A stretch of 64,000 bases of DNA, from NCBI RefSeq assembly GCF_020520425.1, contig NC_079489.1:19306001-19370000 (forward strand), written 5' to 3'. Positions within the stretch are counted from its first letter, which is position 1. Every line of letters begins with the position of its first letter. Under the pieces are notes generated by a model, which did not search any database, was not told the DNA's origin, and saw only the letters and a program-made list of their open reading frames with translations. A program made the translations under genes and the position numbers. Shown here piece by piece: positions 1 through 64,000 of the stretch. Source of the stretch: Spinacia oleracea (Eukaryota; Streptophyta; Magnoliopsida; Caryophyllales; Amaranthaceae).

Positions 1-353
1 TATCACATTTACTGATCACAAATTTCGAACCAAGTAGAATTCCATCCACTTAGGATAGGTTCTACAAATGCTAATCCTAGATTACAACAACATATGTTCT
101 CACGGACCTCAACTGTCAGTCTGTCACATTATTTTAGTCTCTGCAACTTTTAGTTCTGATTAAAACTACACACTCATGCCTTTACTCTATACCTGTTATG
201 TTCTTGCAGCCCTGCCTACTTACAGCATTACCATGTAACGTTCTATGTTTCTTCCAAGAAGAACAAAGCTCCAACAAACGAAATGAATTACTGGACCTTA
301 TCTATCCCATGACTAGTTCCTTTTTCTATCCCGTTCCCCACTTATGAAAGCTA

Positions 354-2317
<1,964 letters not shown>

Positions 2318-2383
2318 TTATCTCCACTCTCCGACTATTTAAGAGGTGTTGCACGCACAGTGCACCAGAATAATTTTTATACA

Positions 2384-2988
2384 CTCTATCCCATAATAAT
2401 ATAGGACCGTTTGACCAAAATTACGGTTACTAAAGTAAAGGATAATATTGTTAATAAAAACAATACTCCCTCCGTATTTATTTAAGGGATACACTTGCCT
2501 TTTCCGGTCGTATTTATTTAAGAGATACACTTGCCATTTTTAGTAACTTATCAACCCCACCATCTAATTAAATAATACATCTAATTTACCCTATCACCCA
2601 CTATCCTATTAAACAAATAATTTCATAAACTCACCCCACCTCCCACCCATCAAAATGACATGGTCCCCACTTGTTTAGTTATTAAAATATCTATCCAACC
2701 CCACTTGCTTTATTATTTTATTTCATTCAATTTTTCTTCTTAATATCCGTACCCGGCCAAGTGTATCTCTTAAATAAATACGTAGGGAGTAATTATTTGT
2801 ACTTTCAAAAGAAAGTACATGTTAGTTGGTTTCAAAGTAAAAAACTCTGACTTTTTTAGGACTATTGGAATTACAATTAGTGCATGAGGGTATTATGGGT
2901 AAAAGTTAATAGTTTAAAATAGAAATATTCACATCATTTAGGGACACCATTTTAGGAAAACAGGCAATATATTATGGGACGGAGGGAG
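2384..2988. mobile_element. Stowaway-like MITE, outer element interrupted by a second Stowaway-like MITE
   Basis: The right end reads tattatgggacggagggag followed by TA. The left end reads ctctatcccataataatat, its imperfect inverted complement, and is degenerate in the terminal bases. CTCCCTCCGT-type ends and TA target sites are typical of Stowaway (Tc1/mariner-derived) elements. About half of the present length is a second element inserted at 2466-2789. It lies in the promoter-side intergenic region of reductase copy 1. Confidence 0.6.
2466..2789. mobile_element. Stowaway-like MITE (GTATTTATTTAAG family), copy 1
   Basis: Starts CTCCCTCCGTATTTATTTAA and ends with its inverted complement taaataaatacgtagggag, flanked by TA on both sides. 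Length 324 bp. Within each end the motif of about 25 bp is partly repeated (gtatttatttaaggga then gtatttatttaagaga). A second copy of the same family lies at 22162-22482. No ORF. Confidence 0.75.
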
Positions 2989-2989
2989 T

Positions 2990-3533
2990 ATATTTCAATT
3001 AACTTTTATATTGGTCCTGTTTGGTAATAGGTTGTTCGTGGTTGGTTGTTGATTGTTTCACTGGGCTGGTTTGACGGGCTGTTTAAGCTGGCTGCTTTTG
3101 TTGGCCGTTTGAGTATTGATTGTTTAAAAACATGTTTGGTAAAATCAGTTGTTGGTTGTAACTATGTAAAATAACATTTAACGACATTTTATGCTTTTAT
3201 TCATTTTTTAATAAATATGAGTCAAAGGGCCCTGCCTCCTTACAGCGTTACCATGTAAGTATGTAACATTCGAAACACAGAACTCCAACTGTCCATTCTC
3301 CCACTGAAATCATGAACACTTTACAAAATTGGAAACTCAATTTTTCGTGTCGTATACAATGATCGATTACACACTATGAGTAGATCGTCAAAACTCACTT
3401 CTGAAAATACAGTAATCTCTTAAAAGTATAATGTAAAATCTGATTGACATTATTAAAACATATATATGGTACTAACACCCATGATCAGTTCATGGTAAAC
3501 ACAGCAAATTAACACTTCTTCGATAACTAGAGT
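2990..3533. other. Intergenic stretch downstream of the intact reductase gene
   Basis: 3014-3230 begins ggtcctgtttggtaatagg, which resembles Tourist/hAT-type MITE ends, but I could not place a right end. 3229-3258 is 28/30 identical to 209-238 in intron 2 of reductase copy 1. 3259-3533 should hold the 3' UTR of the intact gene; nothing else is visible. Confidence 0.4.
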
Positions 3534-7213
<3,680 letters not shown>

Positions 7214-7223
7214 TTAGGTGGGT

Positions 7224-7230
7224 TTTTATA
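7224..7230 (-). promoter_or_regulatory. TATA box of the intact reductase gene
   Basis: TATAAAA on the minus strand, 74 nt upstream of the ATG. The surrounding leader (attaatttttgttggggttt) is conserved in copy 1 up to this point, where copy 1 diverges and has no TATA motif. Confidence 0.55.
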
Positions 7231-7554
7231 GGAGAGAGAATAAGTATGAACAAATGTCATTGTGGGTTTGAGAAATGTGTACTTTGATTTTGATGTGGTT
7301 GTGGTGTCACCACATTTTTGATTCATTGCTACGTTGATGCTTACAAAATTGGAAACTCCTTTCTCGTGTCGCATACTGTCATTGAGTACACACTGGTTTT
7401 TATTGGTGATACGTCAAAAAAGTTTAAAACTAAAAACGAAAATGACAAAGGTTTTAAGCGGTGTCACAATAATGATGTGACATGCTTATGTGTCATGATT
7501 TAAATAGAAAATTAAAATATTTAATTTATATTTTTTTCGGCAACTTTTGTGTAA

Positions 7555-7800
7555 GACCGCCTTACCGGAAAGACCACTTTTGTTGCTTAACTAATTGGTT
7601 CAATTTCTTAACTAATTGGTTACATTACTTAATTAATTGATTCAATTGCTTAACTAATTAATTCTTTTGTTTAACTAATTAATTTCTTTGCTTAACTAAT
7701 TGATTTCGGTGCTTAACTAATTAGTTCAAGTGCTTAACTAATTGGTTCCATTACTTAACTTATATGATATTAAGGTGGTCTTTTGTGAGAAACCGCCTTA
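7555..7800. repeat. Tandem repeat (21-22 bp x about 8.5) inside a short element with inverted ends
   Basis: 7575-7765 is a run of units like gcttaactaattggttcaat, degenerate in the spacer. It is bracketed by aagaccgccttaccggaaagac on the left and, inverted and imperfect, by ggtggtcttttgtgagaaac on the right, so the whole may be a small transposon with internal repeats. No target duplication was found. Confidence 0.55.
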
Positions 7801-7928
7801 TAGAAAAGTTTGTATATTTTTTTTATTATACATGTTATAAAAAGGGTAGGAAAATTTTAATATTCTAATTTTTTTCCTTTTTTATATCGGCTACCTTATT
7901 TACATATTTTCGTAGTAGAAATATTGAA

Positions 7929-8281
7929 GGAAAATTTGGTAATATTAATCCAACCTTTGACCGATTTTCTTTTATTAAGCCCACCTACGACATATTTTTT
8001 AATAATCCCACCTTTATTACCCAACAACTTTTATTGGGCCCAACAGGTCATAAAACTGTTGTAAGCGGCATTATTTCTCTACATGGCAGTACTCTCTCTC
8101 GATATATTCAGTCATCATCATCAATTCATCACCATCTCGTTGACTTTTTCACCGATTACCGGCCACTTAAGCCCAATAAAAGTCGTCGGGTAGTAAAGGT
8201 GGGATTATTAAAAAATATGTCGTAGGTGGGATTAATAAAAGAAAATCGGCCAAAGGTTGGATTAATATTACCAAATTTTCC
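7929..8281. mobile_element. Mutator-like non-autonomous element (long TIRs, 9-bp TSD)
   Basis: Begins GGAAAATTTGGTAATATTAA and ends with its inverted complement; the inverted repeats run for about 100 bp and carry aatccaacctttg and cccacctacgacatattttt. It is flanked on both sides by AATATTGAA (7920-7928 and 8282-8290), a perfect 9-bp target duplication as made by Mutator-like elements. 353 bp, no transposase. Related ends occur at 55679-56918. Confidence 0.85.
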
Positions 8282-8399
8282 AATATTGAATTAATAGTAA
8301 AAATATTATGGTGACGCGTAGCCTACGTGGCGCTTATATGTACCAATTAAACTGCGACACGTAAAATTACTGTCTTCAACTAGACATTGGTTCAAAATA

Positions 8400-8655
8400 T
8401 GGTTTATGCACCCGGATGCACAATGCTCATTGTGCATCCTGTTTTTAAATGAACATATAGTTTAAATACAAATAACATATTGTTCATATCCAAAGAACAT
8501 ATAGCCAATGAACATATAGTTCAAATCCATAGAACATATAGTTTAAATATTTCACTAGTACATGTACATTGAAATCATTCTCCACGTTCATTAGATTTTC
8601 AATGAATGTTGAACAGGGTGCACAATGAGCACTGTGCACCTGGGTGTATAATCCA
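8400..8655. mobile_element. MITE with self-complementary termini
   Basis: The left end (8401-8441) and right end (8614-8654) are imperfect 41-bp inverted repeats. Each is itself a hairpin, for example ggatgcacaatg-ctc-attgtgcatcc on the left. The middle is AT-rich and repeats gaacatatagtt five times. The target duplication is unclear, so the superfamily is not assigned. Confidence 0.6.
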
Positions 8656-9221
8656 AATTGCGATAAAGGTTATACTTTGTACTTCGTATTTGATAGAAAA
8701 AGTTTTAGTACTACGCTCGTATTTGATTTAATTTTAATTAAGTTATCGCGGGACGATTTTATAGAATTATTTTTAGTGTAATACGATCTAAATATACGCT
8801 TTATACTACTTTCGTGAATGGATCAAGAGTGTAGTCTATACTTCTGATTTTTGTTTATTTGAATTTAGTTTGAATCTTATTAATGTTAGCTAAACTTATT
8901 AAAACTCATTTTAGTTGTAAATTAAATTTGATCTTGAATAACTCTTGTTTTTTTTTTTTTAGAATTTAACCAACCTGAACTTATTTGACCTTATATACCC
9001 TGAACTTATATCATTAATTTGAAGACTTTGGTGTTTGGATATCTCATAAGCCATGTCTATACAAGTGTACGCTGTGCTTCAAACGAAAGGTATTCTGTCA
9101 ATATTGTGTGAATAAAATTGGAACGCAACCTTTTGTTAAAAAAAAAAAAAAAAAAAAATTGGAACGCAAGTGATTTAGGACCGGAAGTGCTATTCAAATT
9201 GATGACGTTTTCAAGTGCGTA

Positions 9222-9540
9222 GTGTGTGACTGTAATCATGTTGCGGCACGCATATACAAATTCGGCATAGCTAGGTGTCTCATGGAATGGCAGAACACTA
9301 CAATAATCTCTGATTGCAAAGAAGCAGTGGATAACATCAGCAGTGACCAAGCAACTGTTTCATTACTCACAAATTTGTATGGAAAATGCAGGAAGTTGCT
9401 AAAGAGCCAAGAGCACCTATGGTTGAAGTTCAGAAGAAGACAACAGCTCGTGGAGGTGGATTACATAGCAAGAAAAGTCAAGAGACAGCTGAGTCTGTTG
9501 GATCAGTGCATTAGCATTGCCCCCCTAGCATCTTTGATGA
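9222..9540 (+). pseudogene. RNase H-like (RVT_3 type) fragment
   Basis: A 130-codon open frame beginning MCDCNHVAARIYKF. The part IISDCKEAVDNI resembles the second strand and catalytic Asp block of plant RNase H-like domains (pattern ...SDCKEAVDxI), and a later FRRRQQLVEVDYIARKVKR resembles their C-terminal RxxNxxADxLA block with the Asn/Ala lost. Such domains occur alone in plants or at the 3' end of LINE-type transposons. No start context, partner domain or intron is visible, so I read it as a relic. The similarity is short and was judged by eye. Confidence 0.4.
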
Positions 9541-9651
9541 TATCTCAGAAAACAATGAAACTAATTTTTTGGAAGCATGCTTGCTTCGTAGTTTTTGGCC
9601 ATTTGTGGCTGTAGTATTTCACCCACTACGAGTGGAGAAACCAAAAAAAAA

Positions 9652-9775
9652 GATGTCTTTTTTTTGGTGTGAATGAGTAATAACGGCAATATAAATTACA
9701 AATAGGGGCGGGGATTCGAACCTGAGACATATTGTACACAGGCCCTTAGTCTTAACCACTAGGCTAAGACATTAT
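9652..9775 (-). mobile_element. tRNA-derived SINE
   Basis: On the minus strand it shows an RNA polymerase III A box, TAGCCTAGTGG (9756-9766), and a B box, GGTTCGAATCC (9712-9722), spaced as in a tRNA gene, followed by a short unrelated body and an A-rich tail (caccaaaaaaaag). It is not a tRNA gene because the 3' half does not close an acceptor stem. A clear target duplication was not found. Confidence 0.6.
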
Positions 9776-9784
9776 TGGTGTTGT

Positions 9785-10066
9785 TAAGAGGTTTTTAATT
9801 GCTAATTTTGTTGAAGGATTGTGATTTCAGTGGGTTAAAAATTGAAAAAATAACAAATAGTGGATTAATATCGAGTGTTAAAGAGGGAGATGAGGTGGAA
9901 GAGAATATTAATGTTGAATGAGGAATATAAGTGGTGTGTTAAAGCTGTAAAATAATTCGTATAACAAACCACAAAGGGAAAATTTGAAGGAAAAAAAAAC
10001 AAATTAATGGAGGAAAGATGGGATGACACATGTCATCTAATAATCTATGATATTCCTAGGTATAGA
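9785..10066 (-). mobile_element. Helitron-like relic (same family as 52640-53050)
   Basis: Minus-strand 5' end TCTATACCTAGGAATATCAT, followed by gatgacatgtgtcat and a body with tggattaatat, gatgaggtggaagag and atgttgaatgagg in the same order as the Helitron at 52640-53050. The 3' terminus is not recognisable here. Confidence 0.45.
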
Positions 10067-10458
10067 AAGATATGTGCCATAATGTTATTAGTCTATTGTT
10101 AGCAATTGAGCATAATATTCGTCATATTTTATTAAGATCGGTTATCGAATGGTTATCCGTAGTAATATTTTGTAGAGTAAAGCACAATGTTCCCGGAAAA
10201 TTCAGTTGATAACGAATATGCATGTCAAGCATTTACTGTCAGTTTAAAGAATTACATGTCAAGCACAATGTTATTTTTTGTAGAAAGAGTCACAGGGGTC
10301 AATTGATGTACACAATCTTATGTCATTGGCATCAAACTTCATAGTTTAACCAACTAGGTTAATTGAAATTCAAATTATACATGTTTGTTTGAAGATGTTT
10401 GTTTGAAATTCAAATTAGCTACCACGATATATAGCTAAATGAGCTAGATAGAAAGTAG

Positions 10459-10563
10459 TACCTTTTTTGTACTTCCAGTACTTCCAACAACATAGCAACC
10501 CATGTACTTAGGCAAATTTTCCAACATAGCAACCCATGTACTTGGCAAATTGTCCAACATAGC
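10459..10563 (-). pseudogene. Relic of reductase exon 3
   Basis: On the minus strand this reads VGQFAKYMGCYV, then the same block again, then VGSTGSTKK followed by GT. This is the end of exon 3 of the 2-alkenal reductase genes ([15 protein letters not shown] in the intact copy), with the donor site kept. A segment of about 40 bp (ttggacaatttgccaagtac...) is duplicated in tandem. No other exon of this copy was found nearby, so it is a third, decayed member of the cluster in the same orientation. Confidence 0.7.
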
Positions 10564-10578
10564 ATGTATGTACTTTGT

Positions 10579-10755
10579 TCGGGTATGGTTCATTCGGGTT
10601 TTCTATGGTCGGATTAGATAGAGTCGGGTCTGGATTAGTTTTTTGGGTCAACATCAGATCGATTCATATCGGGTGGATTCATTTCGGATCAGGTTTTCGG
10701 GTTAGATCAGAGTTTTTCGAATTAGATCATGATATATTAAGCCGAATCAGATATC
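10579..10755. repeat. Degenerate TCGGGTT/TCGGATT array (hAT-like family body)
   Basis: Short, divergent repeats of tcgggt/tcggat in one orientation, similar in wording to the array bodies of the elements at 11732-12705 and 19469-21175 (for example catatcggatcggattc-like strings). Terminal motifs are not preserved. Confidence 0.5.
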
Positions 10756-10799
10756 AATTTAACCAATGGATTTGAGGTCATGAAGTTAAGATCAAGTCG

Positions 10800-11288
10800 T
10801 CGATCCCATTTTTGAGGTCTAAATGGAAACTCCAAACTACCAATTATTGGAGTGACTATGGAGCCAAATTGAGATGTAAATGGAAACGCCAAGCAATTAT
10901 TGAAGTGACTATGTGCACATAGAGTTGGATATGGGCTAGACTAGCCTCACATGAGTTTGACCTCACCATGGAACAAACCCGTTTAATTAGCCCGTCATAA
11001 CATGAGAGTCATGCGCTCATCCCATAGAACAAACATGTTTAGCCCGATATTTATATGAGAGTCATGCGCTCATCCCATGGACCGTGCTTATACAACTTTT
11101 TGAGAAATTGACATGAGCACAATGTACTTGAAAAACGTGCACATAGTAGATACACAGTAAAATCTCAAAAAAAAAAAAAAAAAAATTGCTCCCCCATTCC
11201 TAAAAGATTGTCTTATATTTCTTTTATTTGCCCCATATCTTAAATGATAAAATTTTCATTTGTTTTCTCTCTATCTCTCTCCTCATGG
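10800..11288. other. Intergenic, small direct repeat only
   Basis: gagagtcatgcgctcatccc occurs at about 11003 and again about 56 bp later with similar flanks (tgtttagcccg). No gene seen. Confidence 0.4.
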
Positions 11289-11731
11289 GCCCACACTAGA
11301 GCTGTTAAAAACTGACCCGACTCGAGAAATCTACCTGTATTTTTAAGGACCTGGAACCGACCCGAGACCCGAAATCTTATCTTATTAAAAAGAGAATAGA
11401 AGGTTTTGAATTAAGGGGCATTGAAATAGTGCCACCTTTTTGCATAATACCATATGTGTCCTTCAACTTTTATTTTTTATTTTTCTTATTATTTTTCCTC
11501 TTATTCTTATCTCAATACACAATTTTATTTTCATAAGTGTACTTATGTTCTTGTCTTACCATCTTCCAACCCAACATCCTCTTCCATCGCCTCACCCAAC
11601 ACCAGACCAGTCCACCACCAAAATCACTGCTGCCACCAACAATCAGAACCGAAAACAAAAAATTCAATTATTTGAAATTCCGACCCGCACTTTTTGAAAC
11701 CTATAACCACCACGGCGGTGCCTATATCAAC

Positions 11732-12705
11732 TAGACCTGGCAAACGGGTCGTTTGGATCGGATTCGGGTCGGGTCTACTTGGGTCGGGTCGTTTTGGGTT
11801 ATTTTCTTTCGGGCCGATTTCGGGTATGGATCGGGTCCATTCGGGTTTCGGGTTGCTTCGATTTTTTATAATTGGTCGGGTTTGGTTCGGCTCAAAATTT
11901 TGATTCATTATCGGATCAGGTAAATATCAGATAGGTTCATATCAGATCGAGTTTTTTGGGTTATATCGAGTTTTTCGGCAAATCAAGTTTTTCGGGTTTC
12001 GAGTTTTGATTATGTTATTTCTCTTTAGATTTGATGGTCACTATCATAATATTACTAAAGAATTTTCCTATAACACATAAGAGTATAAATTAATAAAATT
12101 AAATACTCCCTTCGTCCCAGATTAGTTGTTACACTTCTAAATTAGGAGTGACCCCACAATTATTATATTGTCTCTCTCTTCCCACTAAAACTTTTTTGGT
12201 CCTCATACCCTCTCTCATTCAAGTAAAAAAATACTCCACTAACTCCTATCACATCTACTATTTCAATAAAATAACAATTGATAACCAAACAACCACTTAT
12301 CACCTAAAACTTTGTGCAAAGGTAAATGTAACAACTAATCTGAGACGGAGGGAGTACTAATAATAAATTAAATAATAATAATATGAAAAGCTAAAAAAAT
12401 GTACTTAAAACTAATGGGTAAATTCGAGTTGATCTTTGGTTCCGATCGGTTTTGAATCTTCGGTTCGGTTCGGGTTTATTTACATTTTACAATTGTTTTC
12501 GGTTCGGGTAAAATTCGGTTTTGGGTGCAAATTGGTTCGGGTATTCCGGTTCAAGTCGTTCGGGTATCGGGTCATTTCAGGTCAAATCACTTCCGGGTCG
12601 GTTCCGGCTTCCAGTCGTGTCTATTTGGTTTTCGGATCAATTTCGGGTTAAAGATCGGATCAATCGGGTCGGTTTTTCAGGTTCGGGTCAGTTTTGTCAG
12701 GTCTA
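11732..12705. mobile_element. hAT-like element with GGGTCGG array body, perfect 8-bp TSD
   Basis: Left end TAGACCTGGCAAACGGGTCG, right end TTTTGTCAGGTCTA, flanked by ATATCAAC on both sides (11724-11731, 12706-12713). The body is degenerate tcgggt/ttcggg repeats (11745-12000 and 12425-12690) around an AT-rich middle that holds a Stowaway-like MITE at 12106-12354. No ORF except those created by the array. Confidence 0.85.
12106..12354. mobile_element. Stowaway-like MITE nested in the hAT-like element
   Basis: CTCCCTTCGTCCCAGATTAG at the left and its inverted complement ctaatctgagacggagggag at the right, with TA on each side. 249 bp, no coding potential. Confidence 0.8.
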
Positions 12706-12720
12706 ATATCAACCATCAAC

Positions 12721-12858
12721 TAGGGATAACAATCTCTGACCCGACCCGATAACCCGACTTGAACCCGAACTAAAGTTATAGAGAGGAATCTGAACCCGGC
12801 CTGAATCGACCCGAAACCAAACCTGAACCTGACCAATTAATCTGAATTGCTACCCCTA
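12721..12858. mobile_element. Small hAT-like array element (138 bp)
   Basis: Ends TAGGGATAACAAT and ATTGCTACCCCTA are inverted. The body is cgacccgataacccgacttg-type repeats. Flanks CCATCAAC and CATCCAAC agree at 6 of 8 positions, a possible decayed 8-bp duplication. It starts 7 bases after the target duplication of the preceding element. Confidence 0.6.
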
Positions 12859-12869
12859 CATCCAACACA

Positions 12870-15079
12870 GTCACCTACTCACCCCTCTTGCAAAAATGAC
12901 AATATCGGAAAGAAATCAAAGTGGTGCAAAATTAATATACAAGTAATAAAAAAAATACTTCGCATTTGAAGCTTAAATAAATCAATGCATTCCCTTTACA
13001 ACATGATGATCACTTTATAGCTTCAATACCATAAAATAACATTCATTAGAGGAAACCAACGAGTTCTAATTTTTAAATTTAGGAATCAATAATGACTTGT
13101 GTATAAGAAATGGAGAATATATAAGTTTTTTCAATTCAAGATAAAATTAAAGAAAAGGCAAGGGTAAACAATTGAAAGAGGAGTTAAGCATAAAGATGGG
13201 GTCTAATCTTTTAACTTTTTCACCGTTTGGGACCTACAACTTATTTTTACACTGTTTAGGACTTACTTTTTATTTTCTTGCCAAAGTTAACCAAAGTAAA
13301 CAAAAGATCAATCGCCTTAGTTAAAAGGTTAGTCCCTTGGTTAAAATAGTTAAAAAAAAGGTCATTTTTGTTTGTAAGAGTCCTCAATCAGGCCTACGAG
13401 TAATTACGAACAACTCATTTTCTCTCTCCTCACCCAAACAACCACCGCTTCAACCACCACTACACTACCCCTCTCTCTTCTCTTGCAATCAACCACCACT
13501 ACACTACGTCAACACCCCTCTCTCTTTTCTTGCAATCAACCACCACTACACTACTACACCACGTCAACACCCCTCTCTCTTCTCTTGCAATCAACCACCC
13601 CTACACCTCTCTTCTCTTGCAATCCTATGGAGGAATTTTTGGAAAGTTTTTGATCTATTGAAGTTGGTTGAAAACAAGAATGAAAGAAATAAGAAGAGCT
13701 TTGTTTAAACATTAAGGGGGCATTTAACCCTCCTCCACGCCGCCACAATTGCCGACATCTGCTCCATGGCGTCACTTAGGCAATTTCCCCCTTTTTTTCT
13801 CCCTTGTTCTTCACATGCAAGCTCATCAATGGCAGTTAATTGATTTTTTTCCCTGGAAAAATGGAAATAATTTGGTATTTTCATTTTTAACAAGGTATGA
13901 TTTCATGTTTGGAAGAGAATCATCTCACAAAATTTGGAGCAAATCGATCTGTATATCGAAAGAACGGAAATAAAATTGTTGGTGCATCAATATGTAGTTT
14001 TGTTTTTGGGGCATGGAATTTTGTTGTTGTTAGTACTTAGTAGCCGGTATATTTAATAAAAGATTCAAATATTCAATTCTAACATTAGAATTCCATTAAT
14101 ATTGGTTAATTTGAGGTTTTGAGAAGGCGACATTGCATTGCGTTGCAATGCAAAATACACTGTTCTTCAAGAAATTGCCTAATATTGGTTAATTTTCATT
14201 TATTTAATTTTTGTTTGGAATTAATTACATTTAAATGTTTTTCTTTGTTTTTTATATTGTTTATGTGGTTAACGGTGAGTTAGCCTTGGGTTAACTTACC
14301 GAAAAGTTGGCTTGAGATCCTAAAAGGTGAAATAAAAGTGTAGGTTCTAAAGGTTAAAAACATGAAAGGCGAGTCCCCATTCTTAGCTTTACTCATTGAA
14401 AGAGAATGGCGGTGGCCATCACATTGCTTGGGTCGGTTTTGGATGGAATTTCGTGTCCGGCCAATTTGTAACGGGTATAAAAGTGGGTGGTTGTTTTGAA
14501 GCCCGTAGAATATTAAAGTTGGTTTAGAAGAGTAAACCACTAACATCAATGAAGGTGGTTTTATTTAAAAGATACGAAGTATTAGGTTAAGGGCACTTTT
14601 AAAATACAAACGAGGCCCAATATGCATAATAGAATAAGAGGGATTAAAATAAGAAAATGAGAAGAAAAAAAATATGAATTCTCTACATTGTGCCTTTGTG
14701 GCATTCTAAGTTGTAATCGTTGTTTTAACATGTACACATTTTACATTTATATCCTTCAGGTGCAATTATTTTTGTACCATAAACTCGCCGTCAACTTTAG
14801 TTAGTTACTTTTCATAATCATTTTCCGTTTATAGAGACACAACGGGAGTGGAGTGAGTGGTGGTGTATTTTCGACCCGTAATGTTGGTTCTAAGGGTTAA
14901 TTTTTATTTAGTTGTAAACTTTCATTATTATTGAATCATTAAATATAGCACTATTTGTTCAATTGATGTAATATAGGTGTACAACCTACGTCTTACTTTT
15001 AAAAACAATGTGTACAACTTATAAAACTCAATATCACAAGAGCATAATGTATCTCCTTACCTATCAAAAAAAAAACATA
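12870..15079. other. Interior of the Helitron, no recognised gene
   Basis: 13195-13270 (gacctacaacttatttttac...) resembles the inverted complement of 14290-14390, so a decayed element of about 1.2 kb with long inverted ends may lie here. 13430-13625 is a tandem repeat of about four units of tctcttctcttgcaatcaac plus accacc(a/c)ctacac. Open frames here are short and match nothing I know. Confidence 0.35.
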
Positions 15080-15412
15080 CTCCCTCCGTCCCGGAATACT
15101 TGACCTGTTTTCCTTATCGGACCGTCCCTTAATACTTGACCTGTTTCTAAAAATGGAAATATTCTAAAAATATTATATTATTTCTCACTCCACCCCTATT
15201 AACCCACCTACCCCCTACTCCATACAAAAAATAATTAAAAATTCAATCCCTACTCTCCTCCAACCCCACCCCTTTACACATTTCCCACTAACTACATTAA
15301 AATAATACCCCACTATCAACTACTACCTATTAAATTAAATTAAATAAGTCAATTCAAGTTCCTTAAACTCTGTGCCGGTCAAACCGGGTTGAGTATTCCG
15401 GGACGAAGGGAG
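15080..15412. mobile_element. Stowaway-like MITE
   Basis: CTCCCTCCGTCCCGGAATAC at the left and gtattccgggacgaagggag at the right, TA on both sides. The sub-terminal motif cttgacctg is repeated. 333 bp. Confidence 0.8.
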
Positions 15413-17418
15413 TAACATTACATAGAAGAAACTGGAAAAAGTTGGCGTGTTTATATTATTGTGACATTAATTCTTTGACACATAAAGCGAATTTTCAAGT
15501 TAATTATCTTTGTGTTTTGAAATGTTTTGTCCTTGCGGGTACTTTTTTTTTTTTTTTTTTTTTTTGACATTCGAATGAACATTGTAACACAAAAATTATA
15601 ACCTACAACGAGGATCTAGAAACAAACAATCAATATTGAGATGTTTTCAATACCACATGGATATCGTAGAGATTTCTAAAACAACAACGACACGTCTTAG
15701 ACATTTAATAAACATTTACATTTTTTTTTTAAATGTGTATATATTCAATTCACCCAAATTTTACTTTTCGAAACATAGAATAACTTATTTGAACTTAACT
15801 AGAATTATTTTGGGGTGTTTGGTCCAACAAGTTGAAATGAAATGGATACCTGACGACCCATAACTAGGAGGTTCGGATTGGAAACCTCATAATTGTTAAA
15901 TTGTGTTTTGTTTAATTGCGGGATGATGTATATTTCTTTCCTTACTGTTTGGTATACACCATACACCTTGGTATGGATTCAAAATCTAAAGTAATGGTGC
16001 CATATTTTACTACGGAGTATATTGATTTTTGGAATGCGATTTATTTTCTACTTTAAAAAGTGTGATTTTATTCTTTAGTCACGTTTGTCAATCCAGAACT
16101 CGACGTGTTACTTCCGTTCTATAATGATGTTTCAATTTAGAATTTGACACTATTCACAATTGCAGAGAATAAATAATTTGAAAATGAAATATTACAATAA
16201 ATAAATAATGAAGTACCGATAAAATATAGTTTAAATAGGATGAAAGAAATATAAATATAAATTATATAAATGTTTGTTTTATACTTCACGATTAAATTAT
16301 TAATTTATGTTATATGAAATACTAAAGTTGACTGACGCGTGCGTAGCACGCGGCAGTTCAACTAGTATTGTTAAAATAGGAAACACGTAACCCGACCGTA
16401 TTCAACCCATTAAAACCAACGACCGATTTCAACCCGTTAATGCATGATCCGGACCCGAACCTGGCACCCGACTGAAATATAACCGATAACAGAACTGAGT
16501 CAACGGAACCGATCGAATGACCCGAACCCGATTCAACACCCGACCCGATGTGAACCCGAAGCCGATTATAACCCTATGAAACCTGTTATTGACCCAACTC
16601 GTAACAATCCGTTACTTGATTTTACACGACTTGTTGACACCCCAATTTGTCATTGACCTTACTAAATAAATCAAGTTAATATTATTTTTTATAATTACCT
16701 AATCTAGATCAAGTGAAAAGCATTAAACCAAATTTATAAAAGTTAATTAATTATAAGGTTAAAACTTGAATAGAACTGATAGTTATCGTACCCGGTCTTA
16801 ACCCGCATCCGATAGTGAATTAACCATAATTTTATCCTACCTGATAATTATCTGATCCGTACTTGACCCGAACTTGACCTGAAGCCGAAATTAACTGCTA
16901 CAAGTTTGACTCAAACCAGACTAGTTAAGACCAGAACCCGAAATTGTACCCGATTAGTAAAATACCCGACCCGGACCCGACCTATACCGAAATGAAAAAA
17001 AACTCCGACATGACCCGACAACTAATCAAGGTGACCGAACCCGACCTGAACTCGACCTGCACCCGGGTGATAAAATGACCTGACACGACCCGACCAGATC
17101 ATGACCCATGACCCGAGATGACCAGACCCGAACCCGACTCGAGTAACCGTTTTGACAGCTCTAGCCCACACTACTAATTCATGTGCACAATTTACACTCA
17201 ATTCTTAATGAAGTGATTTTTAACTATGAGTCAATCTTTTAGAGAGAAATGAAGTACAAAATAGTGTATGTCTTATGGTCCATATGAGCAACTGGATTCA
17301 AAATAGTTGAAATTCAGTAAAAGAAGGATAACATAATACCCTGAAAAAGGAAAATGGGTTAGAGATTTTGGCATGTTAGTTGATATATAGCCTTTTACCA
17401 AGGTTTGTGACTTGTGAC

Positions 17419-17939
17419 TAGACCTAGCAATTGCAAAACTGATCCAGACACGAAAATCGATCTGACTGATCTGATATGTAACCCGATTTTTTGATCCAAA
17501 ACAAAGACCCACAACTAAACTGAAACCTAAAGTGATTCGACCCGAAATCGAACCACAATTGATTTGACTCGATACCAAAATCAACCAAAATTGAAGTAAC
17601 CCGAACCGATATTCACCCGAAACGGAAGTAACCCAAGGTTATATTCATCCGAAACTGAAGTAACCTGAAGTCCTGAACCGGCATTCAGCCAAAATCGAAG
17701 TAACCGAAATCGAAAATAACTGTAAAAAAATTAACAAATCCAAATCTATCCGAACCAAAGGCCCAAAATCAATCCGAACCAAAGAACAAGTCAAATTTAC
17801 CAATAGTTTAAACTAATTTTTTTTTTGTCATTTAACACCTTAAAAAAAACCAGTTTTTGTAATTTAACACGTTACTTAATTTTTATTATATTTAAACACC
17901 ATAGCAATCAGCAATGTCCCGATCACATTTTTACAAGTA

Positions 17940-17986
<47 letters not shown>

Positions 17987-18452
17987 TAAATAATATAAAT
18001 AATAATAATATAAAAATAATATTTATAAAAATAATAAAAATAATAATAAATAGAAATAGAATTAACAAAAATTAATAACAACAAGTCAACAACTAAAATA
18101 AACTCTGAACCGTATATGCTTAACCCTTAATTATTTTGTACGACCAAATCTAAAGCGAATAACCTGATTAAAACTCGAAACTCGAAAAAATCGATCTAAC
18201 TCAAAAAACTAAGATCTAACCCGAAAACCAGATCCGAAAACTCACCCAATATAAACGATCTGATGTTGACCCGAAAAACTAAATCAGGTCGGACTCTATC
18301 TAATCCGACCATCAAATATCCGAATTAAACCCAAAACCTGAACGGAACCGAACCGAACCATACTCAACCCCGACTCGAATTAAAAGTGACATGAAATGAC
18401 CCATTCCGAAATCCGAATAAACCCTATCCGAATAACTCATTTGTCGGGTGTA
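17419..18452. mobile_element. hAT-like element with ACCCGAAACCGAA array body
   Basis: Left end TAGACCTAGCAATTGC. Right end, read inverted, TACACCCGACAAATG. Flanks CTTGTGAC (17411-17418) and GTTGTGAC (18453-18460) match at 7 of 8 bases. The body is degenerate cgaaaccgaagtaaccc repeats on both sides of an AT-rich core with an AAT microsatellite. No transposase. Confidence 0.7.
17941..17983. repeat. (AAT)n microsatellite
   Basis: About 14 uninterrupted AAT units followed by imperfect ones to about 18050. Confidence 0.9.
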
Positions 18453-18468
18453 GTTGTGACTTTCCACA

Positions 18469-19191
18469 TCTATTACTATATACTAAAAAAGACACCAGGA
18501 ATGACACATGTCATTTCCTGGTGCGATTTTTTTCCGCCAAAATATTTTTTTTCTTTTTACTTTAAAATAAATAAATTACATTACGTTTTTTTAGGAAACT
18601 AAGATAAAAATATATTTTAATTACCATAGATGTGTACTGCATAATATATTATTGGAGGAAATCTAAATCAATATTATTTTTTCCTTTATGATATAATTTT
18701 ATTTATGTATTATTATAACTTTTTAATCTGATAAGAAATATAAAACAATATTGATAAATGAACTTCTAATGTTAGTCTACTATTAATAATTATAATACAT
18801 GGTAACTGGTAAGTAAAAATGTTAATTAAAATAATAATATATGGTAAGTAGACTAACATACGGAGTATAAGTTTATTTATCAAGGTTTTACTCAATTCAA
18901 AATATGTTGTATTTGACTAACTCGGTTATACTCGGGTCTTTTCGAAAATTAGTCTTGAGTTAGTCGGGTTTGGTTAATGTTGTTAGGTCGTTCTACATAC
19001 AAGTAAACGACTATAATTTTTAACTTACTATATGCAAATTTAGCTCATTTGAATATTTTTTTTACACAACTTTGAATTTATACTTTTTCATATATCCTTT
19101 TTACTTTCATATTTTCCTAATATCACAAGTCTTTTAGTTACTATTAAAATAATGAATTATTTTAATAGTTGTTGCACGGGCCCTAAACTAG
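18469..19191 (+). mobile_element. Non-autonomous Helitron
   Basis: 5' end TCTATTACTATATACTAAAA after an A, then gacaccaggaatgacacatg and a partly inverted tcatttcctggtgc. The 3' end is gcacgggccctaaactag. The next base is C rather than the usual T, and only half of the terminal hairpin is visible. 723 bp, AT-rich, no ORF. Confidence 0.5.
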
Positions 19192-20001
19192 CATTTTACT
19201 GTTCACCATTTTTGTTACACAAAAACTAAAAAAAAATATATAAATTGACGTCATGTTAACGGTTAACCCTATAATATAAAGATATGTGTTGAACATATCA
19301 TATAAAAAAGATCATGTTTTATACATGTAAGATCCTGTTTTTTACAAAAGTACGGAGTACGTATGTCTCAATATATAGTTTGCCTCAATACATAGTTTCC
19401 ACTTGTATATACTCCATCCGTTCTTTAATACTCGCACCTTCTTCAGGCCGTCAGTTAATACTTGCACCTAGGGGTGTCAAATCGGATCAACGGATCGGGT
19501 TTGGGTCGGACTCATCGGATTCGGATTGAAACTGATCGGATTGGAACGGATTAATTTGGTTAACGGGTCGGATCGGATCGGATTGAAAACTTAACGCACC
19601 GGATCGGGTCGGATTATTTATTCACGGGTTCATATCGGATCGGGTTGTAAACGGGTCGGATTGTAGTCGGTTTGGGTCGGATCGGATCGGATTGGAATAT
19701 GACGGATTGTTAACGGGTTTAGTCGGACTATAACGGGTTCGGGTTCATGTCGGTCGGATTCATATCGGATCGGATTCATATCGGATCGGATTCGTAACGG
19801 ATCGAATTTGTATCGGATCGGATTCATATCGGATCGGTTTAATCGGTAACAGACTAAAACGGGTCGGATTGAAACAAATTTAGCCTGGTTACATTGGATT
19901 CAGTTTTAAATTGGTTCGGGTAATTACCGTATCGAGTTATTCGGTAGCGGGTTGAAATTTTGGTCGGGTCCATCCGGTTCCAAATTATATAGTATTATAA
20001 T

Positions 20002-20377
20002 GGAAATTTGGTGAAACACTACCTTTAATTTTGGTGGTTTTGTGAATTGCTACCTTTTAAAAAGGAAATTATATTTTACTACCTTATAAGTTTGGTTTGT
20101 TTGACTAACACTACCATTTGCCGTTTTTTGTTAATGTTTTACGTCTTTGGACTCCACTACAACGGTTATTTAATATGGAAAATGCACAAAATGACAAATG
20201 AACAGAGATATTTAAAAGAATAGAAGAAATACACGACGGAAAACATTAAAGAAAAACGTCAAATGGTAGTGTTAGTCAAACAAACCAAACTTATAAGGTA
20301 GTTAAATTAAAAAAAGTTTTTATAAGGTAGCAATTCACAAAACCACCAAACTTAAAGATAGTGTTCCACAAAATTCC
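20002..20377. mobile_element. Mutator-like non-autonomous element (9-bp TSD)
   Basis: Long inverted ends, ggaaatttggtgaaacacta at the left and tagtgttccacaaaattcc at the right, continuing inward through accaccaaa / tttggtggt and tggtagtgttagtcaaacaa. Flanked by TATTATAAT on both sides (19993-20001, 20378-20386). 376 bp. Confidence 0.88.
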
Positions 20378-20494
20378 TATTATAATATCGATAACTTAAA
20401 TAGGGGACGAATACGATAACTAACTTTTAAAAGTAATAAGAATTTAAGATCAATAATATAAGTTATTGAGTATATTGTATAACTTGGTTTAATA

Positions 20495-20683
20495 CTACCT
20501 CCATTCCTGAAAGTTATTTACGTCTTGGAATATGTGTACAAAGTATGAAAACTTTGACCGTACATTCTCACTATTATATACATCAAAATGTTATCATGTA
20601 AGATCTTGTTATATTGGTCTCGATATATATTTTCAGAATATTAAGTTTTTATAATTTTTTCATATACGAAATTGGATATCTTA
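20495..20683. mobile_element. Truncated Stowaway-like MITE
   Basis: The left part matches the element at 24075-24325 (gaaaactttgaccgta, catgtaagatcttgt, tacgaaattggatat); the right half is missing. It is followed by a short direct duplication, ggattgatgatgataaccat, seen twice. Confidence 0.6.
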
Positions 20684-21275
20684 TGGATTGATGATGATAA
20701 CCATATGTACGGCTTCATTGTATGGATTGATGATGATAACCATATGTCACGGATTAAAAACGGATCGGATTAAACGGGTCACGGATTAAAAACGGATCGG
20801 ATTAAACGGGTCACGGGTTGAAACGGGTCGGATTAAACGGGTCACGGATTTAAAACGGATCGGATTAAACGGATCACGGGTTGAAACGGGTCGGATTAAA
20901 CGGATATTCCTCGGGTTGGAACGGATTCGGATTGAAACGGATTGGATCATAAACGGGTTTCGGATCGCTTCAGATCGGATTGTCACGGATCGGACTGTTA
21001 ACGAATTCGGATCTTAATCGGATCAATACTAACGGGTTGGGTCGGATTCGGGTTGAATATAATCGGATCGGATCGGATTTCGGATTTTAACTCACGGGTT
21101 CTAAACGGTTCGGATTCTAAACGGTCGGACAAACCCATCGGGTTCACTGGGTCGGATTGAGAATTGACACCCCTAGTTGCACCGCTTCTATAAATGAATT
21201 TTTTTTACCAATATTATATTATTTTTCACACTTGCCTATTAACCCACCTACACCCCTACTTAATGAATTCCAAAA

Positions 21276-22099
21276 TATAAATCTTATTTATCTTATTAAG
21301 AATCCTAGACTTAGTCAATTACCTATTTATTAAAGACTTTTAATCAAATTAAAACTCTTAAATAAACTATCCTAAATCACGTTTATATTATAAACTTACT
21401 TACAATTATATTAATACATATTAACGTTATGTTTAGGATGCAGACCAAGTTCCACGGGCACAAGCTACTTAGACACGAGTTCCACATACCTGAGTTCCTC
21501 AGACACAAGTACCACTTACACGAGTTCCTTTACATTGAAGCCCATGATGTAAACTCATACCTCCAGACTTCTTCTCTTCGAGTTCCCCCTCAGGAACTGC
21601 TGCTTCTCTTTCAGAGTTCCTCTAGCTCATCTGGAGTTCCAGTTCTTCAGCAGGAACTTTACAACTCCCAGCTTCTATAGATCGAGTTCATCCTTAGGAA
21701 CTTCTCTACAGTTCCAGCTCTGGATTTTATGCTTCTTTGTTATAAGCATCTCACAATCATCAACTTCCAGCAAGCTCTATTATTGATGACTTGGGCTCAA
21801 CTATTTATTAATGATCTTTGTACACATACAACTTGAAAACCACGTTAGTTGATTACTTTAGTTTGTCATCATCAAAACCATATTGGTTCAACACATATTT
21901 TTGACAAAAAAGGACAATGAAAGTTTGTTTCAATTTTGTTAGTTGACGTATATGCCAGTAAAAAGATTACGGGTAGCGGGCAACGATATTGCGTCGGATT
22001 TATCAATTTTTTCCTATGCAAAATCCGCACCCTTAAATATTAAGGGTATTATCAATATTTTATGTGGAAAAAAAAATTACTTAAGAGTTGACTAATATA
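21276..22099. other. GAGTTCC-rich stretch, possible LTR-retrotransposon relic
   Basis: 21435-21730 repeats gagttcc/caagttcc about twenty times at irregular short spacing and is open in one frame for 83 codons with a recurring LRHxFH pattern. At about 21868 the string gtttgtcatcatcaaaa resembles text found near the ends of some Ty1/copia elements. No LTR pair, no domain. Identity uncertain. Confidence 0.3.
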
Positions 22100-22101
22100 T
22101 A

Positions 22102-22670
22102 CTTTCTCCATGAGAATTTAGAAATAGTTGCACTACTTTCACTTTATGCACTGTTTATATACTCACTCCGTATTTATTTAAGGGATACACTTGCCTTTTC
22201 CGGCCGTATTTATTTAAGAGATACACTTGTCATTTTTAGTAACTTATCACCCCACCATCTAATTAAATAATACATATAATTTACCCTATGACCCACCATC
22301 CTATTAAACAAATAATTTCATGAACCCACCCCACCTCCACCACCAAAATGACATGGTCCCCACTTGTTTAATTATTAAAATATCTATCCAACCCCACTTG
22401 CTTTATTATTTTATTTCATTCAATTTTTTTTCTTAATACCCGTGTCCAGCCAAGTGTATCTCTTAAATAAATACGAAGGGAGTATATTTACAAAAAATAA
22501 ATATTATTACGAATCATATAAAAAAGTGATTGGATTTATCTCAATATTTATTTTTCAAATTATAAAAAAAATTACTTTTTTTAACAGACAATTAAAGATA
22601 TTAATGGTTAAAATTGTGCGTTGGCAAACATAAAAGTGAAAGTGGTGCAACTATTTCTAAATGAAAGAAG
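22102..22670. mobile_element. Stowaway-like MITE, outer, interrupted by another
   Basis: Left ctttctccatgagaattta... and right ...tttctaaatgaaagaag are inverted, with agttgcac(t/c)actttcact shared in both arms, and TA at both sides. The element at 22162-22482 is inserted in it. Confidence 0.7.
22162..22482. mobile_element. Stowaway-like MITE (GTATTTATTTAAG family), copy 2
   Basis: Starts ctcactccgtatttatttaa and ends ttaaataaatacgaagggag, TA on both sides. Very similar to 2466-2789 over its whole length, including the internal actlines atgacatggtccccacttgt. Confidence 0.8.
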
Positions 22671-23038
22671 TAGAATATACCTCGTAGTTCGTAGTAGACT
22701 AGTAGTAGGTGTATATCAATAGAGTTTTTCCCTTGCCAATCGTAGGAAAAAACTATGAATTTTGGAATAAGTATTTCATTTCAAATTAAGGTGCACCAAG
22801 CACGAACCGTAACAATACTAAAGAGTAAAGTCGATATCGACGTATAAAGATACATATGATATCAATGATACATATCAAATAATCGGATTTATTCTTTTTT
22901 TTTTCCTTGTTTAAAAAATAATCGGATTTAAATTACTCCGCAGTATATCCTCAGTCCTCACAAATGATATCAATGATTAACAAATACGTAGTACTTGGTA
23001 AAATTGTGATAATTTGAGTTTGCAACTTATGCCCGGCC
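22671..23038. other. 3' flank of polygalacturonase gene 1
   Basis: Non-coding, AT-rich; it should hold the 3' UTR. Nothing else recognised. Confidence 0.4.
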
Positions 23039-25939
23039 CTAGAAGCAGCCTTTAGGCTCAATTGAACCAAAGATCCGTCCCATAGTGTTAATACAAGATG
23101 ATCCCGCCTCTTGATTTCTAAAGGTGAGATCTACACCATCTAAGTTGATATTCGTACAATGGTATTCTGAACTGCAATCAAATTTCATAGCAATCGGTGT
23201 GGCTGATGATCCATGAATATCCTGATATGTCACATCACTGATTCTTACTCCAGAAACCTATTTAATTTATTTGTAAACAATTCCTAAGTTAGCACTAGAA
23301 ACTAGAAAGTGGATAAAATCGATTTGATGATCAAACAAATGAAAGATTTAATGTTACCTTTCCAGGGCAACCCCTCTCATCTGGACAATAGTTTTGGTCG
23401 ATGATGATAGGATTTTGAGCATTCACCATTGTTAGGTGTTGAAACAGAACATTTCTCACAAATCCGTTGCTCGGTCTTCCCCAAGATTTAATCCTGACTC
23501 CATTCTCAGTGCCAGTAAAACTACAACTCTTGACTGTCACATTCACTACCCCTGCCTCGTTTAGCTCCTTCCCTAAACTTCCAATGCTGAGATTCAATCA
23601 TTTGAAACCATGTTAATTAATTAAAACACTAGCTAATTACTACCGATCCGTTTTAAAATGATCTTTACGGTTACTAGCTATTTGCACAAATATTACGACA
23701 AAATAGAAACAATATGTAAAAAAAGTGAGTGGATATGATAAAATATGTATAAAGTATAGTAGATGGGTAAAAATGTGGGTGGGTGGAAAAAAAAATGAAT
23801 AAAGTAAGAGATCGTGAATGAAAAGTTATAAAATATTATGGGGGTAAGAGGGGTAAAATAGTAAATTTTCACGTCAAAAAATAGAATATAGTGAAGTGTG
23901 TAAAGATTATTATGAAACGGATTAAAAGAGAAAGTGTAAATATCATTTTGAAACAGATGTAGTGTTAATGCATTTAAACTTAAAGAACACTTAATTTCCG
24001 CAATGGAATCACTATCTTAGCCCTAGGTAACACTTATTAATTTGAGTCCAAGTTGTTCGTGTTTTAAAATACTACTTTCTCCGTTTCGAGAAGTTCTTTA
24101 CACTTAAGAATATGTGTCTAAAATATGAAAACTTTGACCGTAAATTCTCACTATTATATACATCAAAACGTTACATGTAAGATCTTGTCAGATTGGTCTC
24201 GGTATATATTTCAGAATATCAACTTTTTATATTTTTTCCACATACGAAATTGGATATATTAATAGTTAAATATTGAATTGGAGTCTGTGCAAATACTAAC
24301 TGTAAAGAACTTTCTGAAACGGAGGTAATAGTATACTACGTATAATGGTGTAGAGTTCAACCTAATGAATTGTTTGAAATCACACTTAATTAATAAATAA
24401 ATACCTAATGCCATGACCAGGTCCGCAAGCCATATTTTCAATCCATAAGTTAGTAGTGCCAGCACCAATTGATACACAATCATCTCCTGTAGCTATTTTA
24501 GTGTTCATGATCGTCACTCCGGTTGATAATTGAACATGGATGCCATCGGTGTTAGGACTTGCAGCTGAAGCAGACACTTTTACTCCTTGTACTTTTACAT
24601 TCGTACAACCGTCAAAAACAATATGATACAATTGGCTGTTCAGTGACGTTAATCCATTGATTATAATGTTCCTCGAATTAGAAAACCTAATTGTCTGCAC
24701 ATATATAAAACTTGTTAGATCAGAACATCATCAAATCTATGTTAATATATTGCAATAGAGAAAATCATCAAATTATCATAAGATCGGTTTGTTGTAAGAG
24801 TAGATGACAAGTTGAAAAATGTGTTCAACTAATCAAAACTTTGACCATAAATTCTCACTATCATATCTATAAAAAATTAACTTGATATATCATGGTGCTG
24901 GCCGCCAATTTCGGTTGGACCAACCATGGTCCGGGCCGTCAATTCCGGGTGGACCAACTATGGTCCGAGCCTCCAATTCCGGGCGGCCCTTGTGTTTTAA
25001 AAAAAAATGAATTAATTTTTTTTCCCGCTAGGTAAAAACGAATGTAATAAAAATAAGAAAAATAGTTTATTATTTCGTTTTTAATTTCGAATATTCTAAA
25101 AAGTGTTGCAAAAAAACAGAATTGAATAATTACTAAATTTCATAATTAAAATAATTAATATAATTGAAAAAAATAAAATTGTTAGCAGTTTTTGTTTAAA
25201 AATTGTAGTTTAAAATTTTTATATGTTTATATATTAATTTTGATTCGAAAAAAAGTTTAAAAAATGTGAAGGGGAAGAAGGGTGAAGGGAGATGGGGTAA
25301 TTTTCTTTAAAAGGGTAAAATTGGCATTTCATCATAAATACGCGGGCGTTTTTAGCGATTTAGGACGTCGAATAAAAACCCCCATTAGTAATAGATAGAT
25401 ATCCTGAGCACTACGCAGTACGTAGCATAGGCACAAACTAGTAATTAATTTAATAAATCACTTACTGTAGCTCCCGGGGGACAACTCTTTCCAGCCCTCT
25501 TACAAGCCCACAAACCAGCACCTTGTCCATCAAAGACTCCACCGGAGATAGAAACTCCGGTAACATCTTCAAAGGAAAACCATGTACCGGAATTTCCAAG
25601 CACTCGAAAGTCGGTTGGGGCCACTAAGGTACCTCTAATGACAAATTTTATAGCTTTGTTGTTACAATTCTTCCCACTAAATATTAAGGGTGAGTTAACC
25701 ATGTACCTTCCTTGAGGGACAAATATTATGGTAGGGTTTCTCAGCCCACATGCATTATTCCATGCAGACGTGAATGCCCTTGATGAATCCGTTATACCGT
25801 CACCTTTCGCACCAAGGCTCACTAAGTTAATATTGTTCGGACCATTAGCTTCGACGATTTGTGGGTTTATGACCAAGATTAAGGTCAAGAAAACAATAAG
25901 TATAGGTTTTAAGGATAATGATGTTACTTTGGTTTCCAT
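23039..25939 (-). CDS. Polygalacturonase (GH28), gene 1, probable exo-type, secreted
   Basis: Four exons: 25466-25939, 24405-24694, 23358-23586 and 23039-23257 (stop TAG). GT-AG introns join into 1212 nt, 403 aa, the normal family length. GH28 enzymes hydrolyse alpha-1,4-galacturonan (pectin) in the cell wall. A signal peptide is visible at residues 1-31 (hydrophobic PILIVFLTLILVI, then EA). The catalytic landmarks of the family are all present: SPNTDG (Asp 208), GDDC (Asp 229 and 230), GPGHGI (His 252) and VRIKSW (residues 285-290). The wording NIxLDxVxLTxxNQ and IEPKGCF at the C terminus resembles the pollen exopolygalacturonase group, but exo versus endo action is inferred. Intron 1 holds a GC-rich tandem repeat and a possible Helitron end; intron 2 holds two MITEs. 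It has a paralogue at 49839-52203 with exons 2-4 of identical length. Confidence 0.93.
23645..23963. mobile_element. Stowaway-like MITE in intron 2 of polygalacturonase gene 1
   Basis: Left ctaccgatccgttttaaaat (then gatctttac) and right gtaaatatcattttgaaac (then agatgtag) are imperfect inverted ends. The same family recurs at 26925-27230 (gtaaagattattttaaat). Confidence 0.55.
24075..24325. mobile_element. Stowaway-like MITE in intron 2 of polygalacturonase gene 1
   Basis: ctttctccgtttcgagaagt at the left, actttctgaaacggagg at the right, and agttctttac/gtaaagaact inverted. TA at both sides. 251 bp. Confidence 0.75.
24890..25441 (+). mobile_element. Possible Helitron in intron 1 of polygalacturonase gene 1 (3' end clear, 5' end uncertain)
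   Basis: The 3' end is CTAG (25438-25441) followed by T, with a hairpin CTACG-cagta-CGTAG twelve bases upstream. The left limit is a guess; the segment starts with three tandem copies (24893-24990) of a unit of about 34 bp containing tggtccgggccgccaattcc, which is unusually GC-rich for this intron. Confidence 0.35.
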
Positions 25940-26029
25940 TTTTCTTAGTAGAAAAAAATAGAGAAGAAAGTGAAAAAGGAAAGGAAGTTTGGGATGTTGA
26001 GGATGGAAATAACATGGATTGGTGAAGGG

Positions 26030-26037
26030 TATTTATA
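26030..26037 (-). promoter_or_regulatory. TATA box of polygalacturonase gene 1
   Basis: TATAAATA on the minus strand, about 90 nt upstream of the ATG at 25939; the only good TATA motif in the proximal upstream region. Confidence 0.55.
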
Positions 26038-26344
26038 GGATTATATTTGTACGTACGTAACATAACATGCAGAAATGTTGAATAATTATAATTATTACAT
26101 AAAAAATTACAAATTGGAAGACATGTTATAGCCCCCTTCCGATGCACCCTCGTTTTTTTCCCATTAGTCCCATGCTATGATTGGTCTATCTAAACTACTT
26201 TCATAAAATCTGGGAGTGGTAATACTGATGCTATTATTATATATACAGTATTATTATTGGTTGCTATGTTTTTTAATTATGTACTCCGTATGAAACATAT
26301 GTTGTGTATGAATTGAAATTGTGGATACAGCTAGTAAACAAGGG

Positions 26345-26685
26345 TTAAAGGTTACACAAATTCTTATTTACAAAGGGTGTATAATAAATATTGTACACCG
26401 GAGTAAAAGTTAACTCAAAATGTTTAAAAGTTAAGCTTATATATGTAAAACTTATCTATTTTTTAGTGATAAATTTTTTCATTTTAGTAAAACATATATT
26501 TTCAAAACCACTAATAATGTATAAAATTAATCATTAAACCATTTCTATGAACTTTTTTTTTACTAATATAAAAGTTAATCAAAACTAGGTTAAAGTTACA
26601 AAAAAATGTGTAAAATTTATCTTGGTGTACAATAAGTTTATTGTATAACTTGTGCGTGCAAGACCTTTTGTAAAAGTTAAGAGGA
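26345..26685. repeat. Dispersed non-coding repeat, copy B
   Basis: Same order of phrases as 975-1275 and 62350-62995: gtacaccggagtaaaagtta, tttttagtgataaa, ctaataatgtataaaattaa, aatcaaaactaggttaaag, gtacaataagtttattgtat, gcaagacctttt. The ends are imperfectly inverted (attgtacacc / ggtgtacaat). Confidence 0.5.
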
Positions 26686-26924
26686 TAAATTAAAGCTTAT
26701 ATAAGTGGATAAAACAATAACATTTTTTTTATGGGACTTTGTAATTGTAGCTTAAGTTTTAATATGTATTTTGAAAAGATTCAAATTTACTTACTCTTTC
26801 TACGTAGCATAAATTTTACTACAATACATAGATATCTAAAAGATAGATTCAAGGTAAGAATTAGCTTACTTTTTGTGTAAGTGTAAAGTCAAAACATTTA
26901 CATCGGAGTAAAAAATATAGCTAA

Positions 26925-27230
26925 CCTCAGTTTTAAAAAGATCTTTATACTTTCCATTTTAATCTGTTTAATAATGTTTTTTACATTATTTTATATACTA
27001 TTTGACATAAAACTTTATTATCCTACAATTCTTACCCCCACAATATTTACAATTTTTTACTCAATTTCCGTACTTGATTCATTTTTGTTCTTACACTCAC
27101 CCACCTCTTTACAAATATCTCTTACTTTATCCATAATTTGTTATATTCATCCACTTTCTTATACACACTTTCTATCTCTTGTCTTAATATTTGTGTAAAT
27201 AGTATTTGTAAAGATTATTTTAAATCGAAT
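26925..27230. mobile_element. Stowaway-like MITE (family of 23645-23963)
   Basis: cagttttaaaaagatcttta near the left and gtaaagattattttaaatcg near the right are inverted. The interior is AT-rich with agtttt and ttactttatccat phrases. No ORF of interest. Confidence 0.45.
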
Positions 27231-27397
27231 ATAATATCATATATTATAATAGTATATAAAATTATAAATATAAGAACAAGCAATTCAGAGGCAAAAATTA
27301 TTCGAGTCTAATTTTGCTCAGTCGGACATTCATGCCTAATTACTGTCTTGACTTGAGCTTATTAGAGTTATACTTTCATATATTCAATATTCACTAA

Positions 27398-27587
27398 GGG
27401 TGCGTTCTATTCACCTGATTTTCACTTATTTTTTCTGAACTTATTTGAAATTATTAAAACTTATTTAAGTCATAAGTCGTACTTGGTCAACACTTATTTT
27501 TCCTGAACTTATCTTATCTGAACTTAACAGAACTTATCTGAACTTATTTTCCCGAAATAAGTGGAAATAAGGTGAATTAATTGAGAG
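27398..27587. mobile_element. Tourist-like MITE
   Basis: Flanked by TAA on both sides (27395-27397 and 27588-27590). The arms tattcacctgattttcactt and aagtggaaataaggtgaatt are inverted. The interior repeats ttatctgaactta. A TAA target duplication is typical of PIF/Harbinger-derived elements. Confidence 0.5.
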
Positions 27588-27590
27588 TAA

Positions 27591-29085
27591 GGCCAGGTGC
27601 TTTTGGACTTAATTGCAGTTCCATTCAGTTTAGCTCATCCTATTCAGTTCAATTCAAAAGAACGACATTGTGTTCATCGATCTAATTAACTTATACTTTA
27701 ATGATCTTATTTTATTATAATAATGTTAAATATTACTATTAATTATATTGTATTGTTCATCTTTATTTCCTATTATTATTATTATTATTATTATTATTAT
27801 GGGAAACCACCAAAACGTTACAAGCTTAACAAGCTACAAAGATCAAGTAAATTACAAGAAGTTGGAGGGGAGCCGAGATACAATCTGGGCCCCCACTCCT
27901 CTAGCTATGGCGAACCCGATCCTGCTGAAAATGTGGGCAGCTGCCCGAGCCCCAATGTCTTGAGCCCTAGAGTACGACTGGACCCGCTTCAGTAACGGAA
28001 CAGCACCTTTCTCTAATTCCCCAAAAGAAGAGAAGGAAAAAGGAAAGAAACCGTAACCCAAAGCCCTACAACGTGTCGCATACTTATCCTGCTTCCGCTG
28101 CGCTGCAACCGCCACAACCCGACCCGGAACGAAGTCTGACAACCCAGATTGCGTCATGGGGGAAGACCCAGTCAAGTCAACACACACATCGACACCGCCA
28201 TCCCAAGAATAAAGCAATATATCTGCAGGACGAAGAGCTCCATTACTCTCACTAGTCAGCCCAACATCAACCTCCTTGCGAGCAGAAATCCCCGACCGAT
28301 AGCAAATATCCAAAAGGGTATCACGAACAACATTATGCCGATGTTTAATACCCACAATCCCAGCACAAGACACGGCATGATCCCCATAAATGTCCCCATC
28401 GAAAACCCGAGAGCAAGCAGAACAAGGCGCCGAATCAGAGAACAACGGAATACCCAACCGATAGCAAAGAACCGAACAGTAAGTCTTACCGTTCATAGTC
28501 TGGCCCAAACCCGAGATGGGGACTGCCCGCAACCAAGCTGAGGAGGAATCCCCCTGCTGTGATTTCCATAGGGCAACATGACGGGAAGATAAGGAGTGGG
28601 CGGATTCCGCATCAGCAGTAACCTTCGTGAAATATATGTCTGCCAATTTCTTCATGAGAGTGGGGGCAGCGATCTCACTAGGGCTACTCATAAGGTCGGT
28701 CTCCACGGTCCTATTGAAAAGACCAAGAGCATCATCAAAGGCCGACCCTGGACCATCAACACCCGAACGCCGAAGAAGCGAATCCTGCAAACCAGAAGAC
28801 TGCAAACGGGATGCAAGAAAAGCATAATGCCGAACATCACCAGCTGAATAAACACCCAATCCTCCATAAGAATAAGGCAAGGTAGCAAGACGCCATTGCC
28901 AGTCACCGAACCCAGGATTAGTATTATTATTATTATTATCATTATTATTATTATTACTAGTATTAGTATTATTAATATTATTATTTTTATATTATTATTG
29001 TTTGTTATTTGTTATAATTATTTATTATTTATTATTTATTCAGTTCAGTCCAGTTCATCCAAAAAAAGATCAGAAGAACAGGGTC
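27591..29085. mobile_element. Tourist-like element with a microsatellite core carrying a non-LTR insertion
   Basis: Left ggccaggtgcttttggactt, right, read inverted, gaccctgttcttctgatctt; TAA flanks at 27588-27590 and 29086-29088. Both arms are rich in cagttcagttc words. The core is a TAA/TTA microsatellite now split by the fragment at 27800-28918. Confidence 0.5.
27800..28918 (-). mobile_element. 5'-truncated non-LTR retrotransposon encoding CCHC motif and restriction-like endonuclease
   Basis: The open frame runs from the microsatellite at 28918 down to TAA at 27852; I count residues from the codon at 28880 (342 aa). It continues upstream as PGFGDWQWRLATLPYSYGG, so the protein is the C-terminal end of a longer one. 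Visible: C153-x2-C156, H168 and C173 (zinc-type knuckle), RHN (181-183), E203, RPAD (217-220), D231/D235 and KQDKY (263-267). This order, CCHC then RHN then PD..D..K..KY, is that of the restriction-like endonuclease domain of R2/R4-type non-LTR elements. After a UTR of about 50 nt the minus strand ends in (ATA)n. I recall conserved plant proteins with the same GGLGVYSAGDV and GARAAxHIF blocks attached to a reverse transcriptase. That this fragment is such an element is inference; the RT part is absent. Confidence 0.6.
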
Positions 29086-29115
29086 TAACATGTACTTGTA
29101 TAGTTGTATGAGTTG

Positions 29116-29550
29116 TGTACGGGAAGCCCTACCGGCATGCCGGTAGGACAGCCCATAACAGCTGTAACATATGCATATATTCATAAGAAGCACCAAGGGT
29201 GCAGTCGGTAGTCAGGGTTTACAATCCCAGCCGGCATTGCTCTGACATCATCCATCTATCAGAGCCGAAAGAGAGGACCCGGACCCAACGGGTAATAACC
29301 CGGATCCTCCGTACAAGTAACCCGTCTATATATACGGACCCCCATCAATGCCAAAGGTACGCAATTCCACCCCAATCATTCTTATAAGCATTTATTACAG
29401 AGCTATCAGCATAATCTGACTTAAGCATCGGAGGGGTAATTCTCGGATCACCCCCGAGGCTAGTTAACGGTTTCACTGTGCAGGATCCAGTCAGCAATCT
29501 CAGTCGGAAGCCAGTCATCCCTTTCCTGTTCCAAGTCCACAACCGGAACA
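29116..29550 (+). repeat. 5' LTR of the Tat-lineage element
   Basis: 435 bp, TG...CA, beginning TGTACGGGAAGCCCTACCGG. It contains a palindromic ccggcatgccgg near the start and a TATA-like tatatata at 29327-29334, the probable promoter. About 98.4 percent identical to the 3' LTR. Confidence 0.93.
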
Positions 29551-29551
29551 A

Positions 29552-29570
29552 TTGGCGCTAGAAGGAGGGG
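29552..29570 (+). other. Primer-binding site of the Tat-lineage element
   Basis: ttggcgctagaaggagggg directly follows the 5' LTR; a TGGCGC start is typical of this lineage. Confidence 0.65.
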
Positions 29571-29652
29571 ACCCCCACTTGTAAACAGAACCCACAGCCA
29601 GATATAAAAAAAAAAAAAAAAACACCCAAACCATCAAAGTTCACCATTGAGA

Positions 29653-31290
29653 ATGGAAGGTACGCAGTCAGATTCGTATAAGAAAAGCAAAAAACAGGCC
29701 TCGAAAACAACCCCACAGAGTACACAGACGACAAAAACAACAACCTCGCTGAAATCCACGCTGTTTTCAGCAGAGCCAATCATAACACCCGTCAATGATC
29801 AACCCACCCCCCAGCTAGGGAGCCAGTCGGTAGTCAGCAAAACTACGACTGCGGCAACACCCTTACATGTCCTTGGATACTCAGTCGAGGACGACGACTC
29901 AGACGAAGAGCCCGAAAGCCCAGCTCAAGATAACACGCAAATGCCGTCTGAACTCGCCGGTCAGTTCTCGGAGGAACAGCTGGCCACAGCAAGGGCGGTG
30001 ATGGCCGCGATGTCGTCCCTGAAGCCAGCAAGGAAAGCAAACACAGAACCCGCACCCAGGACAATCATGAACCAGGCAACGGAAACACCAGTCGACACAA
30101 AGAGGAAGAGACTACCGATAAAAAACCTATTCGGAGAACAGATCATAGAACAACACGAACAACACCCCAACACAAACCAGGCGATTGCTCTGCGCAGTCG
30201 GTCAGAACCCATGGTCATCGAGGAGACAAGAGAAGCGCCTCAAAGATACGCGCCGCGCCGTTACACCATCCAACCTGCAAACTCACCCCTGTGCGCGGAC
30301 ATTCTGGAAGAACCAATGGAGAAATTGAAGTTCCCACTTTGCAAGTATGACGGATCCACCGATCCGGAGGTCCATTGCAACACGTTCGAGCAACATATGA
30401 TGCTGTATACAGATTCCGATGCCATGTGGTGCAAAGTATTTCCCTCCACACTGTTGGGAGTGGCGTCCGGGTGGTATAAGGGACTGCCAAAGGGGTCAGT
30501 ATACAATTACCGACAGTTAAAAGCAGAGTTCATGCTCCGGTTTATCAGTCGGCAGCAGAGAAAGAAAACGTCAGGAGAACTGATGGCAGTCACCCAAAGG
30601 AGCGGAGAGTCCTTAAGAGATTACCTCACCAGATTCAACAACGAATCCACCAGCATACCAAACTTGCAACAAGATATAGTTGTGGTGGCCCTGATGAGAG
30701 GAATGAACCACTGCGAGTTCAAAAAATACTTGGGAAGGAAATCCTTCAGGGATCTGGGAAGCGCACTGGTGAAGGCCCATGAATACATCAAAAGTGATGA
30801 ACTGATGACAATCCCAAACCATTATCAGTCGGCACCGACTAGAAATGTCGCGCCTAGGCCGGCTTAGCCGGCGCAGCAAAATCAGAATAGGGGATTCAGG
30901 AAGGATGATCAGAGGAGGGACCTCCGAGGGAGAGATCACCAGAAACAGTCAACCAACACCTACCCCACTTTCCATGAATACACCCCATTGAACGCCCCAA
31001 GAGCCGCAATTTACAATGTCAATAAAAACGAAAACTGGAAAATGCCTCCACCAATGAGCGACAAACCCAGACCACAGTCGAAGTACCGTGCATTCCATGA
31101 CGACTGTGGGCACTATACGGAAGACTGCAAAGATTTGAAAGATAACATCGAAGATATGATCAGGAGAGGCTACCTGACGCAATATAAAGCTCGACAGGGC
31201 AACAACAACCAACAGAATAGCAGCCGGCAGAGCAATAACACAAACAACAGGTTACCATCCACCCAAACACCACTCAGAATATAACAAAAG
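29653..31290 (+). other. gag region of the Tat-lineage element
   Basis: Capsid-type retrotransposon gag domain at about 30300-30790 (recognisable LKFPLCKYDGSTDPEVH and SGWYKGLP), then a short cysteine-histidine region at about 31085-31190 of the form FHDDCGHYTEDCKDLK, as in Tat gag proteins. Degraded. Confidence 0.8.
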
Positions 31291-31469
31291 GCACCAGAAA
31301 CCAGCCGCAGCGGAGAGGCTAGAAACAATGGCCATAAAGGGCCGACAGTATGGGTCATATCCGGCGGACCGTGCCATAGAGGAACAATCAGTGGAGCAGG
31401 TAGAAGCCTGGGCGAGCACCACCACCTGATAAACTATCATAGCGCCAGAAAATGGCCGTCACCCCAAGT

Positions 31470-34400
31470 CATGCCAAACATCTCGTTCACCCCTGCCGAC
31501 TGCCGCGGAATCATATACCCCCACGACGACCCACTGGTTTTGGGCCTCGAAATAGAAAACTTCCCAGTAAAAAGAATATTGGTGGATGGAGGGAGTTCAG
31601 CGAATATTATCTTTTGGGAAGCCTTCATTCAGCTGAAAATAGACGAGAAGGAGCTCACACGAGTCAACTATCCAGTGATAGGATTTTCCGGAGCCACTGT
31701 CTTTCCGGAAGGTAGCATCAGGCTACCGGTGCAGATTGGAGAGGGGAGGACCGCATGGGACCTAATGGTAGACTTCTTGGTAATCAAAGTGCCAGCTGCA
31801 TACAACGTCATCGTGGGCCGACCATTCATCCACGATGCACAGGCAGTGGTATCGACATACCATCTAACCATGATATACATGTCCAATTTCGAAAAGGCTG
31901 AGAGAATCCGAGGCAGTCAAGAGTCAGCAAGATCATGCTACTTGACGGCATTAAAAACACCAGGCCGATTGACCCCATCGATGAATATAACAAGGGAGGC
32001 AGCAACGAAAAGACCGGCAAAAAGCCAAACCCCAAAATCAGAGGGGGAACAATCTCTGTTGCCCAAGAAGGAGAAAAGGCAGAAACAGGAGTCACCCACA
32101 ATCGAAAGCATCGAGAAGGGGGCTACCTTACCCAAGCTAGAGGCCGGAGGAGAGGTGGAGGAAATTGAGCTGGTGGAAGGAGAAACCGGCAGAACAGTGA
32201 AGATAGGAACCGACATTGACCCACAGTTGCGGGTAAACATGATCGGTCTGTTGAGAGAACACGCGGATGTGTTCGCATTTTCTGCAGAAGAAATGCCAGG
32301 TATAAGCCCGGATGTAATCGAGCACCGACTGAACATCGACAGATCAGTTAGGCCGGTAAAACAAAAGAAAAGAAACTTCTCAACTGAAAAAAATCAAGCA
32401 ATATAGGAGGTAGAAAAGTTGCTGACAACAGGATTTATTGAACCATGCGACTACCCAGAATGGTTGGCCAACGTCGTAATGGTTAATAAATCAAACGGCT
32501 CGTGGAGAATGTGTGTAGATTTCACAAATCTGAATAGAGCATGCCCGAAGGATTGCTACCCACTGCCAAGAATCGATAGGCTAGTCGACTCCACATCCGG
32601 CCACGCACTGCTCAGCTTCCTCGATGCATTTTCCGGATACCACCAAGTCAGCCTTGCAACGGCCGACAGGAAAAAAGCAGCATTCATCACCGAGGGGGGA
32701 GTATTCTATTACAAGGCCATGCCGTTTGGGCTAAAGAACGCTGGGGCAACATACCAAAAGCTGGTCGACAGAGTGTTTGCAAACCAAAAAGGCCGCAACA
32801 TCGAAGTATACGTCGACGACTCCATAGTAAAAAGCAAATTGGAGAACGACCATGTGGACGACCTCAGGGAAACGTTCGAAACTCTACGCCAGTACCAGAT
32901 GAAGCTGAACCCCAAGAAATGTGTGTTCGGGGTGAAATCGGGGAAGTTCTTGGGTTTCCTTGTCAGCGAGAGAGGTATCGACGCAAACCCAGATAAGGTA
33001 GAAGCAATACTCAATCTGCCTCAGCCAAAAAGCATCAAAGATGTACAAAGGCTGACAGGAAGAATGGCAGCCCTGACAAGATTCGTTAGCAAGTCAGCCG
33101 ACAGGTCGATCCCATTTTTCAACACTCTTAAGCAGAACGGAAAATTTCAATGGGGAGAAACCAAAGAAAGAGCCTTTGAGAAGGTTAAAGACCATCTTCG
33201 AGCTTTGCCAACGATAGCCAGGCCGGAAGAGGGCGACAAGCTGCAGTTGTATGTGTCCGCTTCAGCCCGAACCATTGCTGCCGTACTGATCATCGAAAAA
33301 GACAAAGTCCAGCAGCCGATATACTTTGTCAGCCACATTTTAAATCCGGAAGAAGCAAGATACTCGCTGATATAAAAAATAGCCTATGCAGTCCTGATAG
33401 CCGCCCGAAAACTCAGACCATACTTTGATGCACATATCATAGAAATCCTGATGAACTTCCCACTAGAGAAGGCTTTGCAAAAAATGGATACAGCCGGCAG
33501 GCTGTTGCGATGGGCAATAGAGCTGTCGGAGTACGATCTTGAATTCCACCCGCACAATGCAATAAAAGCGCAAGCCTTGGCCGACTTTGTAGTCGAAGCA
33601 TCTTATCAGGAAGATGAAGCCAAAGCAGAATCTTGGGAAATATCGGTGGACGGATCAGCCGCCCAGTCGGGAGCGGGAGCCGGCGTTGTCATGACTTCTC
33701 CGACAGGAGATAAGTTCGAATACGCAATCAGATTCACTTTTGCAGCTTCGAACAACGAAGCAGAATATGAGGTAGCCATCGCAGGGGTACAGCTGTGTTT
33801 GTTGGCAGATGCCAAGAGGATAGTAATGACAACAGATTCTCAGTTGGTGGAAAATCAGTTTTCAGGAGAGTACGAAACCAAAGAGCCGTCAATGCGGCGA
33901 TATCAAGAGAAACTGAAGGCACTCACAGCGAAGTTAGAAGCTTTTGAGATCAAGCTGGTCCCTAGAGCGTTGAACACTGCCGCATACAGCCTAGCAAAAC
34001 TAGCCAGTTCGAAAGCAGTCGAACTCAATAGATCAGTAATGATAGAAATCATGCACAGAAGGAGTACGGAGGATAAAGGAAAAGAAGTAATGGTCATCAC
34101 GGCAAACAAAGAATGGTACGACAATATCTGGACGTACAAGACGACAGGAGTGCTCCCGGCCGATATCAAGGAGGCAAAGAAAATTAAAAAGACGTCTGCT
34201 GGTACGTTATATATATCCGGGACAACTCTATAAAAGAGCATTCAGTCTCCCCCTGCTGCGATGTTTGACGGCATACGAGTCCGCAAGATTAATCGAAGAG
34301 ATGCATGAAGGAATATGCGGAAACCATGTAGGAGGAAAAACACTTGCTTTGATCTGCCAAAGACAAGGTTACTACTGGCCAACTATGCTCGAGGACGCAC

Positions 34401-35350
34401 AAAGCTACGTCAAGAAATGTGAAAAATGCCAGTTGTTCGCTCCAGTAATACGCATGCCATCAAATGACCTGATGCCCATTCTGAATCCAATTCCATTCGC
34501 CCAATGGGGAATGGATATTGTGGGACCCTTCACAACAGCCTATGGAGGCAGGAAGTTCTTGATCGTTGCCGTCGACTACTTCACAAAATGGATTGAGGCC
34601 GAGCCGGTAGCAAAGATAACATCCAACCAAGTACGGAAATTCATCTGGAAGAGTATTATAACAAGGTTCGGAATACCGACAGCAATAGTATTCGACCATG
34701 GATGCTATTTCGACTGCGCGCCTATCCAAGCATTCTTGGCAGACTATCGGATCAAGTTCACATACGCGTCAGTCTGCCACCCACAGAGCAACGGGCAAGC
34801 CGAGGCTGCAAACAAACAGATACTCATAGCCCTTAAGAAAAAGATGGATGAATTCAAGGGAAAGTGGGCGGACACAGTCTCAGAAGTTCTATGGGGTAAT
34901 CGAACGACGGTAAAAGAAGCAACGGGAGAAAGCCCTTTCAAACTATGCTTCGGATCAGAAGCAGTCATACCGGCTGAAGTAGCACTACCCACCTTCCGCA
35001 TCCAGCATTATGAAGAACATGGAAACGACAGCTTACTCAGGCACCAGCTAGATTTCTTGCCAGAGGTCAGATTGCAAACTGAAATTAAGTCGGCAGCATA
35101 CAAGAACAGAATGAGCAAGGCCTATAACAAGCGGGTAAAACATAGGAAACTAGAAGTAGGCGACCTTGTACTCCGCAGGACGGCGACAACCGGCAAGGCT
35201 CAAAAGCAAGGCAAACTGACTGCAAATTGGGAGGGGCCTTACCAAATATGGGAAGAAGTAGTAGCTGGATCGTACAGACTAATGGAGATGGATGGAACAC
35301 CGCTGAAGAACTCATGGAACGCAGATACCTTAAGAAAATTCCATGTATGA
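31470..35350 (+). other. pol region of the Tat-lineage element (protease, RT, two RNase H, integrase)
   Basis: In order: aspartic protease with DGGSSANI (about 31570-31600), reverse transcriptase with EVYVDDSIVKS near 32805-32835, a first RNase H (about 33160-33370), a second RNase H of the archaeal-like type starting ISVDGSAAQSGAG (about 33640-34020), and integrase with a zinc-binding N terminus, a core starting WGMDIVGPF and HPQSNGQAEAANK (34265-35350). Degraded. Confidence 0.85.
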
Positions 35351-35939
35351 CGTTGTACGAAAACATAATGTAACAAGGCCGATAGAGCCATATTTTGAAA
35401 TCTAATATATAAGCTGCAAGTATATTCCAGGTAAACTATACATAAACAAAATCAAAGGTTGAGCACATTGGCTCAGTCAGTAATGTTGCAAGATAGGACA
35501 TAAACGAAGAAAAAGGTTGAGCACATTGGCTCAGTCAGCAATGTTGCAAGATACGACAAAAACGAAACAAAAGGTTGAGCACATTGACTCAGTCAGCAAT
35601 GTTGCAAGATACAACATAAACGAAGCAAAAGGTTGAGCACATTGGCTCAGTTAGCAATGATGCAAGATACGATACAAACGAAAGCAAAAGGTTGAGCACA
35701 TTGGCTCAGTCAGCAATGATGCAAGATACGATATAAACAAAAGCAAAAGGTTGAGCACATTGGCTCAGTCAGCAATGATGCAAGATACGATACAAACGAA
35801 AGAAAAAGGTTGAGCACATTGGCTCAGTCAGCAATGATGCAAGATACGATATAAACAAAAGCAAAAGGTTGAGCACATTGGCTCAGTCAGCAATGATGCA
35901 AGATACGATATAAACAAAAGCAAAAGGTTGAGCACATTG

Positions 35940-37377
35940 TGTAATTCCCCATATTTTAAAACATATTTATTAACAACAATTAGTCTTAATTTGAAATTTG
36001 AGTTTTCTTTTTATAAAACGAGTGAATTAAATTTCGTTTATAATTATTTTTTCGGTTGTTTTAATTATATTATAATTGAAATTAAAATGTTTTGGATTAT
36101 GAATTATGTTTAATTTCCTAAAATGTAACGATTTTCTAAGTTATTTTTTTAAAGCGATTTCATAATTTTATAAGCGAAAATATTAATCATTTATATTATT
36201 TATTGATTTGAGTTAACTAGTTTCTAAAACTTTATTAATTTATAAAATTACGATTTTAAAACCGCAATGCTTTTATATATGCAACTTATTTTCTAAAAAC
36301 GTATCGAGTTATTTAAACTATTTTCTAAAATATATTCATTGGGTCAATCGTTTCAACATTACATAGTCAAGCCCAAACCAATAAGCCATTCAAGCCCATC
36401 AAAATGCCATCCTAAATCAGAAATTCTAAACTCAAAAGAAAAAGGAAAATAAAAATCAACACCAACATCATCAACATCACGCATCATCATCACTAATCAC
36501 CATGTTCATCATCATGCATCCATGGAAGTTTCTTGCAAATTGCAAATTCACTACTTAGCTTCTTCTACGTGTAAATCTCTAAATCAAACACCATCATCAA
36601 GCTCTCTCCACCATATGATGCACCACCCAAATCACCCAATCAAAATTGGTTTTCAATCTGAATAATCACTCAAATTCATCTATAAATAGTGCAAGGATTC
36701 AACTCAATTCAATTCACAAATCAATTGCAAATCCATCCTCAAATTTCAGCAAGTTTCAATTCAAGAAAAATCAAATTAAAAACTCCCTGCTTCTACAACC
36801 ACCACCGGAAGCCACCTGAAGGCGGACTCGCGCCGGCGTCCAGCCGCCCTCGCTCCGCCTCCTGCTCCTCCCTCCTGCTCGTCGTCCTCCCTCCACCACC
36901 GTTCGCCCTCCTCATCTCCCCTTCCTCTCGCGACTCCCTCCTCTCTCCTTCCTCTTCGCTGCGCTCCCTGCAGCGTCACCACCACCGGAACCCGCGACCA
37001 CCCTCCTCGCCGCCTGAATCACCGGCGCTACCCTAGCCCGACCGGCGAACCAACCCCACACAGCTCCTCCTTCCCTTCCTCCTCTGCCTTCTCCTATTTC
37101 GTTCCCCTGTAATATTGAAAGACCAAATTTGGTTTCCAGGAACTACTCCCAAATTTAATCAGTAAAATAAATACCCATAGTCCATTTATTTGACCCATTA
37201 AAGAGTAAGTTGGCCCATTTTTATTTTTTAAAGCCTTATTTATTTATTGCTATTCTATTTTTTTTATTTTCATTTTCGTTTCTATTTAGATTCTAACGTT
37301 TTAATTATTTTGCTGTGTTTTAAAGTTACTTCAATTGTTTAATAAAGTCGTTATTGAAATATAAATTCTAATGATAC

Positions 37378-37465
<88 letters not shown>

Positions 37466-38715
37466 TTATTATCAAGAATATGACGTTTATTAATTTATAA
37501 CTTTGAAAATTAAGAATATAAAAGTACTTCTATTAATTATTTTATAATTTACGAATTAACGTTTTTCAAAAAGTAAAAAGGATAATTTTATTTTATAAGT
37601 CGTTTTTATTAATTCAATCGAGTTACTAATATTAATTATTTAATAAACAAGAAGAAGAGGTCCTTGGAGCTCAAGAAGAACGGCTCATCGAAAGTAAGGA
37701 AAACGAGTGCTAATAGAGGTTGAGGTAACATCTATTGCTAACACCCACAATCCCCTTCGCAAATGCGTTTATGGAAATGATTTATGAATTTGAGAAAAGC
37801 TTTATGATTTACAACCATGTTTATGATACGATTCTTGTTTGAATCGTGGGATTCTCTTTTTATTTCAATAATGAATTTATTAAAGTATGAATGATTTCAA
37901 TGAGCCTTACGAAGCATGATTTATGATTATGAAATGATATTCTGTCAACGCATGAATAAGAAACGAAACATGATAATGAAAAGCGAAAGACAAGGTTCTT
38001 GCAGTATTTGATCTGTTCTGTTTTGATTCTGATTCTGATTCTGATTCTGATTATGGTCGTGCACGTACCCTCGTACCCCGCTACCCCATGATGGGTAACG
38101 TCTGTTTCTGTCTGATTATGATGGTACGATCTGGTGGGAGACGTCCTACATTCTGTTCATACTTGCCAGTAACCATGAATGAATGTTTTTAATAATATAA
38201 TGGAAAACTATTACATTTTATCTTATTTGTTTATCTTGAATTGCAAAAGATTTTATGAAATGATTTGCAAAAGGTTTTACAATATTCTACTCTCCTTCTG
38301 TTTGCAAGTAAAATGAATTGAAATGAATTTACGTTGTTAGGGTAGTTGTTACTGGGCCTCGGCTCATGATATTGCTTTTGGTTTTAGGTACCGAAGAGGA
38401 CAACGGGATGGATTAGTGGTGAGGACGTATCAGTTAAAGCAAGGTTACTCAGTTTAATAAGTGAGCTTCACTAGTTAATTATGTACTGAAAATCTAGCTT
38501 TAATTCTAAGAATTATTATAGTTTGTATTATGACAATTTAGTTAATATCACGAGTCTTTTGTTTCATTAATCTTAGTTTATATTTATATTTAATTATGCG
38601 CCTTGTACCTCTCAATAGAGAGGTACGACATGTGACGCACCGACTAAACTAGGATTCCGCTGCTAATTATAGATTAATTAACTTAATAAAATTGATTAGA
38701 AGTCGGGGCGTTACA
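35940..38715. mobile_element. Solo LTR, about 2.8 kb, of another Ty3/gypsy-like element
   Basis: Begins TGTAATTCCCCATATTTT and ends GTCGGGGCGTTACA (TG...CA), flanked by CATTG on both sides (35935-35939, 38716-38720). A TATA-like ctataaatag at about 36681 would be its promoter. No gag or pol. Long LTRs with TGTAA..TTACA ends occur in Del/Tekay chromoviruses, but the lineage is not proven. It inserted after the host element's tandem array had formed. Confidence 0.8.
37378..37464. repeat. (TTA)n microsatellite inside the solo LTR
   Basis: About 29 TTA/ATT units with hardly any interruption. Confidence 0.92.
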
Positions 38716-39431
38716 CATTGGCTCAGTCAGCAATGATGCAAGATACGATACAAACGAAAGCAAAAGGTTGAGCACATTGGCTCAGTCAGCAATGATGCAA
38801 GATACGATACAAACGAAAGCAAAAGGTTGAGCACATTGACTCAGTCAACAATGATGCAAGATACGATATAAACAAAAGAAAAAGGTTGAGCACATTGGCT
38901 CAGTAAGCAATGATGCAAGATACGATATAAACGAAAGCAAAAGGTTGAGCACATTGGCTCAGTCAGCAATGATGCAAGATACGATACATAACAAAATCAA
39001 AGGTTGAGCACATTGGCTCAGTCAGCAATGGGGAAACATAGGACACAACACAATAGTTAGAAAACGCCATTACGTGACAAGTCGAACAAAATGAAACAAA
39101 CGAGTAATCCATTAAGTACATCACACAAAAGTTAAGAAATACAAAGACGACAGCCACCACCCAAAGATAGAAAAACGCAGAGTGAGTAGCTGTTTAACGG
39201 CACAAACATACGCCGCAAACGGCGCAGTCAAGACGAACACAACGTTCTTGAAACACTAATACGCAACAAAAGGCGAGTGCCACAACAACTAAAAATAAGC
39301 AAAAGAAATTGCTCATAAATTGCATCCGCCAATAACATTCACAAAACTACCAACAGAAATTAACAAGTGCGAGGCCTGAAATAACTGTTGGAAGAGCCAC
39401 AGGAAGAGCCTGGTGATGACTGCCAAGACCG

Positions 39432-42400
39432 TCAAGCTGAGCCGTCTGCGTCACTCCAGTAGGCAGACTCAGGAATCTCCCTGTCCGGCAGAAGGCGAGG
39501 ATCGGCATTCTGAATAACAATGTCTGGGAAGGTCTGAGTCTCCATGCCAGTCGGATCAACATGGCCACCTTCCTCATAAGATACCTCCACCTTACCCCAG
39601 TCAGCCCCCGTCAGCGCCAAGGCTTTGACAGCACAGCGGTGGGCTGCAGTCCACCCACCATTGTAACGCCCTTTCATATCCTCGCAGTAGAAGTCAGACT
39701 TCATAAACTTCTGCACAGCCTTTAGTGCCACAGCCTTATGATCATCCTTGGCAGCCTTTTAAGCATCCCGAACTGCCTGCAGCGCCGCATCCAGCTTAGT
39801 CTGCAACTCAGTCGACTTCTTCTCCTCGACCGACAACTTGGCTGGAAGAAGCTCCAGTGCAGGTTTCCTCTTGCCTGCGGCAATAACATCCAGCTCAAGT
39901 TTCGCAATCTCCTTCCGACAGTCACCTTCAGTCTTGACCGATTCAGCAAGGTCAGCCTGAAGCTTCTCTTTCTCAGCTTGTGATCGTTTTAAACGACGTT
40001 GATAACTTCGATAGCACTCCACAAGCTCGGTAGCAGATTGCGTCACCTGGAAGTAAATTGCTCAGAACTGAAAATAAAAGCAAGTATGGAAATTAGAGGG
40101 AATAACCTAGTCAAGGATGGAAATAAATACCGAACACAGATCATGCATCAACTGTGCAGCCGACGTCTCAATCTCCTGGGGTATACCGTCGGCAGGTGTG
40201 ACAACTTGGCGCAAAGACCAGTAGCCCAGTGTACCTCCGTTTTTGGGACGATAAAAAAGAATAGACTCACCCCTTAGAACGTCATTCTGCGGTTGCCAAT
40301 GCTCATCAGCATGACCGGGAGCAACAGCTAGACCGGCAAGAGTATCCGGGGACAGCACAACAGTCTTATCCTCGATGAACCTCCCAGAACGAACTATGAC
40401 CCCATACTTAGAGGCCGAGCTGGCAGACCGGTTCATACTAGGACTATGCCTCGACACGGGCACAGGGTGGATCGGATCGCTAATCAAATCACTCAACACT
40501 TGCTTCCGGTTTAGTTTGGATATCAGATCAACATCCAGGATCTCAACCGACTGAGCAGGCTGTTCAACAATCTTCGTTCCAGCGCCAGATGTCTGCACGG
40601 GCTTGTCGACGCTGGCGTAGACATCCTTCACCTTCTCCTGTGTTGTCTTCGCAGCGTCGTTCTTCGACCATTTGGGAGAATTGGCCTTCGCCTGACTGGA
40701 AGACCTCTTCCGAGTAGCATGTCCCCCACGACCGGTAGGAAGAGAAGCAAACCTGTTGCTGGTAGTCATTTCGTCTTGGGCGGAAGAAGTAGCTTGAGCA
40801 GCTGCCGGAATCTTTGTTCGTGTTACACGAGGGACAACACCTCGATTCACAATGACAGAAGGAGTCACAAAGCTGGAAGGCCGACCGCGACAAGCTTTCG
40901 CGCAGAAAGTAGCAACGGTATAATATTTCTCCACAGGCGGCGCCGGACACTTTTCAACCACCCTCCAGTTCTTGTCAAGACCAAGTGAGGCCTTGTTCAA
41001 AAGATGATGCCCTGAGATAAAATAACAGCGAGGTCAGAAATAAATACCACAAAGCAAAACACACAAACATAAAAACCAAAAAATGTAAGCAAGTACGACA
41101 TGTACAGAAGGCTAACAAGCAACCACATTTACCAAGGGGATGTGTGGGAGCCAGACCGACTGCACCCAATGCAGGAGGACTCAGAATATAACCGGCGGGA
41201 GGGAGCCAGAAGGCCGGCAGGGTTTTGGGTTTGGATAAACCAACATCAACATAGTCAACCAGCAACCTGTCATACGCACGCTGCTCCCGGGGCCCAAGGT
41301 CAGCTTGGTCAAACTGTTCCATCCTAGGTTTAGGCTGGTAGAAAGTACGCCGGAGAGGATAATCTTCGGGAACAGCCATGAAATAAAAGTGATCCTTCCA
41401 ATCCTTACAGCTGGAGAGTCGAGGACTTACAGTCTGACATTGATTCTTGGTAAAGATCGTCCACCATCCAGTATCCTTCCCGTCGCGTTTCAGCCAGTGT
41501 AGTCTTTTGAAAAGGTTGAGGGTTAAGGGCCACTGCTTGTATGAAAACAGCCAAGTATATGCAACCAAGTTACGAATAACTATGGGGGATAACTGAACGA
41601 GACCGACATTCCAAGCCCGCAAAACTTTCTCAATGAATGGGTGCAAGGGAAAATGTAACCCATAGTCGAACATCTTCGTGTATACCACAACATGACCTTC
41701 AGGGCAGGCCGACACCGTCTGTTCTTTCTTGGGAACAACAAGCCGATACCCCTCAGGCAACCCCAGCAAGCGACCGCCGACCTCCGAATACCGGTTGGCA
41801 TTAGCCTCATCCACAAAATCCCCATCAATCTCAGTAGTCACAGCAGGAGAGTCATTCGGCGGTGGAGCCGGTACCAGAAAGGTAGCCGACTCTCCCTCGA
41901 AATTTACGTCGGCATCCAAAGCCTCCTCCTTAAACACTTGCTGTAAAATCGCAGCATCTTCCTCATCCTCGTCAGAGTCAGCGATGGGTGGAGCCCTCAG
42001 CCCAGGCGACTCAGAATCAGAAGACTCTATGGAGTCGTCGGGAGAAGGGGACTCTAGAATGGAGTCGCCGGCGGCCTCACTCTCATCCACATCATGAACA
42101 GCAGGCTCTTTACCGGCCCGCCGATTACTGGTAGACGGTTCCGCGTCAGACGGCATCGCCCTAGAAACATAGATATTGCCGATGTTAGTCCCATACTCCC
42201 CAAGACCCGAACCGCCATGTTGGGTAAACTCCCGATAAGAACGCAGGTGGTACCTAACCGCAACCGGGTCTACATCTAGAATCGGCTCTCCAGCCGGCAC
42301 GTTGTGCTCATTCGGCCTAAGTTCCCTCTCCATTCGAGCCCGCAGACCGTGTAACTGCTGTGAACGATTAAATTCAGCCGCAGTCATTGGTATAAACGGG

Positions 42401-42582
42401 CCAGTAACGGGGTTCCCACCCATAAATTGTGCGAAAGGAGGTGGCGTGTCTAACTTAACCCCCCACCCAGTATTCTTAACACTGCTACCGGCCGTTTTCC
42501 AATCCATGTTTAACTCAATGCCGGAATCACTACTAGTGTCTGAAATATCTATGACATTATCGCGCCCAACCCCACTATTCAT
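39432..42582 (-). other. Antisense extra ORF region of the Tat-lineage element
   Basis: Open reading on the minus strand, in several blocks, the largest 40975-42582 (535 codons) and 40107-41000. The start MNSGVGRDNVIDISDTSS is followed by an acidic, Ser-rich stretch and then a block YGLHFPLHPFIEKVLRAWNV ... QLSPIVIRNLVAYTWL that resembles the plant putative gypsy-type transposon domain (Pfam PF04195, Transposase_28). The block boundaries look like introns in part. An antisense ORF between integrase and the 3' LTR is known in Retand and Grande; its function is unknown. Confidence 0.7.
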
Positions 42583-43155
42583 TTCTTAGATACCCCCACT
42601 CACAAACATGCAAAACAGACGGAGAAAAACATAACCCGGCAAAAAAGAAGACAAAGCCAGAAACCGTACCTAATTTTGGAAATTCACCAAGAAATTCACC
42701 CTCAACAGCAGCACAGTCTCTCAACAACCCAACTGAAAGAACAAACGAGAAAGTCAGGCAACCAAACCCTAATAAATATGGGATAACCTATAACACCAAA
42801 CCGAGTTCGAAACTTACCAAAGAAAAACAACCAAATCCCAACGGAAGAAGAGCGGAAGGAAGAGTCGACCACAAAGTGAGAGAAAAGAGAGAGGGAGAGA
42901 AAGTTTGGCAGCACAGAGAGACAAAAGAGGAGAGCGAATTGCAGAGACCAAGGAGAGAGAATGGAAATCGGAAGAAAAGAAAAACAACGGTTATTTAAGG
43001 AAAATGAAAAGAAGTTGAAACGACAGGAAACAAATCTGGGCGGTTGAAAGAAAAGCATAACTTCCAACACCCCTGGGATGACCAACACGTGTCACAACCA
43101 AACTTTTGAATCTCCCGCCACGCGTAGAGAAGAATTGAACCGTCGCCACGTGTCA

Positions 43156-43330
43156 TTCAAGGGGGCTAGTCAGCCTAAAAAGTCAAGGGGGCTAGTCAGC
43201 CTAAAAACTCAAGGGGACTAGTCAGCCTAAAAAGTCAAGGGGGCTAGTCAGCCTAAAAAGTCAAGGGGGCTAGTCAGCCTAAAAAGTCAAGGGGGCTAGT
43301 CAGCCTAAAAAACTCAAGGGGGCTAGTTAG
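43156..43330 (+). repeat. 26/27-bp tandem repeat upstream of the 3' LTR
   Basis: About 6.5 copies of tcaagggggctagtcagcct plus aaaaag. The gggggctagt core recurs singly at about 43434, 43534 and finally at the real polypurine tract. Confidence 0.9.
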
Positions 43331-43628
43331 CTAAGAGGATCAAAGTGGCCAGTCAGCCAAGTGGTCAAGCGCCAGACATAACCAGCCGGCCGACAGGAAG
43401 CTATCCACTTAAAGCGATCAATCCTTGTCCTAATGGGGGCTAGTCGTGGCATCAGAACAAGAATTGAACACAAAACCGCATTACAACCGGCCACTTTCAG
43501 AACAATCACACCCATGGGGTGTAGATCGTCCCCAAGGGGGCTAGTTGTATGGGGGGTTTACCCCCGCTTTTCGCTTTTTTCTTTATCAGAGCAACTACAA
43601 ACTGTCAAAGACAGTTGTAGTCACTCTG

Positions 43629-43639
43629 AGGGGGCTAGT
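43629..43639 (+). other. Polypurine tract of the Tat-lineage element
   Basis: gagggggctag directly before the 3' LTR start (TGTACGGG at 43640), where plus-strand synthesis is primed. Confidence 0.6.
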
Positions 43640-44074
43640 TGTACGGGAAGCCCTACCGGCATGCCGGTAGGACAGCCCATAACAGCTGTAACATATGCAT
43701 ATATTCATAAGAAGCACCAAGGGTGCAGTCGGTAGTCAGGGTTTACAATCCCAGCCGGCATTGCTCTAACATCATCCATCTATCAGAGCCGAAAGTCAGG
43801 ACCCGGACCCAACGGGTAATAACCCGGATCCTCCGTACAAGTAACCCGTCTATATATACGGACTCCCATCAATGCCAAAGGTACGCAATTCCACCCCAAT
43901 CATTCTTATAAGCATTTATTACAGAGCTATCAGCATAATCTGACTTAAGCATCGGAGGGGTAATTCTCGGATCACCCCCGAGGCTAGTTAACGGTTTCAC
44001 TGTGCAGGATCTAGTCAGCAATCTCAGTTGGAAGCCAGTCATCCTTTTCCTGTTCCAAGTCCACAACCGGAACA
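43640..44074 (+). repeat. 3' LTR of the Tat-lineage element
   Basis: 435 bp, same length as the 5' LTR with seven base differences and no gaps. Followed by the AGTTG duplication. Confidence 0.93.
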
Positions 44075-44260
44075 AGTTGCAACACAATGTTGAGTAGAAA
44101 CACAAAGAATAATATATGGACAACTAAACCAAACCAAACAAGTTGATTATCGATCATATATATTTATGCATGAGCAAATCAAAACAACAGTATGTAAGCT
44201 TGAGAAACTTTCTCCCCAAGTATTCTCTCGGCGCATGTTAGCATAACGTGCACTGACGCC

Positions 44261-45547
44261 ATGGCAAGAAAAACTGGGGCAAAATCTCAAGCAAACAAGC
44301 ATGGAAATGGAACTGGCAAACCTCGTGGTCCTTCTTCTGATTCACAGGCGCTCAAAACACGCTCGTTGGATGAAGTTTTGGGGGTAGAGGCGTTGGATTT
44401 TGGATTGGAAAACGAGGTTTTCACTCCAAAATCTTCATTGAAGCAGCTTCAAGTTCGATCGGAAGCTCGAAATTCTTTCAATGAATTCATGGAGGTCATC
44501 CATGGAACGCAGAGTCGAGCTCGATCTTCAAGTTCTCGTCCAAATATGGATGTAGGTATGATCTCTGTTCCCATATTGCAACATTTTGAGGATGAAATAG
44601 TTGTTGATAATAATGTGAATGAATCTGCTGGGTTAGCTGATGATAATATCATGCCAGTTCAAATTGAGTTGGATGATATTCAGAGTGAAATAGATTTTTG
44701 GAATTCTGCAGTTGTGTGCTATGTTGTAGGAGCTAATCCCCCAATTAATGTGATGGAGGGTTATGTTAGGAGAATTTGGGGGGGGGGGGGATTGAAGGTG
44801 GATAAGGTGGTGCTAGTGAAGAAGGGTGTATATCTGGTGCGATTTTTGTCTATGGAATCAAGGGATAAAGTGCTGCAGGGGCATTATTTCTTTGATAGCA
44901 AACCCTTGATTGTGAAACCTTGGGATCAGGATCTGGATATGGATAAAGAGGAGGTGCAAGTTGTTCCCATTTGGATTCAGTTGAAGCTGAATTTCAAATA
45001 CTGGAGTGAAAAGGCATTATTCAAAATTGTGAGTCAGGTGGGAAAACCAATCAAAAGAGACTATGCTACCACATGTAGAGATAAAATTCAGTTTGCTAGA
45101 GTTATGGTGGAAGTTCCCATGGAGAAAATCTTACCTGATCACTTATTCTTCATGGATGAACATGGTGAAAAGGTTAAGGTGGATCTGAGATATGAATGGA
45201 AGCCTACTCTATGTAATAAATGCAAGATGGTGGGGCATGCTGAAGCAGAATGCAGGCAAGGTAAGAGTAGGAAGGTGTGGGTGCAGAAACAGACAGAAGG
45301 GGTTGCTCAACCACAGAAAGAGACTATAGCCACTGAGGTGGATCAGGAAGGTTTTCAAAGGGCTTTGAGACCAATTAGGGCCAGAGCTGATTCAATGGAA
45401 CCAACCCAAATTGCTAACCCTTTTGATATACTGCAGAATGAAGAGATGGTTGACACTAGTGTTAATGTGACAGGTGGGGGAGGGAACTTGAGTAGACAGG
45501 AGGGTAGACAAAGTGGAAGGGGGGACCCTTCACCACCTCATGGATAG
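44261..45547 (+). CDS. LINE ORF1 protein (DUF4283 + CCHC zinc knuckle)
   Basis: 428 aa, intact. Residues 144-290 (EIDFWNSAVVCYVVGANPP ... MVEVPMEKILPDH) match the DUF4283 domain of plant L1-type ORF1 proteins. C318, C321, H326 and C331 form a CX2CX4HX4C zinc knuckle. The N terminus is low-complexity and basic, as expected for an RNA-binding chaperone of the LINE particle. A run of about eleven G within a GGGG-coding stretch near 44780 is a slippage-prone site, but the frame is kept. The stop overlaps the start of ORF2 (ATG at 45540). Confidence 0.85.
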   Translation: MARKTGAKSQANKHGNGTGKPRGPSSDSQALKTRSLDEVLGVEALDFGLENEVFTPKSSLKQLQVRSEARNSFNEFMEVIHGTQSRARSSSSRPNMDVGMISVPILQHFEDEIVVDNNVNESAGLADDNIMPVQIELDDIQSEIDFWNSAVVCYVVGANPPINVMEGYVRRIWGGGGLKVDKVVLVKKGVYLVRFLSMESRDKVLQGHYFFDSKPLIVKPWDQDLDMDKEEVQVVPIWIQLKLNFKYWSEKALFKIVSQVGKPIKRDYATTCRDKIQFARVMVEVPMEKILPDHLFFMDEHGEKVKVDLRYEWKPTLCNKCKMVGHAEAECRQGKSRKVWVQKQTEGVAQPQKETIATEVDQEGFQRALRPIRARADSMEPTQIANPFDILQNEEMVDTSVNVTGGGGNLSRQEGRQSGRGDPSPPHG

Positions 45548-48500
45548 AGTTCTTAGCTGGAATGTAAGGGGCATCAACTCATTGAAGAAACAGGATGAAG
45601 TGAGAAGGTTCATTCAGAAATTTGATGTAGGGTTGGTTGGGCTCCTTGAACATAAGGTGAAGGGTGCTAATCTTGGAAAGCTTTACCAAAGAGTATTTAC
45701 AGGCTGGTGTTTTACAGGAAATGTTAGTTTTCACAAGGGAGGAAGAATAGTGGTAGCTTGGAAACCTGGAAGCTTTACAGTGAGTGTTGTAGCTGTTACA
45801 GCTCAGTTGATACATTGTCATGTTACCCCCATTAGTGGTAAAAATGGCTTCTATTGCACTTTTGTTTATGCATTCAATGAATGCAAGCAGAGAATTGAGC
45901 TATGGAGAGACTTGAAGGTTTTAAACACACAGGATCCTTGGATTATGTGTGGTGACTTTAATTGTGTTATGGCTAGTAATGAGAGAATAGGGGCACCTGT
46001 CAGACAAGCTGAAATCAATGATATTAATAGTTGTATGCATGTTTGTAGTATGGAAGATGTGAAGAGTGTAGGGAACATGTTCACTTGGAATAACAAACAG
46101 CAGGGCTCTGCTAGAGTGTTTTCTAAGTTGGATAGGGTGTTAGCTAATCCAGCATGGCAGAGTGAGTATGTGGATGCAGAGGTATGTTTTATGAATGAGG
46201 GTGATTTTGATCATTTCCCTGGCTTGCTTACAGTTTATCCAAGATCTGCAGGAGGGAGGAAGCCCTTTAGATACTTTACAATGTGGAAGTCAGCTCCCAC
46301 TTTTGATACCATCATTAAGGATGTATGGAGGGAACATTTATCTGGAAGTAAGATGTATGTCTTAGTGACTAAATTGAAGAAGGTGAAAGTTGGTCTGAAA
46401 GAGCTCAATAAGAAGGGCTTTACTGACATTCAGGCTGCTGAAATTAAAGCTCATCAGGCAATGTTAGATGCTCAGCAAGCCATGCATTCAAATCCTGCAA
46501 ATCAGCATCTAGCTGATCTGGAGTTAGATGCCATCAAGGAATATAAATTACATCATCAAGTGTATATGGACTTTTTGAAGCAAAAAGCCAAGCTGGATTG
46601 GATCAAATCTGGTGATGAGAACACTTCTTTATTTCATCAGAGTATCAAGGCCAGAAATGTTCAGAATCATGTTTACAGCATATATGATATGCATGGAAAA
46701 TGGCAAGATACTCCAGAAGCAGTTTCTGATGCTTTTCTTGATTATTATAAGCAGTTACTGGGTACAACTCAAGCTGGAAGAAGATCTGTAATCAAAGAGG
46801 TGGTGTTGGCTGGCCTAGTGCTTACTGAACATCACAGAGCTCTTCTCAATGCACATTACTCTAGAGAGGAAGTGAAGAATGCTCTATTCTCCATTCCTGG
46901 AACTAAAGCTCCTGGACCAGATGGTTTTGGTTCTTTCTTTTATAAGGATTCTTGGCATATAGTGGGAGATGAGGTAATTGATGCAGTTCTTGATGTGCTG
47001 AATAATGGTAAGCTTTTAAAGGAGATTAATCATACAGTCATCACTTTAATTCCGAAAACAAAATGCCCCAAAAATGTTAGTGAGTTTAGACCTATCTCAT
47101 GCTGTAATACACTTTATAAATGTGTTACTAAGGTGATGTGTGGTAGATTGAGACAGGTGTTGCCAGACTTGATTCTTGAGAATCAAGGGGGGTTTGTGCA
47201 TGGAAGATATATTGCTCATAACATCATGGTAGTGCAGGATTTAGTAAGGCATTATGGAAGGAAATATGTTCAGCCTAGTTGCCTGTTAAAAGTTGATTTG
47301 CAAAAGGCTTATGACACAGTAGATTAGTGTTTCTTGAAGGAAATGTTGGAGATTTTGGGATTTCCTATTGCTTTTAGGGAGTTAGTGATGACCTGTGTTA
47401 CAACCCCTATGTTCTCTCTTATGATAAATGGTTCTATGCATGGGTTTTTCAAGTCTAAAAGGGGTTTGAGACAGGGTGATCCGATGTCACCTTTGATGTT
47501 TGTTATATGCATGGAGTATTTGTCCAGAATATTGCATAAGTTGATTGACATGCCTCAATTTCAGTTTCATCCAAGGTGTAAAGATGTGAAGCTCACTCAT
47601 CTTTGCTTTGCTGATGATCTTATCTTGTGTTGTAAAGGGGAATATCCATCCATATATTCCTTGCTCCAAGATTTTGCTTTATTTTCCAAGTCTACTGGTT
47701 TGATGGCTAACAAGAGTAAGTCTGCTATTTATTGCCATGGCATGTCTGAGAGTGATGTGAAAAGAGTAGTGGATGCATCTGGTTTTACTAGGAGTACTTT
47801 GCCATTCAAGTACCTAGGAGTGCCAATCTGTTCTAAAAGGATCTCAGCAAGTTAGTGTGATGTTTTGGTGGACAAAATTACAGCAAGGATTAAAATATGG
47901 ACCACTAGGAATTTGTCCTACACTGCTAGAATGCAACTAGTAAATTCAATTCTTTTAAGCCTGCATATGTACTGGGCTCAGATTTTCATCCTTCCTAAGG
48001 GTGTTCTGCATGATATTGCTAAGATTTGTAGAGCTTTCTTTTGGAGTGGGCAGGCATATAGTTCTAAACCAAGCTCTGTTTCCTGGGATAGAGTTTGTTC
48101 ACCTAAACAGGTTGGTGGTTTGGGTTTTAGGGATGTGGTCACTTGGAATATTGCTAGTTTGGGAAAATATGTGTGGGCTATCACCACTAAGCAGGACAAC
48201 ATATGGATTAAGTGGATTCACTCAGTTTACATCAAAGATGGGGACTAGTGGGAGTACCAACCAAATGCCTCTGCAAGTTGGTACTGGAAAAGGATATGTG
48301 AAACAAGAGATCATCTGAAGCAAGTTTTCTCCTATACTGAATTTAGGAATATGGCTCAATATTCTGTCAAGCAGGTTTATAACAAGTTGGTGGGAGATAA
48401 ACCTCATGTTCAATGGGATAAAGTGGTTTGGAACAGACTGAATGTGCCAAAGCATAGATTTATATGCTGGCTTGCAATGCAGGATAGGTTACAGACTACA

Positions 48501-48830
48501 GCCAAGTTAGCAAAAATAGGGGTGAGCACCTCTACTGATTGTTTAATTTGTAAGCAAGCTGCTGAAATTCATGAGCATCTGTTTTTCAGTTGTCAGTACA
48601 GCCAAATGTGTTTTCAAGACCTGGCAGCATGGCTTAACATTAGAAATGTCAATACTGGTCTGCACAATGTCATCAACACCATCAAGAGAGGGAAGCATTC
48701 CAAGTTCAGGAATCAAGTATGCTATGCAGGGGTGACAGCTCTGGTTTACTTGATTTGGAAAAGTAGGAATCAGAGTTTTTGGGAAGGGTCAGTTCCAACA
48801 GTTGATTCTGTTATGAGTAATCTGAAATGA
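45540..48830 (+). pseudogene. LINE ORF2 (endonuclease - reverse transcriptase - zf-RVT), three in-frame stops
   Basis: One frame of 1096 codons ending TGA at 48828-48830, interrupted by TAG at 47325, 47853 and 48246 without any frameshift. Domains: APE-type endonuclease from the start (LSWNVRGINSLKK; MCGDFNCV; SKLDRVLAN); reverse transcriptase from about 46870 (GTKAPGPDGFGSFFYK; FRPISCCNTLYKC; LRQGDPMSP; FADDLILC); C-terminal zf-RVT domain (VVWNRLNVPKHRF; DCLICKQAAEIHEHLFFSC). The first stop replaces the conserved Trp of the AYDTVDW motif, consistent with TGG to TAG. The upstream overlap with ORF1 is 8 nt. Confidence 0.88.
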
Positions 48831-49075
48831 ATTGTAAAAGATAGAATTAAATCTGTCATGTGTAAGAAAGTAAGTAGAAGAGATAATACTTGGTTCAGAG
48901 TCTGTAAGTAGGTTTTGGTTTCTATAGCCTGCTGGCTGTTAGGTGTTGGTTCTTTTCTGCTGATGGCAGTTAGGAGTTGTGTGTGTTCACCTCTGTTGGA
49001 GGTGATTAAGCTGTACTGATTTTGGTTGGTAATAATTATTATAGCTTGCTTACCAAAAAAAAATCAAAACAACAG

Positions 49076-49838
49076 ATCATAGTTGAGCATTTGAGATGCA
49101 ATAAGATCGATAGTAACGTACACCTTAAATTAAGGAAAAACTAATGTGTATAATATTCTATTCCACCTTTTTATAACAATTCTACAACCTATTACGCAAG
49201 TTGAGCAGCATTACTAATTTACATGCTTCAACTTCAGGCCGCAGAAATAGTTTGAGTTGCAATATTAAAAGTGAAATTAGGCCTTGAACATATTTGGGTT
49301 TATGGATGTCTATATGCTTTCCTGCGAATTAACATGATGTTTGCACAGTCATATTTTATTACAATGCACCTTCCTAAAGGGTTGATTTAAAATGCACCTT
49401 CCTAAAGGGTGGATTGGGAGCAAGTCAAAAGGGCACATAAAATCGCAAACATGTTTCGTATTTCTTGTACTTCTTTTAGTAGTAGTAGCTTTTCGTTAAC
49501 TTAGTTGTCTTTAGCCTTTGTCTTTAGCCTTTTATAAGTTGCAAATATTTATGTGTATCATAATACTACAAGGAATTGGCAAATGAAAAGTATCACAATC
49601 ATTGAGGTGAAAATCATCTCTAAACTCTAATCAAACTATACTACGTAGTACATATACATCTTTTAAGTACGTAGAGTCGTATCACTCGTATGCATCCAAA
49701 CTCCAATAGTCGGGTTTGGCATAATTGCATTTATGTGTAGATTAACGTAAATACGTAGTAGACAATGTGCCTAGCTATATCCAACATACAAAGACATCGA
49801 TCACATCACAAAGACACAAACAATGTATGGAGTATATA
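49076..49838. other. 3' flank of polygalacturonase gene 2
   Basis: AT-rich, with a direct repeat aatgcaccttcctaaagggt at about 49362 and 49391. Nothing else recognised. Confidence 0.4.
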
Positions 49839-52203
49839 CTACAAACAACCCTTGGGCTCGATCAAACCATTTGTAGACCCATCAGCATAAGTACAAGATG
49901 ATATTGATGGCTGGTTCTTGTATGTGAGCTTTACATTATCTAATTTTATGTTTTCACACGGATGTTTTGAGCTGCAATCAAATTTTACTGCCACTTCTGT
50001 AGCCGATGATCCATGAATATCTTCATATGTGATGTCGCTAATTTTCACCCCAGATTCCTGTCATACAAATCAAACCATTCATAAATTGGACTTATTTGAC
50101 TGGACTTATATTATCTGAACTTATCTGAACTTAACTTAACTTATCTGAACTTAAAGGTGACTCACCTTTCCTGGACAACCTTTGTTACTAGGGCAATAGT
50201 TTTGGTCAATTATTATAGGATTTTGTACATTGATCATTGTACAATGTTGGAAGACAACTTTCTTCACAAAACCATTGCTAGGTCTCGCCCACGACTTTAT
50301 CCTAACACCATTTTGGGTGCCAACAAATGTAACATCTTTTACTGTCACGTTTTCTACACCGAGTTCATTCATATCTTTCGCTAAACTCCCTATGCTGCAA
50401 ACAAAAACACCAAATAATAAATAAGATGATCCCTCATTCGAACTTTTTTAAAATTATATATTAGCTTGATCTTTTGCAAAATTGATAGGTTTAACAATGT
50501 ATCTGAATTCCTATACCTGATGCCATGACCTGGACCACAAAGGATATCCTCAATCCAAAGATCTGTAGTACCAGCACCCACTGAAATACAATCGTCGCCG
50601 GTACTAATCTTGGATTTGAATATAGTTACACCATTTGAAGCTTGTACATGAATACCATCTGTGTTAGGGCTATTACCAGAAGCTAACACTTTTACACTTT
50701 GTAATTTCACGTTGTTGCAACCATTAAACACAATGTGGAATAATTGGCTGTTTATTGATGTTAAGCCTCTTACCACTATATTTTTGGAGTTTGTGAACGC
50801 CAATGTCTGCAAAAACAACCACAGTTATACCGTTAGTACATCTGTACATTACGCAAATGCTAACAACTTGTGAGAAAATTTTCCTACCATATATCTTTAA
50901 TATCCCTAGAAAGTATATATATATATATATATGAATGTGATCGAATATAAACATTGATAGAGTATAAAACTAATCCAACCATCATTTTAAACTTTTGGTT
51001 AGTTGGTCCTTTGACATGGTATCAGAGTCAGTGTGGCGCAAAGGTCACGGGTTTAAATGTCATCCACCCCTCCTTTCAAAGTGGAATATGTTGCGCTGGG
51101 TATGAGGAGGCATATGCTGCATCCACACTTCAAGCCCAAAGGGCTTTCACGTCAGGGGGCGTGATAGAGTATAAAACTAATTTTGGGACTCCAACCAAAA
51201 GCTTAAGGGCCTATAGGGCTAGAATCTCTCTCTGGCCAACTTGGCCAGGATTAGCAGGCTAGAGGGGAGGGTATGAGGATTTCATCCCCCAATTGTCCAC
51301 AGTATGAGAATTGAATCCCCAATCTTGAAGTGAGAAGGTGCTCTCCGGCCTTTTCTGCCACTAGGTCAAGCTCAGCTTAGTGTGATAATTAAAAACGAAT
51401 TGAATAGTGTTAACTTTTAGTGATGAAATTTGTTATATAATGTACAATGTGTGTATCTAGACATATTTATTACTAACTTATCTAGACATATTTTGTATTT
51501 GGTATTGTTATTGAGTTGATATCAATATATATTTTGTTAATGTCTAATTTTTATTAATATGTAACTAAAAATATTGATGATAAAAGTTGATATATAAATG
51601 GTGTCGAAAGTCAATATGAATATCGTGAAACGCAGAAAATATAAAACAAAGCTCAAATGATTTATTATACTACACCTCTTTTTTTTTTTTGAAGAATGGG
51701 TTTTGTAGTTTATCAATTCTCTATAATTCTTAAAAGAATGAATTATTACTTACCGAAGCACCTTTTGGGCAACCACCCTTTCCGGACATCTTGCAATTCC
51801 ACAAAGAAACACCTTTGCCATCAAACTTGCCACCAGATAGAGTAACTCCATTTACTGAATCAAACCATAGCCAAGTTGCTGAGCTACTAAGGGCATGGAA
51901 ATCAGATGGTGCTACAAGAGTGCCCTTAACATCGAAAGTAATAGCTACACTCCTACACTTTCTTCCATCAAATTTAATGGCATTTTGTATTAAGTACCTT
52001 CCTTCAGGAACTACAATTCTAGACTTTCCCAAAGAACCACAAGCTTCATTCCATGCCTTGACAAAAACCTCGGTTGAGTCCGTTTTCCCATCGGGTTTTG
52101 CTCCTAGGCTTACCACATTATACGTGGATAATCCGATCGTCAAAGATGGGAGAAATATTAAGATTAGAGAAAATGTCAATGTTATCATTGTTGACTTCTC
52201 CAT
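49839..52203 (-). CDS. Polygalacturonase (GH28), gene 2, probable exo-type, secreted
   Basis: Four exons: 51754-52203, 50517-50806, 50166-50394 and 49839-50057. Together 1188 nt, 395 aa. The last three exons have the same lengths (290, 229, 219 nt) and phases as in gene 1, so the two are paralogues; exon 1 differs. Signal peptide about residues 1-24 (MITLTFSLILIFLPSLTIG). GH28 landmarks: SPNTDG (Asp 200), GDDC (Asp 221 and 222), GPGHGI (His 244), VRIKSW (Arg 278, Lys 280). The role is hydrolysis of pectic polygalacturonan in the wall. Intron 1 (50807-51753) carries a TRIM-like element; intron 3 carries a short ttatctgaactta repeat like that at 27398-27587. All catalytic residues are kept, so it is likely active; tissue and exo/endo mode are inference. 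Confidence 0.93.
50955..51230 (+). mobile_element. TRIM-like miniature LTR element in intron 1 of polygalacturonase gene 2
   Basis: The terminal repeat starts tgatagagtataaaactaat at 50955 and again at 51162. Right after the first repeat comes a primer site, tggtatcagag (51019), complementary to initiator tRNA-Met, and before the second a polypurine gtcagggggcg. The internal part is about 140 bp and non-coding. The right repeat blends into unrelated sequence, so the end is approximate. Broken, age unknown. Confidence 0.5.
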
Positions 52204-52246
52204 GTATTTTGTTTTCTAGGGTTTATTGTATTAATGGTGTTCATTC

Positions 52247-52263
52247 TATATATATATATATAT
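52247..52263 (-). promoter_or_regulatory. TATA-rich promoter element of polygalacturonase gene 2
   Basis: An uninterrupted TA run of 17 bp, 44 nt upstream of the ATG; likely the TATA region but also a microsatellite. Confidence 0.4.
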
Positions 52264-52639
52264 GGAGTTAAATGATGGTTTAAGTTACTTAAATATATAT
52301 CTAGTATTTTTATATTATGCTAATTGCTAAGTTTCTTGTTATAACAAAATTTAAAGCAACTTAAGATCACAAGAAATCTTCACTAAAGTACTAAATTAGA
52401 TGGAGTAACAACTTTTCTTTCCATTGATTAGCGGAAAGTAAAAAGGTATTTAATTTAATGACATCTTTAAGCGTTGATAAGGCAACTCCAAATAACTGAT
52501 AAGGCGATATCGCAGATACTAAAGAATAAAGCGCATACAATATATTTGTAAAAACATGTTACTACGTATATAAATGAAAGTATAATATAAATAACTAAAG
52601 AAAACTAAATAAATATTTCATTCCTTTATTTTACAATAA

Positions 52640-53050
52640 CTAGCTATTTGAACGGGCAGTTATATAGTGATTGTTTATCGGTCTTTAAAGTCCTAATTTT
52701 TGGCTTGTGATTTTAGTGGGAATATATAATTTAAATAGAGATGTTTTTTTGAGGGAATAATTTAAATAGAGATGGAATTTGATGGTTGGAATAATATATT
52801 TATATATAACTTAATGGTGAATTAATATTGACTATTAAAAGGGTAGATGAAGTGGAAGAGGTTAGTGAATTGATGTTGAATGAGGAAGATGAAGTGGAAG
52901 AGCTGTAAATTATACGGAGTAGCAAACAACTACTCCGTACAACAACAACAACAACAAAAACCAAATTGATGGATGAAATAAAGGAATAACATGTGTCATC
53001 TAATCATTAATAGTTTCACTTTTTAAATACTACTCTGTACTAGGTATAGA
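52640..53050 (-). mobile_element. Non-autonomous Helitron, 411 bp
   Basis: On the minus strand it begins TCTATACCTAGTACAGAG after an A and ends aactgcccgttcaaatagctag before a T. The 5' region holds gatgacacatgtta. The body contains an (AAC)n run and gatgaagtggaagag. A related copy is at 9785-10066. No ORF. Confidence 0.6.
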
Positions 53051-53712
53051 TAGCTAGATTTTAAAAATCTGAAATTATCTATCCTCTTTAGATTCATCCA
53101 CCTTCTATTCCTTTTTTTTCTTTTTGCATCATTTTAATTTAGTCTTAGCCGCTTGATTCGGTTTATTTCTTATAAATACTTGGGCGACAAATTTGCCCCC
53201 AACATATAATTATTGTATACATCTAAGGGTCGATCTATTTGACAACCTGTTTTAAAGACCATAAGTCATAAGTCATAAGGCGGTGAAATTTTAATACATC
53301 TTACAAAGTTAGAGTTGTTTAGATAAAATACCATGCTCCATGCATCACTATTTGAAGAACCTGAACTTTTCCATTTAATCTACTGTACTCTTTTTTTTAA
53401 TAAAAACTTGTTTAAAAAATCTCTATCTCACTAAAATAATGCAATTGACTATAAACAACTCATAAATCAAATACCTTATCGATCATCTTTTACACTTTAT
53501 AAGTATTAAGTATGGATCAAATACTATCTTTTCAATATCACGTAATCAATTTCATCTCTTTTTCAATTAGCGTTAAGGAAGATAAGTCATGCGCCCATAG
53601 GCGCGCACATGTTAGGCGGAGTACTACTGGAGTAGAATAACGACAATGAAAGTAAAAAGGAGGGGGAGGGGCGATGAATGAAGAGATTGGATGTTGCATG
53701 GGAAGTTGACTA
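53051..53712. other. Intergenic, nothing recognised
   Basis: AT-rich, no conserved ORF, no clear repeat termini. Confidence 0.4.
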
Positions 53713-54177
53713 CTCCCTCCGTCCCTTAATACTCGCACCGGTTTGACCGGTTCAGAGTTTAAGATATTTGACCTTCCCGTCAATGTGAACTCTTGGGGAA
53801 GATCAGCCTGTTATCCCTAGAGTAACTTTTATCCGTTAGATTCTTATACATATTCCGTGGGCTCGGATTACGGCTGTGGATATCAAGTCAAGTATACGAA
53901 CTCCTTCTACCCAAGATTTATTAATTTAATGTGTGTTGGTTGATAGTGATGTATTTTTTTAATATAGTTAGTGGGAAATGTGTAAGAGGTAGGGAGTGGT
54001 GAGTGGGGGTGTGAATTTTTAAATGATTTTTTGTAGGGAATATGGGTGTAGGTGGGGTTAGTAAGTAAGTGTGAGAAATAATATAATATTGGTATAAATT
54101 TCCATTTATAGAAGCGGTGCAAGTATTAAGGGACGACCGAAAAAGAAAGCGGTGCGAATATTAAGGGACGGAGGGAA
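53713..54177. mobile_element. Stowaway-like MITE (family of 62502-62826) carrying an organellar DNA patch
   Basis: CTCCCTCCGTCCCTTAATAC at the left, its complement gtgcgaatattaagggacgg then aggga at the right, TA at both sides. Compared with 62502-62826 it has about 143 extra bases at 53772-53914 and lacks about 6 MITE bases at the join. Confidence 0.8.
53770..53838 (-). other. Nuclear copy of plastid 23S rRNA gene fragment (NUPT)
   Basis: The minus strand reads as the domain V region of plastid 23S rRNA, including the near-universal GGGATAACAGGCTGAT (plus-strand complement at 53802-53817) and the neighbouring ttccccaagagttcaca. I see one or two differences from the plastid sequence I remember. 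Too short to be a functional rRNA. Confidence 0.85.
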
Positions 54178-55440
54178 TATTAACGTAGATGACAAAAAGA
54201 AGATGCATATTTCCGAAAACTCAGCTTCTTTTATTTAGGGTGTTGTGTCAAGTCAATGCAGATGTATAATGTATTATTAATATGTTATTCTTATTGCTTT
54301 CACCGTAAGTTTTGGGTTCCTGCATATGGCCAATTCAATTGCCCATACGCCCATACAAGGGATATGATACCACCTTCTTTGTCTTATGAATTACTAGTAT
54401 TTTGTTAGGCATTATTGAGCATTGTTTATTTTTTCCACCTTTTCCTGCTATTAGTTTGTTGGTTTTTCGGCGATGAATTACAAACTCAAACGGACAAACC
54501 AAATGGAAATTTATTCAGATTAACTCTAAGAGGCGGATGGAGTATTCAGTATTTCATACTCCTTTTATTTTATATTGTACAGTTGGACTCTATACTGAAT
54601 ATATATAGTAGATCACTAGATCTATAAGCAACTTACAAATTATGATCCACGTAACAATATTATCCACAATTAAGAGTCCGATTAAAAAAACAAGCATTTC
54701 TAGCTCTCTAGTCTCCCATAAAGTGCAATATGGGGTGTTTTGTTATGAGAGTGCTGATGTATGGAGAAAAAAGAGATATTTAGTCATTTCAAAAAACTAA
54801 TGAGATTTTGGTTAGAAAAGCTCAATATATGAGTTTTTTTGTATTTACAGGTGCTAAAGATTTTCAGAAAAATATGAAATGTGATTTGGCAATCCAATAA
54901 GGAAAATGAGACTTCGGTCCACTTATAAGTCCAATAGAGATTCCCAATAAACTCAATTGGCAATAGTGGATTAGTGGGAGTAACTCCACATGTGTGGTGG
55001 TATTACTAGTTTCCCTCCTCTTTCTCCAATGTAGAACAACTCACACATGTAACATTGGGTTTCAACAAATAGTTTGAAGAAGTGGATGTAAAATGATAGC
55101 TTTGTCTATAATTACAACCCTTACCAACCTACACTATTTTATGTCAATTAATATGTTCGTGGTCATTACATCTAACAGTTAATTTGTCAAACACATCTAC
55201 GCAAACAACTTTCAACCAGCAAGACAAGCAAACTAATACAAACAACTTATCTCTCCAAGAAAAACAAATTAAGCCCAATACAAACAGTTAGTCAAACAAA
55301 TTATAACAACTAATTGCTGAACAAGGACTACAACATATGTCTCATGTGTGACTTGACGGGGTGACTCATACACAAATCCGTGTTTCAAACCAAATAAAGA
55401 TATTGCAGTAGTATATAAACGTATTGCACGCGAATATGAC
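54178..55440. other. Intergenic, no gene recognised
   Basis: AT-rich; the longest open frame (70 codons at 54415-54627) has no recognisable motif. Confidence 0.4.
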
Positions 55441-55444
55441 ACCT

Positions 55445-55600
55445 GAGTATAGCTGGAGCAGTAGGTTAAGATTTGGTATGGGATTGCCGTTCGATTTCAA
55501 CAACTTGTTACTTTTTATATTTTTCTGGCCTTTTTTTCCCCTTCTCTTTCCCAATTCATCATATATCATAACTACAAATACAAAGAAAAAAAATTAATAA
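55445..55600 (+). mobile_element. Possible tRNA-derived SINE
   Basis: A-box-like agctggagcagtagg (55451-55465) and B-box-like gttcgatttc (55489-55498) at tRNA-like spacing, with an A-rich end (caaagaaaaaaaatt) about 90 bp later. No target duplication found. Confidence 0.3.
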
Positions 55601-55678
55601 TCGGACAAGTTGGTTACTTTTCATATTTTTCAGGAGTTACTTAACTCAATATTTAATAAGGTACTGGTTGTAATTTTA

Positions 55679-56918
55679 GGAAAAATTGCTTTAAATAATC
55701 CAAACTTTCGACGATTTTCCGTTAATAATACAACCTTTAGATTATTATGTAATAATCCAACCTTTGCACTCCATTAATTTTTATTGCACCCAATCGGTCA
55801 CCAACCTGATACAGTAGGTACCCTGTACATGTGTCATGCAATCATTCGTTATAATTCTATTTTAAATAAAAAATTTCTATTACTTCATTACATTTTTTTT
55901 CCCTTCAGTTCTTCTTCAATTCGAAACCCCACTATCAATTTATCATCCTCTGTTGATAATCAAAATCAACAAAATCCCCCATTATCATCATTAATTGATA
56001 ATCAAAATCAACAAAATGAGTACTTTTGTTTTTGTTCGTTCCTTTCTTCCACAATTCGAAACCCCATTATCAATTTATCATCATCTATTGATCAACAAAA
56101 TACCCCATTATCATCATCAATTGATAATCAAAATCAACAAAATGAGCAATTATCATCCTGATTTATGTGAAATAAAATGCCACGAGTTAGGAAAATCAAT
56201 ACCTCGTAATTCACGAAATCTTTGAAAGCATGTTAAGATGTATAACTCAGTTTAAGGATTAGAATCAATTTCATGGATAAGGGCACCACTAACTAATGTG
56301 CTCAGTGTCGGTGAGACATTGTGAGCTGTGATTTAAGGATTCCATCATAATTAATTCAGTTTCTTCTTGCTGGAATTTTTTGATGGACACTTATGCAAAA
56401 ATTAGGGAGTTTTGCTTCAAAAGTTAAGGAGAGAGAGTACCAATTAGTGTGATATGATTCTAGAATGTTGGGTTAAACCCTCTGGTATTGCAAGGAAAGA
56501 GGGAAGAAAACAAAGAGGCAGGATATGGTGGTCATGGGTGGCCACTGAAGTGGTGATGGGCGACGAGATAGAATAGAGTTTGGTTGAGGGAGGAGAAGCG
56601 ACCTGTGTGGGAGTGTTAGGGAGGGGTCTGAAATTGGAGAAGTTTTTGATTGAGGAGCAACTTTGGGAATTTGGGAGTGAGGTGAAATCACTCGTATCAG
56701 AGATTAGAAACGAGGGAGGAAGAAGTAGAATGGAGGGAGGAGGAAGGAGGTAGAAAAAGAAATAAAAAAAAAAAAATTGACCTCTTAGCCGGTTTCCCGT
56801 CATTTGGGTTTAATAAAAGTTAATGGGGTGCAAAGGTTGGATTATTAGAAAATAATCCAAAGGTTGGATTATTACCGGAAAATCGTCCAAAGGTTGGATT
56901 ATTTAAAGTAATTATTCC
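55679..56918. mobile_element. Mutator-like non-autonomous element, 1.24 kb, 9-bp TSD
   Basis: Inverted ends ggaaaaattgctttaaataa (left) and ttatttaaagtaattattcc (right), extending about 100 bp inward with aataatccaacctttg. Perfect duplication GTAATTTTA (55670-55678, 56919-56927). The ends resemble those of 7929-8281. The core of about 1 kb includes an internal tandem repeat (gataatcaaaatcaacaaaa, three times) and a C/T-rich block on the minus strand that could be captured host 5' UTR, so a Pack-MULE is possible. No transposase. Confidence 0.8.
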
Positions 56919-56999
56919 GTAATTTTAAGGGAATTTAAATATTTTTTCTTTTAAAAAAAATTGGGATTATTAGTATATGAATTCGGGTTAATTTTAGAT

Positions 57000-58350
57000 T
57001 ACTCTGAAGTTATTTAACATAAAATTTTGGGTTGTTAATCATGGTTAGTTAATTTTTCTATTTTAAAAGAGGATTATACTTGGGGTACTTTATTTTATCC
57101 AAAGATTATTTAATGTAATATTTAGAGTTAACAATCACAATGATAAGGTTTACTTGTATTTACTTGGGACATAGTACTCCGTAGTATATTTGGGGTTACC
57201 AACTATATTATTAAGAGTTACTAATTATAATATCAAGAGTTACTTTATTTTTAAATGTTAGCACAGTTACCACTAATATATTACTCAAAATTATTTCTAT
57301 TCGTAATTGGTTAATTTTTTTTTATTAATAATTTCAATTACTTTTATAATTTTAACAAAGTTATTTCTAATCCAATTTCTTAGTCACTTAAAACATTAAG
57401 AAATATATTTTATAATTTAGTGTTTACTAGGGTTAATTTTTGTATATTAAAGGTGTTACTTTTAAACAATAGGCACAGTTAATTACTAGTAACGTTACTC
57501 CGTGTTACTAAAGGTTCATTCTATTTGTAATTGGTTACTTCTATTTACAATTTCAATTACTTTTATAGTTTTAGAAGAGTTACTTTTAATCAAGTTACTT
57601 ATTCACTTAAATCATCAAGACGTTACTTTAATATTTTACTAAGGTTACTTTTTGTATGTTAATGGTGTTCTTTTTAAACATGCACACAATTACTACTAAT
57701 ATTACTAAGGGTTACTTCTATTAATTTATTTCTGTTACTTTTATATTTTTAGAAGAGTTAATTTTAACCAAGCTACTTATACACTTCCCCTCAAAAGAAG
57801 CTACTTATTCACTTAAAACATTAGGATGTTACTTTAATATTTTACTAGGGTTACTTTTTGTATGCTAATGATGTTACTTTTAAACAATATATAACCATAG
57901 TCACTACTAATATTGCGAAGGGTTACTTCTATTAGTAATTCCAGTTACTTTTATAGTTTTAGAAAAGTTAATTTTATTCAAGCTACTTATTCACTTAGAA
58001 TATTAGAATGTTACTCTAATATTTTACTATGGTTACTTTTAAATATAGGCACAATTACTACTAATGTTACTAAAGGTTACTTCTATTTGTAATTGGTTAC
58101 TTATATTTATAATTTTAGTTACTATTATAGTTTTAGAAGAGTTACTTTTTTAACAAGCTACTTATTAACTTAAAACATTAGAATGTTACTTTAATATTTT
58201 CATAGGGTCACTTTTTGTATGTTATTCGTGTTACTTTAAACTATTAGGCACGATTACTACTAATAGTAATAAAGATTATTTTTTATATGTTAATGGTGTT
58301 ATTTTTAAATATTACGCATAATTACTACTAATATTACTAAGTTAAAGGCA
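57000..58350. repeat. Degenerate tandem array, about 200-bp unit, rich in GTTACTT
   Basis: The phrases attactactaatattactaa, ggttacttctattt, ttttatagttttagaagagt, aagctacttattcacttaaa and acattagaatgttacttta recur in the same order. The first phrase occurs near 57248, 57481, 57690, 57902, 58048, 58252 and 58320, so most units are about 200-210 bp and the last ones are shortened. AT-rich, no ORF. Confidence 0.6.
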
Positions 58351-59391
58351 AAAAAAATTCATGACTTCATGTATTTCCAACAATATAATGAAGACAACAT
58401 AAAACTAAAAACCAACCCTCTGATTTTTGTTCTAGCTACCTCAACAAGCACCTGACATCCATGCCTCCATTTCTAAACTCCTCAAAAAATCCACCTTGGA
58501 AACCACAACCACTGCGGGGACCGCCACATCTTCTATGAACTATATATTCCTCTTACTTTCTCTCTTCTCCATACCACCAACATCTTCTATTAGTATAATG
58601 TAAAATGGTAAATCCTAAATCTTCATCTTACTCTGTCTCCTCTAACTTCAGAGCATCATCATATGTGCTGAAAGATGGTGTTGCCTCTGTTGCCACAAAA
58701 ATTTTAATTTCATCATTGACCATATGTTTGCAAAATTTTATGGGTTTTATTTCGATTCCAATAGCCGGAGTAACTACTGAGTTTAATTGTTAATGTGAAC
58801 ATGTCGCACCATCAACTTGATGATGGTGTGGCTTGCCACATATGAGACTTTAGGCAAGGACTATCGGTGCAAGTGTGGATGGATAAGTTGAAACTTTGTG
58901 GTTGCATCTTAAGGCTGCAGGCAAATCTTTTGAACCCCTCAAGTCAACACACACATCGCACATTCGTAAGCCAGCGAAAATATGAAATCAAGGATCGGTA
59001 TTTCGTAAACAAAATTGCTGCTTATTCCAATTCATTTTCAACCTAAAAACAAATATTCTGTTGTTTCTGCATTCCGAAAATCATACCAACAGTACCATTA
59101 AAACTGAAGATAAAATCCTAAAACAGGATAACTTTGTAACATAATCTCACATAATGTGTATATTTATTTCAAGTAATTGATTTTATTTACATGGAACTGT
59201 GGGCAATTGGGCATTGCACACCACAACAGAAAACCTATACATGTACAATGCTATTATTGTGTTGTAATTACAAGCCAAACTTCTCATAGGAAACTAAACA
59301 GTAATTACATCATAGAAGTATATTTATAACTTTTATCCTGTAGTATTTTGAGCTAAATAATTTGAAACCGAGTGAATCAGGGAAGAGAGAA
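58351..59391. other. Intergenic / 3' flank of the TTM gene
   Basis: A 62-codon open frame on the plus strand at 58605-58793 has no recognised motif. The 3' UTR of the TTM-type gene should lie just left of 59392. Confidence 0.35.
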
Positions 59392-62300
59392 CTATTTTTG
59401 AGAGGGAAAGCTTCTAAATAAAAGAGCTCCTAAACCACCAACAGCTACGGTTGCAAAAAGAGGGATGGCAATGGCAATTGATAAAGAATCAAAAGTTCTA
59501 TCTGTTCTGTCATTGCGGGATTTCTCTCCAAAGTACTCGTGGAGAAGGCTGCTCAGTGTATCCAGCTGATGCATAATCTGGCGTTGCCCTCTTGATACAA
59601 CCATTACCTGTTTATGCAAAATCATTTTAAACCAGATCGATCTCTTTAATGGCAAAACCAAAGCACCAGTTAAGTATTTGGTCAAACCACAGTTATTCTA
59701 TGTGAAACCCAGTTAAGTATTTGATCAAAACACCACAGTTGGCCTTCATTCTAAGTGGATAATGATATATTATTGATGTGACTGTTTATCAGACAGAAAA
59801 CAAATTATATGCAAAATCAAAGTTGGTACCTCTTCGATAACTTGAGAATCCTTGGCCAACTGGGAAGCAGATGAGGAACGAGATAATAGCCCACCAGTCA
59901 TTGGACCATTGCTTAGTCCACCAGCCATCAGAAGTTGAGGAGTTGAGCCATTACATGTTTCAGACTGTAGAGCCAAGTTTTGTTGGCTAGAAGAAACCGT
60001 CTCAATGGAAACCTTGGAGTTCAGCGCTTCTATACAAGATGTTAATTCATCCATTCTCTCGTTCAACGTGGATATTTGCTCTGACAGGTGAGTCACAGCT
60101 CCCTAATATATGGATAATAATCCATAAGTTCACACACTAATCTAATGAATTTAACAATTGTTAAAACAGAGAAAACATGCACTCAGACAGTTCTTACGAT
60201 ATGAATCATTACTCTCAATAACAATGATATATTTTACCACAAGCCTCGATGAATTGTCAAAGTAAGAAAATAAATTGCGTAATCTTACCTTATCATATAT
60301 GTACAGTTAATATATAATTACAATACCATATGGATGAATAGTCCACTAAAATTATTAGGGAGGCAGGTTAAACTAACTTGGTTTGCAGCGCCAGCAGGTG
60401 ACCGGGGGACATTTCCATTAAAACTTCTTTCATCCACATTAAGCCTTGTCAGTCTGGACAGGACCTTCTCTCGGTGTGTTGAGAATGAACGTGAAACATT
60501 TCTGTCAAAATATAACAGAATATGGTTCATAAACAGCAAGCCCCAAAAGGAAAAGTAAACAAAGAAAAACAATGTGATAAACCTTGACTTAGGATGAGAT
60601 GGAGAATTAGGTTCGTGCAGATATTTGACCCTCCAATCTGCAGAGGCTCGAGAAAGTGCCTCTTTAGGACTAGAAGCTATTTCATCATCTATGCTGAGCT
60701 TTGTCTTCAAGTCATCTGGCAAAGCCTATTGATAATGTGGATTTGGTAAGTGGGCTACAGAAGAAAGACAAAGCTAAGCAATCAAACATAAGTTATATGA
60801 AAAGTAATACCATGACATCATTCACAAGTTTCTCCAGCTGGATTTGTTCGATGTAAGTACGCGAAACATATGTACCATCCAAACCCAGCTGCTCAGCTAC
60901 AAACTTAATATATGACCGATCTTTTCCTTGAACCTTCACCAAAAAAAACAAGCACGGAAAAGTTATAACATCGATTGAAGACCCTAACTCGGATAGAAGG
61001 CATTCAGCCATCCACGCATGTTCGCATGGCTCATATTATTCCTTTTTCAGATAAATCAAATGGTCAAGGTAACTATAGATTACATTGCATTTTCGTATCA
61101 AAAGTTCTTGGCCTCCAAATTAGAATATTGATTAGCAGGCCAGTTATCCATTACTGGCAGCAGAAATCATAGAAGAACCAGATAACTGAAGGTAGGCAAC
61201 AGAGAAATGGAAATAGAACAACAGAAGAGATAGCTAACAAGACATCATTACTAATCTGCAACAGATCCACAAGTTAAGTCTAGAAATAGGCAAACAACGC
61301 ATGCGTGCGTGTCGGGGGCAGGGGTATGTTTATGTAAAGTAGAGAAAAATAAACTTACCAAAAGAATAGTATATTACATTAGATGTAAGACAGCCAAAAA
61401 TAGTACTTCGTATGTTAAATAGCATGACGGAGGGAGAAACATACTGTAATTGGATTTCCCTAATTAATACACATACTTATACTGTTATCTAAAATTATTT
61501 TGAATGATAAATCCTTAATTATGAGGCAAAGGGGTAATATGACTAATAAATCAAAACAAAGAAAATACTAAAATCAGAGAAAAATGAAAGGATGGGTTAA
61601 ACAGTAATTACCTGGATGTATTGGCGATTTAGCTGTTCTAGCCAATCAATTTTCACAATAACTTTATCATCAGAAAAGATATGGCTTCTTCTTTTCAAGA
61701 TGGTCGCAATAGTGTACCCCAAAGCCATCAAACCACCAAGAAGACGGACGCTGACTTCAAAACTGATTCTAGGTGATATTATAAAGGGAGTGTCTGTAAC
61801 CCATTCCTGAAATCAGCAAGTAGAACTACTTGAAGAAGAGGCTCATCTTCACAGGCAAACCTCCTACACTCCGAAAATTCCCATAACAGAACATGAACCT
61901 TGGCTTTCTAAAATAAAGCTACAAATATAAAGAGAAATAACCATAATGATCTATCATTAAGTCTTAAAATCATAGGTAAAGTCCGAATATTCTGGACATG
62001 TGAAGTTCTGCAAAGTATTTCCCAATTGCTTCTTTGTATTCTAATCGCCACTATTTAAAGCCAACATTTACTGCTCAAATATGACAGCAAAGTGCAAAGA
62101 ATAGTTATCCTGGAAAAGGTCACATTTGGTTCCTTGATTTAGTTTTCAGGAACTGCAATTTATGGCAACTGTTCTGATGATTCCAGAAGCAGGGCCATAG
62201 ATCAAGGCAACTATCGGATAGATGGTTTAGGGTTCCACTAGTGGAATAACAATCATGAGTAAAACACATAAGAAAAAATTTAACTTGTACTAACGTGTGA

Positions 62301-63842
62301 CAGAAATATTTGGTGAGAGAAACAAACCCATAAACTTTCACAAACTCTTAATTAAGGTCAATGTACAATAATTTGTGTAAGGCGGATGCTAAGTTATCTG
62401 AAAAAATGCTTAGAAGTTATTTATTTTTTAGTGATAAAAATTTTCTCTTTAATAAAAATTATCACTTCAAAATGACTCATAATTTATAAGATAACTATGT
62501 ACTCCCTCCGTCCCTTAGTACTCGCACCACTTTCCTTTTCGGGCCGTCCCTTAATACTTGCACCGCTTCTATAAATGAAAAATTTTATCAATATTATATT
62601 ATTTCTCACACTTACCTACTACCCCACCTACACCCCTATTCTTTACAAAATATTATTTAAAAATTCACTTCCTCCACTCACCACTTCCCACCTCTTACAC
62701 ATTTACCACTAACAATATTAAAAAAATACCCCACTATCAACTAACACCATTAAATTAATAAGTCAATTCAAATGTCTTAAACACCGCACCAGTCAAACCG
62801 GTGCGAGTATTAAGGGACGGAGGGAGTAACTCTCTAAAAAGTTTATCCTTCAAAAATTACTTCATAATATAAAAAGTTGATCAAAACATGTTTAAATTTA
62901 CCAAAACTGGGTAAAAAAAAGTTACCCTGATGTACAATAAACTAATTGTATACCGGGTGCATGCAAGACCTTTTGAAAACTCAATAACATGTCAGCAACA
63001 GTTTGCAGGTCTCAGGGTTACAGCTCAGTTAAAACATATAGAGTTGCAAGAAGGTGGTGGTTTGACTCCAAGACTTAAAAAAAAATGGAGACCTGGAATC
63101 TAGACTACAAATATCAAGGACAAAAAAATGGGAGTAAGAGAAGGCCCAAAACCTCAAACATCAGATTGTATTTTCCATCTCTGTTCCTCATTCTTAGGTA
63201 TGACTGGCAAGCTTCAGGATCTTCGCCAGGTGGTAGAAGGTATATATCATATGTTTCCTCGTTAATTTCCTTGTGTTCTTCTAACATCACTGATTTGATT
63301 TGCTCATCTTCCACAATCTTTGTTGACTACAACAAGAGAAATCTCTCAGTACTAAAGATAGAGATGAATAAGGTAATTGAATATAGTAAACATGCTAACA
63401 GGGTGAAAACAGAAGCGAACTCAACCTTCAAAATATATGTGGGGTTCTGAAAGCCAGTAAAAGGATTGAACTTGTTGACAATCTTTATATGAGCTGTTTG
63501 AAGATCAGGCTCGATAAATGCCTTATACATAGGATACACCTGTAAAAGCAAACCATTGATCAACTTTCACAGTACATAGAAACAATTAAAAACAACTGTT
63601 ACATAAGAAACAAAGTCTCAAACAAAAGGATTCAGTAAAAGATGACCGTTTCAGAAATCTGATGAATTATTTCTTCAGGATCCTGGCCAGCACGTTGAAT
63701 GTCTCGTAAAACACGTTTCACCAAGTCAAAATGTACTCCACCGGTAATAGACACACGAAGATCCAGGAAAGGCCTCAACTTTTCACTCAATGCATAGATA
63801 CCCTCGATGATTACTATACGAGAGCTGGGTACTTCAATTGTT
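59392..63842 (-). CDS. TTM1/TTM2-type protein (uridine kinase-like + CYTH-type domain + C-terminal membrane anchor), 3' nine exons, continues past right edge
   Basis: Coding exons: 63647-63842, 63426-63539, 63153-63326, 61612-61806, 60811-60933, 60583-60725, 60378-60501, 59830-60102 and 59392-59607 (TAG). They join in frame into about 518 aa. The text follows Arabidopsis TTM1/TTM2 closely: the end of the P-loop uridine/phosphoribulokinase-like domain ([38 protein letters not shown]), the tunnel-type CYTH region ([45 protein letters not shown]), a coiled segment [20 protein letters not shown] and a hydrophobic tail [20 protein letters not shown] for tail anchoring. In Arabidopsis these proteins act as pyrophosphatases, reported at the mitochondrial outer membrane and linked to senescence or immunity; which paralogue this is remains open. 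The N-terminal P-loop exons lie beyond 64000; 63843-64000 is intron. Confidence 0.92.
62350..62995. repeat. Dispersed non-coding repeat, copy C, in a TTM intron, split by a MITE
   Basis: ttttttagtgataaaaattt, tctctttaataaaaat and, after the MITE, gttgatcaaaacatgttta, aaaactgggtaaa, gtacaataaactaattgta and gcaagaccttttg, in the order seen in 975-1275 and 26345-26685. It lies in the 1.35-kb intron 61807-63152. Confidence 0.5.
62502..62826. mobile_element. Stowaway-like MITE, complete, in a TTM intron
   Basis: CTCCCTCCGTCCCTTAGTAC at the left and gtattaagggacggagggag at the right, TA at both sides, 325 bp. It is the whole reference for the interrupted copies at 19412-21275 and 53713-54177. Confidence 0.88.
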
Positions 63843-64000
63843 CTGCAAAATGATAAAATGTTAAGAAGAAATTAAGAACATAACAAATCAAATCAGCACA
63901 AGAATTATGCTTCACTACTTTTCAATATACATATCCCAGAAAGAATAATCCAAAGTAAGAGCAAAGAGTGAAGCCAAATTTGAATCATGCAGTGTCAGAT

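Follow-up and report, generated by a model that had tools for sequence, protein, structure and literature searches.

The window, that is, the whole 64,000-nucleotide stretch of spinach DNA analysed here (C3:19306001-19370000 of the 894-Mb genome), consists of plant-like DNA with 37% GC. It contains four elements, hereafter A to D, each delimited by paired inverted ends of the TAGRNNTGNCAA type and by an 8-bp duplication, which is identical on the two sides in A and B (8/8) and matches at 7/8 positions in C and D. The outer limits of A are 11297-17163 (minus strand, with the head at the right and the duplication GCCCACAC), and those of B are 11732-12705 (plus strand, duplication ATATCAAC). Element C (17419-18452, minus strand) is a degenerate relative of B, both of its arms aligning to those of B, and D (19469-21175, plus strand) carries the SIMPLEHAT-like ends TAGGGGTGTCAA. 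The preliminary description had also listed a fifth, minimal 138-bp copy that adjoins B (E, 12721-12858, minus strand); its ends are TAGGGATAACAA and TAGGGGTAGCAA, and its duplication, which matches at 5/8 positions, was not confirmed. Short terminal inverted repeats are present in A, B, and D and degenerate in C and E. We found a sixth array, F (10577-10796, plus strand), in addition to these five: it is a fragment of the B/C group, 73% identical to part of the head arm of C, bracketed by no end pair and adjoining a 34-bp tandem repeat (10488-10564).

The region 10000-22500 was scanned, without use of any motif, for 12-bp inverted ends lying 80-6500 bp apart and accompanied by an 8-bp duplication, with at most one mismatch in total. 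The scan returned four matches, three of which are A, B, and D and the fourth a palindrome within a MITE, and C was absent from them; on 60 dinucleotide shuffles the same scan gave a mean of 0.03 matches and a maximum of 1. A looser search, using the motif of the preliminary description with at most two mismatches and a duplication of at least 7/8, yielded five pairs in the window (A to D and a pair at 54066-57207 without an array). Since 20 two-base-block shuffles also yielded 0-5 pairs (mean ~1.6), loose pairing is a weak test, and for this reason the case for C depends on how it aligns with B.

Nested insertions in the elements

Reading 11297-17163 as one element, as previously proposed, turned out to be incorrect. 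The sequence of A itself accounts for 876 of the 5867 bp (11297-11374 and 16366-17163), and the remainder is a Helitron-like insertion (11375-16365, plus strand), with a 5' TC and a 3' hairpin followed by CTAG, placed between A and T, which harbours both B and E. The two pieces of A were aligned to an intact relative without the Helitron (L033, 886 bp, duplication CTTGAGAC, 8/8): the main piece corresponds to bases 1-811 (70%) and the 78-bp tail to bases 811-886 (74%). As the two pieces meet at base 811, L033 represents the empty site for the Helitron. Among the listed open reading frames of at least 55 aa, no Pfam domain above the cut-off was found in the Helitron. What was annotated as a 5.9-kb repeat element is thus corrected to a stack of nested elements. 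A Stowaway-like MITE also lies within the Helitron-like element, at 15080-15412.

The centres of B and D hold further insertions, both identified by eye: a Stowaway-like MITE in B (12106-12354), whose inverted CTCCCTTCGTCCC-type ends are flanked by TA copies, and a Mutator-type MITE in D (20002-20377), with the 9-bp duplication TATTATAAT. D is in turn inserted in a Stowaway-like MITE, an uninterrupted copy of which is found at 15077-15234. The joined flanks of D matched this copy with a score of 145, against a maximum of 75 in 200 shuffles; since the MITE copy shows a gap of one base at the target, the flank match by itself supports the limits of D without proving them. A 315-bp MITE-like element of another family, with inverted ends ATCCAACCTTTG and the duplication TAATATTA, lies at 7948-8262.

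Directional arms and kinship among the elements

Both arms of each of A to D carry CGG-type units in the same direction. Excluding the main inserts of A, B, and D, the CGG:CCG counts were 5:42 in A, 35:5 in B, 5:23 in C, 94:4 in D, and 1:6 in E, and CGGRT was found on the favoured strand ~4-9 times as often as expected from shuffles. The unit subtypes are TCGGGTC in A, B, C, and E and CGGATCGGATT with AAACGG in D, and others occur elsewhere.

The elements had been described as filled with arrays of one orientation. The single direction was borne out, and intact copies of D elsewhere in the genome are array nearly throughout, with a dip only at ~400-600 bp; B, C, and D of the window, in contrast, have their repeats in two arms flanking a poorer centre. 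The arm profile places the arms of B at ~11732-12000 and ~12430-12705, with 7, 6, 2, 0, 0, 0, 1, 7, 7, and 6 CGG per 100 bp along the element. In C, the head arm (~18140-18452) and the tail arm (~17419-17810) enclose an (AAT)n-rich centre, and in D, which is enlarged by insertions, the arms span 19469-19995 and 20738-21175. Inserted sequence accounts for part of these poorer centres in B and D. Along the main piece of A, the CGG density falls to 0 in one bin. In general, arm profiles, counts, and the array loci of C1 described below place subterminal repeats next to both ends of the elements.

D contains 16- and 32-bp tandem amplifications, with a 32-bp unit present in five tandem copies in its tail arm (20746-20903, plus strand; Tandem Repeats Finder, 89% matches). 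A helical phasing of the units was considered and rejected: a ~5.2-bp CGG period appeared in 3/8 segments, all of them from D, and an excess at 10.2-11.0 bp appeared in none. When the head was compared with the inverted tail, A, B, and C scored less than the mean of the shuffles; D scored 77, against a shuffled maximum of 60 and a direct score of 242. A strong self-complementary structure of the hATpin kind was not found in A to D.

Kinship among the arms was assessed against unit-shuffled controls, and 7/36 pairs of arm segments scored above all 100 of them. These pairs were the main piece of A with the left arm of B, the left arm of B with the head arm of C, the right arm of B with the tail arm of C, the left arm of B with F, the head arm of C with F, the tail arm of C with the right arm of D, and, barely above the controls, the tail arm of C with E. 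The head/tail cross pairs of B and C were not above the 100 controls; when the test was repeated with 30 controls, the cross pairs were just above these, far below the matching pairs. B and C are 60-63% identical in both arms, and A is linked to the window group through the head arm of B alone. The pairs A/L033, B/C, and D/L030 are separate families or subfamilies.

Copies elsewhere in the genome and transposase-coding relatives

Searching the genome from the element ends, we found 18,561 places with the motif, the reversed pattern giving 10,535. Seven facing pairs were hand-picked among the first 100 motif places listed: 4/7 have 8/8 duplications (L006, L029, L032, and L033), and those of L030 (3/8), L031 (1/8), and L034 (2/8) are poor, L031 being flanked on both sides by ATCTAC, out of register. 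CGG/CCG repeats are present in 6/7 pairs, all except L034, and lie on both strands in L006. L029 and L032 are 96% identical and have different duplications. In the interior of L030, a Pfam scan that covered 10 of the 15 open reading frames of at least 50 aa gave no hAT domain.

A pattern built on the D-type array matched 228 times genome-wide, and its reversed control 0 times. All 26 matches on C1, falling in 13 loci, were inspected: 7/13 loci have paired ends and an 8/8 duplication, against 0/260 random stretches. They comprise L040, L041, and L048-L051, which are of the D type, and L045, which belongs to another family. As for the other loci, L044 has both ends, with a duplication matching at 4/8 positions, both arms without a full end pair are present in L042 and L046, L043 and L052 retain the head arm only, and L047 is unrelated to the family. 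The expectation that most such arrays carry ends and duplications was thus confirmed at 7 loci and not at the other 6/13, which we count against the interpretation given below.

With lengths of 1014-1064 bp (~1.03 kb), the six intact D copies contain 84-91 CGG against 1-3 CCG and have a mutual identity of 97.4-98.3%, so that the D array is one inherited sequence that has recently spread; the D of the window is 93.3-94.1% identical to them. Furthermore, A is collinear with L033, B with C, and D with L030 and L031, and for B/C and D/L030 the head/head and tail/tail alignments are the best ones. An origin of the arrays as self-made satellites, suggested earlier, is not supported in view of this inheritance and collinearity, some local tandem growth in D aside. 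What emerges is a hAT family of recent spread, its body consisting almost entirely of directional subterminal repeat.

A random sample of C1 (20 stretches of 10 kb) gave 13 matches to a loose repeat detector. On inspection, none of the 13 in these 200 kb was an array of this kind, each holding 0-3 TCGGRT-type units, and arrays of this kind are therefore not common. Several of the loose matches on C1 are a different TCGGAAAT repeat. A dispersed repeat of another kind, rich in TCGGAAATATT units, was seen near-identical at several random places of C1 (L012:853-1150, L015:1826-2123, and L020:4971-5268). Pattern scans of viral contigs for outside relatives gave 0 matches.

As regards coding relatives, the Pfam hAT dimerisation domain gave at least 150 scored matches from 459 candidates in the genome, and three loci among the matches listed were inspected with their flanks. 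One of them, C4:172004586-172008826, has ends TAGGGCTGAGCA matching at 12/12 positions and the duplication ATAGCAGT (8/8). Its open reading frame of 735 aa holds a hAT dimerisation domain (3.8e-27), an RNase-H fold (1.2e-20), and a BED finger slightly under the cut-off, and stretches rich in CGGATCGG/CGGATATCC adjoin both ends. Another, C1:1866491-1872554 (6064 bp, duplication TATATGAT, 8/8), has arms at both ends and a broken transposase, with the hAT dimerisation domain (5.5e-28) and the RNase-H fold (2.2e-23) in separate frames. Such ends or arms were not found at the third locus, L037.

The 579-bp array element L045 (8/8) matches both ends of C1:1866491-1872554, at 63% over 325 columns in the head and 71% over 346 columns in the tail, with 45/46 in the last 46 columns; head/tail cross comparisons were not above shuffles. 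As both of its ends match a coding element, the array element of this family is a hAT cut down to its ends and subterminal arms. The proposal that the elements are hAT-like and non-autonomous is therefore upheld by the ends, the duplications, the genome copies, and a coding element that shares ends and arms with L045. A coding relative that shares ends and arms was thus seen for L045, with a broken transposase; a coding partner with the ends of A to D, for which TAGGGGTGTCAA (D), TAGAGCTGTCAA, and TAGACCTGRCAA are the relevant sequences, was not found at the three loci among the transposase matches listed. The arms compared with the two coding elements, from A, B, and D, gave a weak match or none, and the arms of these two coding elements and of L006 run in mixed or opposed directions, unlike those of A to D. 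Inside the window, a hAT domain was found by Pfam in 0/63 listed stop-to-stop open reading frames, i.e., all 17 of at least 150 aa in the window and all 46 of at least 55 aa in the region, a scan that short exons would escape.

Relation to known hAT elements and interpretation

SIMPLEHAT transposons, as the name suggests, have a body of simple repeat. The 25-nt probe published for the Arabidopsis 'Simplehat' terminates in the reverse complement of D's TAGGGGTGTCAA (PMC3189211), and in the window 12/12 matches to this probe end are confined to the two ends of D; the ends of the others match at 9 and 10 (A), 8 (B), 6 and 7 (C), and 9 and 10 (E) of the 12 bases. The preliminary description knew of no account of the family and did not rule one out; with this end of D, an undescribed family is not supported. 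The likeness to SIMPLEHAT1/SIMPLEHAT2 of Arabidopsis thaliana, which are termed a DNA transposon (PMC6753494), concerns the terminal 12 bases of D as compared through the probe, not the body, and the probe bases beyond these 12 differ from D. In our literature searches we recognised no description of CGGGTC-filled hAT elements.

Two short motifs recall other plant hAT systems. AAACGG, the reported Ac site (PMC3260210), occurs 16 times on one strand of D against 2.5 expected and 11-13 times in each whole intact D copy; A, B, C, and E have 0 or 1 per strand, and neither these four nor F are enriched in it. The maize Ds-l4 elements, 438/486 of which are reported to have at least three AAACGG copies (PMC3260210), resemble the spinach elements in a length of ~1 kb and in the 8-bp duplications, and may resemble D in this motif; they have 11-bp Ac/Ds ends in common and contain filler DNA, whereas the spinach elements are much or mostly repeat. 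The motif CTGACCCGA occurs 3 times in the window, each time in a tail (A, B, or E) at base 15-16, and in L033 at base 16 of the tail and in one internal copy; the ends of C, D, L029, and L032 lack it. The window contains 30 copies of its core, TGACCC, and 18 of these lie in 10000-22000. In Arabidopsis Tag1, the subterminal motifs are described as different between the ends, with TGACCC at the right (PMC3143072), a likeness by motif description to the tails of A, B, E, and L033. The hATpin/BvhATpin elements are likewise short non-autonomous plant hAT derivatives; hATpins have, according to a title cited in PMC12804786, highly stable secondary structures, whereas the spinach arms both run one way.

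The elements belong to an already known kind of plant transposon. With a probability of roughly 0.87, they are non-autonomous hAT elements of the SIMPLEHAT kind, comparable to maize Ds and composed of ends and subterminal arms of probable transposase-binding repeats. hAT transposases are reported to bind short subterminal repeats and may require at least 100-200 bp per end (PMC10368747). Each element would retain what a transposase made elsewhere needs, that is, short inverted ends and directional CGGGTC/CGGATC-type arms, the two arms occupying nearly the whole element in the D family. The hAT transposase of a coding relative, which presumably moves A to D, would bind the arms, join the two ends, and then cut and paste the element. 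The arms may grow via local tandem duplication, extra sites being tolerated or helpful. The notion of run-away transposase-binding sites is thus the best reading of the arrays, with AAACGG in D and TGACCC by some tails as the motifs from which we infer binding. That the arms are overgrown arrays selected to out-compete other elements for scarce transposase seems rather unlikely to us; if it were true, the D family, with ~88 units in ~1.03 kb, would be the end point of a race for transposase, and the unit subtypes would record the transposase exploited by each lineage. Together with such a family, coding elements with similar arms in the same genome make it testable whether extra binding sites favour a non-autonomous element.

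The arrays could instead be simple repeats grown by slippage inside hATs, with no role in transposition and the ends alone being relevant. The 16- and 32-bp amplifications of D would agree with this, as would the report that some Ds1 elements are mobile without AAACGG repeats (PMC3260210). Slippage alone is nonetheless improbable, since the arrays are inherited, as the near-identical D copies and the alignments of A/L033, B/C, and D/L030/L031 indicate, and array arms flank hAT transposase genes too. A chance likeness among ends of unrelated element types, to which the motif pairs arising in shuffled sequence would lend themselves, has a probability close to nil in view of the strict motif-free scan and the search from the arrays, and is effectively excluded for D.

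In a further alternative, the CG-rich arms would owe their persistence to DNA methylation and siRNA silencing, either because they attract these or because they are preserved by them, and not to transposase. The CpG observed/expected ratio is indeed high in the arrays (0.98-1.95, against 0-1.12 in five other stretches). SIMPLEHAT2 is reported as a locus of Pol IV/Pol V-dependent 24-nt siRNAs and RNA-directed DNA methylation (PMC6753494, PMC4081062, PMC3335838, PMC4209038) and is termed a silenced transposon; bisulfite primers are published for it, and SIMPLEHAT1/2 are reported to be over-represented among variably methylated transposons. By analogy, arrays as methylation targets would fit this work. 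As the reason for the arms, however, silencing is very improbable: it is the usual fate of plant transposons and requires no array, and in the six recent D copies transitions at CpG (17/1141 sites) occur no more often than at other C/G sites (23/1535), both being above A/T (8/3467). In older arrays, CpG transitions account for 42/54 single-base unit variants at the two CpG positions. Of the 42 CG sites of B aligned to C, 18 are retained, 15 are changed to TG/CA/TA and 3 otherwise, and 6 fall on gaps. Since CpG and other C/G transitions are equal in the recent copies, we dropped an excess of CpG-specific decay and do not claim it.

Other features were observed in the rest of the window. Nearly the same 59-bp tandem unit, rotated, is repeated at 35442-35939, directly after an open reading frame with an integrase domain, and at 38714-39030 (8.5 and 5.4 copies). 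Two minus-strand open reading frames ~26 kb apart (25445-26032 and 51730-52215) have pectate-lyase-like and GH28-like matches, the GH28 match of 25445-26032 being below the cut-off. At 44204-48830 lies a LINE-type element whose separate open reading frames hold domains of the DUF4283, endonuclease, reverse transcriptase, and zf-RVT types.
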